Shown one piece after another: positions 1-64,000 of a stretch of 64,000 nucleotides of DNA (positions are counted from its first letter, which is position 1; every line of letters begins with the position of its first letter). A program made the translations under genes and the position numbers. The notes beneath the pieces were generated by a model that saw only the letters and a program-made list of their open reading frames with translations, did not search any database and was not told the DNA's origin. The DNA comes from Saccharopolyspora gloriosae (GTDB taxonomy: Bacteria > Actinomycetota > Actinomycetes > Mycobacteriales > Pseudonocardiaceae): contig NZ_CP059557.1 in the NCBI RefSeq assembly GCF_022828475.1, positions 4,015,470-4,079,469 of the forward strand, in the 5' to 3' direction.

Positions 1-1056
1 CACGCCCGCGATCCGAGCGCGGGCGGCTGCGGCGAGTCCCGCCGCCCACGGCGGGTCCGCCAGCAGGCTCGCGACGGCCGAGCCGAGCAGGTCCGGGCGA
101 GCCGGTGGGACGAGCAGTCCCGTCACCCCCGGCACGATCACGTCGCCGATCGCGTTCACCGCCGTGGCCACCACCGGCACGCCACCGCTCATCGCCTCCA
201 CCACCGCCAGCGGCAGTCCCTCGTAGCGGCTGGACTGCACGAACACGTCGAATGCCTGCACCAGTTCGGCCGCGTCGGGGCGGTCCCCGGCCAGCTCGAC
301 GCGGACGCCGAGGCGGGCCGCCGCCGACCGCACCCGCGCGGCGCGTTCGCCGTCGCCGATCCACACGCCGATCACGTCCGGCCTGCGCAGCGCCGCCAAC
401 GCGCGGACCCAGTCCTCCGGGGCCTTCTGGTAGACGAGCCTGCCGACCGCTCCGACGACGGTCGCCGCCGGTGGCAGTCCCAGCTCGCGGCGGGCCTGGC
501 CGGGCCGGATCGGGACGGGGCGCACCGCGACTCCGGTGGTGCGCACTCGTTCCGGCGCGATGAGACCGCGCCGGACGGCTTCGACGGCCACGCCGGTGCC
601 GACGCACAGCGCCACATCGGTGACTCCGCCCAGGGCGCGTTCCACCGCCAGGTAAGCCTGCCTGCGCGGTGCGCGCTGGAACTCGTGGAACGGGAAGCCG
701 TGGTAGGAGTGCACGATCCGGGCCGCTCCGGCCCGGGCCGCCGCGACCCGGCCGAGCGCCCCGGCTTTCGCGCAGTGGGTGTGCACCACGTCGAACGAGC
801 CGCGGCGCAGCAGCGCGGTGAGGCGTCGCAGCGCCCGCAGATCGTCGGCAGGGGCGATCGGGGCGCGCAGCGCCGGTTCGAGCACGGTCGCCAGTCCCGC
901 GTCGGTGGCCTCCCGCAGCAACCGCCCACCGCTGCCGGTGATCACGGTGACGTCGAACTCGCGCGGATCCAGCCCCAGCGCCCCGCGCAGCGCCATCGCA
1001 CCCGCGCCGCCTTCGAGCCTGGTGATGATCGTGGCGACGCGCGGCCTGCGGCTCAT
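1..1056 (-). CDS. GT4-family glycosyltransferase, C-terminus cut by window edge
   Basis: The reading frame begins at ATG 1056 and runs open to base 1, giving 352 residues without a stop, so the C-terminus lies outside the window. The N-terminus (MSRRPRVATIITRLEGG) opens a Rossmann-type donor fold. A DVVHTHCAKAGALGR segment near residue 90 is typical of GT-B enzymes, and an E-x7-E motif (EGLPLAVVEAM) lies in the C-terminal half, as in GT4 retaining transferases. It probably adds a sugar from a nucleotide donor to a lipid-linked oligosaccharide on the cytoplasmic face. Its start overlaps the stop of the upstream regulator gene as ATGA, so the two are translationally coupled. The family call is firm; donor and acceptor cannot be read from sequence. 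Confidence 0.85.
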   Translation of the reverse strand, partial: MSRRPRVATIITRLEGGAGAMALRGALGLDPREFDVTVITGSGGRLLREATDAGLATVLEPALRAPIAPADDLRALRRLTALLRRGSFDVVHTHCAKAGALGRVAAARAGAARIVHSYHGFPFHEFQRAPRRQAYLAVERALGGVTDVALCVGTGVAVEAVRRGLIAPERVRTTGVAVRPVPIRPGQARRELGLPPAATVVGAVGRLVYQKAPEDWVRALAALRRPDVIGVWIGDGERAARVRSAAARLGVRVELAGDRPDAAELVQAFDVFVQSSRYEGLPLAVVEAMSGGVPVVATAVNAIGDVIVPGVTGLLVPPARPDLLGSAVASLLADPPWAAGLAAAARARIAGV

Positions 1057-1757
1057 CGGGGATCCGGCGGGGCGAGTTCCCCGGCGGAACCGGGTGGGGC
1101 CGCGTTGGTGCGCAGGCCCGCCGCTGCCGCCACGCTCACCGCCTCCAGCTGGGAGTGCACGCGCAGTTTCGCGAGGATGCTGCGGGTGTGCGTGCGGACC
1201 GTCTCCGCGGAGATCCGCAGTTCCTCCGCGATGCGGCTGCCGCGTTTGCCGTCGACCATGCCGCGCAGCACGTCGCGTTCCCGGTCGCTGAGCACGTCCA
1301 GCGGCCCGTCCCGCCGACCGGCGCGCACCACGTCCTCCCGCAACCGCACCAGGATCTCGCCGAGCACTTCCGGCGGGTACCACGCGTGCCCCGCGGACAC
1401 GCCGCGCAGCACGGTCGTCAGTTCCTCCACACCGCACTCCTTCGGCACCCAGCCCGCCGCTCCGGCCCGTGCCGCGTCCACCGCGCGCCGCCGGTCGAGA
1501 CCTCCGGTGAGCACCACGACCCGCACCTCGGGGCGCCGCGCTCGCACCGCCGCCACCAGGTCGCCGGTGGAGTGCACCGGGTCCACGTCGATGGTCACGA
1601 CGTCGGGGCGCAGCCGGTCCACCATCGCCGGCAGCTGCGGGTCGTCGGTGGCGCAGCGGCCCACCACCCAGATGTCGCCCGCTTCGGAGAGCCGGGCGCT
1701 CAGCGCCTCGGTGAGCATGAGGTGGTCGTCGACCATCAGCAGCCGCAGCACGTTCAC
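1053..1757 (-). CDS. NarL/LuxR-type response regulator
   Basis: It has an N-terminal receiver domain starting LRLLMVDDH, with acidic pocket DD and a probable phospho-acceptor Asp in VVTIDVDP. This is followed by a C-terminal LuxR helix-turn-helix (LSDRERDVLRGMVDGK ... ETVRTHTRSILAKL). The length, about 234 residues, is normal for NarL-type regulators. No histidine kinase is adjacent in the window. The start is uncertain: GTG codons at 1760, 1757 and 1751 are all in frame, and a GGTGAG stretch sits just upstream; 1757 gives the family-like N-terminus VNVLRLLMVDDH. It lies inside the polysaccharide locus and is coupled by ATGA to the GT4 gene downstream, so it probably controls that locus, which is inference. 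Confidence 0.88.
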   Translation of the reverse strand: MNVLRLLMVDDHLMLTEALSARLSEAGDIWVVGRCATDDPQLPAMVDRLRPDVVTIDVDPVHSTGDLVAAVRARRPEVRVVVLTGGLDRRRAVDAARAGAAGWVPKECGVEELTTVLRGVSAGHAWYPPEVLGEILVRLREDVVRAGRRDGPLDVLSDRERDVLRGMVDGKRGSRIAEELRISAETVRTHTRSILAKLRVHSQLEAVSVAAAAGLRTNAAPPGSAGELAPPDPR

Positions 1758-1848
1758 CACCTCACCGTCGCGCCCGGACGTCCGGAAGTCCTCATCCAAC
1801 TGCGGGAGCACCACCGATTCGTCCCGGGACGACCGGGTGAACCTCCCG

Positions 1849-1955
1849 CATCCGTGTGCTGCCGAGCAGTGACCACCCGAGCGACCGGCACCGGCGAAGC
1901 TCAGCGCTCTTCCCGCGTGGACGCCGCTGTCGCCGAGCGAGCGCTCGAGACATCG
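1849..1955 (+). repeat. Degenerate copy (D) of dispersed hairpin repeat
   Basis: The stretch shares GAGCAGTGACCACC and ACCGGCACCGGCG-like blocks, in the same order, with the full copies at 3405 and 14359. It keeps a weaker internal inverted repeat (CTCAGCGCTC against GAGCGCTCGAG). The 3' half of the element is missing or unrecognisable. It sits between two minus-strand genes, the response regulator and the GT2 glycosyltransferase. Confidence 0.5.
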
Positions 1956-1993
1956 GCCGCCACACCGCCCAGGGACGCGGCAACGCCGAGCCC

Positions 1994-3355
1994 TTACGCG
2001 GCGGATTCCGCATCCGCGCCCTCGATGCTGTGGCGGCGTGGACTGCTCCAGCGACCGCTGGAGCGGGACCACCACGCCAACGGCAGCGAGGACAACGAGA
2101 TCGCCGAGTCCACCACTCGCAGCGGCAGGAACAGCCACGCGTAGAGCAGGAACCGGGGCTGGCGCAGGATGAGCGTCACCACACAGGTCAGCAACAGGTC
2201 CGGCAGCACGATCCCCAGCAGCAGCGCGGGAATCGTCAGATACCCGGACACCGCCTCATAAGTCCCAGCGAACCACGGCACCGTCAGCACGCCCACCGCC
2301 AGCTCCGGTATCAGCAGCACCGACAGCACCACCGGCAGCAGCACCAACATGATGCTGCTGGTCAACAGCTCCAAGAGCAGCAACGTGAGCATCCCGGTGA
2401 ACAGGTTCAGCCGCGGCGGGTGCCTGCGCACCGTTTGCCACAGTCCGAGCGCCCAACGCCGCGACTGGCGCACGTAGTCGCGCAGGGTGCCAGGGTCCTG
2501 AGTGGCCGCGACCGCCGACGGCGTGAAACCGACCTTGCCGAGCCGCTTCTGGTACACCTCGAAGGTCATGTTGAAGTCCTCGATGACGAGTCCCGGCGGG
2601 TTCACCTCGATGTTCGGCAGCACATCGGTGCGGTAGATGCTGGCGAAGCCCGGCACGATGTGCGTCGCGTTGACGTGCCGCCAGGTCTGGCCGAACTTCA
2701 ACAGGTACTGCGTCATCGAGTAGATCCGCTGCCGGTGGAACGCCACCAGCCGGCCGGCGAACGACAGCGAGCGGTCCCGCCACGAGGTGCGCACGCATCC
2801 GGCGACGGCCACCACGTCCGGATCGTCGAACAACGGCAGCGCGGCGCTGAAGTAGCCCGGTTCCACCCGCGTGTCGGCGTCCAGCAGCATCACCAGGCGG
2901 TACCGCCGCACCAGCCGGAACCGGCGGATGCCGACCTGCAGCGCGCCCGCCTTGCCGACGTTCTCATCGGTGCTGATCACGTTCACCCCGGCGCGGCGGG
3001 CGAATTCGACGGTGCGATCGCTGGAGCCGTCGGAGACCACGTGCACCTGCTTGGGCGGGATCAGCGCGGTGATCGCCCGCAGGCTCTCCTTGATGACCAG
3101 TTCCTCGTTGTGCGCGGCGATGAGCACCGCGACGTCGGTGATCTTCAGGTTCGTCGGCCGCCGCAGGCGGTGCCTGCCGGGCAGTTCCTTCTTCTCGCGG
3201 TGCGCCTGCAGATCGGTGACCTTCGCCCGGCGCGGCCGCATTCTGGTCCGCAAGGATCCGTGCCACCCGTCGAGCACCCGCAACAACCCGATCAGACCCC
3301 ACAGCGTGAAGTTCGCCCCGAACACCACGATGGCCAGAACCCACCACGGAATCAT
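1994..3355 (-). CDS. Processive GT2 membrane glycosyltransferase (PgaC/IcaA-like)
   Basis: The protein has 453 residues starting at ATG 3355, with GGGGGAG placed 5 nt upstream. There is an N-terminal membrane helix (WWVLAIVVFGANFTLWG). The GT2 core follows, with VAVLIAAHNEE, SDGSSDRT, the metal-binding LDADTRVEPG, an acceptor motif IEDFNMTFEV and QSRRW, the Q-x-x-R-W signature of processive beta-glycosyltransferases. Three or four C-terminal helices follow. The family polymerises and exports poly-N-acetylglucosamine, cellulose or hyaluronan-like chains, using UDP-sugars on the cytoplasmic side. The nearby NodB-type deacetylase and GH18 hydrolase fit an N-acetylglucosamine-type polymer, which is inference. 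A dispersed repeat separates it from the GH18 gene upstream. Confidence 0.87.
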   Translation of the reverse strand: MIPWWVLAIVVFGANFTLWGLIGLLRVLDGWHGSLRTRMRPRRAKVTDLQAHREKKELPGRHRLRRPTNLKITDVAVLIAAHNEELVIKESLRAITALIPPKQVHVVSDGSSDRTVEFARRAGVNVISTDENVGKAGALQVGIRRFRLVRRYRLVMLLDADTRVEPGYFSAALPLFDDPDVVAVAGCVRTSWRDRSLSFAGRLVAFHRQRIYSMTQYLLKFGQTWRHVNATHIVPGFASIYRTDVLPNIEVNPPGLVIEDFNMTFEVYQKRLGKVGFTPSAVAATQDPGTLRDYVRQSRRWALGLWQTVRRHPPRLNLFTGMLTLLLLELLTSSIMLVLLPVVLSVLLIPELAVGVLTVPWFAGTYEAVSGYLTIPALLLGIVLPDLLLTCVVTLILRQPRFLLYAWLFLPLRVVDSAISLSSLPLAWWSRSSGRWSSPRRHSIEGADAESAA

Positions 3356-3404
3356 GCCCAGCTCCCCCTTGAACGCCCGTGCACAGCGGTTTTTGATCCG
3401 TGTC

Positions 3405-3583
3405 TTGTCAGCGGCGAAGCCGATGAGCAGTGACCACCTGAGCAGCCCGGCCACCGGCGGGTTCTCAGCGGCCTTCTCGCGAGGACAGCGATTTCGTGGT
3501 GTAGGGAGCTACATGAGAAATCGATCCCGCAGCGAGGAGGCCGCTGAGGTTCCGCTACCCGACCCGCTACGCAGAACATTCCG
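3405..3583 (+). repeat. Dispersed hairpin repeat, copy A
   Basis: This is a copy of the element also found at 14359-14529 (plus) and 36794-36972 (minus). A 17-bp stem pairs 3464-3480 (CTCAGCGGCCTTCTCGC) with 3532-3548 and has one G-T wobble. Inside it a second hairpin pairs CGATTTC (3489-3495) with GAAATCG (3517-3523), then TGTAG with CTACA around a GGAG loop. It fills the gap between the GH18 gene (upstream) and the GT2 gene (downstream) on the minus strand. It shows no terminator-type T-run. Confidence 0.8.
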
Positions 3584-3592
3584 GAGACCCCT

Positions 3593-4876
3593 TCATTCGC
3601 TCACCGGAAGGCTTTCGGCCAGGCGGTTCCAGGTGGAGGTGTCCTCGTAGCCGTACATCCACAGGTAGACGCCGCGGATTCCGGAACCGCGGGCCACTTC
3701 GAACTTCGCCTTGGAGCTGACGGAGTTCTCGAACCACACCTCGTGTTCGCGGCCGCGCTCGTCGGTGTAGCGGAACCAGGGGGTCTGGCTCACCGGGTCG
3801 TAGTGCGTCTCCGCGCGGTGCTGGGTGGCGAGCTGGAACGCCTGCAACCAGGTGAGGTTGGTGCCGTGCTCGCCCACCCAGTCGTAGCCGTAGAGCGGGA
3901 TGCCCAGCACGATGCGTTCCGGCGGGATCTTCGACTTGGCGTACTGCACGACATCGCGCACCCACGCGATCGGCGCGACCGGCCCGGGCGGCGAGGTTCC
4001 CCAGTGGAAGTCGTAACCCATCAGCCGCACCTGGTCGGCTGCCCGGCCGATCGCGACGAAGTCCTGCGCCACGTTGCGCTCGTCGTAGCCGACGTCGCTG
4101 GCCTTGGCGAACACCGCGACCGACAGGGTTTTGCCTTCCGCGTGCAGCTTGGCGCCCAGTTCGGTGACGAACGCGCTGAACACCTCCCGATCCCCGGAGC
4201 GCAGGTTCTCGTAGTCGATGTCGATGCCCTCATAGTCCTCCCGTTCGACGAGGTCGACGATCTCCCGCACGTGCCGGTCCCGCAGCCGTGGATCGTGCAG
4301 CACTTTCGCGACCGGTTCGTAAGCCCAGCGGCCGTCGGTGATGTTGGCCAGCGAGGCCACCACCGGCACCCCGGCGTCGCGCAACTTGCCGACCTGCTCG
4401 GTCACCTCGGCGGCCCGCTCCGGCGGGAACTGGTGGGTGATGCGTCCGTCGTCGCCGAGCCCGTAGATCCACGGTGAGACCTCGTTCACCGAGTCCCGGT
4501 TGGCGACCACGGTGGCCGTCCCGTTGTCGAGGTTCCAGAACGGCAGCGAGGCGACCACGAGCGTTCCGGGCTTCGACGGCGACATCATGCGCGGGGCGGC
4601 CATCACGACCACCAGCAGCGCGGCGATCGCGATGAGCGCGACGAACCAGATCGATCCGCCGAAGTGGCGGACCCGGCGCGCACGGGGGCTCCGCGCGCGA
4701 TCCAGCGCCCTTGGCTGCTGCGCCGGTTCCGGTGCTTGTGCCCCGGTTCCGTTCCGCGACCGCCACCACGTCGCGATTCGCTTGCCGATCCCGCCGCCCG
4801 CTGATCCGTCCGCAGCGGAGCCCGGACGTGTGGCCACTTCATCTCGCTCGCCCTCCCGCACCCCGTCGTCGTGCAT
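3593..4876 (-). CDS. Membrane-anchored GH18-type glycoside hydrolase
   Basis: The protein has 427 residues. A basic, low-complexity cytoplasmic N-terminus (1-74) is followed by one transmembrane anchor at about 75-95 (SIWFVALIAIAALLVVVMA). The extracytoplasmic (beta/alpha)8 domain carries the catalytic GH18 motif DYEGIDIDYENL near residues 214-225, which matches DxxDxDxE with Glu as acid/base. It resembles the YaaH/SleL group of spore-cortex and peptidoglycan N-acetylglucosaminidases and chitinase-like proteins. It probably trims or releases an N-acetylhexosamine polymer made by the neighbouring GT2. The gene follows the epimerase by 10 nt in the same operon. Its stop lies just beyond repeat copy A. 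Confidence 0.85.
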   Translation of the reverse strand: MHDDGVREGERDEVATRPGSAADGSAGGGIGKRIATWWRSRNGTGAQAPEPAQQPRALDRARSPRARRVRHFGGSIWFVALIAIAALLVVVMAAPRMMSPSKPGTLVVASLPFWNLDNGTATVVANRDSVNEVSPWIYGLGDDGRITHQFPPERAAEVTEQVGKLRDAGVPVVASLANITDGRWAYEPVAKVLHDPRLRDRHVREIVDLVEREDYEGIDIDYENLRSGDREVFSAFVTELGAKLHAEGKTLSVAVFAKASDVGYDERNVAQDFVAIGRAADQVRLMGYDFHWGTSPPGPVAPIAWVRDVVQYAKSKIPPERIVLGIPLYGYDWVGEHGTNLTWLQAFQLATQHRAETHYDPVSQTPWFRYTDERGREHEVWFENSVSSKAKFEVARGSGIRGVYLWMYGYEDTSTWNRLAESLPVSE

Positions 4877-4886
4877 GTCTCCCCCG

Positions 4887-5861
4887 CTATGCCGACACGA
4901 CCTGTGCGGCGCGCGTCTGCTCGTCGATGACGGCGCGGATGATGTCGTCGAGCGTGCGGGTGGGCTGGAAACCGATCAGCGCCCGCGCCTTCCCGCAGTC
5001 CGGAACCCGTCGCTGCAGGTCTTCGTAGCCCGGCCCGTATGCGTCCTCATAGGACATCTTCACGACGCCGGCGTTGGATCCGGTCAGTTCCATCACCTTC
5101 GTCGCCAGTTCCATGATGGACACTTGCTCGGTGCTGCCGAGGTTGATCGCGGTCCCGTTCGCCTCGGGCAGATCCATCAGCCGCACCAGCGCCGGCACCA
5201 CGTCCAGCACGTGGCAGAAGCAGCGGACCTGGTGCCCGGTGCCGAACACGGTCAGCGGCCGGTTGTTGAGCGCCTGGCTCACCAGCCGCGGAATGACCAT
5301 GCCGTAGCGCCCGCTCTGCCGGGGTCCGACCGTGTTGAACAGCCGCACGATCGTCGCGTTCAACCCGAGTTCCCGGACGTAGGAGCAGGTCAGGCTTTCG
5401 TCGATCGCCTTGGCCTCGGAGTAGGTCCAGCGGGTCTTGAGCGGCGAGCCGATCAGCCGGTCGTCGGTCTCGGACAGGCCCGGCTTGGTGTTCTTGCCGT
5501 AGATCTCGCTGGTGGAGGCCACCAGCACGCGGACCCCGTTGCGGTGCGCCGAATCGAGCACGTTCTCGGTGCCGTGCACGTTGGTGAGCAGGCTGCGCAG
5601 GGTGCGTTCCTGGATGACGAACGCACCCACGGCCGCCGCCAGGTGGAACACCACGTCCACTTCGGACACCAGATCGTCGATGAGGGAACCGTCCAGGATG
5701 GTGCCCTGCACGAAGCGGAAAGCCGGTGCGTTCTCCGGCAGGTTCGCCTTGCTGCCGGTGCTCAAATCGTCCACGCCCACCACGGTGTGCCCCTCGGCGA
5801 GCAGCCATTCGACCAGGTGCGATCCGATGAACCCGGCCGCTCCGGTGACCAATGCCCTCAT
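4887..5861 (-). CDS. NAD-dependent sugar epimerase/dehydratase
   Basis: An extended short-chain dehydrogenase of 324 residues: NAD-binding GAAGFIGSH at the N-terminus, STSEIYGK, and the catalytic pair in YSEAK. The segments NTVGPRQSGRYGMVIPRLV and GSTEQVSIMELA are typical of UDP-glucose/UDP-glucuronate epimerases and decarboxylases. It should interconvert a nucleotide sugar for the polysaccharide; with the UDP-sugar dehydrogenase in the same locus, a uronic-acid substrate is plausible. The ATG at 5861 overlaps the TGA of the GT4 gene (ATGA). Confidence 0.88.
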   Translation of the reverse strand: MRALVTGAAGFIGSHLVEWLLAEGHTVVGVDDLSTGSKANLPENAPAFRFVQGTILDGSLIDDLVSEVDVVFHLAAAVGAFVIQERTLRSLLTNVHGTENVLDSAHRNGVRVLVASTSEIYGKNTKPGLSETDDRLIGSPLKTRWTYSEAKAIDESLTCSYVRELGLNATIVRLFNTVGPRQSGRYGMVIPRLVSQALNNRPLTVFGTGHQVRCFCHVLDVVPALVRLMDLPEANGTAINLGSTEQVSIMELATKVMELTGSNAGVVKMSYEDAYGPGYEDLQRRVPDCGKARALIGFQPTRTLDDIIRAVIDEQTRAAQVVSA

Positions 5862-7012
5862 CGCACGCCTCCGCCCTGTTCCGCGGCCAGCGGCCGGTTC
5901 GCCCCGCGCCGGGCGTTCGCCCCGCGCCTGGTGTTCGAGTGCAACCGTTCGTAGAGATCGTCGATGCGACCGGTGACCGCTTCGATGCCGTAGAGGTCCC
6001 GGATCACCGGAACATCGCCGCGCGGGCGCCGGTCGGTGACCTCGGCGGTGATCTCCTTGCGCATGCCGTCCACGTCGCCCGGAACCTGCCGGGCGCGATC
6101 GGTCCGGACGCCTTCCAGCGCCGGGCACGTCGTGTAGAGCACCGGCATCCCGTTGGCCAGCGCCTCCAGCACGGACAACCCGAACGTCTCCTGCGCCGAG
6201 GACGCCACGAACAGGTCGAACGCGGAGAGCATCGCGGACACGTCGTGGCGTTCACCGGCGAACACCACGTGCTCGGCCACGCCGAGCTCCGCGGCGAGCG
6301 CCTCCAGCCGTTCCCGTTCGGCGCCGCCGCCGACGATGAGCAGTTTCGCGCCCTCGCCCAGCAGCGGGGCCGCGGCCTCGATCACCATGTCGAAGCGCTT
6401 GTTCGCGTCCAGCCTGCCCAGCACGCCGATCACGTGAGCTCGTTCGTCGATGCCGTGCTCGGCCCGGACCCGCGCGCGGGCGGCCGAGTCGAAGCTGACG
6501 CGGCCGAAGTCGACGCCGTTCGGGATGACGCTGATCTTGTCCGCGCGCATCCCCCACTGGGCGAGCCGCCCGGCGACCGTCTCCGACACCGCGATGGTGC
6601 GTTGCGCGAACACGTCGGTGCCGAGGTAGAGCCCGCGGACTCCGGCGGTCATCCGCCTGCGCTCCAGGTGCGTCTCCCCGATCGAGTGCTCGGTGCCGAC
6701 CACCACCGGCGTACCGGCGAGCCGGGCGGCGAGCTTTCCGTAGACGCACGCCCGGTAGAGGTGGGTGTGCACCACGTCGTAGCCGCCCTCGCGGATCAGC
6801 GCCCGCATGCGCAGCACCGCGCCGACCTGCGTGTTGCTGGTCATGCCCAGATCGCGGACCCGAACACCGTCACCGGTGATCATGTCCGCGACGTCACCCG
6901 GGTTGTAGAGCGCGAGCACCTCCGAATCGTGCCGGGTGTGCTGCAGGATCGAGCGCAGCTGCAGCTCGGCGCCACCGACCGCCAGACCGGTGATCACGTG
7001 CAGAACCTTCAT
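5858..7012 (-). CDS. GT4-family glycosyltransferase
   Basis: A complete GT-B transferase of 384 residues. It has the N-terminal glycine loop GLAVGGAELQLRS, DVVHTHLYRACVYGK, an IPNGVD linker motif, GVLGRLDANKRFD, and the E-x7-E signature ETFGLSVLEAL. The C-terminus ends in an arginine-rich tail with the direct repeat RRGANARRGAN. The start ATG 7012 has GGGGAGGA upstream. Its start lies within the 3' end of the sugar-transferase ORF as read (see that entry). It probably extends the lipid-linked intermediate begun by that sugar transferase. Confidence 0.88.
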   Translation of the reverse strand: MKVLHVITGLAVGGAELQLRSILQHTRHDSEVLALYNPGDVADMITGDGVRVRDLGMTSNTQVGAVLRMRALIREGGYDVVHTHLYRACVYGKLAARLAGTPVVVGTEHSIGETHLERRRMTAGVRGLYLGTDVFAQRTIAVSETVAGRLAQWGMRADKISVIPNGVDFGRVSFDSAARARVRAEHGIDERAHVIGVLGRLDANKRFDMVIEAAAPLLGEGAKLLIVGGGAERERLEALAAELGVAEHVVFAGERHDVSAMLSAFDLFVASSAQETFGLSVLEALANGMPVLYTTCPALEGVRTDRARQVPGDVDGMRKEITAEVTDRRPRGDVPVIRDLYGIEAVTGRIDDLYERLHSNTRRGANARRGANRPLAAEQGGGVR

Positions 7013-8336
7013 TCCTGTCCTCCCCCATCGCGGTGGCCAGCACGATGCCGACCGTCCTGGCCACGACCACCACGTCCAGCCACGGCGTCCAGTTCTCGAT
7101 GTAGCGGTTGTCGAAATCGGCCCGCTCCGGGATCGAGGTGTCCCCGTGCAGGCCGTGCACCTGCGCCCAGCCCGTCATGCCGCCCCGCACCCGGTGCCGG
7201 TCGCGGTAGCGCGGGATCTCGCGGGCGAATCGTTCGGCGTAGCAGGGCCGTTCCGGTCTCGGCCCCACCACGGACATCTCGCCGCGCAGCACGTTGCTCA
7301 GCTGCGGCAGCTCGTCGAAGTGCGTTCCGCGCAGCCAACGGCTCAGCCCGGTCGTATCCGCGGCGGGCACCGACCAGCCCTGTTCGGTGCCGCCCGGGAT
7401 CGTGCGCAGCTTGACGACCGTCGCCGACCGGCCGGCTCCGGTGACCCGGCGCTGCCGGAACAGCGCCGCCCCACCACCGCCGAGGCGCACGGCCGCGGCC
7501 AGCGCCAGCAACAGCGGTGCCAGCACGACCAGCAGCGCACCGGCCAGCACCACGTCGAAGATCCGCTTCGCGCGCACCGCCGCACCGGTGTGCGCCCAGC
7601 GGCGCAGCGGCACCAGCGGAACCCCCCAGATCTCGTCCAGGAAGCGCTGCGGCACCGCCACGCCCAGCTCCGGCAGACCCGGCACCAGGTAGACGTCGGC
7701 GGGCAGCGGACGACAGGCGCGCACGATCGACACCAGGTCCGCGTCGGTGTCCCCGGCGCAGAGGATCACGCGGGTGACGCGGTGCCGGGCCACCAGCTCG
7801 CCCAGCCGGTGCGGGCGGCCCAGCACCGGCGTCCCGTCCGCGGCCGGTCCGTCGGCGAGGAATGCCGGTCGCAGACCGAACTCCGGGTGTTCCCGCAGCG
7901 CGCGGGAGATCCGCACGCCGACCGAACCGGCTCCCACGATCAGCACCTGTTCGACCAGCAGCCCCCGGCGGTGCGCGGCGCGCAGTCCCGCGTTCCCCGC
8001 GCCGCGGGCGAGCACCAGCGCACTCGCCCCCGCCGGGACCAGCCACCCGTCACCCGTCCACGGCACCAGCAGCGCGGCGGGCACCGCGGCGGCGAGCACC
8101 AACCGCGGAACCTGATCTCCGACGCGCAGGCAGACCCGGAGGCGATGCCCGCCGCCCGCGGCCAGCACTCCCAGCACCGCCACCACGTACAGCGCGCCGG
8201 GCAGTCCCGGCGTGCCCACCGCGAGCGCGGCCACGGTCACCGTGACCGCGTCGACCACCGGCCACAGCACCACCGGCAGCAGCCGTGGCGCCCCGCGCAC
8301 CCCGGTTCGCACCGGGCAACGCAGCGCGCACGGCAC
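6894..8336 (-). CDS. Polyprenyl-phosphate sugar transferase (WbaP/EpsE-type); ends distorted by probable missing bases
   Basis: As read, 480 residues. It has an N-terminal set of membrane helices (about 20-100), a CoA-binding-like NAD fold (VEQVLIVGAGSVGVRISRAL), then a membrane helix and the bacterial sugar-transferase domain with RIFDVVLAGALL, HFDELPQLSNVL, SVVGPRPE and WAQVHG. The family moves a sugar-1-phosphate onto undecaprenyl phosphate, the first step of exopolysaccharide assembly. Both ends look wrong. The last 118 bases run into the GT4 gene, and the GTG start leaves unused an ATG at 8371 that would overlap the preceding stop as ATGA. One extra C in the CCCC run near 8338 and one extra G in the GGGGG run near 7023 would give an N-terminus MSIADLRSGPAP... 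and an end ...AMGGGQE with the usual ATGA overlap. Confidence 0.82.
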   Translation of the reverse strand: MPCALRCPVRTGVRGAPRLLPVVLWPVVDAVTVTVAALAVGTPGLPGALYVVAVLGVLAAGGGHRLRVCLRVGDQVPRLVLAAAVPAALLVPWTGDGWLVPAGASALVLARGAGNAGLRAAHRRGLLVEQVLIVGAGSVGVRISRALREHPEFGLRPAFLADGPAADGTPVLGRPHRLGELVARHRVTRVILCAGDTDADLVSIVRACRPLPADVYLVPGLPELGVAVPQRFLDEIWGVPLVPLRRWAHTGAAVRAKRIFDVVLAGALLVVLAPLLLALAAAVRLGGGGAALFRQRRVTGAGRSATVVKLRTIPGGTEQGWSVPAADTTGLSRWLRGTHFDELPQLSNVLRGEMSVVGPRPERPCYAERFAREIPRYRDRHRVRGGMTGWAQVHGLHGDTSIPERADFDNRYIENWTPWLDVVVVARTVGIVLATAMGEDRNEGSARDHRSGGRWRRAAAALDPAAHPARFGGARALQPG

Positions 8337-8367
8337 GGGGCCGGGCCGGACCGCAGGTCGGCGATGC

Positions 8368-9597
8368 TCATCCGGCGGCCCCGGCGGGAACCTTGCTACT
8401 CGCGTCCGAAGAGGACAGTCGCGCCGAGACCCGCCGCACCGCGTGGTCCGCGCCGTAGACGAACCGCATCACCGGCCCGTGGCTCGGGGCCACCGAGGCG
8501 CCGACGAAGTACAGCCCCGGCACCGAGGATTCGAAGTGCGCGTCCACCCGAGGAGTCCGCGCCAACGTGCGCAACCGGGACCGCAGCCGCGGGTTCACGA
8601 ACGCGAGCCGCTCCAGATCCGGCGGATAGCCGGTCGCGCACACCACGTGGTCGGCGGCGAACTCGCGACCGCCGCCGCCGAACGTGCGCACTCCGAGCTT
8701 GACCTGCTCACCGACCGTCTTCGCCCAGTCCACCGTGTGCCCGACGTGCACCGGGAAAACGCCCTCGACCCGGCTGCGCAGCCACCACGCGCCCGCCGGG
8801 CCGAGCGCCGTGCGCGCCCGGAACACCCGCTGGCTCTCGGGAAGGTGCCGGAACAGGTCGGGGTGCTCGGAGTAGAACCAGGTGGAGAGGCCCGAACCGA
8901 GCCCGGCCTCCGGTTCCCGCATCCGCCGCAGCAACGGCCGGTCCGGCAACAACGGCCTGCCGTTCCACGCCACGTCCCTGGCGCGCGCGATCAGCCGCAC
9001 CGACGCCCCGTTCTCGTGCAACAGCGCGGCCGATTCCAGCGCGGACTGCCCGGCTCCGATCACCAGTACCTCGGCGCCGTCGAACTTGGCCAGGTCGGTG
9101 TGCTCCGAGCTGTGCGTGCACAGTTCGGGAGGCAGGTCGGCGAACACCTCCGGAGTGCGGGAGAAGTGCTGCACCCCGGCGGCCACCACCACCGAGCGGG
9201 CTTTCGCGCTGCCGCCGTCGGCGAGTTCCAGCTCGAACACGCCCGCCCGCCGGTCCAGGTCGGTCACCAGCACCTGCTCGACTTCGAGCCCGCGTTGTTC
9301 GCGGAACCACTCGGCGTAGGCCGTGAAGTTCTCCAGGGACACCGGAACGCCGTAGTCGGCGTAGCCGCGGCCGGTCTCCTGGCAGAAGTTCCGCAAGGTG
9401 TGCGAGCGGTCCGGGTCGGACAGGTTCGAGGCGAACCCCTGCGACTTCAGGAACATCCCGCGTGGCATCTTGCTGCGCCACAAGTCCATCGGAATGCCGA
9501 AGTGCCGATAGCTCACGCCGCCTGCCCGCAGGTGTGCAGCCAGCGACAGCCCATACGGACCGGCGCCCACGATGGCGACGTCGACGGTGTCGTTCAT
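8368..9597 (-). CDS. FAD/NAD(P)-binding oxidoreductase, N-hydroxylase/flavin-monooxygenase-like
   Basis: The protein has 409 residues. It shows an FAD loop VAIVGAGPYGLSLAAHL, a second dinucleotide loop VLVIGAGQSALESAALL and the late motif VVCATGYPPDLE. This matches the architecture of lysine/ornithine N-monooxygenases and related FAD oxidoreductases. No substrate can be read. The start ATG 9597 shares a base with the upstream stop (TGATG) and has GGAGGGG 5 nt before it, so it is tightly coupled to the ATP-grasp gene. That pairing within a polysaccharide locus suggests modification of an amino-acid or amine decoration, which is inference. Confidence 0.8.
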   Translation of the reverse strand: MNDTVDVAIVGAGPYGLSLAAHLRAGGVSYRHFGIPMDLWRSKMPRGMFLKSQGFASNLSDPDRSHTLRNFCQETGRGYADYGVPVSLENFTAYAEWFREQRGLEVEQVLVTDLDRRAGVFELELADGGSAKARSVVVAAGVQHFSRTPEVFADLPPELCTHSSEHTDLAKFDGAEVLVIGAGQSALESAALLHENGASVRLIARARDVAWNGRPLLPDRPLLRRMREPEAGLGSGLSTWFYSEHPDLFRHLPESQRVFRARTALGPAGAWWLRSRVEGVFPVHVGHTVDWAKTVGEQVKLGVRTFGGGGREFAADHVVCATGYPPDLERLAFVNPRLRSRLRTLARTPRVDAHFESSVPGLYFVGASVAPSHGPVMRFVYGADHAVRRVSARLSSSDASSKVPAGAAG

Positions 9598-10934
9598 CAG
9601 TGCCCCTCCTTGACCGCATACGGCGACCGTCGCCGCTGCCGAATCCTCGTGTTCGCGTCCCGCTCCGCCCGTGCGCGGAAACGCGGCGGTTCCACCACCT
9701 GCACGCTGGGGCGCGGCGCGAATCGCCGGGTGATCGCCCGTCTTCCCATCCAGCCGCACATCAGCGCGAACGGCGCGAGGTCGTCACGGGCGAACCACGC
9801 CAGCTCGTCCACTCCCCACAGCGAACGCGCCCACCTGCCGAGCCCCAGATCTCCGCGCCGCCAATAGCCGAGCGCGCCGATGGGGTCGTAGTTCTCCACC
9901 AGGAATCGGCGCCCCACGGGCGGAATCCCCTCCGGAACCGGCTGCCCCGTCAGGTCCAGGTAGGCCGCGAGGACCACGTCGATGCCCGCGGAGTCCCGGA
10001 ACAACCGGAATTGCGCGCCCAGTCGCGGGTTGAAGTCCAGCAGCCGGTAGCTGCCGTCGCGCCGGTCGAAGCGGAAATCCAGGTCCGCGATGCCGCGAAA
10101 GTCCAAGCGCCGCAACAACTCCACGGCCTGCGCGCGCAGCACCGTGTTCGACGCGCACCGGCCCAGCGTGGTGAGCCCGGCGTGCGCCGGGTACGAGCGC
10201 AGCTTCACCCCGGTGAACGCCGGCCGGCATCCGGCGGAACCCCGGTAGGCGTGGAAGAACCAGTCGTTGCCGCTGCCGCCGGGGATGTACTCCTGCAGCA
10301 TCAGCATGCCCGCGTCCTGCTGTTCACAGACTTCGGCGATCTCCAGCAGTTCCGGGCGGGAGCGCAGGATCGAGGTGCTGCGCACCTTCGCCCGGCCACC
10401 GGACGTCCACGGCGTCGCGAGCTTCGCCACCAGCGGGAAACCGGCCTCCGCCGCGAATTCGTCCGCCTCCGCCCTGGTGCGCACGAGTTCCGCGCGCGGC
10501 GTCGGCACGTTCAGATCCCGGCACACGTCCTGCAAGGTGAACTTCCCGGCGACTTCCCGAGGCAGCTGCGGCGACGGGTCGGGGAAGCGGAACCAGTGCC
10601 GCAGCGCCGCACCGTGCTCGGCGAGGTGGATCGCGGCGGCGTCGTCGGTGGGGAACAGCACCGCGGGCCTGCCCAGCTTCTCCGCCAGCGCCGCCAGTCC
10701 CAGGTTGATCCGCTCCGGATCTCCCGGTTCCGGGCGCCACCACCAGCGCCCGTGCAGGTAACGGGAATGCGCCGCGGGCGCCATCGGATCTTCGTGCACC
10801 GCGTACACCGGCACCCCGGCGCGGCCCAGGCTGCGGATCAGCCCGAGCCCGCCGTGGTGCAGCACGTTCGGGTCCAGCTTGAAGACGACCGCGGGCGTGG
10901 CGGTGTCGATGCCGTCCGGTTCCGGAGCGCGCAT
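9597..10934 (-). CDS. ATP-grasp carboxylate-amine ligase-like protein
   Basis: The protein has 445 residues. An N-terminal pre-ATP-grasp region (VVFKLDPNVLHHGGLG) is followed by an ATP-grasp core: GFPLVAKLATPWTSGG, a LMLQEYIPGGSGNDW segment, and the magnesium-binding RLLDFNPRLGAQFRLF. ATP-grasp ligases activate a carboxylate as acyl phosphate and join it to an amine or thiol. In this locus it may join an amino acid to a uronic acid or other carboxylated sugar. It starts 8 nt after the UDP-sugar dehydrogenase gene. The C-terminal 60 residues are very basic. Confidence 0.8.
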   Translation of the reverse strand: MRAPEPDGIDTATPAVVFKLDPNVLHHGGLGLIRSLGRAGVPVYAVHEDPMAPAAHSRYLHGRWWWRPEPGDPERINLGLAALAEKLGRPAVLFPTDDAAAIHLAEHGAALRHWFRFPDPSPQLPREVAGKFTLQDVCRDLNVPTPRAELVRTRAEADEFAAEAGFPLVAKLATPWTSGGRAKVRSTSILRSRPELLEIAEVCEQQDAGMLMLQEYIPGGSGNDWFFHAYRGSAGCRPAFTGVKLRSYPAHAGLTTLGRCASNTVLRAQAVELLRRLDFRGIADLDFRFDRRDGSYRLLDFNPRLGAQFRLFRDSAGIDVVLAAYLDLTGQPVPEGIPPVGRRFLVENYDPIGALGYWRRGDLGLGRWARSLWGVDELAWFARDDLAPFALMCGWMGRRAITRRFAPRPSVQVVEPPRFRARAERDANTRIRQRRRSPYAVKEGH

Positions 10935-10941
10935 GCCCGCC

Positions 10942-12336
10942 TCACACGACCTGCCGGTGCGGCGCCAGATCGAACTGGTACGTCGCGTCCAGCACCTGCG
11001 GGCAGTCCCCGGCCCACGAGTAGTCGAATCCCGGATGCACGGTGTGCACAACGACCAGGTCCCAGTCGGCGCCGCGCGGTTCCGGTTCCCCGGACAGCCG
11101 GGAGCCGTCGGGCAGCTCGATCTCCCCGAGCAGCGGATCGTGGTAGCGCACGTCCGCGCCGAGCCGGGTCAGTCCGCTGATGATCGGTAGTGCCGGGGAC
11201 TCCCGCAGGTCCCGCACGCCCGCCTTGTAGCTCACGCCCGCCAGCAACACCCGCGCCCCGGACGCGGCCGTTCCGGCGGCGGCCAGCATCTCCTCGGCAC
11301 GGCGCACCACCTGCTCCGGGCGCAGGTCGATGGACCGCATGGCCTGGTCGATCACCGGCGCCGTCACGCCCATCTTCCGCAGCTGCCACAGCAGGTAGTG
11401 CGGATCGCAGGGGATGCAGTGCCCGCCGACTCCCGGTCCCGGGAAGCTGCCGAGGAACCCGTAGGGCTTGGTGCCCGCCGCGATGGTCACTTCGATCGGG
11501 TCCAGCGACAGCGTGCCGCAGATGTCGGCGATCTCGTTGGCCAGTGCCAGGTTCACCGCGCGGAAGATGTTCTCGTAGAGCTTCGTCAGCTCCGCCGCCT
11601 CCGGCGAACCCACCAGGAACACCGAGTCGGTGAGGTCGCCGATCACCCGCGCCGCCCGCGCCGAGCACTCCGGCGTGACGCCGCCGACGATGCGCGGGGT
11701 GTCGCGCTGCGCGTGGTCGTGGTTGCCGGGGTCGATGCGTTCCGGGCTGAACGCCACGTGCACCTCGGTTCCGACCTCCAAGCCCCGGCGCCGCAACGGT
11801 TCCACCAGCAGCTCTCGCGTGGTCCCGACGAACGTGGTGGAGGTCAGGATGATCGTCTGGCCGGGCCGGGCGTGGGCCACCGCCGTCGCGCACGCGCCGC
11901 GCAGCGCGGCGAGATCCGGCGTCCGGTCCTCGTCGACGGGAGTGGGCACGCAGACGACGACGGTGTCCGCCTCGGCCAGCGCCGAGGGATCCTCCGACAG
12001 CCGCAGCGAAACGTCGGCCAGCGCGTCGTGCAGCACCGCGCGTTCCGCTCCGGGCAGGTCCACGTCTCCGTCCGCCACGGCCCGCAGCCGCGCCTCGCTG
12101 ATGTCGACGCCGACGACGCTGGAGCGGCGCGCGGCCAGCCCGCACGCGGTCGGCAGGCCCACGTATCCGAGTCCGAGGATCACGACCGTTCCCTGCCTGG
12201 CCTTCGGAACGTGGGTTTCCAGGCCGGCGGCGCGGCGCACCGCGTCCTCCTCCGACCGGTCCTGGTAGGCGACCAGCCGGCCGGACAGTTGTCCTTCCCG
12301 GCCGTTGACCGCCAGCGCAAGGTGATGCTGGGTCAC
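10942..12336 (-). CDS. UDP-sugar 6-dehydrogenase (UDP-glucose/UDP-ManNAc dehydrogenase family)
   Basis: The protein has 464 residues. The NAD loop is VVILGLGYVGLPTACGL, with VCVPTPVDE, the central helix region EAAELTKLYENIFRAVN, and the active-site Cys in GPGVGGHCIPCDP. The C-terminal domain includes GVSYKAGVRDLRESP. It oxidises the C6 alcohol of a UDP-sugar to a uronic acid with 2 NAD+. An N-terminal extension of about 48 residues before the Rossmann fold is unusual. GTG 12336 is preceded by GGGGGAGGAAAC, a strong ribosome site, so the extension is supported. It is probably the first gene of the minus-strand operon running down to 3593 or beyond; the 184 bp upstream would hold its promoter, but no clear boxes were found. 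Confidence 0.9.
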   Translation of the reverse strand: MTQHHLALAVNGREGQLSGRLVAYQDRSEEDAVRRAAGLETHVPKARQGTVVILGLGYVGLPTACGLAARRSSVVGVDISEARLRAVADGDVDLPGAERAVLHDALADVSLRLSEDPSALAEADTVVVCVPTPVDEDRTPDLAALRGACATAVAHARPGQTIILTSTTFVGTTRELLVEPLRRRGLEVGTEVHVAFSPERIDPGNHDHAQRDTPRIVGGVTPECSARAARVIGDLTDSVFLVGSPEAAELTKLYENIFRAVNLALANEIADICGTLSLDPIEVTIAAGTKPYGFLGSFPGPGVGGHCIPCDPHYLLWQLRKMGVTAPVIDQAMRSIDLRPEQVVRRAEEMLAAAGTAASGARVLLAGVSYKAGVRDLRESPALPIISGLTRLGADVRYHDPLLGEIELPDGSRLSGEPEPRGADWDLVVVHTVHPGFDYSWAGDCPQVLDATYQFDLAPHRQVV

Positions 12337-12520
12337 GTTTCCTCCCCCGGTTACGCGTGTCCCGTGCGGCGGGCGGTCGAAGCGCCCGCTCGTTCCCGGT
12401 GTCTCAAGTGGTCGCGGCCCCCACCGCGTGCCGCCTGACCGGTGTCGCCGTTGTTCGTCCGCGGGCTTCAGCCTCGCAGCTCAGCGGGGTCGGCCCGCTC
12501 CCCCAACGGCGGTAGCGGCC

Positions 12521-13300
12521 CTACCGAAACCGCAGGAATCTCGGTGCGGGGATCTCCGCGGCGCGCGTGGCCCTGAGCCCGTGGCGGACCCGTTTCGCGT
12601 CTAGCCGCAGGGTCCCGTCCCGATCACCGACGTAGGTGCGCGGCAACGCGTGCGTCCCCGAGAGTTCGGAACGCCAAATGGCGCAGCCGTAGTCGTATCC
12701 GGCCTCCCGCACCGCGCTCACCACGGCCGCGTCCACCCCGCCGTACGGGTAGCAGAACCCGTTCACCGGCTGCCCGGACAACGCCTGCAGCATCGGGCGG
12801 CTCTTGCCGACCTCGGCGGCGAGCTCAGCCTGGTCCAGGGTGGTCAACCGGCGGTGCAGCACGCTGTGCGAACCGATCTCCATGCCGCCCGCCGCGACGC
12901 GGGCGACCTCGTCCTCGGTCATCAGCGGTTTGCGCGGCCCCGCCGGGTCCCACGCGTTGTGCCCGCCCATCATCCCGGAGATCACGAAGACCGTCGCCGT
13001 CCAGCCGTAGCGGCGCAGCAGCGGGAAGACGGTGTCGGCGAAGTCGGTGTAGGCGTCGTCGAAGGTCAACCCGACCAGTCCGCGCCCCCGCCCGGCCCGG
13101 CGGGCGGCCAGCAGCTCCCGCATCGACACCCCGGTGCATCCGCGCGCCCGCAGCCAGCGCAGCTGCCGCTCGAACCGGGCGGGCTCCACCGTCACCAAGT
13201 ACGGGTCTTCGGTGTACTCGGACACCGAGTGGTACATCAGCACGTACGGGAACGACTGCGGCACCCGCTGCCGGGAGGACTGCTGCGCTGTCCGGGTCAT
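12521..13300 (-). CDS. Polysaccharide deacetylase (NodB domain, CE4)
   Basis: The protein has 259 residues. CE4 motifs are in order: VLMYHSVSE, the metal and catalytic motif GLTFDDAYTD, the H-x3-H metal pair in SHSVLHRRL, and CYPYGG. There is no signal peptide or membrane segment, so either it is cytoplasmic or it leaves by another route. It should remove acetyl groups from an N-acetylhexosamine polymer and pairs logically with the PgaC-like GT2 at 1994. It stands alone, 184 bp upstream of the dehydrogenase operon. Upstream, 231 bp separate it from the divergent PAP2 gene. Confidence 0.88.
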   Translation of the reverse strand: MTRTAQQSSRQRVPQSFPYVLMYHSVSEYTEDPYLVTVEPARFERQLRWLRARGCTGVSMRELLAARRAGRGRGLVGLTFDDAYTDFADTVFPLLRRYGWTATVFVISGMMGGHNAWDPAGPRKPLMTEDEVARVAAGGMEIGSHSVLHRRLTTLDQAELAAEVGKSRPMLQALSGQPVNGFCYPYGGVDAAVVSAVREAGYDYGCAIWRSELSGTHALPRTYVGDRDGTLRLDAKRVRHGLRATRAAEIPAPRFLRFR

Positions 13301-13448
13301 CGCGGCCCGCCCTTCTGGTCACGTCCTCGGCGGACCGTCGCACGGGCGGGTGCCGGGCGGACCGGTCGCGCGGGTGAGTTCGAGTAACCCGGATGCACGA
13401 GACGGGCGCGTGCGCGCCGACCCGGCAGGGGCGCCCCGGACGGGCCTA

Positions 13449-13498
13449 GGTGATCAACTGCCCGTTTCGGGGCGATCGGTAGGATCGGGCAGATCACC
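13449..13498 (+). promoter_or_regulatory. Promoter-like TAGGAT inside an inverted repeat
   Basis: GGTGATC (13449-13455) and CTGCCCG (13458-13464) pair with CGGGCAG (13486-13492) and ATCACC (13493-13498). A -10-like TAGGAT (13480-13485) lies between the arms, about 45 nt before the PAP2 start. It could be an operator over the PAP2 promoter; no -35 box is clear. Confidence 0.35.
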
Positions 13499-13531
13499 GA
13501 CCGGACCGGAAGATCGCCGAGGAGTTGACAC

Positions 13532-14325
13532 GTGGCCGCGGCCTCCCGTCAAGAACCAGCACATCAGGACGGTTCCGCCGACGCGGCCGCGAACACCGGC
13601 TCAGCACCCCCGCAGGCCGGGATCCGGGATCTGATCTCCGCCTACCCGTGGCTGCCGGTCGTGCTGGGCCTGCTGCTGAGCGCCGTGGGGGTGTGGTGCT
13701 TCACCGAGCTCACCGAGCAGGTGTACCAGGGCGGGCCGGTGCTCCGCGTCGACGAGCACCTGCTGCGGGTGTCGCTGGAGCTGCGTTCCGGGCCGCTGGT
13801 GGGGCGTTGGCGGTGCTCACCTGGCTCGGCGACGTGCTGGTGGTGCTGCCGGTGAGCATCGCGATCGGCGTGCTGATCGGATTCACCCGCCACCGGTGGT
13901 CGCCGTTGCTGCTGCTGGCGCTGGGTTCGGCGGGCACGGGTCTCGCGGTGTACCTGATCAAGATCATGATCGCCCGGCCGCGACCGCTGGTGGTGAACGC
14001 GATCGTCGTCGAGGACGGTTTCGGTTTCCCTTCCGGGCATTCCGCGCAGGCGGCCGCGCTGTACCTGATGCTCGGCGCGTTCGCGCTGCGCCTGCTGCGC
14101 ACCCGGTGGGTCCGCAACGCCCTGTTCGCCGCAGCGGTGCTCGCGATGGTCGTCACCGGCGTCAGCCGGGTGATGCTCGGCGTGCACTCCCCCACCGACG
14201 TCGTCGCCGGCTGGACGCTCGGCGCGTCCTGGACGGTACTGCTGCTCAGCCTCTGGCTGTTCGCCGAACACCTACCCCGCCTGATCAACTCCCTGGTAGC
14301 CCGCAAACAGCGAACCACGAAGTGA
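13532..14325 (+). pseudogene. PAP2-family membrane phosphatase, frame broken by one missing G
   Basis: The N-terminal half (from GTG 13532: AAASRQEPAHQDG..., one membrane helix PWLPVVLGLLLSAVGVW) and the C-terminal half are in different frames. The switch falls at the GGGG run 13801-13804; adding one G restores ...SGPLVGALAVLTWLGDVLVV. The second half has all PAP2 phosphatase motifs: KIMIARPRP, PSGHS and SRVMLGVHSPTD, plus five or so helices. Family members dephosphorylate lipid phosphates such as undecaprenyl pyrophosphate outside the membrane. The rebuilt protein is about 264 residues, normal for the family, and every motif is intact, so a sequencing error is likelier than true loss. Confidence 0.8.
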
Positions 14326-14358
14326 TCACCAGCCGAGAGTGATCTCGTGGCCGGGATC

Positions 14359-14529
14359 TTGTCAGCGGCGAGGCCGCTGAGCAGCGACCAGCCAGAGCAA
14401 CCGGCACCGCGGCGGGTTCTCAGGTGCTTCCTCGCGAGGACGGCTTTTTCCCTCGTGGCGGAGCCACTTGGGAAAATGATTTCGCAGCGAGGAAGCACCT
14501 GAGGTTCCGCCACCCGACCACCTACGCAG
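14359..14529 (+). repeat. Dispersed hairpin repeat, copy B
   Basis: This is the best-preserved copy. A perfect 17-bp stem pairs CTCAGGTGCTTCCTCGC (14419-14435) with 14487-14503. The inner hairpin pairs TTTTCCC (14446-14452) with GGGAAAA (14470-14476), and GTGGC with GCCAC around a GGA loop. Compared with copy A, three base pairs in the long stem are changed on both strands so that pairing is kept. It lies between the convergent PAP2 and korB genes. Confidence 0.82.
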
Positions 14530-14542
14530 CCGGTACCGGGCC

Positions 14543-15606
14543 TCAAATGGTCCAGGTGTCGTTGCCGTTGAGCAGGTTCTGGAGGTCGGGCGGGTTGCTC
14601 TCCCTCGCCACCGCGGTCTGCTCCCGGGCGGCGTCGTCGTAGGTCGGCCGGGACACCGAGCGGAACACCCCGGTCACCGTCGGATCCAGGTTCACCCCGC
14701 CCAGCCTGGACAGCGCGTAGGCGAACGAGCTGTCCGCGCGTTCCGCGTCGTGCACGACCACGTCGTCGGAGTCCACCTCCGCCAGCGGCGCCACCCGGAG
14801 CTCACCGGCCGCGTCGCGCACCACCGCGTACTGCTCGTCCTCCGGGCCGAACACGATGGGCTTGCCGTGGCGCAGCGGGATCATGCGGCGCTGCTTCTCG
14901 TCCTTGTCCTTGAGCACGTCGAACGCGCCGTCGTTGAAGATCGGGCAGTTCTGGTAGATCTCCACCAGCGCGCTGCCCCGGTGTTCCGCCGCGGCCTGCA
15001 AGGTCTCCGTGACGTGCGCCCGGTCCGAGTCCAGCGTGCGCGCCACGAAGCTCGCCTCCGCGCCCAGCGCCAGCGACACCGGGTTGAACGGGGTGTCCAG
15101 CGAACCCGCGGGCGTCGACTTGGTGACCTTGCCGACCTCCGAGGTCGGCGAGTACTGCCCCTTCGTCAACCCGTAGATCCGGTTGTTGAACAGCAGGATC
15201 TTCAGGTTCACGTTGCGCCGCAACGCGTGGATCAGGTGGTTGCCGCCGATGGACAGCGCGTCCCCGTCCCGGTGACCACCCACACCGACAGGTCCGGTCG
15301 CTGCGTGGCCAGTCCCGTCGCGATCGCCGGAGCACGTCCGTGGATCGAGTGCATCCCGTAGGTGTTCATGTAGTACGGGAACCGGCTGGAGCAGCCGATG
15401 CCCGAGATGAACACGATGTTCTCCCGCTTGAGCCCCAGCGTCGGCAGGAAGCTCTGCACCGCGTTGAGGACGATGTAGTCCCCGCAACCGGGACACCAAC
15501 GCACTTCCTGGTCGGACTTGTAGTCCTTCGCGGTCTGCTTCTCGTCGCTGGTGGGCACGCCGTGCAGGCCGCCCACCTCCGGCAGTCCGAGGTCCGTGGT
15601 CGTCAC
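14543..15606 (-). pseudogene. korB: 2-oxoglutarate:ferredoxin oxidoreductase beta subunit, frame broken by one missing base
   Basis: From GTG 15606 the frame reads [53 protein letters not shown] and VWVVTG. It then leaves frame at the CCC run 15268-15270 (plus strand). With one base added it continues [20 protein letters not shown] (the ThDP-binding GDGD-A motif), NNRIYGLTKGQYSPTS, to a stop at 14543. The rebuilt 354 residues match KorB. KorAB converts 2-oxoglutarate plus CoA to succinyl-CoA with reduced ferredoxin. Its GTG overlaps the korA stop (GTGA). Central metabolism and intact motifs on both sides favour a sequence error. Confidence 0.85.
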
Positions 15607-17570
15607 GCCGACACTCCTTGCACCACATCGGTGAGCACGTTCTGGAGTTCTTCCGCTTGGAACGGGAGACCCGCGACCTTGGTGTGGCTGTGCACGTCCA
15701 CCAGGTAGCGGGACCGCAGCAGCATCGCGAGCTGGCCGAGGTTCATCTCCGGCACGATCACCTTGTCGTAACGCCGCAGCACCTCCTCGAGATTCCCGGG
15801 CATCGGGTTCAAGTACCGCAGATGAGCCTGCGCGATCGGCACGCCCAGGCCGCGCACCCGGCGGCAGGCGGCGCCGATCGGGCCGTAGGACGAACCCCAG
15901 CCCAGCACCAGCGCCTCGGCCTGCCCGGACGGATCGTCCACCTCGAGATCGGGCACCTCGACCCCGTCGATCTTCGCCTGGCGCAGCCGGACCATCTTGT
16001 CGTGGTTGTCCGGGTCGTAGGAGATGGCGCCGGAGCCGTCGGCCTTCTCCAACCCGCCGATGCGGTGCTCGGTGCCCGCGTTGCCCGGCACCGCCCACTC
16101 GCGGGCCAGCGTCTCCGGGTCCCGCACGTACGGCCAGAACTCACCGGAGCCGTCCGGCGCGTTCGGTTCGGTCGCGAAGGTCACCCGCAGGTCCGGCAGG
16201 TCGGTGATGTCCGGGATCAGCCACGGCTCGGAGCCGTTGGCGATGGCCCCGTCGGACAGCAGCAGCACCGGCGTGCGGTAGCGCAGCGCGATCCGCGCCG
16301 CCTCCAGCGCCACCTCGAAGCAGTCCGCCGGCGACTGCGGCGCGAGCACCGGCACGGGGGACTCGCCGTTGCGGCCGTAGAGCGCCTGCAACAGGTCGGC
16401 CTGCTCGGTCTTGGTGGGCAACCCGGTCGACGGGCCGCCGCGCTGGATGTCGCAGATCAGCAGCGGCAGCTCCAGGGTCACCGCCAGCCCGATGGTCTCC
16501 GACTTCAGCGCCAGTCCCGGTCCGGAGGTCGTGGTCACTCCCAGCGAGCCGCCGAACGAGGCGCCCAGCGCCGCGCCGACTCCCGCGATCTCGTCCTCGG
16601 CCTGGAAGGTCGTGACGCCGAAGTTCTTGTGCTTGGCCAGCTCGTGCAGCACGTCGGAAGCCGGGGTGATCGGATAGGTGCCCAGGAACATGGGCAGTCC
16701 GCTGCGCTGCCCGGCGGCGACCAGGCCGTAGGCGAGCGCCACGTTGCCGGTGATCTGGCGGTAGGTCCCCTTCGGCAGCGTCGCGGGCGCGACCTCGTAG
16801 GTCACCGCGAACGCCTCGGTCGTCTCGCCGTAGTTCCAGCCCGCGCGGAACGCGAGCACGTTGGCCTCGGCGATGTCGGGCTTCTTCGCGAACTTCTCCC
16901 GCAGGAACCGTTCGGTGCCCTCGGTCGGCCGGTGGTACATCCAGGACAGCAGCCCGAGCGCGAACATGTTCTTCGCGCGTTCGGCGTCCTTGCGCCCGAC
17001 CCCGGCGGGTTCCGCGGCGCCGCGGGTCAGCTCGGCCATCGCGACGTGGTGCACCACGTACGGTTCGAGCTCCCCGGAATCGAGCGGGTTGTGCTCGTAC
17101 CCGACCTTGGTGAGGTTGCGCTTGGTGAACTCGTCGGTGTTGACGATCAGGGTGCCGCCGTGCGGCAGGTCGCCGAGGTTCGACTTCAGCGCCGCCGGGT
17201 TCATGGCCACCAGAACGTCCGGCCGGTCACCCGGGGTGAGGATGTCGTAGTCGGCGAAGTGCAGCTGGAAGCTGGACACGCCCGGCAGCGTCCCGGCGGG
17301 AGCCCGGATCTCGGCCGGGAAGTTCGGCAGCGTCGCGAGGTCGTTGCCGAAGGCCGCGGCCTCCGAGGTGAATCGGTCGCCGGTCAGCTGCATGCCGTCG
17401 CCGGAGTCTCCGGCGAAGCGGATCACCACGCGGTTGAGCTTGCGCGGGCTCGTGCCCTGGCCGTTCGGGGTGTCGTCGTTCGTGCGCTGGGAGTTCGTGG
17501 AGTCGTTGGCGTCCGGCCCGCTCGCGCCGGTTCCCGTCCGCTCCGGAGGCTGGTGCCCGTTCGTAGTCAC
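15603..17570 (-). CDS. korA: 2-oxoglutarate:ferredoxin oxidoreductase alpha subunit (fused gamma-alpha)
   Basis: The protein has 655 residues. The N-terminal gamma-type domain carries [20 protein letters not shown] and [20 protein letters not shown]. The alpha domain carries [39 protein letters not shown] and [13 protein letters not shown], and the C-terminal part is [12 protein letters not shown]. This is the actinobacterial KorA architecture. GTG 17570 gives the family-like N-terminus VTTNGHQ but has a weak ribosome site; GTG 17618 is an alternative. About 40 N-terminal residues are polar and low complexity. A TTGAAC - 17 nt - TAAGAA pair about 100 nt upstream could be the promoter. Confidence 0.92.
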
Positions 17571-18626
17571 CAAGTGGACCCGTTCCCTTTCCAGCTCGCG
17601 GGCGAGCCCGCAAGCCACTCCGCCGCCCTGTGGCGCACGATACAGCTCGGTGCGGCGTTCTTACGCCGACCACACGCGGGGTTCAAGGGCCTGGACGGGC
17701 GGTCAGGTTGAGCTAACATGAATTCCTCGGGGATTTTCGGAGCCTTGAGACGCTGATTCATTACTGCCGGGTAAAATAAGAGTGCTCGCCTGGCCAGAAC
17801 CGCGATCGCCCGCGCCGGAGCCGGCCAGAGCCGCTCTTCCGGACATCTCCGACCCCGATTCCACGGGGAAGACCCCGAGCCCTCGATAAATCGGACGAGA
17901 CCCCCACGTCCGACACCGAGCCATTACCGGCAGTGACGAACAGGGTTCGCCGAGTCGGATTTCGAACCACCCCGAGCAAGGATCGCCGGGAGAATCAGGC
18001 ACATCGGCCGAGAAGACGCTCGGCCACACGGCCGAGCCACCCCGGAGCGATCCGGCGGCACCGCCTCCGACCTGCCCGGAACCGCCACGGCGCGACGGCG
18101 CCCGCTCCGGCGGCGGCACAGCGGACGACACATCGCAGCGGATACGGCACCACCCGAACTCGAACAGGTCACTCCCGAGTCATGTCGCGATTCGCGAACA
18201 ACTTGAAAGCCCCTCCCATTAATTCGTCATCAATCAGTTTGCTCAATTCACCGATAGCCTACCGAGAGCACCACATCAGCGCCTTCGAGGCCGGGAGAAA
18301 ATCCCGCCAGGATAATATTTCCGAGCTGAATCACAACCTGCCGACCCATGAAATCCGCATCGTCAAATCCGCATTAATGAGCAACCCCAGAGAGCTTCGC
18401 AAAATAGCCGCCGCGCCACCGACGAAACACTCGACCAATTCAGCACTGTGAGCTAACTCATACCAGTCGCCTGATTATTCATGCCCTGTCTTACTAGGCC
18501 GGACGAGTGAACTCAGAGGCTCACGACAACGCGAAATACGCCCCACCGCACCCCGTACAGCGGATGACCCGGCCAACCCCCGTGGCCGGGTCATCCGTAC
18601 GGATCTCGAAATTCAGTTCGTACCGG
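17571..18626. other. Long gene-poor region with an AT-richer patch
   Basis: About 1.05 kb lies between korA and the small gene at 18627 with no recognisable gene. Base composition drops clearly at 18180-18480. That patch contains an open plus-strand frame from ATG 18181 to 18451 (89 residues: MSRFANNLKAPP..., then NHNLPTHEIRIVKSALMSN). Its codon use lacks the strong third-position G/C of the surrounding genes and it has no ribosome site. It could be an acquired fragment, a dead gene, or regulatory DNA. No family was recognised. Confidence 0.4.
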
Positions 18627-18902
18627 TCACACCCCAGGCAACCCCAGCACGGCGGCGACGCAGGTCGCCAAGTCCCCAGTTCGGTTCCACACCATCTCCC
18701 CCGGCGCCGCCGTGGCGGCAGGCAGGAACCGCGCTGCGCGGCAATCGTCCTGGTCGAAGATCCACAGGACGTCCATGCACGTCGCCGTGTCCCGCCAGCC
18801 GACCAAGCCGCCGATCTCCCCCTCGTCGTCCGCGAAGGCCCGGAAGGACCACCCCGCCGAGCGCAGGTCGTTGAGACCCGCCAGCTCCGGGTAAACCCGC
18901 AT
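18627..18902 (-). CDS. Small hypothetical protein divergent to XRE regulator
   Basis: The protein has 91 residues from ATG 18902, with GGAG placed 6 nt upstream; ATG 18998 in the same frame would add 32 residues but has no ribosome site. The sequence begins MRVYPELAGLNDLRSAGWSF, followed by an acidic stretch (FADDEGEIGGLVGW), and two cysteines in RDTATCMDVLWIFDQDDCRA. It looks like a soluble one-domain protein; similar small proteins sit beside XRE regulators in actinomycetes, but I cannot name a function. It is transcribed divergently from the XRE gene at 19123. Confidence 0.6.
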   Translation of the reverse strand: MRVYPELAGLNDLRSAGWSFRAFADDEGEIGGLVGWRDTATCMDVLWIFDQDDCRAARFLPAATAAPGEMVWNRTGDLATCVAAVLGLPGV

Positions 18903-19122
18903 CGCGGACTCCGCATCACCCCCCTCTGTCGTCTCCTCTTCCGCACCGTCCTGGCGGGAATCGAGGAATGCGCGCCGATTCTCAGCTGCTGATCGCATAA
19001 GCTGACAGTGGACTGAAATCGGATATCGGAGTGCCACACAATCGCCACAGCCGACAAGTTCCGATTGCCCGGGCGCAACCCGATCAGGTTTCGTGGTCCG
19101 GGCGCACAAGGGGGAAGGCAGC

Positions 19123-20376
19123 ATGACGCACGAAAACGACACGGAAACCGACAGCATCGCCCCGGAGGGTCCCGGGGACGGAGCCGAAGCGGACAATCCC
19201 ACTAGGATCGGTTCCCGCATCGCCGAACTGCGCAAGATCCACGGCGTCACGCAACGCGCGTTGTCGGTGCGCGCGGCCGTTTCCTATTCCTTGCTGCGCA
19301 AGGTGGAACGCGGCGAACGCGCGGCCAGTCATTCCTTCGTCGCGGCCGTCGCCCGCGCGATGTCCGTCAACATCACCGACCTCACCGAGCAGCCGCACCA
19401 CACCCGGCCGGCCACCCCCTCCTCCGAGCAGGCGGGGGTGCCCGCGCTGCGCCAAGCGCTCGTCGAGGGCGACGACCCGCAGCTGGACACCGGCCCGCGC
19501 ACAGTGGACGACCTGCGCGCCGACGTGGCCCGCATCAAGGAGTGGGACCGGCGGACCCGGCACGCCGAGGCGGTGCAGGCGTTGCCGGACGTGCTGCGGC
19601 ACCTGCACCACGCCGCGCGCACGCACCCGGACGATCCGACCGTTCACGAGCTGCTCGCGACCGCCTACTCCTACACGATGATCGCGCTCTACCGGCTGGG
19701 ACACCTCGACCTGTGCCACCTGGCCGATGAACGTGCCCGCGCCGCGGCCGCTCGCGGCGCGGACCCGGTGCGCGGCTCGGTCGCGGAGTGGAACCACGCC
19801 CTGGTGCTGCTGTTCGACGGCTCCTACAACGCCGGGTTGCGCTCGCTGGACCGTTCGCTCGGGCTGCTCGAACCGGTCCCGGAAACGCCGGCGACCTCCG
19901 CCGTGCGGGGAGCCGTGCACCTGCGCGCCGCCATCCTCGCGGCCCGCACCGCCGACGCCGACCTCGCCGACACCCACTTGCGGGAGGCCCGCGCGATGGT
20001 CGTCGACGGGCAGGACGAGGCCAACCACTACGGCACCAAGTTCGGCGCCACCAACGTCGACATCCACGGCGTGGCGGTACCCGTGGAACTCGCCGACGGC
20101 ACCACCGCGGTGACCAGGGCGGGCACCGTGCAGCTGCCCGAGCACACCGCGCCGAGCCGCAGCGGGCACTACTGGATCGACCTCTCCCGCGGCTGGTTAC
20201 TGCACGGCGACCGGCGGCGCTCGCTGGAGTGCCTGCAAACGGCCCGGCGCATCGCGCCGCAGCTCACCCGCTACCACCCGCAGGTGCACGAGACGGTGCA
20301 GTCGCTGGCGGTCAGCGACGCGCGTTCCACCAACAGCCTGTCGCACTTCGCCGCGTGGTGCGGTATCCGGCGCTGA
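19123..20376 (+). CDS. XRE-family regulator with C-terminal TPR-like domain
   Basis: The protein has 417 residues. ATG 19123 has GGGGGAAGG 5 nt upstream, which decides against the in-frame start at 19093. The helix-turn-helix is at about 26-85: RIGSRIAELRKIHGVTQRAL, SYSLLRKVERGERAASHSF. The remaining 300 residues are alpha-helical repeats (AEAVQALPDVLRHLHHAA, LLATAYSYTMIALYRLGHL), typical of actinobacterial XRE-TPR regulators that sense a ligand through the helical domain. A flavoprotein gene follows 9 nt after the stop and is probably co-transcribed, a pairing common in Streptomyces and relatives. Confidence 0.85.
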   Translation: MTHENDTETDSIAPEGPGDGAEADNPTRIGSRIAELRKIHGVTQRALSVRAAVSYSLLRKVERGERAASHSFVAAVARAMSVNITDLTEQPHHTRPATPSSEQAGVPALRQALVEGDDPQLDTGPRTVDDLRADVARIKEWDRRTRHAEAVQALPDVLRHLHHAARTHPDDPTVHELLATAYSYTMIALYRLGHLDLCHLADERARAAAARGADPVRGSVAEWNHALVLLFDGSYNAGLRSLDRSLGLLEPVPETPATSAVRGAVHLRAAILAARTADADLADTHLREARAMVVDGQDEANHYGTKFGATNVDIHGVAVPVELADGTTAVTRAGTVQLPEHTAPSRSGHYWIDLSRGWLLHGDRRRSLECLQTARRIAPQLTRYHPQVHETVQSLAVSDARSTNSLSHFAAWCGIRR

Positions 20377-20385
20377 GGAGCGCGA

Positions 20386-20946
20386 ATGAACGACAACGGA
20401 CAGCCCGTCCTGTACGCGATCGGCATGGGCTCCCCCGCGGCGCGGGACATCGGCAGGCTGGTGGAACTCGCCCAGGCCGACGGCTGGGCGGTGTGCGTGG
20501 TGGCCTCACCGCACGGCAGGCGGTTCCTCGACGCCGAGTCGCTGGCCGTGAAAACGGGCCATCCGGTGCGCAGCGAGTACAAGGATCCGGCCGCGGTCGA
20601 CGCGCTGCCGCCCGCCGACGGCATGATCGCGGCGCCGATCACCTGCAACAGCATCGCCAAATGGGCGGCGGGCATCTCCGACACGCTTCCGCTGGGGATG
20701 CTGGTGGAGGCGGTCGGCAAGCGGCAGCCGGTGGTGGCGATGCCCTTCTCGAACCGCGCGCAGATCGGGTTTCCGCCCGTGCAGGAGGCGATGCGGCGAC
20801 TGTCCGGCTGGGGAGTGACGGTGCTGTCCGGGCCGGACGTGTACGAGCAGCACGAACCCGGAACGGGCGCCGACCACCTCCACCGGTTCCCGTGGGAACT
20901 CGCGTGGCGGTCCTTCTTGGAGCATCCATGGCAGTCCCCGCGCTGA
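20386..20946 (+). CDS. Flavoprotein (PPC decarboxylase-like fold)
   Basis: The protein has 186 residues. It starts with VLYAIGMGSPAARDIGRLVE; a mid segment ADGMIAAPITCNSIAKWAAG corresponds to the flavin-binding loop of the DFP/PPC-decarboxylase flavoprotein family, and PVVAMPFSNRAQ follows. The catalytic residues of true phosphopantothenoylcysteine decarboxylase cannot be confirmed. The ribosome site GAGGAGCG is 5 nt before ATG 20386. It is co-directional and almost contiguous with the XRE regulator. The substrate is unknown. Confidence 0.78.
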   Translation: MNDNGQPVLYAIGMGSPAARDIGRLVELAQADGWAVCVVASPHGRRFLDAESLAVKTGHPVRSEYKDPAAVDALPPADGMIAAPITCNSIAKWAAGISDTLPLGMLVEAVGKRQPVVAMPFSNRAQIGFPPVQEAMRRLSGWGVTVLSGPDVYEQHEPGTGADHLHRFPWELAWRSFLEHPWQSPR

Positions 20947-21072
20947 CCGCACCCTCCGGCAACGACCGAGCACGACGATCCCGCACCCTCCACGGACGGT
21001 CTCGGAACCGGCCCTAGACTCCTCGCCGCGCCGCCGGGAACCGCTCCGGCCGGAACCGACGAGGGGAATCGG

Positions 21073-22608
21073 GTGCCAGCGCCGACCGAGCAGCCGACGT
21101 TCGAGCCGTCCGCCGCGCCGGTCGGCACCACCGAGCCACCGCCGTTCGCGCGCCGGCCGGTGCTGACGGTCGCCGGACTCACCGCACTGCTGCTGATGCT
21201 GATCAGCGGGCGCTACGGCTACCTCTCCGATGAGCTGTACTTCCTCGCCGCGGGCAAGTACCACCTGGACTGGGGCTACATGGACCAGCAACCGCTGGTT
21301 CCGCTGCTGGCGGCCGGGATCGACGCCGTGCTGCCCGGTTCGCTGCCCGCGTTGCGGCTGCCCGCGGCGCTGCTCACCGCGTTCGGGATCGCGGGCACCG
21401 CGCTGCTCGCCCGCGAGTTCGGCGGTGATCGGCGTGCCCAGACGCTCGCCGCCGCCGCGTATGCGCTGTCGCCGTGGCTGCTGCTGAGCGGACACTGGCT
21501 CGCGGCCGCGACCTTCGAACCCGCGCAGTGGCTGCTCGTGTTGTGGCCGGTGACGCGGTGGGTCCGGCTGCGCGAAGCGGGGATCCGGCGCGACCGGCTG
21601 CTGCTCGCGGCCGGCCTGGTCGCCGCCGTGGGGGTGCAGACGAAGTTCCAGATCGTGCTGCTGTGCGCCGCGCTGCTGTCGGGTGTGCTCATCGCCGGTC
21701 CGCGTCCGATGCTGCGGCGTCCGGCGCTGTGGGCGGGTGCGGCGCTGGCCGCCGCGGTGTCGATCCCCGCGCTGATCTGGCAGTCCGGGCACGGCTGGCC
21801 CTCGCGCGACATGGGCGACGTCGTCGCCGCCGAGAGCAGCAGGCTCCTGCTGCTGCCGACCACGCTGCTCTACGCCGGGCCGGTCGCGGGCGCGTTCCTG
21901 TGCTGCTTCGGGCTCTGGTGCCTGGTGCGGGACGAACGGCTGCGGCCCATGCGATTCCTCGCCTGCACGGCACTTCTCCTGCTGGTGTTCTACCTGCTGG
22001 TCGGCGGTCGCCCGAACTACCTGTCGGGGCTGTGCGGCATGCTGTTCGCCGCGGGCGCGGTCGGATTTCAGCACCGCCGCGAGGCCGGGGCGGCCCGCTG
22101 GTCGTGGACGGCGTGGCCCGCGTACGCGCTCTCGGCGGTCCTGCCGCTGGTGCTGCTCCCGATCACTCCGCTGCCGAGCGTGGCGCGGCATCCGCAGCTC
22201 GCCGCCTACAGCAGGCTTTACGAGACGGGCTGGCCGGAACTGGCCGAGACCGTCGCTCACGTCTACCGCTCGCTGCCGCCCGACCAACGCGAGCGCACCG
22301 CGATCGTCGGCGAGAGCTACCACCTGGCCGGTGCGCTCGACGTGCTCGGACCGGAGTTGGGGCTGCCCGGTGTGCACAGCCCGCACCGCGGGTACTGGTT
22401 CTTCGGTGCTCCACCGGACAGCGCCACGGTGCTGCTGTACGTGGGCGGTGCCGAGCCGCTCAAGCCCTACTTCGCCGAGAGCAGGCGGCTCGCGACGGTC
22501 CGGACCGAGCTGGATCTGGTGAACGTCGCGCAGGGCGTCTCGGTGATCCGCTACGACGGGCCGAAGCTGCCGTGGTCCCGGCTGTGGCCGCGCATCCGCA
22601 CGCAGTAG
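21073..22608 (+). CDS. GT39/ArnT-like membrane glycosyltransferase
   Basis: The protein has 511 residues from GTG 21073 (GAGGGG 6 nt upstream). There are about ten membrane helices. The first extracytoplasmic loop contains the acidic motif SDELYFLAAGKYHLDWGYMD, the DE-type site of polyprenyl-phosphate-dependent GT-C enzymes (ArnT, PMT). The C-terminal soluble domain (about 400-511) contains AIVGESYHLAGALDVL. Such enzymes transfer a sugar from a decaprenyl or undecaprenyl phosphate donor outside the membrane. It is convergent with prsW (22 nt apart). Confidence 0.82.
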   Translation: MPAPTEQPTFEPSAAPVGTTEPPPFARRPVLTVAGLTALLLMLISGRYGYLSDELYFLAAGKYHLDWGYMDQQPLVPLLAAGIDAVLPGSLPALRLPAALLTAFGIAGTALLAREFGGDRRAQTLAAAAYALSPWLLLSGHWLAAATFEPAQWLLVLWPVTRWVRLREAGIRRDRLLLAAGLVAAVGVQTKFQIVLLCAALLSGVLIAGPRPMLRRPALWAGAALAAAVSIPALIWQSGHGWPSRDMGDVVAAESSRLLLLPTTLLYAGPVAGAFLCCFGLWCLVRDERLRPMRFLACTALLLLVFYLLVGGRPNYLSGLCGMLFAAGAVGFQHRREAGAARWSWTAWPAYALSAVLPLVLLPITPLPSVARHPQLAAYSRLYETGWPELAETVAHVYRSLPPDQRERTAIVGESYHLAGALDVLGPELGLPGVHSPHRGYWFFGAPPDSATVLLYVGGAEPLKPYFAESRRLATVRTELDLVNVAQGVSVIRYDGPKLPWSRLWPRIRTQ

Positions 22609-22630
22609 CGGACGGACGCGCGGCTCGGCG

Positions 22631-24271
22631 CTACCGCCGCGGAGGTCCTTGCGGCGGGGGTCCCTGCGGCGGGGGCTGCTGCGGCGGATGTTGCCGGGGA
22701 TTCGGCTGTCCACCGGGCCTCGGCTGTCCCGGCTGCTGCGGAGCCCCCTGCGGTCGTGCGCCCGGGCCGGAGCGATTTCCGCCCGGCTGGGCCGCTCCCG
22801 GCTGGTGCGTCGGCGGCTTGGCCGTCGGCGGCTTGGCCGTCGGCGGCTTGGCCGTCGGTGGCTGGGCCGTTCCGAACTTCGCCGTTTCCTGCTCCGATCC
22901 TCCGGGCTTCGCCGTTCCGAGCTTCGTCGTCGCCTGTTGCGGGGTTCCGAGCTTCGTCGTCGCCTGTTGCGGGGTCCCGAGCTTCGTCGTCGCCTGCTCT
23001 CCCGGTCGGCCCGGCTGAGGCGTACCCGGCGTCGGCTGACCGAGCGGGCGGTACACCGGCATCCGCATCGTCTGCAGCTGCGAGGTGCGGAAGAAGCCGG
23101 ACTGCTCGCTGCCCGCCCACGGCGGCGGAGCGACCTGCGGCTGCGGCCGCCGCTGGAAGAACGCGTCCCGCGCCATCCGCATCAGCCCGAGGATCGCGTC
23201 CCGCCGGGAGTGGAACAGGTCCACCGGGATCGTCGCCCGCGTCGCGTGGTCGTGCAGCAACGCCAGCTCCGTCGCCGCCAGCTGGTAGTCCGACATCGCC
23301 CGCACTCCCGGCAAACCCGCCTGCACCCGAGCCCAGCTCCGGGCCTGGCGGCGACCGCGCATCGTCGCGAGCATCCGCACATCGTTGTCGTGGACCAGAC
23401 CGCTGGGGATGTACGGCGGCAGGTGCGTGCCGATCAGCCCGATCAGCCGCCGCCGATCCCGCATCACGATCACCACCAGCGTCACCAGGACCCCGAGCTG
23501 GAGCAGGTACGCCAACGCCAGCCCGCCGTAGCCGAACACCGTGGAGAAGTTCCACAGCGCGTGCAGCAGTACCGCCGCGACCCACCCGCCGACCACCGCG
23601 AAACCCCGCCCGGCGCCGCGGCTGCGCGCCGCGTACGCGACGCCGAGCCCCGTCATCGCGGTGTAGATCGGATGCCCCAGCGGCGCGATCACGCCACGGA
23701 CCAGCACGGTTTCCGCGACACCGCCACCGCTTTCCAGCAGGCCGGTCTGGTAGTAGAGCACGTTCTCCACGAACGCGAACCCGAGCGCGCAGAGCCCCGC
23801 GTACACCAGACCGTCGGTCGGGCCGTCGATCTCGAACCGGCGGAACCACAACATCAGCAGCAGGAAGAAGCCCTTGAAGCTCTCCTCCACCACCGGGGCG
23901 ATGATCGAGGCGGTGAGCACCTGTCCCAGTTCCGGCCCGTACACCGGTTGCAGGAGTGCCCCGCCGACCGTGTTCACGATGAACGAGCCGACGATCGCGA
24001 CTCCGGCTCCCCACGCGAACGCCGTGATCAGGTTCACCCGTGGCTCCGGCTCCAGCCGGTCCATCAGCAGCACCAAGCCCACCATCACGACCACCGTCGG
24101 CAGCGCGAGCAGACCTCCCAGCACCGTGCTGAGCACCCCACCGGCGAGCAGGTAGTACGCCAGGGCGAGCAGCATGCAGAAGCCGCACACGATCAACCCG
24201 ATGATGAACGGGATCGGTGTTCGGTTGCTGGTCCGGCCTTCGAGGACCGAACGGGGATTGAGCGCGGGCAT
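22631..24271 (-). CDS. PrsW-family intramembrane metalloprotease with long Pro/Gln repeat tail
   Basis: The protein has 546 residues. The N-terminal 270 residues hold about eight helices with the PrsW/CAAX-type metal motifs: APVVEESFKGFFLLL, LGFAFVENVLYY, GHPIYTAMTGLGVAYA and LLHALWNFS. A soluble region follows. From about residue 420 to the end is a disordered tail built of DNA tandem repeats (GTPQQATTKL units, AKPPT units, then PQGPPPQGPP). Relatives cleave anti-sigma factors; no sigma/anti-sigma pair lies in the window. ATG 24271 has no clear ribosome site. It follows the LuxR gene by 45 nt and is probably in the same transcript. Confidence 0.87.
   Translation of the reverse strand: MPALNPRSVLEGRTSNRTPIPFIIGLIVCGFCMLLALAYYLLAGGVLSTVLGGLLALPTVVVMVGLVLLMDRLEPEPRVNLITAFAWGAGVAIVGSFIVNTVGGALLQPVYGPELGQVLTASIIAPVVEESFKGFFLLLMLWFRRFEIDGPTDGLVYAGLCALGFAFVENVLYYQTGLLESGGGVAETVLVRGVIAPLGHPIYTAMTGLGVAYAARSRGAGRGFAVVGGWVAAVLLHALWNFSTVFGYGGLALAYLLQLGVLVTLVVIVMRDRRRLIGLIGTHLPPYIPSGLVHDNDVRMLATMRGRRQARSWARVQAGLPGVRAMSDYQLAATELALLHDHATRATIPVDLFHSRRDAILGLMRMARDAFFQRRPQPQVAPPPWAGSEQSGFFRTSQLQTMRMPVYRPLGQPTPGTPQPGRPGEQATTKLGTPQQATTKLGTPQQATTKLGTAKPGGSEQETAKFGTAQPPTAKPPTAKPPTAKPPTHQPGAAQPGGNRSGPGARPQGAPQQPGQPRPGGQPNPRQHPPQQPPPQGPPPQGPPRR
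22811..22870 (+). repeat. Four 15-bp tandem units inside prsW tail
   Basis: The unit CGGCGGCTTGGCCGT occurs three times exactly at 22811, 22826 and 22841, and once with two changes at 22856. On the minus strand it encodes a repeated TAKPP pentapeptide. Copy number is likely to vary between strains. Confidence 0.9.
22918..23000 (+). repeat. 30-bp tandem units inside prsW tail
   Basis: Nearly three copies of a 30-bp unit starting CCGAGCTTCGTCGTCGCCTG begin at 22918, 22948 and 22978. They encode GTPQQATTKL on the minus strand. Confidence 0.88.
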
Positions 24272-24316
24272 GCCGGGAGGGTAGAAGATCCCCCGTGACG
24301 GCGGCGCCGGAACCCG

Positions 24317-24820
24317 TCAGTTTCGTTCGGCGGCGCCGGGTCCGCGCACCTCCATCGACGCCGCCCCCGCCGCGACGGCCGTCCCGTTCTCACCGGGACC
24401 TCGCCCAGCGGTGAGCGCCTTGACCGCCGCCGACGTGCGGTCGGCGACCTCCAGCTTGGTGAACACCGCCCGCAGGTGGTTCTTCACGGTCCGCTCGGAA
24501 ATGCCCAGCGACCGCGCGATCTGCCGGTTGGAACTACCGCGGACCAGATGTCCCAGTACCTCGTTCTCCCGCGGGGTGAGTCGCTGCAGCAGTGGCGCGA
24601 CCTGCGCCCCCGGCGTGCCACCGGTCGCCCCGGCCGCCCGTTGCAGCGCGTCCCGGTAGACCTCGCCCGCGACCAGCCCGGTGTGCCCCAGCCGCACCCG
24701 CAGCGTCACCAGTTGGTTCACCTGCCCCAGCACCTGCTCCAGCGCCGCGGAATGCTCGATCGCCTCCCGCATCATCGCGGTGATCGCGGTGTCCAAAGCT
24801 CGCCGGTACGAACTGGCCAT
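24317..24820 (-). CDS. LuxR-type DNA-binding regulator
   Basis: The protein has 167 residues from ATG 24820 (GGGAG 7 nt upstream). The N-terminal 80 residues are helical (LDTAITAMMREAIEHSAAL, ALEQVLGQVNQLVTL) with no receiver motif. The C-terminal LuxR helix-turn-helix reads LTPRENEVLGHLVRGSSNR, ISERTVKNHLRAVFTKLEVADR. It is therefore an orphan LuxR protein, not a classical response regulator. The gene precedes prsW on the same strand. Confidence 0.85.
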   Translation of the reverse strand: MASSYRRALDTAITAMMREAIEHSAALEQVLGQVNQLVTLRVRLGHTGLVAGEVYRDALQRAAGATGGTPGAQVAPLLQRLTPRENEVLGHLVRGSSNRQIARSLGISERTVKNHLRAVFTKLEVADRTSAAVKALTAGRGPGENGTAVAAGAASMEVRGPGAAERN

Positions 24821-25308
24821 CAGGTGACTCCCACAGGTTCGGTGACATCGACCGCGCCGCGTCCGGACACACGGGGTCCCCGCGCGGCGCATGGTTGTTC
24901 CGGCACAGAACCCGGGCACCACGGCGCACCTCCGCCGTGACCAGGTCGATCGAGCACCGTTCAAAGGCCGACACTTCACCACCGGGCTAGGCCTTCCCAC
25001 CTGCTCCGGACCGGTCGATGCCTCCACTGGCTATGTCGTCAGCACCCCCTTCAGAAGTGACCGACCGGCCACCGATTTCCCCGAATGCGGCAATCAAGGG
25101 CACGAATGGAGCAGTCCATCGGTGCCATTCGGAGGACCAGGGCAGGCGCAGCAGGTCTTTTTGACCATGTCGGCCCCCGCTTCGCGGCGCCTAGGTTTCG
25201 AAACGTCGCACGTCCCAATCCCTCCCGCTGCACTCGGCTGCGATGCCTTCGGAGATCGCAGCCCCCCCGTGAAATCACGTCGCAGTCTTCATCAAGGAGG
25301 TCTTCGCC
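24821..25308. other. 488-bp intergenic region between LuxR and glutamate decarboxylase genes
   Basis: No convincing gene is present. It must hold both divergent promoters. The only clear structure is the hairpin at 25237-25262. A strong AAGGAGG ribosome site for the decarboxylase lies at 25293-25300. Confidence 0.6.
25237..25262 (+). other. 8-bp perfect hairpin in the gad leader
   Basis: GCTGCGAT (25237-25244) pairs with ATCGCAGC (25255-25262) around a 10-nt loop, followed by a run of seven C. It is 46 nt before the decarboxylase ATG. It may affect leader stability or early termination, but there is no T-run. Confidence 0.4.
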
Positions 25309-26619
25309 ATGTCGTGTCCGCAGGCGGCAAGCCGGGCGAGCGCACCACCCACGACGACCGCGCGTGCGCCGGGAGCGCTGCCCAGCAAAGGCTGGACCGC
25401 CTCGGCGGCCGCGAACGCGGTCCGAATCAAGCTCCGGGAGGACATCAATCCGGCGGCGAACCTGGCCACCTTTCTGACCAGCACCGTCGAGCCGGAAGCA
25501 GAACGGCTGTTCAGCGATTACCTGCCTTACAACCTCATCGACAGAGATCAATATCCGGGAGCAACCGAACTCGAACGCCACTGCGTGCAGACCCTCGCGG
25601 ACCTGTGGAACGCCGATCTGTCGACGGCCGTCGGCACCGCCACCACCGGCTCCAGTGAGGCCGCACTGCTGGCAGGCACCTCGCTGCTGCGGCGGTGGCG
25701 ACACCGCGGCGACACCTCAGGGCGCAAGCCGAACCTGATCTTAGGCGCCAACGCCCACGTGTGCTGGCACAAGTTCTGCCGGTACTGGGAGGTGGAACCG
25801 CGCATCGCCCCGGCCCAGCAGGACCTGCTGCACCTGACCGCGCAGCAGGCCAGAGAACGCTGCGACGAGGACACGATCGGCGTGGTCAGCGTGCTCGGCT
25901 CAACGATCGACGGCAGCTACGAGCCGGTCGCCGGCATCGCCGCCGAGCTCGACGCGCTCGCGGCGGAATCCGGGGTGGACGTCCCGATCCACGTGGACGC
26001 CGCCTCCGGCGGCTTCGTCGCCCCGTTCCTGGATCCCGAGTTGAACTGGGACTTCCGGTTGCCGCGGGTGCACTCGATCAACGCGTCGGGCCACAAGTAC
26101 GGCATGGTCCCCGCCGGGCTCGGCTGGATCGTGTGGCGCGACCCGGAGGCCCGCACGAACTGGCTCAGCTTCGACACGAACTACCTGGGCAGCACTAGGG
26201 CCAACCACGAGCTGAGCTTCTCCCGATCGGCCGCTCCGGTGGTGCTGCAGTACTACAACTTCCTGCGACTCGGCTTCGAAGGATTCCGCGAACTGCACGG
26301 ACGAAGCCGCGCCACCGCCACCTCGCTGGCGGCGGCGCTCGAGGGGTTGGGGCCGTTCCAGATCCTCGGTGACGGCAGCGACCTGCCCGTCGTGGTGCTC
26401 GCCCAGCACGAGGGCAGGCACCGCTGGACGTTGCGAGAGCTCGCCGCCCACCTGGGCACGCACGGTTGGTCGGTTCCGGTCTACGCGCTGCCGCCGGACC
26501 GCCAGCAGACCGACGTGCTCCGGATCGTCGTGCGCAACGAACTCACCGCCGGACACGCCGAGGACCTGCTCAGCGCGGTCCGCGGCTTCCTGTCCGGCGC
26601 CATCGCCACCCCGGCATGA
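25309..26619 (+). CDS. gadB: Glutamate decarboxylase (PLP group II)
   Basis: The protein has 436 residues, with AAGGAGG before ATG 25309. Group II decarboxylase motifs: TATTGSSEAALLAG (PLP phosphate contacts), NAHVCWHKFCRYW, HVDAASGGFVAPF (Asp to PLP nitrogen), and the PLP lysine in NASGHKYGMVPAGLGW. It should turn L-glutamate into GABA and CO2, using up a proton. It is shorter than E. coli GadB (466) and lacks the basic C-terminal tail. A nitrilase-fold hydrolase gene follows after 29 nt, so the two probably form an operon. Confidence 0.92.
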   Translation: MSCPQAASRASAPPTTTARAPGALPSKGWTASAAANAVRIKLREDINPAANLATFLTSTVEPEAERLFSDYLPYNLIDRDQYPGATELERHCVQTLADLWNADLSTAVGTATTGSSEAALLAGTSLLRRWRHRGDTSGRKPNLILGANAHVCWHKFCRYWEVEPRIAPAQQDLLHLTAQQARERCDEDTIGVVSVLGSTIDGSYEPVAGIAAELDALAAESGVDVPIHVDAASGGFVAPFLDPELNWDFRLPRVHSINASGHKYGMVPAGLGWIVWRDPEARTNWLSFDTNYLGSTRANHELSFSRSAAPVVLQYYNFLRLGFEGFRELHGRSRATATSLAAALEGLGPFQILGDGSDLPVVVLAQHEGRHRWTLRELAAHLGTHGWSVPVYALPPDRQQTDVLRIVVRNELTAGHAEDLLSAVRGFLSGAIATPA

Positions 26620-26648
26620 CCAGCACTCCCCGAAGAAAGGACGAACCA

Positions 26649-27583
26649 TTGCGCCCCATCCGCATCGCCAGCAAGCTCACCCGACCCGAACCGCCGCAGC
26701 CGGGAACCGGAGTCCGGCTCGCGCTCTTCCAAGGTGAGAACCCGGTGGGCACCCCGGAGGCGGTGACGGCGAACCTGAACCGGATGCGGGAGGTCGTCGA
26801 AGTCGCCGCCCGCTACCAGGCACAGCTGTGCGCCTTCCCGAGTGCTACACCACCGGCTACTCGCTCGGCGCCGCCGAGGCGCGGGCGCTGGCCCAGCCGA
26901 AGGACGGCGCGGCGATCCAGGCCGCCCAAGCCGTCTCGGCCACGCACGACGTCGGGATCGTGGTGCCCTACGTGGAGCTCGACCGCGCGGCCGACACCGT
27001 GCACGACTCCATCGCCCTGGTCCTCGGCGGCGAGCTCGTCGCGAACTACCGCAAGACGCACCTGTACGGGGCGGCGGAACGGATCAACTTCACGGCGGGT
27101 ACCGAACTGCCGCCGGTGGTGAAGGTCAATCAGTTCCCGGTCGGCCTGCTCAACTGCTACGAGTGCGAGTTCCCGCCGCTTTACCAGAGTCTGGTGGGTC
27201 GCGGTGCGCGGCTCATCGTCGGCCCGACCGCCGCCGATCACCACTTCACGTTGCACGACGGCAACCCCACCCAGGTGCCCTATCCGGACGCGACCGAGCA
27301 CATCATCCCCGCGATGGCCTCGGTGTGGCGGGTGTTCGTGGCGTACGTGAACCGGCGCGGCTGGGAGACCTCGGAACGCGGGCAGTGGCAGTACCGCGGG
27401 AACTCCGGAGTGTGGGCACCGGACGGCACGCCGATGATCGCGGCCGGGCCGGAGGAGCGCAGCGACGACACGCTGCTCGTCACCGACTGCGTGCCGGACG
27501 AGGTGGCCCCATTCAGCCCGGAGGGTGATCACTTCTCGGACAACCGGGTGGCGCTGCAGGAGAAGCTGCTGCCGACGAGCTGA
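26649..27583 (+). pseudogene. Nitrilase-superfamily (C-N) hydrolase, frame broken by one missing base
   Basis: The TTG start at 26649 is supported by AAAGGAC 6 nt upstream. The first frame gives IRIASKLTRPEPPQPGTGVR and YQAQLCAFP, then breaks at the CCC run 26837-26839. With one C added it becomes AFPECYTTGYSLG and continues to 27583. The Glu-Lys-Cys triad is then complete: E in FPECYTTGY, K in NYRKTHLYG, C in LLNCYECEFPPL. The rebuilt protein is 311 residues, the family norm. It probably hydrolyses an amide or nitrile linked to glutamate/GABA or pyroglutamate metabolism. Intact motifs argue for a sequence error. Confidence 0.82.
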
Positions 27584-27594
27584 CCGGACCGATC

Positions 27595-27622
27595 GGGCCG
27601 GGCCGCGCCACCGGCCCGGCCC
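27595..27622. terminator. 11-bp all-GC hairpin between convergent genes
   Basis: GGGCCGGGCCG (27595-27605) pairs perfectly with CGGCCCGGCCC (27612-27622) around CGCCAC. It lies 12 bp after the hydrolase stop and 44 bp from the pxpA stop, so it is likely a bidirectional terminator lacking a T-run, as is common in actinomycetes. Confidence 0.65.
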
Positions 27623-27683
27623 GGTCACCCCGGCGCGGTCACCCCGATGCGGTCACGCCTGCCGGTCACGCCGGTGCGGTCTC
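27623..27683 (+). repeat. GGTCAC tandem repeat, about 14-bp spacing
   Basis: GGTCAC recurs at 27623, 27637, 27651 and 27664, with a partial GGT at 27678. The spacing is 14, 14, 13 and 14 bp with C/G-rich spacers. The array runs over the pxpA stop codon and so encodes its last residues. Confidence 0.6.
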
Positions 27684-28481
27684 CGCCTTCCCCGCCTCGG
27701 AGGCCGCACCGGTGTTCCGGTCCCCCAGAACCTCGCGCATGGCGGCGAGTTCAACGCCTTCGGCCGTGAACGCGTCGCGCACGGCCTGGGCCACCTCCAC
27801 CGCGTTCGGCCGGTCCCCGTGCAGGCATATCGAGTCCGCGCGCACCGGCACCGTGGTGCCGCTGACGGAGTGGACTTCGCCGCGCAGCACCGACAGGGCC
27901 TGTTCCGCGCAGGACCGCGGGTCCTTCGCGACCGGGTCGGGTTCGATGATGATGTGCCCGGCATCGTCGTAGTCCAGGTCCGCGAACGCCTCCCGCACCA
28001 CCGGCACGCCCAATTCGGCGACCCGATCGGCGGTCGGGCCTGCCAGCAGCACCACCGGAACACCGGGCGCGGCCGCGGCGACGGCCGTGCCGACGGCCTC
28101 CGCCACCGCCGGATCCCGCACGGTGAGCCCGTAGAGCGCGCCGTGCGGTTTGACGTGGGTGATCGCGACGCCCAGCTCGTCGGCGAGCGCCCGGAGCGCG
28201 CCGAACTGGTAGAGGCAGGCATCCGCCGCCTCCCGCGGGCTCATGGTCAGCGCCCGCCGCCCGAAACCGGCCAGGTCCGGGAATCCCGGGTGCGCACCCG
28301 CCGCCACGCCGGCGTCGCGGGCGATGCGCAGCGCGGCCCGCATGGTCCCGGGGTCACCGGCATGCCATCCGCAGGCGATGTTCACCGAAGTGACCAACGG
28401 AATCACCCGTTCGTCGTCGCCGAGCTTCCACCGGCCGAAGCTCTCGCCCGCGTCCGCATTGAGATCCACGAGTTTCTGCAC
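27666..28481 (-). CDS. pxpA: 5-oxoprolinase subunit A (LamB/YcsF family)
   Basis: The protein has 271 residues from GTG 28481, with GGGAGG 8 nt upstream. LamB/YcsF signatures: VDLNADAGESFGRWKLGDD, SVNIACGWHAGDPGTM, GAHPGFPDLAGFGRR, THVKPHGALY and SICLHGDRPNAVE. PxpA works with PxpB and PxpC in ATP-dependent opening of 5-oxoproline to glutamate. Here it is divergent from pxpBC, separated by a 352-bp promoter region. The last 20 residues are encoded by the GGTCAC repeat zone. Confidence 0.92.
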   Translation of the reverse strand: MQKLVDLNADAGESFGRWKLGDDERVIPLVTSVNIACGWHAGDPGTMRAALRIARDAGVAAGAHPGFPDLAGFGRRALTMSPREAADACLYQFGALRALADELGVAITHVKPHGALYGLTVRDPAVAEAVGTAVAAAAPGVPVVLLAGPTADRVAELGVPVVREAFADLDYDDAGHIIIEPDPVAKDPRSCAEQALSVLRGEVHSVSGTTVPVRADSICLHGDRPNAVEVAQAVRDAFTAEGVELAAMREVLGDRNTGAASEAGKAETAPA

Positions 28482-28833
28482 CGGACCCACCTCCCGCAGC
28501 TGCCGAACGCGACCCGTCAGGGGCTTGTACTGCGGTGATCCCCGGCCGCGCGCCGATGGTACGAGCCATGTTCCCGCACGCCCTCGATCCGCGCAGTGCT
28601 CCGTTCGGATGTCTTCGACGTTCCTTTTCCGATCTTGGAGCGTCCTTTCAGCCCATTCCGGTGCGTGCTTTCGCGCGTACCGATCATTGTTGCGCACAGC
28701 TATGGTGACCCGAACGTGCGATTTTTTTCGTGTCGTCCAACGAGTTTGCAGCTCAGGTTCTGCGCCGGGAATCGCTTCGGCGCATGCTCGAGCACACGGC
28801 AGATCACCTCCGTAACCGGTTGAGGAGGTCGAC
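28482..28833. other. Divergent pxpA / pxpB intergenic region
   Basis: 352 bp without a gene. It contains a T7 run at about 28723-28729 and, at the right edge, GAGGAGG before ATG 28834. Promoters for both sides must lie here, but I cannot assign boxes with confidence. Confidence 0.5.
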
Positions 28834-29730
28834 ATGGCAGCGACTGGAACAGACCTGCCTCCCGCTCGGTACGAGTTCGGCGGCGACGAATTCATCTTCG
28901 TCGAGCTCGATCAGGAAATGAGCCTGGAAGCCAATTTCAAGGCGATGGCGATCACCGGAGCTCTCCGGGAGCAGGGCATCGACGGCGTCATCGACATCTG
29001 TCCCTCCAACGCCTCGTACATGATCCGGCTCGACCCCGATCGGCTGCACCCGGTGGAGCTGGTCGATGAGCTGCGCAAACTGGAGCTCAACGCAGGCGGC
29101 CTCGCCGACGATCACACGGTGGCTACGCGGATCGTGGACGTGCCGATCCTGTTCGACGATCCGTGGACCCGCGAGACGCTGCTGCGCTTCCGCGACAATC
29201 ATCAAGATCCCAGCGGGACCGATCTTGAATACGCCGCACGGATCAACGGATTTCGCGGGGTGCCCGAGCTGATCGATTCGATCACCGGAGCCCCGTTCAT
29301 CGTGACGATGCTCGGATTCGTCCCCGGATTGCCGTTCTGCTATCAGATGGTTCCGCGTGAACGGCAGATCGAAGTCCCCAAGTACGTGCGGCCGCGCACC
29401 GATACTCCCGAACGCGCCTTCGGTTACGGCGGCGCGTTCTCCGTGGTCTATCCGGTGCGCGGAGCGGGCGGATATCAGCTGTTCGGCATCGCGCCCGCGC
29501 CGGTGTTCGACCTCGCGCAGACCCTGCCGGACTTCGCCGACCACATCGCTTTCCCGAAACCGAGCGACATCCTGCACTACCGCGCCATCGACCGCACCGA
29601 GTACGACCGGATCCGCGCCGAGGTGGAGGCGGGCACCTTCCGCTACCGCACCGCCGAAGTCGAGTTCTCCCCGACCGCGTTCCTCGCCGACCCGGACGGC
29701 TTCAACCGCAACCTGCTGGAGGTGCTGTGA
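28834..29730 (+). CDS. pxpB: 5-oxoprolinase subunit B / carboxyltransferase domain 1 (KipI/AHS1 family)
   Basis: The protein has 298 residues with GAGGAGG 5 nt before ATG 28834. The AHS1 domain shows VPILFDDPWTRE, SITGAPFIVTMLGFVPGLPF, VPKYVRPRTDTPERAFGYGG and YPVRGAGGYQLFGIAP, with GFxPGxPF characteristic of the family. It is longer than typical KipI/PxpB proteins (220-240 residues). AHS1 is also the first half of the carboxyltransferase domain of urea carboxylase. The stop overlaps the pxpC start (TGATG). Confidence 0.88.
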   Translation: MAATGTDLPPARYEFGGDEFIFVELDQEMSLEANFKAMAITGALREQGIDGVIDICPSNASYMIRLDPDRLHPVELVDELRKLELNAGGLADDHTVATRIVDVPILFDDPWTRETLLRFRDNHQDPSGTDLEYAARINGFRGVPELIDSITGAPFIVTMLGFVPGLPFCYQMVPRERQIEVPKYVRPRTDTPERAFGYGGAFSVVYPVRGAGGYQLFGIAPAPVFDLAQTLPDFADHIAFPKPSDILHYRAIDRTEYDRIRAEVEAGTFRYRTAEVEFSPTAFLADPDGFNRNLLEVL

Positions 29731-30707
29731 TGAGTGAGATCATCGTGCGCTCCGGAGGCCTGTACACGACGGTGCAGGACATCGGCCGCGACGGGCAGTA
29801 CGCCATCGGGATGCCGCCGTCCGGCGCCCTGGACCAGTACTCCTACCGCGTCGCGAACCTGCTCGTGGGCAACCCCGACGGGGCGGCCGCGCTGGAAGCC
29901 ACCTACATCGGCCCGGAACTGGAGTTCACCGACGACCGGCGGATCGCCATCACCGGCGCCGAGGCCCCCGCCCGCATCAACGGCGAGCCGGTCGCGCTGT
30001 GGGAGACGCTGACCGTGCGGGCCGGCGACGTGCTCTCGTTCGAGATGATCACCTCCGGCGCCCGCCCGTACGTGGCCGTCAGCGGCGGAGTGGCGGTGCC
30101 GGAGTACCTGGGCTCGCGCTCGACCTACACGCTCACCGGTATCGGTGGGTTCCAAGGCCGCGCGCTGCGCACCGACGACCGGCTGCCGTTGGGCTCTCCG
30201 CCCATCAGCGGACCCGCACCCGGCACCTCGGTGCCCGCGGGCCTGCGACTCGGCCTCGGCGGAGTGGCGGAACTGCGACTGGTCGTCGGCCTGTGCTCCT
30301 ACCGGCTCACCCCGGCCGCACTGGAGTCCTTTGTGGATACCGAGTGGAAGGTCACCAAGGACGCCGACCGCGTCGGATACCGGTTGCGCGGCGGCACCAT
30401 CGACTTCGTCGACCGCGAGCCGCCGTTCGGCGCGGGCAGCGACCCGGCGAACGTCGTCGATCTCGGCTATCCCATCGGGTCGGTGCAGATCCCCGGCGGC
30501 AACGAACCGATCGTGCTGCTCGGTGACGCGGTGACCGGCGGCGGCTACGCCACGGTGGGCACCGTGATCTCCGTGGACCGCGACCGGATCGCGCAGGCCC
30601 GCACCGGCGACCGCGTGTCGTTCACGCCGGTCGACGTCGACGCCGCGATCAGCGCCCGCCGCGACCGCGGCATCCGGCTGGAGAAGGTCCGCGCGGCAGT
30701 CAGTTGA
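29730..30707 (+). CDS. pxpC: 5-oxoprolinase subunit C / carboxyltransferase domain 2 (KipA/AHS2 family)
   Basis: The protein has 325 residues; ATG 29730 with GGAGG 8 nt upstream is preferred to the adjacent GTG 29727. AHS2 motifs: GGLYTTVQDIGRDGQYAIGM, GALDQYSYRVANLLVGN, ALEATYIGPELEF, ISGGVAVPEYLGSRSTY-like AVSGGVAVPEYLGSRSTY, and GYPIGSVQIPGGNEPIVLL near the C-terminus. With PxpB it forms the AHS1-AHS2 pair seen fused in urea carboxylase. It is followed after 41 nt by a biotin carrier gene. Confidence 0.9.
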   Translation: MSEIIVRSGGLYTTVQDIGRDGQYAIGMPPSGALDQYSYRVANLLVGNPDGAAALEATYIGPELEFTDDRRIAITGAEAPARINGEPVALWETLTVRAGDVLSFEMITSGARPYVAVSGGVAVPEYLGSRSTYTLTGIGGFQGRALRTDDRLPLGSPPISGPAPGTSVPAGLRLGLGGVAELRLVVGLCSYRLTPAALESFVDTEWKVTKDADRVGYRLRGGTIDFVDREPPFGAGSDPANVVDLGYPIGSVQIPGGNEPIVLLGDAVTGGGYATVGTVISVDRDRIAQARTGDRVSFTPVDVDAAISARRDRGIRLEKVRAAVS

Positions 30708-30748
30708 TCCCCCGAGCAGCGCACCCGATAGTTATGGAGGAGGCCATC

Positions 30749-30984
30749 ATGTCGACTGTGAACGCCACGCTTCCCGGCGTCTTCTACCGTCGTCCCTCGC
30801 CCGAACAGGATCCGTTCGTCGAAGTCGGCGCCGCGGTTCAGGAAGGGCAGACGATCGCGCTCATCGAGGTGATGAAGACCTTCAGCGAAGTCAAAGCCGA
30901 GCAGGCGGGCACCATCGGCCGCTTCCTGCTCGACGAGGGGGACGAGGTGGAGGCCGGTCAAGGTGTCGTCGAGGTCGTGTCGCC

Positions 30985-30988
<4 letters not shown>
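30749..30988 (+). CDS. accB: Biotin carboxyl carrier protein (short)
   Basis: The protein has 79 residues from ATG 30749, with GGAGGAGG 6 nt upstream. It is a single biotinyl domain: LPGVFYRRPSPEQDPFVEVG, then the biotin lysine in IEVMKTFSEV. It carries EVMKTF rather than the classical AMKM, as also seen in carriers of urea-carboxylase-type systems. There is no N-terminal extension like that of fatty-acid AccB. The stop overlaps accC (ATGA), so the two subunits are coupled. Confidence 0.9.
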
Positions 30989-32328
<1,340 letters not shown>

Positions 32329-32859
32329 TCAGCGCGGGACGACCTCGTCGCGCAACACGCTGTAGCGCACGCAGTCCCGCCACCGGCCGTCGCGGAACAA
32401 CCAGCCGCGCAGCACGCCCTCCCTGGTGAAACCGGCCTTGGTGAGGGCGCGCTGCTCGGCGAGGTTGTCCACCTCGGTGCCCGCCTCGACCCGGTTCACC
32501 TGGGTGTGGGCGAACAGGTACGCCACCAGTTTCCGCTGGGCGTCGGTGCCGTGGCCGCGGCCGCGCGCCTCCGGCAGCAAGGTGATCCCGATGTTCCAGC
32601 AGTACGAGGTCTGGCCGGTGGGATTCTTGGCCCAGGACACGAAACCGAGCCGTCGCTGCGGATCCTGTTCCGTGACCACCAGCAGCACGCCTTCGTCGGC
32701 GGACAGCAGCCCGGACTCCGCCCAGCGCCGCCGGAAATGCCCGGCCCCCTGGTAGCCGAACCAGTTGTAGGGCTGGGTGGCCTCACACGTGTTGAGCATC
32801 CGATCGAGATCGGTCAGGTCGCCTTCGAGTACCGGTCTCAGCAGCACTATGGACCCCAC
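32329..32859 (-). CDS. GNAT-family N-acetyltransferase (RimJ/RimL-like)
   Basis: The protein has 176 residues. It shows LRPVLEGDLTDLDRML, the acetyl-CoA loop LLPEARGRGHGTDAQRKLV (R-G-x-G-x-A variant), VNRVEAGTEVDNLAEQRAL and the C-terminal GFTREGVLRGWLFRDGRW, typical of RimJ/RimL-type acetyltransferases. The GTG start at 32859 has no strong ribosome site. The substrate is unknown. Zero bases separate its stop from that of accC. Confidence 0.85.
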   Translation of the reverse strand: MGSIVLLRPVLEGDLTDLDRMLNTCEATQPYNWFGYQGAGHFRRRWAESGLLSADEGVLLVVTEQDPQRRLGFVSWAKNPTGQTSYCWNIGITLLPEARGRGHGTDAQRKLVAYLFAHTQVNRVEAGTEVDNLAEQRALTKAGFTREGVLRGWLFRDGRWRDCVRYSVLRDEVVPR

Positions 32860-32957
32860 ATCGAGACCGTAGACCGCTCACGCGCCGCTGGACATGCTCT
32901 GTTCCGGTGGTCGAGCGCGTCCGAACCGTCCTGATCGGCCCCGAGACCCCGGATGGG

Positions 32958-33614
32958 TCAGTCGCGGGGGCGCCGGCAGGTGTAGACCCGCGCGGGCGGA
33001 ACGTTGCGCCACACCGTGCGGCTGGTGAGCACCTCGTCGAAGGCGCCGTCCAACCGGTGCCGGAACGCACGCGCACCGGCCATGCCCAGGGCGTGCACGT
33101 AGGCGAACGTGGTGAACGCGCCGCCTGGGGCGAGCACTTTGCCGACCTCGCTGAGGATGTCGCGCTGCAGCTCACCGGAGAAGATCGACCACGGCAGGCC
33201 GCTGACCACCGCGTCCACCTCGTCCACCTCGGCGTCGGCCAGCAGGGTCCGCAGCTTCGCCGCGTCGCCCTGCACGACCTCCAGCCAGGGCAGGTCGACG
33301 CGCAGGTGCTCCACCATGCCGCCGTCGAGTTCGATCGCGAGGTGCCGCCCGCCTTCGGGCAACCGGTCGCGCACCGCCCGGCTGAGCGCTCCCGTGCCGG
33401 GGCCGAGTTCCACGACGACCGGGCCGGTCGAGGAGTTCGAGGCCGGTCGCGACCGCGGGACGACGGCGGCCATCTCCCTCGCGAGGTACGGCGAGCTGGG
33501 CGCCACGGCGCCCACCAGGCCGGGCTTGCGCGCCGCGCGGGCGGCGAACTTCCGGTAATCCGCGAACACCGATCCGGCCTTGCCGGCCTGAGGCCGTTGC
33601 TGAGATGTGGTCAC
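32958..33614 (-). CDS. SAM-dependent methyltransferase (phospholipid N-methyltransferase-like)
   Basis: The protein has 218 residues. Class I SAM motif VVELGPGTGALSRAV, then LAIELDGGMVEHL, QGDAAKLRTLLADA and AVVSGLPWSIFSGELQRDIL. The VSGLPW motif and arrangement resemble bacterial phospholipid N-methyltransferases and KsgA-like proteins. An N-terminal region with KFAARAARKPGLVGAVAPSS (probable amphipathic helix) fits membrane-lipid contact. It stands alone, with 98 nt before the GNAT gene. Confidence 0.8.
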   Translation of the reverse strand: MTTSQQRPQAGKAGSVFADYRKFAARAARKPGLVGAVAPSSPYLAREMAAVVPRSRPASNSSTGPVVVELGPGTGALSRAVRDRLPEGGRHLAIELDGGMVEHLRVDLPWLEVVQGDAAKLRTLLADAEVDEVDAVVSGLPWSIFSGELQRDILSEVGKVLAPGGAFTTFAYVHALGMAGARAFRHRLDGAFDEVLTSRTVWRNVPPARVYTCRRPRD

Positions 33615-33870
33615 GGCTGCCTTCCGCGATCGTCGGGCGAGGTCCGGGCAACCCTATCGGTCTCGCACCGGCGGGCGTCGCCGCCCGAGTTCCCGACACG
33701 CGGAACCGGTGCACGTGAATCGAATTCGAGTATCCGGACGCCGCCGAGACGATTCGCGGGATCCGATAATGCGATTCGAGGAGTCGCGAGCAGAATGCGC
33801 GCCGTAATTCACTCGAATAGCGTGTAACACGGGAAGGAACTCCCGCGATAAAAGTTTCTTCAGAGGCGTG

Positions 33871-33894
33871 GGGCTTGTCCACCCGGACAAGCCC
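33871..33894. terminator. 10-bp hairpin terminator
   Basis: GGGCTTGTCC (33871-33880) and GGACAAGCCC (33885-33894) form a perfect stem with an ACCC loop, 13 bp beyond the stop of the small minus-strand gene. It likely ends that transcript. Confidence 0.72.
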
Positions 33895-33906
33895 GTTGCG
33901 CCGTAC

Positions 33907-34074
33907 TCAGGCAGGCTGCTCGGTCAGCGCACCCGCCGGCTCCACCGCCGGGACCTGCTCAGCGGACTGAGCGGGAGTGTTCAGCGCGGGTTTGTTCACC
34001 CACCTGACCGCCACGCCTGCCACCGCCAGCAGCACGATCGCCTCAACTGCGAGAGTCACCCACACCATTGCCAC
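33907..34074 (-). CDS. Small single-pass membrane protein
   Basis: The protein has 55 residues from GTG 34074, with AAAGGAGG 8 nt upstream; ATG 34068 is an alternative. One hydrophobic helix (VTLAVEAIVLLAVAGVAV) is followed by a Pro/Ala/Glu-rich tail (NKPALNTPAQSAEQVPAV). The good ribosome site and the terminator beyond its stop support a real gene. No family recognised. Confidence 0.6.
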   Translation of the reverse strand: MAMVWVTLAVEAIVLLAVAGVAVRWVNKPALNTPAQSAEQVPAVEPAGALTEQPA

Positions 34075-34237
34075 TTTCCTTGCCTCCTTTCCGCTGACCT
34101 CCCCGTCTTCCGAAACGCGCGAACGGGCGCACACGTGTGCCCGCACGGGTCTTGCGCTCGAAAGAGGTTCGGGGCCGAACACCCACTTACACCCCGATAC
34201 TAGGGCCTTGTTTCGGGTGGGTTAAGGAGGGGTCGCG

Positions 34238-35401
34238 GTGGCGTGCGTCGCATCCATCCGGGTGAGCGCCGCGGTGGCGGAAAGCACAGCCGACGAGGGG
34301 ACGTCCACGGCATCTCGGAGCGTTCCGATGAGTGTGGAGCACGAGGTCGACGTCGTCGTGATCGGGGCCGGGCAAGCGGGGCTCAGCAGCGCTCATCACC
34401 TGCGCCGCAGCGGGTTCGAGCCGGACTCCGGCTTTGTGGTGCTGGACGCGGACACCGGCGCGGGCGGGGCGTGGCGGCACCGCTGGCCGTCGTTGCGGAT
34501 CGGCGGTGTGCACGGCATCCACGACCTGCCGGGGCTGGCGCTGCAGGAGAAGGACGGGGCGCGGCCCGCCTCCGAGGTGCTCCCGGAGTACTTCGCCCGC
34601 TACGAGCGCGAGTTCGAGCTGCCGATCCGGCGGCCGGTGAAGGTGTCGGCGGTGCGACCGGGCCCCGGCGAGCGGTTGCTCGTGGAGTCCGGCACCGAGA
34701 CGTGGGCGGCCCGAGCGGTGATCAACGCGACCGGGACGTGGTCGAAACCGTTCCTGCCGCACTACCCGGGGCAAAAGTCGTTCACCGGCAGGCAGCTGCA
34801 CGTCGTGGACTACCACGGCGCGGCGGAGTTCCGCGGGCGTCGGGTCGCGGTGGTCGGCGGCGGGATCTCCGCGGTGGAGCTGCTGACGGAGATCGCCGAG
34901 GTGGCCGAGACGACGTGGGTGACGCGACGTCCGCCCGTGTTGAGCGACGTCGAGTTCACTCCCGACATCGGGCGTCATGCGGTCGCGGAGGTCGAACGGC
35001 GCGTGCGGGCCGGATTGCCGCCGGGCAGCGTGGTGAGCGTGACCGGGCTGCCGCCGACGCCGGCGATCCTGCGAGCTCGGGAGCGGGGCGTGCTCGACCG
35101 GCACCCGATGTTCGAGCGCATCACCCCGAACGGGCTCCGATGGGCGGACGGCCGTGCGGTGCCCGTCGACGTGATCTTGTGGGCCACCGGGTTCCGGGCG
35201 GCGCTGGATCACCTGGCCCCGTTGGGCCTGCGGGAGCCGGGTGGCGGTATCCGGATGGAAGGAACTCGGGTGGCCGCGGAACCCCGGCTGCACCTGGTGG
35301 GCTATGGGCCTTCGGCCAGCACCATCGGCGCGAATCGGGCGGGACGGGGCGCGGCGAACGAGGTCCGGCAGTTGCTCGGCCAGGAGCTCGCGGCCCCCTG
35401 A
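34238..35401 (+). CDS. Flavin-dependent monooxygenase-like NAD(P)/FAD oxidoreductase
   Basis: The protein has 387 residues. FAD loop VVVIGAGQAGLSSAHHL near residue 40; NADPH loop VAVVGGGISAVELLTEI near 205; late motif VILWATGFRAALDHL. It resembles YUCCA/CzcO-type flavin monooxygenases. GTG 34238 has AAGGAGGGG 5 nt upstream, which is decisive; ATG 34328 has none, so a 30-residue N-terminal extension is real. A TACTAG -10-like box sits about 40 nt before the start. It is convergent with the NCS2 permease gene (12 nt). It could oxidise a substrate for the neighbouring catabolic operon, but nothing shows this. Confidence 0.8.
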   Translation: MACVASIRVSAAVAESTADEGTSTASRSVPMSVEHEVDVVVIGAGQAGLSSAHHLRRSGFEPDSGFVVLDADTGAGGAWRHRWPSLRIGGVHGIHDLPGLALQEKDGARPASEVLPEYFARYEREFELPIRRPVKVSAVRPGPGERLLVESGTETWAARAVINATGTWSKPFLPHYPGQKSFTGRQLHVVDYHGAAEFRGRRVAVVGGGISAVELLTEIAEVAETTWVTRRPPVLSDVEFTPDIGRHAVAEVERRVRAGLPPGSVVSVTGLPPTPAILRARERGVLDRHPMFERITPNGLRWADGRAVPVDVILWATGFRAALDHLAPLGLREPGGGIRMEGTRVAAEPRLHLVGYGPSASTIGANRAGRGAANEVRQLLGQELAAP

Positions 35402-35413
35402 TCGGCCCCGGCC

Positions 35414-36745
35414 TCACCCTGCCCGCGCGGGCCTGCAGACGCGCAGCAGGTGGTAGCCGATGAGGGTGGTCAAGGTGCCGAGGGCGATGCCGCTGATGCT
35501 CAGGCTCGGGGTGAACGTGAGCGAGACGTCGCCGATGCCCGCGATGACCCCGGCCGCGACCGGCAGCAGGTTCACCGGGTCGGCGAAGTCCACGCGGTTC
35601 TGCACCCAGATCTTCACTCCGAGCAGCCCGACCATGCCGTAGAGCACCACGGTGATGCCGCCCAGCACGCCTCCCGGGATGGCGGCCACGACCGCGCCGA
35701 ACTTGGGGCACAGGCCGAAGCTGATGGCCACCACCGCCGCCACCCAGTAGGCGGCCGTGGAGTACACGCGGGTGGCGGCCATGACTCCGATGTTCTCGGC
35801 GTAGGTGGTGGTCGGCGGACCGCCGAACGCGCTGGAGAGCGTCGTGGCGAACCCATCGGCGAACACGGCTCGCCCGAGGCTGCCCTGCAGGTCGGTCCCG
35901 GTCATCTCCTCGACGGCCTTGACGTGACCGGTGTTCTCGGCGAGCAGGGCGATCACCGCGGGCAGCACCACGATGATCGCCGAGACGGAGAAGGACGGGG
36001 CGTGCACGTCGGGCAGCCCGAACCACGGCGCGTCGGCGACTCCGCTGAGGTCCACCCTCGGATGCGTGCCGACCACACCGTCGGCGTCCGGCGCGGTGAT
36101 CGGACCGAAGAGCACGTCGAACGCCCAGGACAGCAGATAGCCGCCCGCCAGCCCGAGGAACACCGCGATGCGACCGAGGAATCCGGGCAGCAGCACGGTT
36201 CCGACCACCACGATGATCATCGTGATGAGCGCGATCCACTGGTCCTGCGGCCAGTACGTCTCGGCCACCACCGGGGCCAGGTTGAACCCGATCAGCAGCA
36301 CCACCGCCCCGGACAGCACCGGCGGCAGCAGCCGGTGCACCACACCGGGTCCGGCGAAGTGCACCACCAGGCCGACCGCGGCGAGGACCGCGCCGGACAC
36401 CAAGATCGCTCCGGTGACCGTGGCGGTGTCCCCGCCGCCTGCGCGGATCGCGGTGACCGCGCCGACGAAGGACGCGCTGCTGCCCAGGTAGCTGGGAATC
36501 TTGCCTTGCACGACGAGCAGGAACAGGATCGTCGCCCCGCCGGAGACCATGATCGCGAGGTTCGGGTCGAGTCCCATCAGGACGGGGAACACGAACGTCG
36601 CGCCGAACATGGCCACCACGTGCTGAGCGCCGAACCCGATCGTGCGGCCCCAGGTGAGCCGTTCGCCGGGTGCGACCGACTCACCAGGGCGTGGCGTGCT
36701 TCCGTCGCCGTGCAGTGTCCATCCGAAACCCGTTCGCCCTCGCAT
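35414..36745 (-). CDS. NCS2-family uracil/xanthine permease
   Basis: The protein has 443 residues and about 13 membrane helices. Family motifs: FGAQHVVAMFGATFVFPVLM, GSSASFVGAVTAI, LLPPVLSGAVVLLIGFNLA, ENTGHVKAVEEMTG (substrate-binding Glu in TM8) and FGGPPTTTYAENIGVMAATR (TM10, NxG region). It is most like UraA/PyrP uracil:proton symporters. It is the last gene of the minus-strand pyrimidine/hydantoin operon but is split from it by repeat copy C (327 bp). Uracil or hydantoin uptake is the obvious role. Confidence 0.9.
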   Translation of the reverse strand: MRGRTGFGWTLHGDGSTPRPGESVAPGERLTWGRTIGFGAQHVVAMFGATFVFPVLMGLDPNLAIMVSGGATILFLLVVQGKIPSYLGSSASFVGAVTAIRAGGGDTATVTGAILVSGAVLAAVGLVVHFAGPGVVHRLLPPVLSGAVVLLIGFNLAPVVAETYWPQDQWIALITMIIVVVGTVLLPGFLGRIAVFLGLAGGYLLSWAFDVLFGPITAPDADGVVGTHPRVDLSGVADAPWFGLPDVHAPSFSVSAIIVVLPAVIALLAENTGHVKAVEEMTGTDLQGSLGRAVFADGFATTLSSAFGGPPTTTYAENIGVMAATRVYSTAAYWVAAVVAISFGLCPKFGAVVAAIPGGVLGGITVVLYGMVGLLGVKIWVQNRVDFADPVNLLPVAAGVIAGIGDVSLTFTPSLSISGIALGTLTTLIGYHLLRVCRPARAG

Positions 36746-36793
36746 GACGAACAGTCTCTCCCGACGACATTTCGGACACCGATCACGGTCGTT

Positions 36794-36972
36794 TCGGAAT
36801 GACCTGCGTAGTGGGTCCCTCAGCGGAACCTCTACTGCTTCCTCGCTGCGGGATCGATTCCTCATTCACGCCGTACGCAGCGAAAACGCCGTCATCGCGA
36901 GAAAGCCGGTGAGAACCCGCCGGTGGCCGTCCTGTTCAAGCCGGTCACCGCTCAGTGGTTCCGCCGCTGACG
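36794..36972 (-). repeat. Dispersed hairpin repeat, copy C (minus orientation)
   Basis: Read on the minus strand it matches copy A from GTCAGCGGCGG through GGCCACCGGCGGGTTCTC to CTACGCAGGTCATTCCG. The long stem is weaker here (about four mismatches in 15), so the copy is partly decayed. It lies between the LLM oxidoreductase gene and the start of the NCS2 gene, 49 bp before its ATG. Confidence 0.75.
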
Positions 36973-37071
36973 GGACAACGACCCGGCTGCACCAGAGCCG
37001 CACACGGATGTCACACGACGGTGTGCCATGGCCCGGTCACTCGTTGGAGCGGACCCGGGGTCGGATCATCA

Positions 37072-38091
37072 TCACCGAGCAGCGTTGGGTTCCGCCGTCA
37101 GTCCCGGGATTATCGATCGGCCGTATTCCTCCACTGTGGACTCCACGGCGTCGTGCATGGCGTACACGGCGAACTGGTGCACTCCCGCGTCGCGCAGTTC
37201 GGCGAGCTTGTCCCGGTGCGCCTCAGGTGATCCGAGCAGGCAGAACCGGTCGACGATCTCGTCGGGCACGAAGTCGGTGCTGGCGTTGCCCGCGCGCCCG
37301 TGGTGGGAGTAGTCGTAGCCGTCGCGTCCGCGGATGTAGTCGGTCAGCGCCGCCGGAACGGCCTCGGAGTCGGTGCCGTAGCGGCGCACCAGGTCGGCGA
37401 CGTGGTTGCCGACCATTCCGCCGAACCACCGGCATTGGTTCCGCGCGTGCTCGAGGTCCGCTCCGACGTAGGCGGGCGCGGCCGCACACACCGTGATCGT
37501 GTCGGGATCCCGGCCGGCGTCCCGCGCGGCGTCCCGGACGTGCTCGACCATCCACCGGGTGAGCACCGGGTCGGCGAGCTGGATGATCACGCCGTCGGCG
37601 ACGCGCCCCGCGAGGTCCAGCGCCCTCGGGCCGTAGGCGCCCATCCAGACCGGCAGCGCGCCGCCGCGCACCCACGGCAACCGGACCGGAGTGCCGTCCA
37701 CATCGGTCTCCCTGCCCTCTGCCAGGTCGCGGATCACGCGGATGGCGTGTTCCAGGGTGGCCAGCGTGTTCGGCTTGCCGCCGGTGACGCGCAGCGCCGA
37801 GTCGCCGCGACCGATGCCGCACACCGTGCGGTTGCCGAACATCTCGTTGAGCGTGGCGAACGTGGACGCGGTGACCGTCCAGTCGCGGGTGGACGGGTTG
37901 GTCACCATCGGACCGACGATCAGCCGGTCGGTGGCGGCGAGGATCTGGCTGTGGATGACGAACGGTTCCTGCCACAGCACGCAGGAATCGAAGGTCCACC
38001 CGTGAGCGAAGCCGAGTGTTTCGGCTCGCCGCATCAGGTCCACCACCGACCGGGCCGGAGGGTCGGTTTGCAACACGAGCCCGAACCGCAT
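37072..38091 (-). CDS. LLM-class flavin/F420-dependent oxidoreductase
   Basis: The protein has 339 residues in a luciferase-like TIM barrel: MRFGLVLQTDPPARSVVDLM, GWTFDSCVLWQEPF, RTVCGIGRGDSALRVTGG, PVWMGAYGPRALDLAG and ADGVIIQLADP. It resembles the F420-dependent LLM family that travels with hydantoinase/dihydropyrimidinase genes. It might reduce or oxygenate the pyrimidine or hydantoin ring, taking the place of dihydropyrimidine dehydrogenase, which is absent from the window. It starts 18 nt after the dihydropyrimidinase stop. The cofactor (FMN or F420) cannot be decided from sequence alone. Confidence 0.84.
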   Translation of the reverse strand: MRFGLVLQTDPPARSVVDLMRRAETLGFAHGWTFDSCVLWQEPFVIHSQILAATDRLIVGPMVTNPSTRDWTVTASTFATLNEMFGNRTVCGIGRGDSALRVTGGKPNTLATLEHAIRVIRDLAEGRETDVDGTPVRLPWVRGGALPVWMGAYGPRALDLAGRVADGVIIQLADPVLTRWMVEHVRDAARDAGRDPDTITVCAAAPAYVGADLEHARNQCRWFGGMVGNHVADLVRRYGTDSEAVPAALTDYIRGRDGYDYSHHGRAGNASTDFVPDEIVDRFCLLGSPEAHRDKLAELRDAGVHQFAVYAMHDAVESTVEEYGRSIIPGLTAEPNAAR

Positions 38092-38109
38092 GGCGTACCT
38101 CCGTGGTCG

Positions 38110-39510
38110 CTAGATCAAGTATTGGCAGGTGTCGCGAGGCAGGAAGCGGCCGTGTCCGGCACGGCCGCGGTAGTGGCCGTCGTCGAGGATGACCTCGCCG
38201 CGGGAGAGCACGGTGCGGACGCGGCCGGTGATGCTCTTGCCCTCGTAGGCGCTGTAGTCGACGTTCATGTGGTGCGTGTCCGCGGACAGGACCTGTTCGG
38301 CGTGCGGGTCGTAGAGCACGATGTCGGCGTCCGAGCCCGGTGCGATGGTGCCTTTGCGCGGGTGCAGGCCGAACATCCGCGCCGGGGTGGTGCTGGCCAG
38401 TTCCACCCAGCGACGGCGGCTGAGGTGCCCGTCAACGACGCCCTGGTGCAGCAGGTCGACGCGGTGTTCCACGCCGGGCATCCCGTTCGGGATCTTCGAG
38501 AAATCGCCCGCGCCCAGCTCTTTCTGCGGGGTGAAGCAGAACGGGCAGTGGTCGGTGGCGACGACCGACAGATCGTTGGTGCGCAGGCCCCGCCAGAGCT
38601 CGCGCTGGTGTTCCTCGGGCCGCAGCGGAGTGGAGCAGACGAACTTGGCTCCTTCGAAGCCCGGCCGGGCCGGCTCGTCGACGGTGAGGAACAGGTACTG
38701 CGGGCAGGTTTCGCCGAACACGTTGAGCCCGGCGTCGCGGGCTTGGGTGATCTCTCCGAGCGCCTCGGAGGCGGAGACGTGCACGACGTAGAGCGGGGCG
38801 CCCGCGACTCTGGCGAGCTGGATGGCGCGGTGGGTGGCTTCCGCCTCCAGCAGCGGGTGCCGCACGGCGCCGTGCTCGCGCGGGTCGGTGCGGCCTTCGG
38901 CCAGCGCCTGCTGCACGAGCACGTCGATGGCGATGCCGTTCTCGGCGTGCAGCATGGTCAACGCGCCGTTGCCCGCGGCCTGCTGCATGGCGCGCAGGAT
39001 GCGGCCGTCGTCGCTGTAGAACACGCCGGGGTAGGCCATGAACATCTTGAAGCTGGTCACGCCTTCTGCGACGAGCCCGTCCAGTTCCTTCAGCGACGCG
39101 TCGTGCACGTCGGAGAGGATCAGGTGGAAGCCGTAGTCCACCGCGCACTGCCCGTCGGCCTTGGCGTGCCAGGTGTCCAGTCCTTCCCGCGCGGAGCGGC
39201 CGATGGACTGGATGGCGAAGTCGATGATCGTCGTGGTGCCGCCCCAGGCCGCCGCGCGGGTGCCGGTCTCGAAGGTGTCGGAGGAGAAGGTGCCGCCGAA
39301 CGGCATCTCCATGTGGGTGTGCCCGTCCACTCCACCGGGGATCACGTACTGGCCGCTCGCGTCGAGCACCACGTCCGCGTCGGTGAGCCATTGCTCCCCG
39401 AGTTCCGGGGTGGCGATGGCTGCGACCTGCTCGTCGATGACGAGGACGTCGGCTTCGACCTCCTCGGTCGCCGTGATCACCAGTCCGCCGCGGATCACCG
39501 TTCTGGTCAT
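38110..39510 (-). CDS. hydA: Dihydropyrimidinase / D-hydantoinase
   Basis: The protein has 466 residues. Amidohydrolase metal motif GVDGHTHMEMPFGG, the carbamylated lysine in SFKMFMAYPG, metal His in YVVHVSASEAL, active-site region ATDHCPFCF and NGMPGVEHRVDLL. It hydrolyses dihydrouracil or 5-substituted hydantoins to the N-carbamoyl amino acid. The ATG at 39510 overlaps the aminotransferase stop (ATGA). Together with the ureidopropionase-like gene upstream it covers two consecutive steps of reductive pyrimidine breakdown. Confidence 0.92.
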   Translation of the reverse strand: MTRTVIRGGLVITATEEVEADVLVIDEQVAAIATPELGEQWLTDADVVLDASGQYVIPGGVDGHTHMEMPFGGTFSSDTFETGTRAAAWGGTTTIIDFAIQSIGRSAREGLDTWHAKADGQCAVDYGFHLILSDVHDASLKELDGLVAEGVTSFKMFMAYPGVFYSDDGRILRAMQQAAGNGALTMLHAENGIAIDVLVQQALAEGRTDPREHGAVRHPLLEAEATHRAIQLARVAGAPLYVVHVSASEALGEITQARDAGLNVFGETCPQYLFLTVDEPARPGFEGAKFVCSTPLRPEEHQRELWRGLRTNDLSVVATDHCPFCFTPQKELGAGDFSKIPNGMPGVEHRVDLLHQGVVDGHLSRRRWVELASTTPARMFGLHPRKGTIAPGSDADIVLYDPHAEQVLSADTHHMNVDYSAYEGKSITGRVRTVLSRGEVILDDGHYRGRAGHGRFLPRDTCQYLI

Positions 39511-40817
39511 GGCCGCTCCCCCGCTCCGGTGAGCGCGTCGACGAGGATCGCGGCGCCTTCGCGCGCTTCGGCCTCGGTCAGGCTCAGCGGTGGCGCGATG
39601 CGCAGCACGTTCCCGTCGAGGCCGCCCTTGCCGATCAGCAGGCCTGCGCTGCGGGTGTGCTCCAGGACGGCGGTGGCCGCCGCGGCATCCGGTTCGCCGG
39701 TACCGGGACGCACCAGCTCAACGCCGATCATGAGGCCCTTGCCCCGCACGTCGGCCACGTGCGGCAACCGGAGCCGGGCGTCGTCGAGCGCCCCGCGCAG
39801 CACGGCACCGACCCGGTGCGCGTTGCTCTGCAGGTCGTGGGCCAAGAGATGGTCGAGGTTCGCCAGCGCACCGGCCGTGGTGACCGGGCTGCCGCCGAAG
39901 GTGGACAGCGAGCTGACCTTGATGCTGTTCATGACCTCCGCACCGGCGATCACGCCGCCGATGGAGAGCCCGTTGCCGAGGCCTTTCGCGAACGTGACGA
40001 TGTCCGGCGGTCCGCTGCCCGCGTGCGCCTGCCAGCCCCAGAAGTGCTCCCCGGTGCGGCCCCAGCCGGTCTGCACCTCATCGCTGATCCACAGGATGCC
40101 GTGCCGGTCGAGCACTTCCTTGAACCGGGCGAACAGGCCGTCCGGTGGCACTGCGAACCCTCCGACGCCCTGGATGGGTTCGGCGATCAGGCAGGCCACG
40201 TTGCCGTGCAGCTGGCCGAGCACGTCCTCCAGGTCGTCCACGCAGGCCGCCGTGAAGTCCTCGTCCGAGAGGTCCGCGAGCGCGGTGCCGCGTCGCCTGC
40301 TGCCGTGCACGTACGCGGTCTGCACCGGCGACAGGCTCGTCGGCGACCACGCTCGGTTGCCGGTGATGGCCAGCGCCGAGAAGGACCTGCCGTGGTAGCT
40401 GTTGCGCAGCGCCAGCACCTGGTTCGAGCCGCGGTACCCGGTGGCCAGCAGCAGAGCGGTGTCGTTGGCTTCGGTACCGCTGGAGGTGAAGAACACCCGC
40501 GGATCCTCGATCCCGGAGACCTCCGCGACTCGTTCGGCGAGCTCGACCATCGGCCGGTTCAAGTACAGCGTCGAGGAGTGCAGGATGCGCCCGGCCTGCT
40601 CGCTGACCGCGGCGGTCACTTCGGGCAGCGCGTGCGCGGTCATCGTGGTGAGGATGCCGCCGAAGAAGTCCAGGTACCGGTTGCCCTCGGCGTCCCAGAC
40701 GTGGCGGCCCTCGCCGCGCTCCACGTCGATCGGGTCCTCGTAGTAGGTCGCGACCCAGTCCGGCAGCACCGCCTTGCGCCGCTTCGCCAGCTCGGTGTGC
40801 TTGCCCGTGTCGGTCAT
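39507..40817 (-). CDS. Class III PLP aminotransferase (beta-alanine/omega-amino acid type)
   Basis: The protein has 436 residues from ATG 40817 (GGAAGGAC 5 nt upstream). PLP motifs: FFTSSGTEANDTALLLA, NSYHGRSFSAL, LIAEPIQGVGGFAVPP, WISDEVQTGWGRTG, and the PLP lysine in IVTFAKGLGNGLSIGGV. In this operon the likely substrate is beta-alanine or 3-aminoisobutyrate released by the preceding hydrolase, giving malonate semialdehyde. It follows that gene by 83 nt. Confidence 0.9.
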   Translation of the reverse strand: MTDTGKHTELAKRRKAVLPDWVATYYEDPIDVERGEGRHVWDAEGNRYLDFFGGILTTMTAHALPEVTAAVSEQAGRILHSSTLYLNRPMVELAERVAEVSGIEDPRVFFTSSGTEANDTALLLATGYRGSNQVLALRNSYHGRSFSALAITGNRAWSPTSLSPVQTAYVHGSRRRGTALADLSDEDFTAACVDDLEDVLGQLHGNVACLIAEPIQGVGGFAVPPDGLFARFKEVLDRHGILWISDEVQTGWGRTGEHFWGWQAHAGSGPPDIVTFAKGLGNGLSIGGVIAGAEVMNSIKVSSLSTFGGSPVTTAGALANLDHLLAHDLQSNAHRVGAVLRGALDDARLRLPHVADVRGKGLMIGVELVRPGTGEPDAAAATAVLEHTRSAGLLIGKGGLDGNVLRIAPPLSLTEAEAREGAAILVDALTGAGERP

Positions 40818-40900
40818 CGCAGTCCTTCCGTTCGACCCGAGACGTCTCGGGGAGCCGTCGCCGTCTCGCCACCCACTCGGAACAAGTCGAATGCGCGCCA

Positions 40901-41743
40901 TCAGGGTTCGGTGAGCAGGCCGTAGGCGTCCGGGCGGCGGTCTCGGTAGAACGCCCACTTGGTGCGTACTTCGTCGATCAGGTCGAGGTCGAGGTCGCGC
41001 ACCACGAGTTCCTCGTCGCGGTCACCGGCCACCTCGCCGACGAACCGCCCGTACGGGTCGACGAAATAACTGCTGCCGTAGAAGTCGTTGTCGCCGTACT
41101 CCTCGATCCCGACCCGGTTGATGGCGGCGATGAAGTACTCGTTGGCGACCGCGGCCGCGGGCTGTTCCAGCTTCCACAGGTAGGACGACAGTCCGCGGCT
41201 GGTCGCCGACGGGTTGTAGACCAGCTGCGCACCGGCGAGACCGAGCGCTCGCCAGCCTTCTGGGAAGTGCCGGTCGTAGCAGATGTAGACGCCGACTCGG
41301 CCGACCGCGGTGTCGAAGACCGGCCAGCCGAGGTTGCCGGGCCGGAAGTAGAACTTCTCCCAGAAACCGGGCAGGTGCGGCAGATGGTGCTTGCGGTACT
41401 TGCCGAGGTATGCGCCGTCGGCGTCGATCACCGCGGCGGAGTTGTAGTAGAAGCCCGGCCCGTCCAGCTCGAAGATCGGCACGACGATCACCATCCGCAG
41501 CTCGCGGGCCAGCGCGCACATCCGGGTGGTGGTGGGGCCGTCGGGGATCGCCTCCGCCCACCGGTAGTGCTCGTCCTCCTGCACCTGGCAGAAGTAGGGG
41601 GCGTTGAACACCTCCTGGAAGCCGATCACTTGGGCGCCCTGGGCGGCGGCCGTGCGGGCGTGCTGCTCGTGCAGGTCGATCATGGACTGGGCGTCGCCGG
41701 TCCATTTCGCCTGGACCAGTGCGGCGCGAACTCGGTTCGGCAT
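40901..41743 (-). CDS. N-carbamoyl-beta-alanine amidohydrolase-like (nitrilase superfamily)
   Basis: The protein has 280 residues from ATG 41743, with GAGGGG 8 nt upstream. Triad: Glu in GFQEVFNAPYFCQ, Lys in KYRKHHLPHLPGFWEK, Cys in GVYICYDRHFPEGW. The FWEKFYF and SRGLSSYLWKLEQPAAAVAN segments are typical of beta-ureidopropionases and N-carbamoyl-D-amino-acid hydrolases. It releases ammonia and CO2 from the carbamoyl amino acid made by the dihydropyrimidinase. It is the first gene of the operon; a 10-bp palindrome lies 84 bp upstream. Confidence 0.88.
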   Translation of the reverse strand: MPNRVRAALVQAKWTGDAQSMIDLHEQHARTAAAQGAQVIGFQEVFNAPYFCQVQEDEHYRWAEAIPDGPTTTRMCALARELRMVIVVPIFELDGPGFYYNSAAVIDADGAYLGKYRKHHLPHLPGFWEKFYFRPGNLGWPVFDTAVGRVGVYICYDRHFPEGWRALGLAGAQLVYNPSATSRGLSSYLWKLEQPAAAVANEYFIAAINRVGIEEYGDNDFYGSSYFVDPYGRFVGEVAGDRDEELVVRDLDLDLIDEVRTKWAFYRDRRPDAYGLLTEP

Positions 41744-41826
41744 CGACGACACCCCTCGTGCACGTGGCTTGCAGGGACTTTCCGAACATATGGCCCGGTC
41801 CGAGGCCCTGCAATGACCGTCTGATC

Positions 41827-41836
41827 AACGATCGTT
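41827..41836. promoter_or_regulatory. Palindrome AACGATCGTT upstream of the catabolic operon
   Basis: A perfect 10-bp palindrome lies 84 bp upstream of the ureidopropionase start, in the only sizeable gap before the operon. It could be an operator; no regulator gene is adjacent. Confidence 0.3.
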
Positions 41837-41964
41837 ACCACTGAGCATCGCCGACTCTTCCGAGACGGGCTCTCGCTGCGGGAACGCGGTCGCCGACCCG
41901 GAGCAGGCCCGCGCACGGTTCGCTCAGAAGGAGGAAGCGCCGGTGTGTCCGACGCCCGGTCCGA

Positions 41965-43353
41965 TCAGCTGCCGAGCCCGAGCCCGTGCCGGTCGAGCAG
42001 GCGCAGCCACCGTCCCCGCTCCCCCGCGGCGGCATCGGCGCGTTCCAGCGCCCGCTGGGTGAGCCGCACCAACGGCCAGCGCAGCGGCTCCGGCGGATAG
42101 GGCGACGGCCGGGTGCGCACCAGCGCGGACCGGGTGCGTTCGGTCGGGTCACCGGCCAGCAGGTCCAAAGCGACCTGCCCGCCGAACCGGGAGGCGGCCA
42201 CGCCGAGCCCGGTGAAGCCGACGGCGTAGGCGGCCCGGCCGGCGAGCGCGGTGCCGAACACCGGAGTGCAACGGGTCGTCGCGTCGATCGGGCCGCCCCA
42301 GCGGTGGCTGAACCGGGTCCCCTCCAGCTGCGGGAAGGTCGCGAAGAACGCATCGGCGAGCCGCCGGTGCGGTTCGGGCCGGGCGGCGAGCTTCGCGCTC
42401 GTGCCGCCGCCGAAGTGGTACCCGGCGGCGCCGCCGCCCCACAGGATCCTGCCGTCCGGGGTGGGCCGGAAATAGTGGAACAAGTTGTGGGAGTCGGTCA
42501 CCCCCTGGCGGTCGTGCCAGCCAAGCGACTCCCAGGCCGCCGCCGAGAGCGGTTCGGTCACCAGCACGTAGTCCCAGATCGGCAGCACGCGGCGGCGCAG
42601 CCTCCGCAGCGGCGCGGGGAACGCGTTCGTCGCGAGCACCGCCCGCCCGGCTCGGACTGTCCCTTGTGGACAGCGCAGCCGCAGGCCGCCGCCGTGGGAG
42701 CGCAGCGCGCCGACCGGGCTCCGTTCGTGCAAGCGCACGCCGAGACGTTCGGCCGCGTCCGCCAGCCCGCCCACCAGCTTCGCCGGGTCGACGAGTCCCC
42801 CGACCTCCGGTAATCGCAGTCCCGCGCGGAACGCGTCCGAACGCAGGTCGGCGCGGACCCCGCCCGCGCCCTGGAACACCGCCCGGAAGCCGTGCTCGCG
42901 GTAGAGGTCGGCCTCGTCGCGCAGCTCGCCGACCTGGTGCGATTCGGTGGCCACCGCGGTCTTGCCGCACCACCGCAGGTCCGCGTCGATCCCTTCCGCC
43001 TCGACGAACTCGCCGATCTCGCGCAGGTTCCTCCGGCCGAGCTCCACGAGCGCACCGAGCTCCTCCGGCCACAGCTGCGCGCCGTGGGCGAGGCCGTGAG
43101 TGAGCGATTCGGACAGGAAGCCGCCGTTGCGCGCGCTGCCACCGGAACCGACCGGCCCGGCGTCCAGGACGAGCACGTCCAGGCCCGGATCGCGCTGCTT
43201 GGCCAGGACCGCCGTCCACAGCCCGGTGAGCCCGGCCCCGACCACAACGAGATCGGCGGTGGCGGAGCCGGGCAGCGGCGCCCGCGGCCGGGTCGGGGTG
43301 CGATCCGGCCAGAAGGCCACGGGTTCGGCGTCGGCCAGCGCGGCCCGGCTCAC
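41965..43353 (-). CDS. DAO-family FAD-dependent oxidase (amine/amino-acid type)
   Basis: The protein has 462 residues. FAD loop DLVVVGAGLTGLWTAVLA after a 35-residue leader, then SGGSARNGGFLSESLTHG (flavin contact), a FHYFRPTPDGRILWGGG segment and C-terminal GFTGLGVAASRFGGQ. This resembles glycine/gamma-glutamylputrescine oxidase (DadA/PuuB-like). GTG 43353 overlaps the stop of the DUF5313 gene as GTGA; GTG 43362 and 43359 are also possible. The role may be oxidation of a polyamine or amino acid derivative; context does not settle it. Confidence 0.82.
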   Translation of the reverse strand: MSRAALADAEPVAFWPDRTPTRPRAPLPGSATADLVVVGAGLTGLWTAVLAKQRDPGLDVLVLDAGPVGSGGSARNGGFLSESLTHGLAHGAQLWPEELGALVELGRRNLREIGEFVEAEGIDADLRWCGKTAVATESHQVGELRDEADLYREHGFRAVFQGAGGVRADLRSDAFRAGLRLPEVGGLVDPAKLVGGLADAAERLGVRLHERSPVGALRSHGGGLRLRCPQGTVRAGRAVLATNAFPAPLRRLRRRVLPIWDYVLVTEPLSAAAWESLGWHDRQGVTDSHNLFHYFRPTPDGRILWGGGAAGYHFGGGTSAKLAARPEPHRRLADAFFATFPQLEGTRFSHRWGGPIDATTRCTPVFGTALAGRAAYAVGFTGLGVAASRFGGQVALDLLAGDPTERTRSALVRTRPSPYPPEPLRWPLVRLTQRALERADAAAGERGRWLRLLDRHGLGLGS

Positions 43354-43766
43354 TGCCACCACGGGCGGAACCCGGTGCCGTGCTTACCGGCCCGCTCCAC
43401 GTCCTTGCGCACCTTCCGGGTCTCCCTGCCGATCCCGGGCGGATAGCCGTGCTTGATCACCCGATGCTCGCAGGCCTCCCCCATCAGGCACAGCGAGTAG
43501 AACAAGCCCACGAACAACCCCATCCCGATCGCGGTCAACTTGATCGACCACGGCCCCGGCAACAGCAACAGCAACAGGCAGAACGGGCTGAGTTGGGTCA
43601 ACGCCCGCGCCACGTGGCGCAGCGCCCAGGTCCGGCAGGTCACGTCGCGCAGCACCCACTCGGCGCAGCGATCGGGCAACCGACCGCCGAACGCGTACCA
43701 GACCCACAACGCCGGGTTCGGCCGTCCGGAGACGGGCTGGGGGGAATCGGGCCGAGGTGTCCGCAC
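43350..43766 (-). CDS. DUF5313 membrane protein
   Basis: The protein has 138 residues. RPNPALWVWYAFGGRLPDR, EWVLRDVTCRTWALRH, two helices (FCLLLLLLPGPWSIKL, IGMGLFVGLFYSLCLMG) and a basic C-terminus. The sequence matches the actinobacterial DUF5313 family, function unknown. A -10-like TAGCCT ends 6 nt before GTG 43766, which implies a leaderless mRNA. It is coupled by GTGA to the FAD oxidase downstream. Confidence 0.82.
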   Translation of the reverse strand: MRTPRPDSPQPVSGRPNPALWVWYAFGGRLPDRCAEWVLRDVTCRTWALRHVARALTQLSPFCLLLLLLPGPWSIKLTAIGMGLFVGLFYSLCLMGEACEHRVIKHGYPPGIGRETRKVRKDVERAGKHGTGFRPWWQ

Positions 43767-43772
43767 ACCCCC

Positions 43773-43778
43773 AGGCTA
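43773..43778 (-). promoter_or_regulatory. -10 box TAGCCT for leaderless DUF5313 gene
   Basis: TAGCCT on the minus strand ends 6 nt before the GTG start, putting the transcription start at or next to the initiation codon. Confidence 0.5.
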
Positions 43779-43892
43779 GTGGTCGGCGCCGAAGCCCCGG
43801 CGGGAACCGGAACACGCGTCACGCGCGTCACTCCTACACCCGGTAACGATCTCCTCCGGATGCCGATGTTCCAGATGAAAGGGGTTGCGCCG

Positions 43893-44030
43893 ATGTTCAT
43901 TCTCGTTGTGGTGATGTTGTTCGTGCTCGTGATGGGTGCCGTGATGTTCACGGATCTGTTGGACGACGGATTCAGGGGAGCCGGGGCCGCGGTGGCCCAG
44001 CTGGTGCGCGAGTCCCGCACCCATCCCTGA
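43893..44030 (+). CDS. Small single-pass membrane protein
   Basis: The protein has 45 residues from ATG 43893, with AAAGGGG 8 nt upstream. A very hydrophobic helix ([18 protein letters not shown]) is followed by [19 protein letters not shown] and a basic end. Upstream in-frame ATGs (43875, 43866) are less well placed. Hydrophobicity and the ribosome site support a gene, but no family was recognised. Confidence 0.5.
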
Positions 44031-44153
44031 TCAAGCGTCCGTCTCTTGTGGACTGATCCGGCCGTCCGCTCGACCGGATCGGTCCTCGCTCTCGCCCTTC
44101 GAGCGGAGACGCACACCACCTCCCCACCCGCGCGCGCTCGCTGAGAACGCTCC

Positions 44154-44159
44154 TAGAGT
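44154..44159 (+). promoter_or_regulatory. -10 box TAGAGT for leaderless FGE gene
   Basis: TAGAGT ends 7 nt before GTG 44167, consistent with transcription beginning at the start codon; no ribosome site is present. Confidence 0.5.
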
Positions 44160-44166
44160 GGGCACC

Positions 44167-45126
44167 GTGAACGATGCGGACCGGACGGCGGACGAGCACG
44201 AAGGCTGCTGCCCACCTGGGCGCGCCAGCAGCGACGACGCCCGAGCCGAACCGCCCGCCCCGGCCGCCGCGGCCGTCGAGCGCCGCTGGGTCTCGCTGGA
44301 CGGCGGCACGTTCCTCATGGGCACCACCGACACCGACGGCTTCCCGCAGGACGGCGAGGGTCCGGTTCGGGAGGTGCGGGTGAGCCCGTTCGACATCGGC
44401 CCGCTGGCGGTCACCAACGCCGAGTTCGCCGAGTTCATCGCGGACACCGGGTTCATCACCGACGCCGAGCGCTTCGGCTGGTCCTACGTCTTCGCGGCGT
44501 TCCTGCCCGGCGCCCTTCGCCGATCCGCGCCCCGCCCGGAGCAGACGCCGTGGTGGTGCGGCGTGGAAGGCGCCACCTGGCGCAGCCCGGAAGGCCCCGG
44601 CTCGGACGTGGACGACCGCGCCGATCATCCCGTGGTGCACGTGTCCTGGAACGACGCCGACGCCTACTGCCGGTGGTCCGGTGGGCGCCTGCCCACCGAA
44701 GCGGAGTGGGAGTTCGCCGCGCGAGGCGGCCTTGAACAGCGCCGCTACCCGTGGGGCGACGAGCTCACTCCCGGCGGCCGGCACCGCTGCAACATCTGGC
44801 AGGGCATGTTCCCCGTGAAGAACCTCGTCGAGGACGGGTTCCGCGGCACCGCGCCCGCTGATTCCTTCCCCGCCAACGGTTTCGGCCTGCACAACGCGGC
44901 GGGCAACGTGTGGGAGTGGTGCGCGGACCGCTGGGGCACCGTGCACGCCGCGGCGGGCGCGCTCGATCCGTCAGGCCCGCCGGACGGGGACGACCGGGTG
45001 ATGCGCGGCGGTTCGTACCTGTGCCACGAGTCGTACTGCAACCGCTACCGGGTGGCGGCGCGCACCGGCAACACTCCGGACAGTTCGGTCGGCAACCTCG
45101 GTTTCCGCTGCGTTCGGTCTCGCTGA
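44167..45126 (+). CDS. Formylglycine-generating enzyme (SUMF1 family)
   Basis: The protein has 319 residues. FGE-sulfatase domain: [90 protein letters not shown], and [20 protein letters not shown]. The two cysteines in that last motif are the copper-binding active-site pair of genuine FGEs, so this is not merely an EgtB-like homologue. FGE converts Cys in CxPxR of sulfatases to formylglycine. No sulfatase gene lies in the window. GTG 44167 is preferred (leaderless). Confidence 0.9.
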
Positions 45127-45150
45127 TGCTCCCGAATGGTGAACAACCTG

Positions 45151-45178
45151 TTGCTCCGCGTGCCGCAGCGGTTAAGCT
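45151..45178 (+). promoter_or_regulatory. Promoter of the metY leader
   Basis: TTGCTC (45151-45156) and TAAGCT (45173-45178) are 16 bp apart. TAAGCT ends 7 nt before the ATG of the leader peptide, giving a leaderless transcript. Confidence 0.6.
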
Positions 45179-45185
45179 CCGGCGC

Positions 45186-45257
45186 ATGATCCGCTTGGTG
45201 GAGCGTCGGCACGTTGATCTCGTGCGCGTGACCGCGTCAGCTTGTCGCGCCCGCTGA
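45186..45257 (+). CDS. Cysteine-type regulatory leader peptide upstream of metY
   Basis: A 23-residue ORF begins MIRLVERRHVDL and ends with SACRAR, so one Cys codon sits four codons before the stop. The R-x-HVDL-x-R-V pattern followed by a Cys near the C-terminus is the signature of the actinobacterial 'putative leader peptide' class found ahead of sulfur-assimilation genes. In mycobacteria such leaderless, cysteine-containing ORFs act as cysteine-responsive attenuators. Here the peptide is also leaderless and lies 117 nt before metY. Ribosome stalling at the Cys codon when Cys-tRNA is low would then favour metY-metX expression; the mechanism in this organism is inference. Confidence 0.72.
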   Translation: MIRLVERRHVDLVRVTASACRAR

Positions 45258-45374
45258 TCTTCTCCAGCCGCGGACGCTGAGCCGCCGCATCCTCTCCCGC
45301 CGCATACCCCGGCGAAAACCGCACCTTTCTCGCTCGTGGCGCACGAACACGCCACCGTCCACTGTGGAGTCCAC

Positions 45375-46715
45375 ATGTCCGCTGACGTCCCAGCCCAGAA
45401 CGACACCGGCGCCGAGGCCAACTGGTCGTTCGACACGCTCCAGATCCACGCCGGGGCGCAGCCCGATCCCGCCACCGGTGCCCGCGCCACGCCGATCTAC
45501 CAGACGACCTCGTACGTCTTCCGGGACACCCAGCACGCCTCTGACCTGTTCAGCCTCGCCGAGCCCGGCAACATCTACACCCGCATCAACAACCCCACCC
45601 AGGACGTGCTGGAGCAGCGCGTCGCGAAGCTGGAAGGCGGAGTCGGCGCGGTCGCGGTCGCCTCCGGGCAGGCCGCCGAGACCCTCGCGGTGCTGACCCT
45701 GGCGCAGGCCGGTGACCACCTGGTGTCGAGCTCCTCGCTCTACGGCGGCACTTACAACCTGTTCCACCACACGCTGCCGAAGCTCGGCATCGAGGTCACC
45801 TTCGTCGACGACTTCGACAACCCCGACGCCTGGCGCGCGGCGATCCGGCCGAACACCAAGCTGCTGTTCGCCGAGTCGGTGGGCAACCCGCGCAGCAACG
45901 TGCTCGACGTGCGCGCCGTCGCCGACATCGCCCACGAGGCGGGCGTGCCACTGGTCGTGGACAACACCGTCACCACCCCGTACGTGCTGCGGCCGCTGGA
46001 GCACGGCGCGGACATCGTCGTGCACTCGGCGACGAAGTACCTCGGCGGCCACGGCACCGCCGTCGGCGGCATCGTCGTGGACGGCGGCACCTTCGACTTC
46101 GGCGCCGACCCGGAGCGCTTCCCCGGCTTCAACGAGCCCGACCCGAGCTACCACGGCCTGCGCTACTGGCCCGCGCTCGGCCACGGCGCCTTCGCCGCGA
46201 AGCTGCGAGTGCAGGGCCTGCGCGACCTCGGGCCTGCGATCTCGCCGTTCAACGCGTTCCTGGTCCTGCAGGGCCTGGAGACGTTGTCGCTGCGGATCGA
46301 ACGGCACAACCGCAACGCCCTCGAACTCGCCCAGTGGCTGGAAGCGCGCGACGAAGTGGAGAAGGTGCACTTCGCGGGCCTGCCCTCCAGCCCGTGGCAC
46401 GAACTCGGCAACCGCTACCTGAGCAACGGGTTCGGGGCCATCGTGTCCTTCGAGCTGCGCGGCGGCGTGACGGCGGGCCGGAAGTTCGTCGAAGGCGTCT
46501 CGCTGTTCAGCCACCTGGTCAACATCGGCGACGTGCGCAGCCTCATCGCGCACCCGGCGAGCACCACGCACAGCCAGCTGACCGAGCAGGAACAAATCGA
46601 CGCGGGTGTCACTCCCGGCCTGGTGCGCCTGTCGGTCGGCATCGAGAACGTCGACGACCTCAAGGCGGACCTGGAGTCGGCGTTCCGCGCGGCGAAGGCG
46701 GAGCTGGAGCGCTGA
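45375..46715 (+). CDS. metY: O-acetylhomoserine sulfhydrylase
   Basis: The protein has 446 residues from ATG 45375 (GGAG 5 nt upstream). Cys/Met-metabolism PLP enzyme: [88 protein letters not shown], and the PLP lysine in [12 protein letters not shown]. Length and the [13 protein letters not shown] end fit MetY. It makes homocysteine from O-acetylhomoserine and sulfide. metX follows after 5 nt, giving the usual metYX pair, placed behind the leader peptide. Confidence 0.94.
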
Positions 46716-46720
46716 AGCCG

Positions 46721-47847
46721 ATGACGTCGCGGTCCCTTCCCGCCACCGGCGCTTGGCGGGAAGGGCACCCGCCCGGCAGGCGCCGGTGGCTGGGGCTCGA
46801 TCCGCTGGACCTGGAGTCCGGTGCCCGGCTCAGCGGCGCGCGGCTGGCGTACGAGACATGGGGAACGCTCGACCCCGACGGCGGGAACGCGGTGCTCGTC
46901 CTGCATGCGCTCACCGGGGACGCGCACCTGCGCGGGGCGTCCGAACCGGGACATCCGAGCGCGGGTTGGTGGGAAGGCATCGTCGGTCCTGGCTTGGCGC
47001 TGGACACCGACCGGTGGTTCGTCGTGGCGCCGAATGCGCTCGGCGGCTGCCAGGGCAGCACCGGCCCGGCAGATTCCGCACCGGACGGCCGAACTTGGGG
47101 CGGGCGGTTTCCCGCGCTGACCGTCCGGGATCTGGTGCGCGCGGAGGTGGCGCTGGCCGACGCGCTGCGCGTACCGACGTGGGCGGCGGTGATCGGTGGC
47201 TCGCTCGGGGGATGCGGGCGCTGGAATGGGCCGTGGACCAGCCCGAACGGGTCGACTCGGCGCTGCTGCTGTGCTGCGGGGCGGTCGCGTCCGCGGAGCA
47301 GATCGCCTGGTCCTCGGCGCAGCTGCACGCCATTCGCGCCGACCCGGACTGGCTGGGCGGCGACTACCACGAGCTGCCCGACGGACGCGGCCCGCACACC
47401 GGACTGGGGCTGGCGCGGCGGATCGCGCACATCACCTACCGCAGTCCGCAGGAGCTGGAAGCCCGGTTCGGCTCGGCGGCCCAGGACGGTGAGGATCCCG
47501 CGAGGGGAGGGCGCTACGCGGTGGAGTCCTACCTCGATCACCACGCGGAGAAACTGGTGCGCCGGTTCGACGCGGCCAGCTACGTGCGGCTCACCGAAGC
47601 CATGTCCGCGCACGACGTCGGCCGAGCTCGCGGCGGGGTGGACGCGGCGCTGCACCGGGTGCGCGCCCGGACGCTGGTCGCCGGCGTGGACAGCGACCGG
47701 CTGTTCCCGCCCGCCGACCAGCACGCCCTCGCCCGCGGACTCGGCACCTCGGCGCGGATCATCCGGTCGCCGTACGGGCACGACGGATTCCTCATCGAGA
47801 CCGAGCAGGTCTCCGAGCTGGTGCGGGAACTGCTCAAGGACACTTGA
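46721..47847 (+). pseudogene. metX: Homoserine O-acetyltransferase, frame broken by one missing G
   Basis: From ATG 46721: GHPPGRRRWLGLDPLDLESG, LAYETWGTLDPDGGNAVLVL, HALTGDAHLRG, then AAVIGGSLGG, after which the frame is lost at the GGGGG run 47207-47211. Adding one G gives SLGGMRALEWAVDQPERV, the nucleophile elbow with Ser, and continues to 47847 with the acid and base regions VAGVDSDRLFPP and YGHDGFLIE. The rebuilt 375 residues equal the MetX norm. The enzyme acetylates homoserine with acetyl-CoA for MetY. All catalytic parts survive, so an undercalled homopolymer is the best explanation. Confidence 0.86.
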
Positions 47848-47879
47848 CGACCACGGCCCGCACGGCCAACGGTGGACGC

Positions 47880-49538
47880 ATGTCCGCCTACCACGAGCGT
47901 CCTTGGCTGGCCCGGTACGACACGGCGCAGCCGACCGACCTCGACGCCGAGTTCCCGCACGCCGTGGCCATGTTCCGGCACGCCGCGCAGCGGTTCCCGC
48001 ACCGGCCGCTGATCCACTACTTCGACGCGACGCTGACCGCCGCCGAGCTCGACGAACTCAGCGACGCCTTCGCCGTGGCGCTCCAGGAGTGGGGCGTGGC
48101 GGCCGGTGATCGGGTGGCGCTGTACCTGCAGAACGTGCCGCAGTTCGTCATCGCGCTGCTCGGCGCGTGGAAGGCGGGCTGCGTCGCGGTTCCGATCAAC
48201 CCGATGAACAAGCAGCGGGAACTCGCGCTGCTGCTGGCGGATTCCGGCGCGACGGTGCTGGTCGCGCTGCGCGGGCTGCACGAATCGGTCGCCGCCGAGG
48301 TGCTGGCGGAGACCGAGGTGACGTGGACGATCACCACCGCCGAGCACGAGCACCAGACCCGCGACGACCCGCGGGTGCTGCCGGAACCGGACCTGGACGT
48401 GCCCGCGGGCAGCACCGACCTCACCGCGCTGCTCGACGAACACCGGGGCAGGCGGCCGGTCGCGGTGTCGCTCGCGGCCGAGGACGTCGCGGTGCTCACC
48501 TACACCTCCGGCACCACCGGGCCGCCGAAGGGCGCGATGAACACCCACCGCAACATCGTGTTCGACGCGCGGGTGTGGCGGGACTGGATCGGCGTCGGAC
48601 CCGACGACGTGATCCTCGGCGTCGCCCCGCTGTTCCACATCACCGGCATGGTGGGGCATCTCGCGCTGGCGCTGCTGACCCCGGCGCCGCTGGTGCTCAC
48701 CCACCGCTTCGAACCGGGTGTTGTGCTCGACGCCGTGCGCGAGCACCGGCCCACGTTCACCGTCGGGGCGATCACCGTGTTCATCGCGCTGCTCAACACC
48801 GACGCCACCGCGGCTGACCTGGCGAGCCTGCGCCGGATCTACTCGGGCGGGGCACCGATCCCGCCGAGCACGGTGCTGGCGTTCGAGCGGCGCTTCGGGC
48901 AGCGGATCCACAACGTGTACGGGCTCACCGAAACGACCTCCGCCGCGTTCGCCCAGCCGTGGGAAGCGGAGGCGCCGGTGGACGCGAGCTCCGGCGCGCT
49001 GTCGGTGGGCGTTCCGGTGTACTCCACGCACGCGCGGATCATCGGCGAGGACGGCCGGGAGCTGCCGCCGGGAGAGGTCGGTGAGCTGGTCATCTCCGGT
49101 CCGCAGGTGGTCGCCGGGTACTGGGGCAAACCTGAGGAGACCAAGTCCGCGCTGCCCGGCGGAGATCTGCACACCGGCGATGTCGCGCGGATGGACGCCG
49201 AGGGCTGGTTCTACCTGGTGGACCGCAAGAAGGACCAGATCAACGCGGGCGGCTTCAAGGTGTGGCCGCGCGAAGTGGAGGACGTGCTCTACGAGCATCC
49301 CGCCGTTCGCGAGGCCGCCGTGGTCGGCGTGCCCGACGCCTACCGGGGCGAGACCGTGCGGGCGTACGTGAGCCTGCGCCCCGATCACGGTGCCACGCCG
49401 GAGGAACTGGTGGAGTTCTGCAAGCAACGACTCGCGGCCTACAAGTACCCGCGCCGGGTCGAGGTGCTCCCCGAACTCCCCAAGACCGCCACGGGAAAAC
49501 TGCTCCGCCGAGAACTCCGAGCCCGCCACACCGACTGA
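47880..49538 (+). CDS. Acyl-CoA synthetase / fatty-acid-CoA ligase (ANL superfamily)
   Basis: The protein has 552 residues from ATG 47880. A TTG at 47844 overlapping the metX stop (TTGA) is an alternative that adds 12 residues. ANL motifs: VLTYTSGTTGPPKGAMNTHR (P-loop), YGLTETTSAAFA, GDLHTGDVARMDAEGWFYLV, DRKKDQINAGGFKVWPREVE and the catalytic Lys in LPKTATGKLLRREL. It activates a carboxylic acid with ATP and CoA. It follows metX on the same strand, so it shares the transcript; why a ligase is tied to methionine synthesis is not clear. pobA is convergent downstream. Confidence 0.88.
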   Translation: MSAYHERPWLARYDTAQPTDLDAEFPHAVAMFRHAAQRFPHRPLIHYFDATLTAAELDELSDAFAVALQEWGVAAGDRVALYLQNVPQFVIALLGAWKAGCVAVPINPMNKQRELALLLADSGATVLVALRGLHESVAAEVLAETEVTWTITTAEHEHQTRDDPRVLPEPDLDVPAGSTDLTALLDEHRGRRPVAVSLAAEDVAVLTYTSGTTGPPKGAMNTHRNIVFDARVWRDWIGVGPDDVILGVAPLFHITGMVGHLALALLTPAPLVLTHRFEPGVVLDAVREHRPTFTVGAITVFIALLNTDATAADLASLRRIYSGGAPIPPSTVLAFERRFGQRIHNVYGLTETTSAAFAQPWEAEAPVDASSGALSVGVPVYSTHARIIGEDGRELPPGEVGELVISGPQVVAGYWGKPEETKSALPGGDLHTGDVARMDAEGWFYLVDRKKDQINAGGFKVWPREVEDVLYEHPAVREAAVVGVPDAYRGETVRAYVSLRPDHGATPEELVEFCKQRLAAYKYPRRVEVLPELPKTATGKLLRRELRARHTD

Positions 49539-49549
49539 CACCCCGAACG

Positions 49550-49655
49550 AGGTGAACGGCCACCTGACCGATCCCACCGGCCAAAGGGGCCACTCACCCC
49601 AGTAGGGTCGTCAACCCCTTTGACCGGTAGGAATGGGCGAAGGGGGCGTTCACCT
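49550..49655. terminator. Nested inverted repeats between convergent genes
   Basis: The outer arms are AGGTGAACG (49550-49558) and CGTTCACCT (49647-49655), a perfect 9-bp pair. Inside, GGCCAAAGGGG and CCCCTTTGACC pair with one mismatch. The 140-bp gap between the acyl-CoA ligase and pobA stops is almost filled by this structure, so a bidirectional terminator is likely. The short modules (GTGAACG, AAAGGGGCCACTCACC) look like pieces of a repeat family. Confidence 0.6.
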
Positions 49656-49678
49656 GGCTCACATCTCGGCGTTCGCGG

Positions 49679-50848
49679 TCAGGGGAGGCCGACGTAGTTC
49701 TCGGCCAGTGACGTGGCCGCGGCGGTCGAAGTGGCGACGTAGTCCAGGTGGGATCGCTGGAGGCGACGGGCGAACGCATCGGCCGCCGGATCGGTGTGCA
49801 GCAAGGTCGTCATGAAGTAGGAGAAGTGCTCCGCGCGCCACACCCGGCGCAACGCGGTGTCCGAATAGGACTCCAACGCTCGATCGTCGCCGCGCCCGAG
49901 CGCCTCGGTGAGCGCCCGCGCCAGCAGCGTCACGTCCGCCACGGCGAGGTTGAGCCCCTTCGCACCGGTGGGCGGCACGATGTGGGCGGCGTCGCCGGCC
50001 AGCAGCAACCTGCCGTACCGCAACGGTTCCGAGACGAAGCTGCGCATCGGCGTCACCGACTTGTCGGTGATCGGCCCGCGATCCAGGCGCCACTCCGCGT
50101 CGACGGCGAAGCGCACGTCCAGCTCGTCCCAGATCCGATCGTCCGGCCAGTCCCGCACGTCGGTGTCCGGCGGAACCTGCAGGTACAGCCTGCTGACCTG
50201 GGGAGTGCGCATGCTGTGCAGCGCGAAACCACGCTCGTGGCTCGCGTAGATCAATTCCTCGGTGGACGGCGCGACATCGGCGAGAACGCCCAGCCAGGCG
50301 AACGGATAGGTCCGCTCGTAGGTGCGGACCCGCTCGGCGGGGATGGCTTTGCGGGCCACGCCGTGGAAACCGTCCGCGCCGACCACGTAGTCGGCGTCCA
50401 GCACCTGCTCAGCCCCGGCGTGCCGGTAGCGGACCTGCGGGTGCTCGGTCTCGGCGCCGCGGACCTCCAGCACCTCTGCCTCGAACAACAGCGGTGCCCC
50501 GGATTCGACCCGCAGCGCCACCAGATCGCGCACCACTTCGGTCTGCGCGTACACCATCACCTGGCGGCCGCCGGTGAGCGCCGCCATGTCGATGCGGTGC
50601 CCGGCGCCGCCGAAGCGCAGCTCGATGCCGTCGTGCGGCAGCCCCTCGCGATCCATCCGTTCCCCCGCGCCGCAGGCCCGCAGCACGTCGACGGTGCCCT
50701 GCTCGAGGATTCCGGCGCGCTGCCGGTGCTCGACGTGTTCTCTCGAACGGGATTCCAGCACGACCGACTCGATCCCCTGGCGTTGCAGCAACCGCGCCAG
50801 CAGCAGTCCAGCAGGACCCGCCCCGATGATGGCCACGCTGGTCCGCAT
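49679..50848 (-). CDS. pobA: 4-hydroxybenzoate 3-monooxygenase
   Basis: The protein has 389 residues from ATG 50848 (GAGGGAG 6 nt upstream; ATG 50854 is too close to it). Class A flavin hydroxylase: VAIIGAGPAGLLLARLLQ, ESRSREHVEHRQRAGILEQG (the RAGILEQ of PHBH), VVGADGFHGVARKAIP (DG motif) and LLLAGDAAHIVPPTGAKGLN (GD motif). It converts 4-hydroxybenzoate to protocatechuate. No pca ring-cleavage genes are in the window. It is divergent from a MarR regulator with which it shares candidate operators. Confidence 0.93.
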   Translation of the reverse strand: MRTSVAIIGAGPAGLLLARLLQRQGIESVVLESRSREHVEHRQRAGILEQGTVDVLRACGAGERMDREGLPHDGIELRFGGAGHRIDMAALTGGRQVMVYAQTEVVRDLVALRVESGAPLLFEAEVLEVRGAETEHPQVRYRHAGAEQVLDADYVVGADGFHGVARKAIPAERVRTYERTYPFAWLGVLADVAPSTEELIYASHERGFALHSMRTPQVSRLYLQVPPDTDVRDWPDDRIWDELDVRFAVDAEWRLDRGPITDKSVTPMRSFVSEPLRYGRLLLAGDAAHIVPPTGAKGLNLAVADVTLLARALTEALGRGDDRALESYSDTALRRVWRAEHFSYFMTTLLHTDPAADAFARRLQRSHLDYVATSTAAATSLAENYVGLP

Positions 50849-50870
50849 CGACATCTCCCTCGAGGGTTTA

Positions 50871-50884
50871 ATCCGTGTACGGAT
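50871..50884. promoter_or_regulatory. Candidate operator ATCCGTGTACGGAT
   Basis: An inverted repeat ATCCGT-GT-ACGGAT lies 22 bp upstream of pobA. Its core CCGTGTACGG recurs with one change as CCGTGCACGG at 50961-50970 near marR. Confidence 0.55.
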
Positions 50885-50960
50885 GAATTGGCTATACGGT
50901 CCACCGCGAAAAGGACGTTGTCAACGAATCAGAAGCCTCTTGCTCGATGCAGCATCGCTC

Positions 50961-50970
50961 CGTGCACGGT
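50961..50970. promoter_or_regulatory. Candidate operator CCGTGCACGG
   Basis: A perfect 10-bp palindrome 30 bp before the marR start. It matches the core of the pobA-proximal site (CCGTGYACGG), with centres 88 bp apart. Confidence 0.5.
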
Positions 50971-51000
50971 TCGGATCACCGGTGGCGCACAATGGGCGGG

Positions 51001-51464
51001 TGGGTTCCATCGATCTCAGCACTCATCCCGGCCACCTGTTCCGGCGCGTCCAGCAGGTGCACACGATGCTGTGGACGGCGGCCGTCTCCGAGGACGTCAC
51101 TCCACCGCAGTTCGCCGTGCTCAACGGGCTCGCCGACGAGGACGGGCTCGATCAGCGCACGCTCGCCGAACGGATCGCGCTGGACCGCTCCACCGCCGCC
51201 GACGTCATCGCACGGCTGGTGCGCCGCGGACTCGTCGAACGGGCCAGGGACAGCTCCGACGGCAGGCGCAACGTGCTGCGGCTGACCGAATCCGGGCGCA
51301 CCGCGCACCACGGCCTGGTGCGGCGTACCGAGCGGATGATCGAGATCCTGCTGACCCCGCTGGACGGCGCGGAACGGGAGCGGCTGCTCGCGCTGCTCGG
51401 CCGGGTCGCGCAAGCAGGGGAACGGATCCGCGACCCCGGCTCAGCGGTCGCCTCAGAAACCTGA
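51001..51464 (+). CDS. MarR-family transcriptional regulator
   Basis: The protein has 154 residues. Winged helix: VTPPQFAVLNGLADEDGLDQ, TLAERIALDRSTAADVIARL, and the wing ERARDSSDGRRNVLRLTESG. Helices at both ends form the dimer interface. GTG 51001 lies about 6 nt after a CACAAT -10-like box, so the mRNA may be leaderless. It is divergent from pobA and likely represses it in response to 4-hydroxybenzoate or a related phenolic, as MarR proteins of aromatic catabolism do. Its 3' end overlaps the aminopeptidase gene by 12 bp. Confidence 0.88.
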
Positions 51465-52775
51465 GCGCGCAGGCGGTTCGGTGCCGTGCAGCCAGGTTTC
51501 GAACAGGTCCGCCAGCGGCCTCGACGTGAACTCCTGGGCCAGCGCGGTGAAGTCGGCCGTGGACACCGTGCCGTGCCGGTGCTCGGTCGCCCATCGCCGC
51601 AGCAACCCGAAGAACGCCTCGTCGCCGAGTTCGCCGCGCAGCGCGTGCAGCGTGAGCGCACCGCGCTTGTACACGCCCTCGTCGAACATCCGCGCCACTC
51701 CCGGATCCGCGATCCGCAGGCCCGGTTCGGCTTCGCGCATCCGAGCGTGCCACTCGCGGGCGTGCTCGGCGGCGGTGCCCTCGCCGACGGACTCCGACCA
51801 CAACCATTCCGCGTAGGTCGCGAACCCCTCGTTGAGCCAGATGTCGCGCCAGTCGCCGAGGGTGAGGCTGTTGCCGAACCACTGGTGGGCCAGCTCGTGC
51901 ACCACCAGCCGCTCGTGGGTGCGTCCACCGTCGAGCAGGTTGCGGCCGAACACGGCCATGCCCTGCGCCTCGATCGGCTCGTCCAGGTCGTCGTCGGTGA
52001 TGACCACGACGTACTCCGTGAACGGGTAGGGGCCGAACAGCTCGCCGAGCACCCGCATGATCTCGCCGTGGCGCCCGAAGGTCTCCCGGAACGGCGGCAG
52101 CAGGTGCGCGGGCACCGCCGCCCGCTGCGGCACCGGATCCGCCGCGAGCTCCACGTCCTCGTAACGGCCGGTGTGCACGCCCATCAGGTAGGTCGGCGTG
52201 GGCTCGGTCCGCTCGTAGATCCACTGGGTGGAGCCGGCACCGCTGGTGCGGCGGGACAGCAGATCTCCCGTGACCAGCACGGAGAAACCAGCGTCGGCGG
52301 TCACCGACACCCGGTAGGCGGCCTTGTCCGACGGGTGGTCGTTGCAGGGGAACCAGGACGGGGCGCCGATCGGCTGGCTGGCTACCAGCGACCCCTCGGT
52401 CAGCTCGTCCCAGCCGATGTCGCCCCACTGCCCGCGCACCGGACGCGGGTTGCCCGCGTACCGGACTCGCACCCGGAACGGGGCGCCGTCGGCGATCGCG
52501 CCCTGCGGCCGGATGCGGAGCTTGCCCGCGCGGTGGGTGAACTTCGCGGGCTTGTCGTCGACCAGCACCCGCCGCACTCGCAGATCCGCGAAGTCCAAGC
52601 TCAGCGCGGACAACGCCTGGGTCGCCACCGCCGACACCGTCACGTTCCCCGACAGCCGATTCGGCCCGACCCGGTAGTCCAGATCGAGGTCGTAGTGCTC
52701 AACGCGGTAGCCGCCGTTGCCGTGCGCCGGCAGGTACGAGTCGGTGGAACGGTCCGCTCCGGGCGCAGCCGTCAT
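51453..52775 (-). CDS. M1-family zinc aminopeptidase, coupled to the Pls-like NRPS
   Basis: The protein has 440 residues from ATG 52775. M1 fold: N-terminal beta domain (YRVEHYDLDLDYRVGPNRLS), GMAV-type exopeptidase motif EAQGMAVFG, and zinc site VVHELAHQWFGNSLTLGD followed by WLNEGFATYAEW (HExxH-x18-E). It is a short M1 enzyme without the large C-terminal helical domain. Its ATG overlaps the NRPS stop as ATGA, so the two are translationally linked. Enzymes of this class act as poly-lysine-degrading peptidases beside Pls in epsilon-poly-lysine producers, making degradation of, or self-protection against, the Pls product a reasonable inference. Confidence 0.9.
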   Translation of the reverse strand: MTAAPGADRSTDSYLPAHGNGGYRVEHYDLDLDYRVGPNRLSGNVTVSAVATQALSALSLDFADLRVRRVLVDDKPAKFTHRAGKLRIRPQGAIADGAPFRVRVRYAGNPRPVRGQWGDIGWDELTEGSLVASQPIGAPSWFPCNDHPSDKAAYRVSVTADAGFSVLVTGDLLSRRTSGAGSTQWIYERTEPTPTYLMGVHTGRYEDVELAADPVPQRAAVPAHLLPPFRETFGRHGEIMRVLGELFGPYPFTEYVVVITDDDLDEPIEAQGMAVFGRNLLDGGRTHERLVVHELAHQWFGNSLTLGDWRDIWLNEGFATYAEWLWSESVGEGTAAEHAREWHARMREAEPGLRIADPGVARMFDEGVYKRGALTLHALRGELGDEAFFGLLRRWATEHRHGTVSTADFTALAQEFTSRPLADLFETWLHGTEPPARSGF

Positions 52776-55700
52776 GAACGCCGCGCCCTGCCCCGCCACG
52801 CCGAGATCGGGTTGCCGCGCCACCGCGAATCCGCGGGCACCGCGTCGCCGCGCGTGATCAGCGAGCCGGGGCCGACCGTCGTGCGCGCGCCGATGCTCGC
52901 GCCGGGCAGCACGATCCCGTGCGGTCCCAGCGTCGCGCCCTCGTCCAGCGCCACCTCGTCCATGCTCATGATCCGATCATGGAACAAGTGGGTCTGCACC
53001 ACGCACCCCCGGTTCACCGTCGCCCCCGCTCCGATGCGCACCAGGTCGGATTCGGGCAGCCAGTAGGTCTCCACCCACGCCCCGCGCCCGATGCGCGCGC
53101 CCATCGTGCGCAGCCACGTCGTCAGCAGCGGCGTGCCCGTCGCCGAACCCGCCAGCCACGGCACCGCCAGCACTTCGACGAAGGTGTCGGCGAGTTCGCC
53201 GCGCCACACGAACGAACTCCACAACGGCTGCTTGCGCACCCGGAACCGGCCCACCAGCAGCCACTTCGCCAGGCTCGTCACCGCGCACGCCAGCCCGCCC
53301 GCCGCCAGCAGCACGATCCCGGACAGCACGGCGGCGGCCCACAACCCCACCGCGGTCCACGCCGCCGCGAGCGCGGCGAGCACGAGCACCGCCAACGCCG
53401 CCGAGGCCATCACCGGCACGATCCGGCACAGCTCCACCAGCGCCCGCACGAACACCAGCCGCAGCGGCGGGTCGAAGGTCCGTTCCGAGTCCGAACGAAC
53501 CTTCGCGCGCCGCAACGGCATCGGCGGCATGCCCAGGTAGGACGAGCCCTTCTTCGCCTTGCGCGGCGTGGACGAGAGCACCCCGACCAGTCCGCGCTTC
53601 GGCACCGACCGCCCCGGCGCGGTCATGCCGGAGTTGCCGAGGAACGCCTCCTTGCCGATGCGGGCCGGCCCCACGTGCATCCAGCCGTGGGCGAGCTCGT
53701 AAGTGGCGACCATGGTGTCGTCGGCGAGGAACGCGCCGTCGGCGACCTTCGTCATCTTCGGCACCGCCAGCACCGTGGAGATCTCCGTGCCACGGCCCAC
53801 CTTCGCGCCCAGCAGCCGCAGCCACATCGGAGTGAACACGCTGGCGTACAGCGGGAACAGCGCGGTGCGGGCCATGCCCATCAGGCGTTCCGTGGTCCAC
53901 ACCTGCCAGGCGATGCGGCTGTGCACCGGGTGGTGCCCCTCGCGCAGTCCGATGCCGAGCGCGCGCACCGCGATCAACATCAGCAGCATGTAGCCGCCGA
54001 AGTACGCGGCCGTCGCCGCCGGAACGGCCGCCAGCGCGGCCACCGTCGCGGCCCGCAGTGTGGGCGTGCCCGCCAACGCAGCGGCGAGAACGACCAGCGC
54101 GGGCACGGCCGCCAGCACCGGGACCACCGCGAACAGCGCGGAGGTAAGACCGTACATCGTGCTCCACCGGCGGGATCGCGGCGGACGATGTGCGGGCCAC
54201 TTGGCCGGTCCGCCCGCCGACCGCGCCGCGGGCGAGCCGGACCAGCGCTGTCGCGCCGGAATCACGCCGTACAGGGTCGAACCGGCCGCGGCCTCCGCAC
54301 CCTTGCCGATCCGCGATTCCGGCAGCAGCGTGCTGCGCGCGCCCACTCGCGCTCCCGCGCCGATCCTGATCCGTCCGATGTGGACGATGTCGCCGTCCAC
54401 CCAGTACCCGGACAGGTCCACCTCGGGCTCGATCGCCGCACCCCGACCGACCTTGAGCAGGCCCGTCACCGGCGGCGGCGAGTGCAGGTCAACGTCCTCG
54501 CCGATCTTCGCTCCCAGCGCCTTGGCGTAGTGCGTCGTCCAGAACGCGCCGGACACCGAACTCGCCCCGCACCGCTGATCCCACTGCTGAGCCGCCCACA
54601 ACCGCAGATGCACGCCCCCGCCGCGCGGGTAACGACCAGGGCGGACCCGGTGCAGCAACATCCTGATGCCGCCCGCGGCGAGCGCGATCCGGCCCGGCGG
54701 GCTGAACAGCACCACCCACGCCACCGCCAATGCCCACCAGGACACCGCCGGAGCCCACGGCAGGCCCGCCGTGGCCAGCACCGTGCTCAACGCCGCCAGC
54801 AGCGTCGTCCAGCGCAGCCCGGTGAGCGTGCACAACGGGATCATCAGCAGCAGCTGGAACCAGCCCATCCGGCGCGGCACCGGGGCGACCTCGTCGCGGG
54901 CGGCCGTCACCGTGTCCAGCGCGTCCAGCTTCGCGGCGAGCTCACCCAGCCTCGGATGCTGGTACAGATCGGCGACCGAGACCTGCGGGTGCCGGGTGCG
55001 CAGCCGCGTCACCAGCTGAGCCGCTGCGAGGCTGCCGCCGCCGAGCCGGAAGAAGTCGGCTTGCGGCCCGCCCGGACTCATCCCGAGGATCTCCGCCCAC
55101 TCGCCGACCAGCCACGACTCCGTCTCGGACAATCCCGCGACCGACTCCGGTTCCTGCTGCGGCAACGGCCAGGGCAGCGCCGCCCGGTCCACCTTGCCGG
55201 AGGTGCGCGTCGGCAACTCGTCCACCACCGCGAGCAGCGGGACCAACGATGCGGGCAGCACTTCCCGCAGCCTGCTCATCGCGTCGTCGGGGGCGAGCTC
55301 GGTTCCGTGCTCCACCACGAGGTAACCGACGAGCAGTTCGCCGCCCGCCTTCGTCTTGCGCACCGCCGCGGCCGCGCCCGCCACTCCGGGCAGCGCCTGC
55401 AACGCGGCGTCGACCTCGCCGAGCTCGATGCGCCTGCCGCCGAGCTTGATCTGCTCATCGGCGCGGCCGACGAACACCAGGCCTTCCGGGTCGGCGCGCA
55501 CCAGGTCTCCGCTGCGGTAGGCCCGCGACCAGCCCAGCGACGGCAACGGCGCGAACTTCTCCGCGTCCTTCGCCGGATCCAGGTAGCGGGCCAGCCCGGC
55601 ACCGCCGATGACCAGCTCACCTTGCTCGCCCGGGGCCACCGGTTCCGCGTGCGCGTCGATCACCGCGAGCCGCCAGCCCGCCAACGGCAATCCGATCCGC

Positions 55701-57085
55701 ACCGGTCCCTGCCCGGTCAAGCGCGCCGTGCAGGCCACCACGGTCGCCTCGGTCGGCCCGTAGGTGTTCCACACCTCGCGGCCGTCGGCGACGAGCCGCT
55801 CCGCGAGCTCCGGCGGGCAAGCTTCACCACCGAAAATGAGCAGCCGCACCCCGGCAAGGGACTCGGCCGGCCACAACGCGGCCAACGTCGGCACCGTGGA
55901 CACGACGCTGATCCGCCGCCGCACCAGCCACGGGCCGAGATCGGCGCCGGTGCGCACCAGCGAACGCGGAGCGGGCACCAGGCACGCGCCGTGTCGCCAG
56001 GCCAGCCACATCTCCTCGCAGGACGCGTCGAACGCCACCGACAAGCCCGCGAGCACCCGATCATCGGGTCCGATCGGCTCGTCCGGCAGGAACAACCGCG
56101 CCTCGGCGTCCACGAACGCCGCCGCCGAACGATGCGACACCGCCACGCCCTTCGGGGTGCCGGTGGATCCGGAGGTGAAGATGATCCACGCGTCGTCGTC
56201 CGGTTCGGGCGAACCGCCCCGGCCGATCGAGGCACCGAGCTCCACCAGGTCGCCGCCGGTGAGCACGGCGCACACCTCGGCTTCGCCGAACACGAGGTCC
56301 GCGCGTTCCTGCGGGTCGTCGGCGTCGACCGGCACGTAGGCAGCGCCCGCGGCGAGCACCGCGAGGATGCCCAGGTACAGCTCGGCCGTGCCGGACTCGA
56401 CGCGGATCCCCACCCGGTCGCCGCGACCGATCCCGGCCGCGGTGAGTCGCCGGGCGTCGGTCTCGACGCGGTCGGCGAGTGCTCGGTAGGTGAAGGTCTC
56501 CTGTCCCGCGTCCAGGGCGAGCGCGTCCGGGTGGGCGCGGACGGTGGCCGCGAGCACGTCCAGCAGGGTGCGCTCCGGCGCGGCCGGCCCGGAGTCGAAC
56601 AGTGCCGTGCCGACGGACTCCGCTTCCGGAACGGTCGCCACGACTTCGAGCGACTCCGCTTCCGGTGCGGCCGCCACGACTTCGAGCGACTCGGGTTCCG
56701 GTGCAGTCGCCGCGGTTTCGAGCGACTCGGGTTCCGGTGCAGTCGCCGCGGTTTCGAGCGACTCGGGTTCCGGTGCGGTCCGCGCGGTGTCGAGCGGACC
56801 AGGTTCCGGGGCGACCGGCGAGGCCTCGAACGATTCGATTTCCACGACGTCCGGAGCCGTCTCCAGCGGCTCCCGTTCCGGAGCCTTCGGAGCCGGCTCC
56901 AGCGGTTTCCGGTCCGGAACGGCCAACGCGGTGCGCGCGAGCGCGGCCGCGGTCGCGGTCGAACCGGGCGAATGCGGATGGGCCAGCAGGTCGGAGACGG
57001 GGAAATCGAGTCCCGGCGACTCGGGGACAGACGGCTCAGGCGCAGATGGCTCAGGGGCAGGCGACTCGGGGCCGCCGCGACTCAT
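52772..57085 (-). CDS. Pls/PosA-type single-module NRPS with membrane C-terminal domains
   Basis: About 1437 residues. Order: an N-terminal Pro/Glu repeat region (about 1-165); an adenylation domain with IIFTSGSTGTPKGVAVSHRS, VAFDASCEEMWLAW (A4), NTYGPTEATVVAC (A5), YRSGDLV and the A10 lysine in TRTSGKVDR; a carrier domain with LGGGSLAAAQL; then about 800 residues with six or more helices and three left-handed beta-helix (hexapeptide) segments. There is no condensation or thioesterase domain. This is the poly-lysine synthetase architecture. The specificity residues I can place (D, A and E in A4; T, V, V in A5) fit a basic amino acid, but this is uncertain. ATG 57085 lacks a ribosome site; ATG 57156 with AAAGGTGGGG would be in frame if one C were missing near 57100. 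Confidence 0.87.
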   Translation of the reverse strand: MSRGGPESPAPEPSAPEPSVPESPGLDFPVSDLLAHPHSPGSTATAAALARTALAVPDRKPLEPAPKAPEREPLETAPDVVEIESFEASPVAPEPGPLDTARTAPEPESLETAATAPEPESLETAATAPEPESLEVVAAAPEAESLEVVATVPEAESVGTALFDSGPAAPERTLLDVLAATVRAHPDALALDAGQETFTYRALADRVETDARRLTAAGIGRGDRVGIRVESGTAELYLGILAVLAAGAAYVPVDADDPQERADLVFGEAEVCAVLTGGDLVELGASIGRGGSPEPDDDAWIIFTSGSTGTPKGVAVSHRSAAAFVDAEARLFLPDEPIGPDDRVLAGLSVAFDASCEEMWLAWRHGACLVPAPRSLVRTGADLGPWLVRRRISVVSTVPTLAALWPAESLAGVRLLIFGGEACPPELAERLVADGREVWNTYGPTEATVVACTARLTGQGPVRIGLPLAGWRLAVIDAHAEPVAPGEQGELVIGGAGLARYLDPAKDAEKFAPLPSLGWSRAYRSGDLVRADPEGLVFVGRADEQIKLGGRRIELGEVDAALQALPGVAGAAAAVRKTKAGGELLVGYLVVEHGTELAPDDAMSRLREVLPASLVPLLAVVDELPTRTSGKVDRAALPWPLPQQEPESVAGLSETESWLVGEWAEILGMSPGGPQADFFRLGGGSLAAAQLVTRLRTRHPQVSVADLYQHPRLGELAAKLDALDTVTAARDEVAPVPRRMGWFQLLLMIPLCTLTGLRWTTLLAALSTVLATAGLPWAPAVSWWALAVAWVVLFSPPGRIALAAGGIRMLLHRVRPGRYPRGGGVHLRLWAAQQWDQRCGASSVSGAFWTTHYAKALGAKIGEDVDLHSPPPVTGLLKVGRGAAIEPEVDLSGYWVDGDIVHIGRIRIGAGARVGARSTLLPESRIGKGAEAAAGSTLYGVIPARQRWSGSPAARSAGGPAKWPAHRPPRSRRWSTMYGLTSALFAVVPVLAAVPALVVLAAALAGTPTLRAATVAALAAVPAATAAYFGGYMLLMLIAVRALGIGLREGHHPVHSRIAWQVWTTERLMGMARTALFPLYASVFTPMWLRLLGAKVGRGTEISTVLAVPKMTKVADGAFLADDTMVATYELAHGWMHVGPARIGKEAFLGNSGMTAPGRSVPKRGLVGVLSSTPRKAKKGSSYLGMPPMPLRRAKVRSDSERTFDPPLRLVFVRALVELCRIVPVMASAALAVLVLAALAAAWTAVGLWAAAVLSGIVLLAAGGLACAVTSLAKWLLVGRFRVRKQPLWSSFVWRGELADTFVEVLAVPWLAGSATGTPLLTTWLRTMGARIGRGAWVETYWLPESDLVRIGAGATVNRGCVVQTHLFHDRIMSMDEVALDEGATLGPHGIVLPGASIGARTTVGPGSLITRGDAVPADSRWRGNPISAWRGRARRS
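56609..56824 (+). repeat. 36-bp tandem repeats in the NRPS N-terminal region
   Basis: TTCGAGCGACTC-type units recur every 36 bp (56645, 56681, 56717, 56753 and 56789), with a further weaker unit before. They encode 12-residue units such as SLETAATAPEPE on the minus strand, a flexible acidic linker. Confidence 0.88.
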
Positions 57086-57156
57086 CGACAGCGTCAACGG
57101 GCCGGCCTTCCGCCGGGAACACCGGAATCCGGAACTCGATCACCGCTGATGCTCAT

Positions 57157-57566
57157 GCCCCACCTTTTCCGGCCCATTCCCGCGCATCCCACACTTCCGC
57201 GAGAGACAGAAAGATCAGATTACCCCTGGTTAACGCGCGGACAGGCATTCGAGCGCGGATTCGTGTCCTGCCTCACCGGGCACCGGCCGGCCCGGTCAAG
57301 AGCCGACGCTCGGTCCTACCCGTGCAGGTGACCACGATCCGCGGACTTCACCCGATGCGCGGGAACTCGGCTCGATAACGACCACGCACCGACCGAAGAC
57401 GACCGCGGAAATCGCGCAAGCCGACGACTCGCCCGCACGTTAAGGCGAACATCCGAACCGGTTCAGCACCCAGCGTTTCGATCACCGCTCCCCGATCGTT
57501 CCCACACTCGGCGCCGCGCCCGAACCGATCTCACCATGAGACGGATCAACGCAGGTGGGAGGTGTG
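57157..57566. other. Divergent promoter region of the NRPS and its regulator
   Basis: About 410 bp (482 bp from the annotated NRPS ATG) with no gene. It contains a TAATCT box for the minus strand (57217-57222) next to GGTTAAC, and the GGGAGG ribosome site of the regulator at its right edge. Confidence 0.5.
57217..57222 (-). promoter_or_regulatory. -10-like TAATCT for the NRPS gene
   Basis: TAATCT on the minus strand lies about 60 nt before ATG 57156; the -35 region is not clear. Confidence 0.4.
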
Positions 57567-60500
57567 ATGAGACGTCGCGACCAGCTCGGCACGGGCACCG
57601 TTGCGCGCCCGATGCTGGACGACGCGCTCGACACGGCCACCCGGAACCGGGTGTGCCTGGTGATCGCGGCGGCCGGGTGGGGCAAGACGACCGCCGTCAA
57701 GGACTGGTCGGCCACGGGCGTCACCACCACCTGGTGGGCGCCCGAGAGCACCGGCGACGACGCCGGACGCCTGCTCACCGCACTGGTCGACGGCGCCCGA
57801 CCGCACCTGCCCGGTGCCGCTCCGGCGACCGATCGCGGCTCGGTGTGCGACTGGTTGCGCGACCTACCCGTTGACCTGCACCTGGTCATCGACGATCTGC
57901 ATGAGGCCGGTGAGCACGCCGTCGCGCTCATCGCCGACCTGTGCCGGACCGCACCGCCACGGCTGCGGCTGGTGCTGCTGTCCCGCCACGAACCGCCGTT
58001 CTCCCTGGAACGCCTGCGCGGACAAGGGAAAGTCGGGGAGATCGACGCCGGGCTGCTGGCCTTCGACACCGACGAGATCGCCGAACTGCTCGCGGGCGCC
58101 CTCGGCGACGGCGACGTCGCGCTCGCCCACCAACTCAGCGAACGCACCGGCGGCTGGCCCGCCGCGGTCTGCCGCGCCATCGAATCGCTGCGCACCGTGC
58201 CGGAGCCCCGGCGCTCCGGGATGCCCTCGGCCGCGCGCTTCCACCCGTACCTCGCCGAGGAGGTCCTCGACCGCGAACCGGAAGGAGCGCGGCACGCGCT
58301 GCACCGGCTGGCCGTGCTCGGTGACGTGACCACCGAGGAACCGGGCGGCATGTTCACCGACCTCGCCCGGCGCGGCCTGCTGCGCCCCGCGGGCAGCGGG
58401 CGGTGGGCGCTGGTGCCGCCGCTGGCGGAGTTCCTCGCCGAACCTCGCACGGTGACACCGGAGACCCGCACCTCGCTGCACCGCCAAGCCGCCGAAGAGG
58501 ACCACCTCGCCGGTCGGTACGAGCGGGCATTGCGGCACCTCGTCGCCGCCCGCGACACCGAACGCTGCGCCGCACTGCTCACCGAAGTGGGCGGCAGGCT
58601 GCTCGACGACGGGCACGTGGACGTGGTGCTCGACGCCGCGGCCGTGCTCGGCGAATCCACCGGCGCGGACATCGCGCGCGTCATCGGCCAAGCGCACCGG
58701 ATGCGGGGGCGCTGGCCGGAGGCCGCCGCGTGCTGGCGGCGAGCGGGTGCGCCGACCGAACCGGCGCTGGCGTGGCGGATCGCCGCCGCCGCGCTCGCCA
58801 GGGCCGAGCCCGCCGAAGCCCTCGACACCTGCGCGGCGGCCGCGGTGGGAACGGGCGACTCCCCCGAGGAGTCCCGGCTGTTCGCGACGGCCGCCCTGGC
58901 GCACCGCCTCACCGGCGACATCGTGCGCGGCCGCGAGGCCGCAGGCCGCGCCGTCGAGATCGCCGCGAACTGCCCGGCAGGCTCCGCCGCGCCCACCGCC
59001 GCCCGCATCGCCCGCGCCGTGCTCGCCGCCGCCCGCGGCGACCAGCGCGAGGCGCGCACCGCCTGGTCCGACGCAGCCGAGAACGCTCCGGCGGCGCACC
59101 TCGGCCGCCTGCACGCGCTGCGCGCACTGCACTGCACCGAACTCGGCGACCCCACCGCCGCATTGGCGCACGCCGACGCGGCGTTGCGGATCGCGGAAAA
59201 GCACGGCGATCCGCTGCTGCGAGCGCACGCGCTGACCCAGCGCGGCACCGCCCTGGCCAGGCTCGGCAGGTTCGACGAAGCGACCGTCGCCGTCGACGCG
59301 GCCTGCGACGGATTCGGCCGGTCCGGCACCGGATACCTCGCCTGGCCGCTGTGCGTGCGCGGCGACGTGCACCGCCAGCGCGGCAGGCTCGAACGCTCCC
59401 GCTCCGCCTACGAGGAGGCGCTGGCGCTCGCCGAACCCGCACGGGAAGTGCTCGGGATGAGCGCCGCGCTGATCGGGCTGGCCAGGGTCCGGGCGGTCGA
59501 CGATCGGGAGCGGGCGCAGGTGCTCGCGCAACGCGCGGTGGATCTCGGCGAGCACCTGCACGAGGTGCGCGCGCTGCTCACCCGGGGCTGGATCGCCTGG
59601 GAGGCCGGGGACCGCGAACCGGCCATCGCGGACGCCGCCCTCGCCGCCGAACAAGCCCGCAGCCGCGGGGACGAACCCGGCTTGGCGGAAGCGCTGGAGC
59701 TCACCGCCGTCACCTCCGCCGACCAGCTGGAACACGGATCGGCGCTGGACGAAGCGGTGCAGATCTGGCGCGAAGGCGGTTTCGCCGTCGAAGAAGCGCA
59801 GGCCCTGCTGCTGCGCCACCGCCTCGGTCCGGTGCGCGACGGGGAGGGAGCAGTCGCGGACCTCGCCGAACGCACCCTGCGCGAGCACGGCGCGACACCC
59901 GACTCCCGAACCGCCGCAGGCCCGCTGGCCGCGGTGGCGCGACTGGCCCCGCCGGTGGCGCTGCGTGCGCTGGGCGTGTTCCGGATCGAGCACGCCGGGC
60001 TGCCGGTGCCGCGCGCGGCTTGGCAGTCCCGGAAGGCCCGCGAACTGCTGAAGATCCTCGTCGCGAAACGACGTCCGATGCGCCGCGAGGAGCTGATGGA
60101 GCTGCTGTGGCCCGAGGTCGACCCGGTGCGCGCAGGAAACCGGCTCTCGGTGCTGCTCTCGACCGTGCGCGACGTGCTGTCGGCCCCCGGGCCGCTGACC
60201 GGCTCGGTCCTGCTGACCAGTGAGACGGGCACCGTCGGACTCGACCCGCGCTACGTCCGGGTCGACGTCGAAGCATTCCTCGCGCAGGCCGACCGCGCGT
60301 TGCAGGCCCACCGCGACGACCTGCCCTCGGCGACGGCGCTGCTGCTGGACGCCGAAGCCGCCTACACCGGCGACTTCCTGGAGGACGACCCGTACCAGGC
60401 CTGGGCGGACGCGCTGGCCGATGAGCTCCGCACCACGCACGTCGCCGTGCTGCGGGCGTTGACCAGCCGGCTGCGGGCCGAAGGCGACACCGACCGGGTC

Positions 60501-60710
60501 GCCAGGTTCGCGTTGCGGCTGCTCCGCGACGATTGCTACGACGAAGAGGCGCACCTCGACTTGGTGAGCACGTTGCTGCGCGCCGAGCGCTTCGGCGAGG
60601 CGCGGCGCCGCTACGAGCTCTACAGCAAGCGGATGCGGGAGATCTCCGTGGCTCCCCGCCCGTTCCCCGGAATCCCCGGAAACCGGCGCAGTACTGACAC
60701 CTCCGAGTGA
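57567..60710 (+). CDS. Large MalT/SARP-like transcriptional regulator
   Basis: The protein has 1047 residues from ATG 57567 (GGGAGG 4 nt upstream). Domains: an N-terminal STAND NTPase with Walker A AAAGWGKTTA and Walker B LHLVIDDLHEAG (about 30-110); winged-helix and long TPR-like helical region (about 270-790); then at about 800-1040 a DNA-binding winged helix plus bacterial activation domain (LRALGVFRIEHAGLPVPRAA, SRKARELLKILVAKRRPMRR, VDVEAFLAQADRALQAH). The C-terminal position of the SARP-like part is opposite to classical AfsR. It is divergent from the Pls-like operon, and its likely targets are that operon and the hydrolase gene downstream. Confidence 0.85.
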   Translation: MRRRDQLGTGTVARPMLDDALDTATRNRVCLVIAAAGWGKTTAVKDWSATGVTTTWWAPESTGDDAGRLLTALVDGARPHLPGAAPATDRGSVCDWLRDLPVDLHLVIDDLHEAGEHAVALIADLCRTAPPRLRLVLLSRHEPPFSLERLRGQGKVGEIDAGLLAFDTDEIAELLAGALGDGDVALAHQLSERTGGWPAAVCRAIESLRTVPEPRRSGMPSAARFHPYLAEEVLDREPEGARHALHRLAVLGDVTTEEPGGMFTDLARRGLLRPAGSGRWALVPPLAEFLAEPRTVTPETRTSLHRQAAEEDHLAGRYERALRHLVAARDTERCAALLTEVGGRLLDDGHVDVVLDAAAVLGESTGADIARVIGQAHRMRGRWPEAAACWRRAGAPTEPALAWRIAAAALARAEPAEALDTCAAAAVGTGDSPEESRLFATAALAHRLTGDIVRGREAAGRAVEIAANCPAGSAAPTAARIARAVLAAARGDQREARTAWSDAAENAPAAHLGRLHALRALHCTELGDPTAALAHADAALRIAEKHGDPLLRAHALTQRGTALARLGRFDEATVAVDAACDGFGRSGTGYLAWPLCVRGDVHRQRGRLERSRSAYEEALALAEPAREVLGMSAALIGLARVRAVDDRERAQVLAQRAVDLGEHLHEVRALLTRGWIAWEAGDREPAIADAALAAEQARSRGDEPGLAEALELTAVTSADQLEHGSALDEAVQIWREGGFAVEEAQALLLRHRLGPVRDGEGAVADLAERTLREHGATPDSRTAAGPLAAVARLAPPVALRALGVFRIEHAGLPVPRAAWQSRKARELLKILVAKRRPMRREELMELLWPEVDPVRAGNRLSVLLSTVRDVLSAPGPLTGSVLLTSETGTVGLDPRYVRVDVEAFLAQADRALQAHRDDLPSATALLLDAEAAYTGDFLEDDPYQAWADALADELRTTHVAVLRALTSRLRAEGDTDRVARFALRLLRDDCYDEEAHLDLVSTLLRAERFGEARRRYELYSKRMREISVAPRPFPGIPGNRRSTDTSE

Positions 60711-60744
60711 CGATTCTGCCCGATACGGGCGATACAGGCTCACC

Positions 60745-60788
60745 CTTAAGTAAACCCTAAACCGCCCTGAACTGCGGTTTCCTACTGT
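60745..60788 (+). promoter_or_regulatory. Heptamer array and -10 box before the hydrolase gene
   Basis: CTTAAGT (60745), CTAAACC (60757) and CTGAACT (60767) are direct repeats at 12- and 10-bp spacing. They are followed 9 bp later by TACTGT (60783-60788). SARP operators are direct heptamers on an 11-bp period placed about 8 bp before the -10 box, which this resembles. Confidence 0.42.
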
Positions 60789-60820
60789 CGCGGAGTGCAT
60801 TCCGCTTGCCCGAGGCGCGC

Positions 60821-62545
60821 ATGAGCGCTCCCGCACCGATCCGGCCGGCCACGCTGGCCGTGTCCAGGTCGCACTTCGGCTTCTCCCCCGACGGCCGGGA
60901 GATCGCCTGCGTCCGCACCAGCTCCGAGGCGTCCACCTTGGAGCTGTGGTCCTTCGCGGCACGCAGCGCCCGTCCGCACACCCTGCGGACCCGCCGCTTC
61001 GGCCAGCTCCCGAGCAAGGCCCGCGCCTCGGAGCCCGACCTCGTCCACCACGGCAAAGCCGTTGATCCCTACGCGCAGCTGCTGCCGCTCGGCGACGGAC
61101 GGGTGCTGGTGCTGACCGACCGCGGTGAGCTCGCCGAGCTGGAACTGATCGATCCGCTCGCCCCGCGCACTCACATCCTGGGCCAGGTGCGCGGCGCGAG
61201 CGGCTATCTGCTGCCGAGTCCTTCGGCGGCGCAGCTGGGTTTCCTGGTCGCGCGTGAAGACCCGGAACAGACGGCCGTCTGGCGTCTCACCGACGGCCCG
61301 CCCGGTGTCGAGCCACTCGTGCGGCTGCCAGGGGCCGTCTCTGGGGGTGTGTGGCTCGACACCGACGCGGATCTGCTCGCGCTGAACCTCTCCCGCCCCG
61401 GCCACGCGGTCGAAGGGGTGCTGGCCGATCTGCGGCGCGGATCGTGGCAGCCGTTGTTCTCGCTGTCGCCCGGCAGCGATGACCAGATCCTGCTGCACCA
61501 CCAGCGCTCCAAGTTGTTGCTGGTGCGCTCCACCTCGACCGGCGCGGACCGGGTGGGGTGGGTGCTGCTGGACGGGGCGGGCAGCGTCCGCTTCCCGGAC
61601 CGGCTGTGCCCGACGCACATTCCGCTGACCGTGGACGACGGCGGCCAGCGGGTGCTGCTGCGCCGGGAGTCGGGGGCGTTGTCCGCGCTGGACCTCTACT
61701 CGCCGCGGGACGACAAGCTCACCGCGCTGACCCTGCCGCCCGGGCGCACCGGGGATCAGGCGCACCTCAACGGCCGGACGGTGCGGGTGCCGTTCTCCTC
61801 GCCTGCCCGGCCGTCGACGCTGGTGACGGTCTCGCCGAACGGATCCTGCTCGGCGCTTCCGGACGAACCGGGGCCGGAGCAGCCGCCGTGGGCTTCCGCG
61901 GACCTGCTGCGCCTCGGCGGCGGCATCGAAGCCATCGTCTACGGCGGAGCCAAGTGGCGGTCCTGCGAGCACTTGGTGCTCGCACTGCACCACACCGAAG
62001 GCGCGCTGTGGCACTGGGAGTTCCACCCGCTGTTCCAGGACCTGGCGGCGGTGGGCGTGGCCGTGATCGCGCCGAACCACCGCGCCGAGGACGGCAAGTG
62101 GGGCGGGCCGGACCTGGCCGGGGTGATCTCGCTGGGGCATCACCTGCGTTCGCAGCGGCCCGGGCTGCCCGGGCCGATCCTGCTCGGCGGCGGCCATGGC
62201 GGACGGCTCGGCCTGCAAGCCGCGGGCAGCACGCCGGGCCTGTGGTCGGCGTGCGTGGCGATGGCGCCGCTGCTCACCGAGGACGACGACCTCGGGCGGA
62301 TCATGGCGGCGAACACCGCACCGGTGCTGCTGATCCACGGCAGCCGCGATGAGACGGTACCGGTCGGGCGGGCACGGATGTTGCGCCGGAACCTGGCCGG
62401 ACCGTCCGTCACGGGTCCGTCGATGCGGTACTTCGAGGTCGACGCCGGGCACGACGCCGTGGCCGCGGTGGACCGGGGAACGCTGCGGGAGAAGGTCGTC
62501 GCGTTCTGCCGGGGCGGCCTCGCCCCCTCACCCGGAGTGCGCTGA
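60821..62545 (+). CDS. Prolyl-oligopeptidase-like alpha/beta hydrolase lacking the catalytic serine
   Basis: The protein has 574 residues. The N-terminal two-thirds is a beta-propeller-like domain (FGFSPDGREIACVRTSSEAS, LLPLGDGRVLVLTDRGEL). The C-terminal alpha/beta hydrolase domain begins near residue 380. The nucleophile elbow reads LLGGGHGGRLGLQAAG: His stands where GxSxG has Ser. The Asp (HGSRDETVPV) and His (DAGHDAVAAV) positions are kept. Either it is inactive and binds a peptide, or it uses other chemistry. It follows the SARP-like regulator by 110 bp with its own candidate operator. The start could also be TTG 60806. Confidence 0.75.
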   Translation: MSAPAPIRPATLAVSRSHFGFSPDGREIACVRTSSEASTLELWSFAARSARPHTLRTRRFGQLPSKARASEPDLVHHGKAVDPYAQLLPLGDGRVLVLTDRGELAELELIDPLAPRTHILGQVRGASGYLLPSPSAAQLGFLVAREDPEQTAVWRLTDGPPGVEPLVRLPGAVSGGVWLDTDADLLALNLSRPGHAVEGVLADLRRGSWQPLFSLSPGSDDQILLHHQRSKLLLVRSTSTGADRVGWVLLDGAGSVRFPDRLCPTHIPLTVDDGGQRVLLRRESGALSALDLYSPRDDKLTALTLPPGRTGDQAHLNGRTVRVPFSSPARPSTLVTVSPNGSCSALPDEPGPEQPPWASADLLRLGGGIEAIVYGGAKWRSCEHLVLALHHTEGALWHWEFHPLFQDLAAVGVAVIAPNHRAEDGKWGGPDLAGVISLGHHLRSQRPGLPGPILLGGGHGGRLGLQAAGSTPGLWSACVAMAPLLTEDDDLGRIMAANTAPVLLIHGSRDETVPVGRARMLRRNLAGPSVTGPSMRYFEVDAGHDAVAAVDRGTLREKVVAFCRGGLAPSPGVR

Positions 62546-62570
62546 GCACCGTCGGGCACACTGATCGGCG

Positions 62571-63314
62571 ATGAGCTCAACTGTTCTGGTCCTCGGCGGC
62601 CGCAGCGAGATCGGTGTCGAACTGGCCGCCCGCCTGGTCGGCGACGGCGCAGGCACGGTGATCCTGGCCGCCCGGCGCAGCCACGACCTCGACGCGCAGG
62701 AGTCCCTGCTGCGCGAGGCCGGCGCCGCGGAAGTGGAGCGGGTGGAGTTCGACGCGGACGACCTCACCACGCACCGCACGCTGCTCGACGAGCTCACCGC
62801 ACGGCACGGCACGCTGGACGACGTGATCGTCTCCTTCGGCATTCTCGGCGATCAGGACCGCGCCGAGCACGATGCCGAGCACGCGGTGTCCATCGTGCAC
62901 ACCGACTACGTCGCGCACGTCTCGGTGCTCACCCACCTCGCGACAGTGCTGCGGACGCAGGGGCACGGGCGGCTGGTGGTGTTCTCCTCAGTGGCAGGCG
63001 TGCGGGTGCGGCGGGCGAACTACGTGTACGGGTCGGCGAAGGCCGGGCTCGACGGGTTCGCGGCCGGGCTCGCGGACGCGCTCGTCGGCAGCGGGGTGAG
63101 CCTGCTGGTGGTGCGGCCGGGTTTTGTGGTCGGGCGGATGACCGAGGGCATGTTTCCGGCGCCGTTCTCCAGCACCCCTGGGCAGGTCGCCGACGCGGCC
63201 GCGCGGGCGCTGCGCCGAGGGCGCGTGGAGGTGTGGGTGCCGTTCGCCCTGCGCGTGCTGTTCGGGGTGCTGCGGTACGTGCCGCGCCCGATCTGGCGCC
63301 GGATGCCGCGGTAG
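62571..63314 (+). CDS. dprE2: Decaprenylphosphoryl-2-keto-ribose reductase-like SDR
   Basis: The protein has 247 residues. SDR: TVLVLGGRSEIGVELAARLV (the GGxSEIG loop typical of DprE2), VIVSFGILGD, VVFSSVAGVRVRRANYVYGS and the YxxxK in YVYGSAKAGLDGFAAGL, then VVRPGFVVGRMT. With DprE1, DprE2 converts decaprenylphosphoryl-ribose to the arabinose donor for arabinogalactan, a wall polymer of Pseudonocardiaceae and Mycobacteriales. dprE1 is not in the window. It starts 25 nt after the hydrolase stop with no good ribosome site. Confidence 0.82.
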   Translation: MSSTVLVLGGRSEIGVELAARLVGDGAGTVILAARRSHDLDAQESLLREAGAAEVERVEFDADDLTTHRTLLDELTARHGTLDDVIVSFGILGDQDRAEHDAEHAVSIVHTDYVAHVSVLTHLATVLRTQGHGRLVVFSSVAGVRVRRANYVYGSAKAGLDGFAAGLADALVGSGVSLLVVRPGFVVGRMTEGMFPAPFSSTPGQVADAAARALRRGRVEVWVPFALRVLFGVLRYVPRPIWRRMPR

Positions 63315-63392
63315 GAACCGGTCGGCGGTGGCGGAACGCACCACTGGACTGATGCCGCCGTTCTCGCCACACTGGGAGCTCAGGTCTCGGGG

Positions 63393-63406
63393 CCTGAGGC
63401 CTCAGG
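63393..63406. promoter_or_regulatory. Perfect 14-bp palindrome
   Basis: CCTGAGGCCTCAGG lies 93 bp before the DUF2237 start; the same CTCAGG half-site also occurs at 63379. It could be an operator. Confidence 0.35.
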
Positions 63407-63498
63407 GCGTCGAACCTCCGGCGGCGTTTCGCCCTCCGGGGAGCCCGGCCCGGGCCGGCCCCTACCCGGCGTCCAGGTGTTGGAGTGAAGGTGCCCTC

Positions 63499-63891
63499 AT
63501 GACGACCGATCGCAACGTTCTCGGTGGCGAACTGGAGCCTTGCGGCACCGAACCGCTCACCGGTTTCTACCGCGACGGCTGCTGCTCGACCGGACCGGAG
63601 GACGTCGGCGAGCACACGGTGTGCGCGGTGCTCTCCACCGAATTCCTCGTGCAACAACAGGAGTCGGGCAATGATCTGGTGACGCCCCGCCCGGAGTACG
63701 GCTTCGCCGGATTGCAGCCGGGTGATCGCTGGTGCGTGTGCGCCTCGCGCTGGTTGGAGGCGTATTCGGCGGGGGCGGCTCCGCCGGTGCTGCTGGCCGC
63801 GACGCACGCGAAGGCCATCGAAGTCGTTCCGCTGAGCGCGCTGCAGGAGCACGCCGTGGACGTACCCGCGGATCCGAGCACGCTGACTTGA
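63499..63891 (+). CDS. DUF2237 protein
   Basis: The protein has 130 residues with GAAGG 7 nt before ATG 63499. It matches the DUF2237 family closely: NVLGGELEPCGTEPLTGFYR, DGCCSTGPEDVGEHTVCAVL, DLVTPRPEYGFAGLQPGDRW, VCASRWLEAYSAGAAPPVLL and ATHAKAIEVVPLSAL. The four conserved cysteines suggest metal or redox function, but the family role is unknown. It appears monocistronic. The remaining 109 bp of the window show nothing recognisable. Confidence 0.9.
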   Translation: MTTDRNVLGGELEPCGTEPLTGFYRDGCCSTGPEDVGEHTVCAVLSTEFLVQQQESGNDLVTPRPEYGFAGLQPGDRWCVCASRWLEAYSAGAAPPVLLAATHAKAIEVVPLSALQEHAVDVPADPSTLT

Positions 63892-64000
63892 GGCGCCTCC
63901 GGGCGGCGGCCCGCGTGGGCTCCGCCCGGGCCGTGCGCGTACGGATGCGATGATCTGGATCTCGCCGCCCACCCGCATTGGGCCGGTCGCCCGACGAGAC

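Follow-up and report, generated by a model that had tools for sequence, protein, structure and literature searches.

One class of palindromic intergenic repeats in Saccharopolyspora probably consists of MITEs with IS5-family ends

Background

Several described systems can be compared with dispersed hairpins lying between bacterial genes. In REP elements, changes in the stem are compensated. The enterobacterial palindromic repeats ERIC and YPAL, which are intergenic and 100-170 bp long, are thought to be MITEs, and the attC sites of integrons are structure-conserved hairpins located directly after a stop codon. As regards the choice of strand and site, IS903 displays an orientation preference, and movement of the group II intron type shows a preference for gene 3' ends and for the lagging strand. 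IS5 duplicates the sequence Py-T-A-Pu, with CTAG, CTAA and TTAG listed as targets (PMC5493358). Mycobacterial MIRUs insert at start codons with a -4 nt coupling and do little harm to the gene (PMC12548453). A search within one literature library returned no paper on the repeats described here, or on MITEs, in Saccharopolyspora.

The main class of these repeats, class 1, is probably composed of MITEs: non-coding elements of about 220 bp that carry at either end a copy of the corresponding inverted repeat, left or right, of an IS5-family insertion sequence (IS) 0.9 kb in length, a DDE transposase of this type having acted in trans to move them. The basis for this reading is provided by terminal inverted repeats (TIRs) on more than half of the copies scored, an IS matched side for side, empty sites, biases of position and orientation, and a covarying hairpin.

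Repeat copies in the analysed window

The window, a stretch of 64,000 nucleotides from Saccharopolyspora gloriosae, had been reported in a first-pass annotation to hold four copies of an intergenic repeat. These copies are real and all belong to class 1; they are located at 1849-2021 (D), 3403-3574 (A), 14357-14529 (B) and, on the minus strand, 36804-36975 (C). R1 scores A and B (both on the plus strand) at 191 and 194 bits and C at 136 bits, values obtained partly by construction since R1 was built from 34 sequences that include these three copies. The degraded copy D is not matched by R1 at E<=1. It aligns with A over almost its full length, with a score of 100 against a mean of 36.5 in 500 shuffles (sd 5.8, maximum 67). 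The genome of a sister species, G001, contains only 9, 48 and 49 bp at the sites of A, B and D respectively, and thus provides empty sites for three copies.

The stretch at copy A that is absent from G001 extends from 3355 to 3587 (plus strand), the element proper occupying about 3371-3591. Comparison with the IS end places a strongly diverged left terminal repeat, GAACGCCCGTGCACAGCGGTTTTTGATC, at 3371-3398. It is followed on the same strand by a small hairpin with a GAA loop, TCAGCGGC-GAA-GCCGATGA, at 3408-3426, by the two 17-bp arms of the main stem at 3464-3480 (5') and 3532-3548 (3'), and by the inner hairpin CGATTTC...GAAATCG that they enclose at 3489-3523. The right terminal repeat, GGGGTCTCCGGAATG on the minus strand, lies at 3577-3591, with a single base separating it from the TGA stop codon (3593-3595). 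The AAGGGG direct repeats around copy A were considered as a 6-bp duplication and rejected, one coinciding with the terminal repeat and the other with a Shine-Dalgarno run. At copy B, a stretch at 14313-14541 (plus strand) replaces 48 bp of G001 between the stops of two convergent genes, 13525-14325 (plus) and 14543-15628 (minus); the main stem arms of B are found at 14419-14435 and 14487-14503, on either side of the inner hairpin TTTTTCCC...GGGAAAA at 14445-14476. The terminal repeats, much diverged in A, are barely recognisable in B. Copy D, a decayed class 1 element on the plus strand, measures 173 bp where G001 has 49 bp, and the partly decayed core of C runs on into its right terminal repeat (36787-36803), the plus-strand sequence of which is GGTCGTTTCGGAATGAC.

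The initial description placed all copies between genes. This holds for B and C with respect to the called genes. Copy A is intergenic only if the glycosyltransferase gene starts at the ATG near 3354, the gene caller and the ORF list both giving a GTG start at 3454, within the copy; copy D overlaps the final 28 bp of the glycosyltransferase gene.

Abundance and classes of the repeats

Further copies in the genome, the absence of which had been named beforehand as an argument against the element, are numerous: an even 2-Mb sample of the Saccharopolyspora genome G000 yielded 117 distinct copies (from 176 matches, weaker opposite-strand matches being removed by hand), which corresponds to an estimate of about 400 copies genome-wide. 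Within the family Pseudonocardiaceae, 21 of 80 genomes bear the repeat, and it was seen in at least three genera. The sampled copies fall into class 1 (67/117) and class 2 (46/117), with four left without a class. The hairpin of class 2 is that of class 1, and class 2 likewise adjoins stop codons, without the class 1 ends or the orientation bias. A search for an autonomous element with the isolated 5' and 3' modules as queries turned up none; copies devoid of the hairpin were found instead.

Terminal inverted repeats and their IS5-family partner

The class 1 terminal inverted repeat is exemplified by GGGGTCCTTKCRGAATGATC. TIR-like ends (at least one end at 13/20 or better) were detected in 31 of 55 scored copies, compared with a single control window (out of 110 at most) and none of 45 class 2 copies, copies under 90 bits being omitted from the scoring. 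This scoring is partly circular, since some of the copies scored had already contributed to the consensus, a reservation that does not apply to the IS match, to class 2 or to the 400-bp controls. When the ends of each copy were aligned locally to each other without guidance, no inverted repeat rose above control (for class 1, 6.84 within the same element versus 6.88 between elements; control 6.55), and the signal emerged only in consensus-guided scans with controls. Inverted TIR pairs less than 4 kb apart numbered 14 in the G000 sample, the window, the relatives and the named contigs: eight are spaced by 206-230 bp, three by 89-100 bp, and one, at 906 bp, encloses an IS; the pairs at 2.1 and 3.6 kb are probably due to chance.

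The class 1 ends match this 906-bp IS side for side, left to left and right to right. Its protein scores 231 bits with the IS5-family model NF033580 (cut-off 110) and matches PF13340/PF01609. It is encoded at four places in G000 with 100% protein identity, and the three copies that were read (L105 12647-13552, L299 and L318) are identical over 906/906 bp. The congeners G002-G005, rich in repeats, gave no match to this IS at E<=1e-30, which implies that the mover has been lost there or is different. Nor do IS5-type matches track the repeats, as they occur in 12 of 21 repeat-bearing and 7 of 17 other genomes. The 21 genomes tested in this comparison, and in those for RAYT and reverse transcriptase below, comprise 18 of the 21 from the 80-genome survey plus G001-G003 (G054, G073 and G087, with one match each, were left out); the 17 comparison genomes were without a match in that survey, and a separate DNA search gave a single weak match (E about 5e-4) in G009 and another in G012. 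The mover of class 1 would be an IS5-family transposase present in the genome, or a lost relative, and the present copies are probably mostly passive. The MITE scheme does not cover all copies, since class 2 (46/117) has neither these TIRs nor the bias.

Insertion sites and orientation

In the 2-Mb sample, only one of the 67 class 1 copies overlaps a called gene by more than 30 bp, the genes being called by a purpose-written codon-usage script with no use of annotation. The 3' ends of class 1 adjoin stop codons: 37 of 50 are found within -15 to +12 nt, a figure based on an 18-nt tail chosen after the data were seen. The raw distances to the stop lie between -43 and 37 for 48 of 50, the remaining two being 185 and 270, and the mean relative position in the gap is 0.063 (KS p 2e-25, n=36). 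Divergent gaps account for 3 of 64 class 1 copies, versus 203 of 714 among all gaps of at least 150 bp, and tandem gaps hold 29 antisense and 11 sense copies.

With respect to replication, class 1 is mostly in the lagging orientation (52/67 in the 2-Mb sample; 16/21 in convergent gaps; a further count gave 54/73). The same orientation is adopted by 30 of 35 copies in G018, which belongs to another genus, and, among the matches listed, by 14 of 16 in G072 and 6 of 6 in G017, base 1 being taken as origin for these two genomes. In G005, with a fitted origin, the bias is not significant (19/24 among the matches listed, permutation p 0.052). A lagging bias would fit an insertion process tied to the replication fork.

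All three of the IS copies that were read are flanked by TTA on both sides. A flank count of the repeats covered 110 distinct copies, with 12 dropped as duplicates and relatives of both classes included. Among well-kept repeat ends, 23 of 63 have TNA on the outer side, versus 6 of 214 controls. Of the 26 copies, all of them old, that retain both ends, two have identical flanking triplets (0.89 on average after shuffling, P 0.22), which gives no significant excess of duplicated targets. The target would be YTAR/TNA-like, in keeping with the TTA on both sides of the IS. Such sequences should be infrequent at a G+C content of 70%, yet any TGA or TAA would supply one, as would stops of the form YTAG. 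An excess of TAG stops at exact junctions (7/10, versus 3/32 elsewhere and 108/1321 in the sample) is expected from such a target. Duplication of the target at a stop codon would leave the stop intact (TGA|GGGG, or TTA|G giving TAG), so that selection would retain insertions located at gene 3' ends and eliminate those elsewhere.

The hairpin and its covariation

The compensatory changes claimed between A and B are exact: three pairs of the 17-bp stem are changed on both strands (C-G to G-C, G-C to T-A and C-G to T-A), a T-G wobble has become C-G, and the inner hairpin keeps its shape with a fully changed sequence (CGATTTC/GAAATCG in A, TTTTCCC/GGGAAAA in B). The stems also covary strongly in the sample, whereas an absence of covariation had been the other outcome named beforehand as an argument against the element. 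For 72 of the 117 stem cores (54 distinct), chosen by bits >=110, pattern and length, pairing cells reach 93.0%, versus 84.0% when shuffled and 40-56% when slid; 170 cells are changed on both sides versus 55 in shuffles, a value attained by none of 500 shuffles.

From such changes it had been concluded that selection acts on structure. Covariation stands, but it only partly secures this conclusion because an identical pattern can arise from arm-templated repair or from exchange between copies. There is about an even chance that covariation is mainly mutational, produced by quasi-palindrome repair and whole-hairpin exchange with no structural selection, an explanation compatible with the MITE reading. 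In the main stem, wobbles (13 cells) are not favoured over mismatches (27 cells). Among the 69/117 stems parsed by pattern, 54 variable blocks match perfectly, the stem blocks behave as haplotypes of which six are common to class 1 and class 2, some copies have one arm rewritten from the other (L026; L157:741), and the same gaps of sister species carry different stems that are still paired. However, most of the 72 aligned copies retain the unpaired GTT/GTT and the 9-nt inner loops, which free conversion between arms would erase. Of 89 small hairpins found by pattern, 85 have a loop of the c(GNA)g type, known to be stable in DNA (PMC5815330). Under the MITE reading, the interior of the element would be palindromic DNA looped by c(GNA)g, in which arm complementarity may be kept by hairpin exchange between elements and arm-templated repair, possibly together with selection on the fold.

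Alternative explanations

The repeat could instead be a structured RNA, a 3'-UTR element serving as terminator, stabiliser or processing site and kept by selection on its RNA fold. Such a function would account for the strong covarying fold, for the copies directly behind stop codons and for the rarity of class 1 in divergent gaps. It is nevertheless unlikely: both orientations occur relative to genes, with antisense copies prevailing in tandem gaps, wobble pairs in the main stem are not favoured over mismatches, the loops are of a type stable in DNA (PMC5815330), no T-run is visible by eye directly after the class 1 stem on either strand, and the TIRs and IS partner supply a reason of mobility for the position. 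Rfam gave no family above cut-off over the window, and for copy B only a chance-level match to mir-763 (E 0.68). The role in RNA processing or read-through proposed by the first-pass annotation receives no direct support, B lying in a convergent gap and A and C between co-directed genes; of the identities that it had offered, the mobile repeat, dispersed and conserved in its fold, is retained, and the RNA element and the REP-like repeat are not.

A quite improbable proposal is that the 100-bp hairpin, common to two classes of element whose ends are unrelated, is an independent module. Its exchange at the replication fork would involve a folded single strand, both arms being rewritten together even at orthologous sites. 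If this were true, class 1 would be only one vehicle, and the unpaired loops, being conserved, would point to a protein handling the hairpin.

A REP/BIME family whose movement depends on a Y1 HUH transposase (RAYT) acting on DNA of the lagging strand would suit the high copy number, the intergenic location, the lagging bias and the foot of the palindrome, which is GTAG or GTGG on the minus reading as against the GTAG/GGAG tetranucleotide of REP hairpins, but this is very doubtful, as PF01797, the Y1/RAYT transposase, has no match in G000 (6/21 repeat-bearing versus 1/17 other genomes) and the class 1 ends are IS5-family inverted repeats. Movement of the hairpins as RNA by a reverse transcriptase of the group II intron type, although in agreement with the position and strand bias, is hardly credible given the lack of PF00078 matches in G000 and its distribution (5/21 repeat-bearing versus 9/17 other genomes).

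Significance and comparison with known systems

If class 1 consists of MITEs, a covarying, RNA-looking repeat can be the relic of a DNA transposon, which calls for caution in covariance-based RNA discovery among high-copy repeats. Target choice and a duplicated stop would offer a simple reason for mini-transposons piling up behind stop codons, one that can be checked in any genome. The repeats would also constitute a natural case, in at least three genera, of replication-strand choice by IS5-type transposases.

Among the known systems, the IS5-family MITEs of the IS427/IS1031-like groups are likewise short, non-coding and of high copy number, with ends matching a DDE IS of the same genome and a short AT-type target (TTA/YTAR); the repeats described here differ in their 100-bp covarying palindrome common to a second class, in their landing at stop codons and in their strong lagging bias. 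The REP/BIME elements with RAYT are also high-copy intergenic palindromes at gene 3' ends, whereas the present repeats measure about 220 bp, possess IS5-family TIRs and are unaccompanied by a Y1 transposase match. ERIC and YPAL, likened here by description and not by sequence, share the intergenic palindrome; in the present case the ends and a partner IS have been found. The integron attC sites differ in that the repeats are dispersed and carry TIRs, the core boxes RYYYAAC/GTTRRRY not being noticed by eye in the alignments. Finally, the MIRUs are actinobacterial mobile repeats at gene borders as well, but they contain an ORF and land at gene starts, whereas the Saccharopolyspora repeats, without an ORF, combine a palindrome with TIRs and land at stops.

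Copy number and anatomy of the repeat

All four dispersed copies that the first-pass annotation had placed in the window were confirmed by model matches and by copy-to-copy alignment: the decayed copy D (1849-2021), A (3403-3574) and B (14357-14529) on the forward strand, and C (36804-36975) on the reverse strand. The window occupies positions 4,015,470-4,079,469 of a closed genome of 6.88 Mb. A covariance model built from 34 copies gave at least 150 matches in this genome (G000); all candidates scored were matched, the weakest at E 1.4e-24. Sampled evenly across the genome, 100 regions of 20 kb each (2 Mb) held 117 distinct copies, which corresponds to about 402 per genome. The repeat was found in 5/5 congeners tested and, with the covariance model, in 21 of 80 family genomes and 12 of 46 genera. 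Repeat-pattern matches, 80 of the 85 stretches being listed, came from Saccharopolyspora, Actinopolyspora and Halopolyspora.

The segment between GCGG and CCGC, both included, is common to two classes of the repeat. Class 1, to which the window copies belong, accounts for 67/117 sampled copies; class 2 accounts for 46 and carries an array of small hairpins on its left side, and 4 copies were left unclassed. In the direction of copy A, the left terminal repeat is followed by a small hairpin (TCAGCGGC-GAA-GCCGMTGA), then by a spacer and GCGG. Next come an unpaired GTT/GTT, the stem of 17 bp, a 9/9 inner loop that is conserved (GAGGACRGC / GATCCCGCA) and the inner hairpin; after these stand CTACCCGACC..CTACGCAG and the right terminal repeat. 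On the left side of class 2 repeats, small c(GNA)g hairpins form long arrays (L157:8550-9027; G000:5956437-5957268), and at one locus the matches repeat with a 126-bp period. Five class 1 copies keep both ends and have no hairpin (L148:2503-2587, L082:12393-12478, L185:4513-4594, L194:18799-18875, L111:16890-16964); these are perhaps deletions between direct repeats GCCGCTGAG.

Conservation of the hairpin

Stem covariation, first noticed between window copies, is also strong among the sampled copies. Of the cells in 72 aligned stem cores, 54 of whose rows are distinct, 93.0% were paired, against 84.0% when shuffled and 40-56% when slid, and both sides had changed in 170 cells against 55 shuffled. 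The main stem contained 27 unpaired and only 13 wobble cells; wobble pairs are therefore not favoured. A GNA loop was present in 85/89 CGGC/GCCG hairpins, and the inner loop was GGA in 50/50 pattern-found copies. The d(GNA) triloop closed by a C-G pair is described as a stable DNA motif in PMC5815330.

Six stem blocks occur in class 1 and class 2 alike. In the sister species, the same gap can hold copies with very different yet paired stems, and some such copies are in opposite orientation or of the other class. Among 35 copies of relatives, 9 were unmappable; for the remaining 26, several of which represent one gap in 2-3 species, G000 has a same-gap copy in 20 cases, of which 5 point the other way, and lacks one in 6. 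Differing same-gap copies may be old insertions rewritten by exchange, or else repeated insertions.

Position at gene ends

The repeat is intergenic, its middle lying within a called gene in 1/113 classed copies. Divergent gaps hold 3/64 class 1 and 4/44 class 2 copies, against 203 of 714 background gaps of at least 150 bp, and are therefore rarely occupied. At the gene end facing the class 1 3' end, the stop codon lies at -43 to 37 nt in 48/50 cases or, with an 18-nt tail allowed, at -15 to +12 in 37/50. This end sits at 6% of the gap as reconstructed (KS p 2e-25, n=36); where the 5' end faces a stop, the two are not near each other (mean 0.76, n=18). Empty sites in the sister species G001 measure 9 bp at the place of copy A and 48 bp at that of copy B. 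Further empty sites exist, and at one of them the empty allele carries TAG as the stop in that very position. At exact junctions, the stop is TAG in 7/10 cases versus 108/1321 sample genes, and TNA stands just outside 23/63 well-kept repeat ends versus 6/214 controls.

A candidate partner element

Y1 transposase and reverse transcriptase are not supported as partners: neither domain has a match in G000, and neither tracks the repeats over 38 genomes. The candidate is an insertion sequence (IS) of the IS5 family. An inverted repeat is found at the ends of 31/55 class 1 copies, 0/45 class 2 copies and one of at most 110 control windows. Inverted end pairs less than 4 kb apart number 14: eight at 206-230 bp, three at 89-100 bp (two of these, in L194 and L082, read as copies without hairpin), two at 2.1 and 3.6 kb, and one at 906 bp that encloses a DDE transposase ORF. 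This last element (L105:12647-13552) belongs to the IS5 family (NF033580). Its left end GGGGTCCTTGCAGAATGATCTTG and right end GGGGTCCTTTCAGAATGCTG match the corresponding ends of the class 1 repeat. The protein is encoded with 100% identity at four places in G000; the three that were read have identical DNA and TTA on either side. Target duplications of IS5 are given as Py-T-A-Pu, most commonly CTAG, with CTAA and TTAG as well, in PMC5493358; the IS427-group elements shown in PMC3281130 measure 0.83-0.87 kb, with duplications of 2-4 bp.

Class 1 is probably a family of gene-less mini-transposons (MITEs) that belong to an element of IS5 type. Several observations stand against this reading. Identical flanking triplets were found in only 2/26 copies (null 0.89), an unguided search for the class 1 end inverted repeat found none, the partner IS had no match at E<=1e-30 in the congeners G002-G005, and class 2 is left unexplained. 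Under the MITE reading, stop codons would be YTAR/TNA sites that survive insertion, so that copies would persist there.

Two of the three IS5-family copies read touch class 2 repeats or repeat edges, one lying within a class 2 repeat (L105) and one at a repeat edge (L318); the fourth, unread place (G000:1232194-1233015) adjoins a class 2-length match at 1233207. Separately, an IS481-family element (NF033577) lies inside repeats at L086:1129-2235, L102:13191-14297, L156:6500-7606 and L177:5917-7023. The 2-Mb sample yielded these 4 copies; all of them occupy one and the same GGTAGC site within the repeat, have GGTAGC at both sides and are 99.6-99.7% identical to the L086 copy. Both orientations occur. 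This element seems to take the repeat as a landing site.

Orientation relative to replication

G+C skew puts the origin near 0 and the terminus near 3.45 Mb. Local G-C skew is odd in L132 (G000:3577200-3597199; -0.173), just past the terminus, and in L081 (G000:78600-98599; 0.114), its size being at most 0.065 in the remaining sampled regions. The lagging orientation is taken by 52/67 class 1 copies (p 6e-6) and 20/46 class 2 copies; among model matches, the figures are 54/73 and 32/67. The leading-strand share of called genes, 59%, seems too small a bias to account for this class 1 orientation. In gaps between convergent genes, which favour neither gene direction, 16/21 class 1 and 9/20 class 2 copies are lagging. 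Lagging copies number 30/35 in G018, a genome of another genus, and 14 of 16 listed and 6 of 6 listed in the family genomes G072 and G017; the bias is not significant in the congener G005. The class 1 bias would be compatible with insertion linked to the replication fork, and a similar orientation preference is reportedly displayed by IS903.
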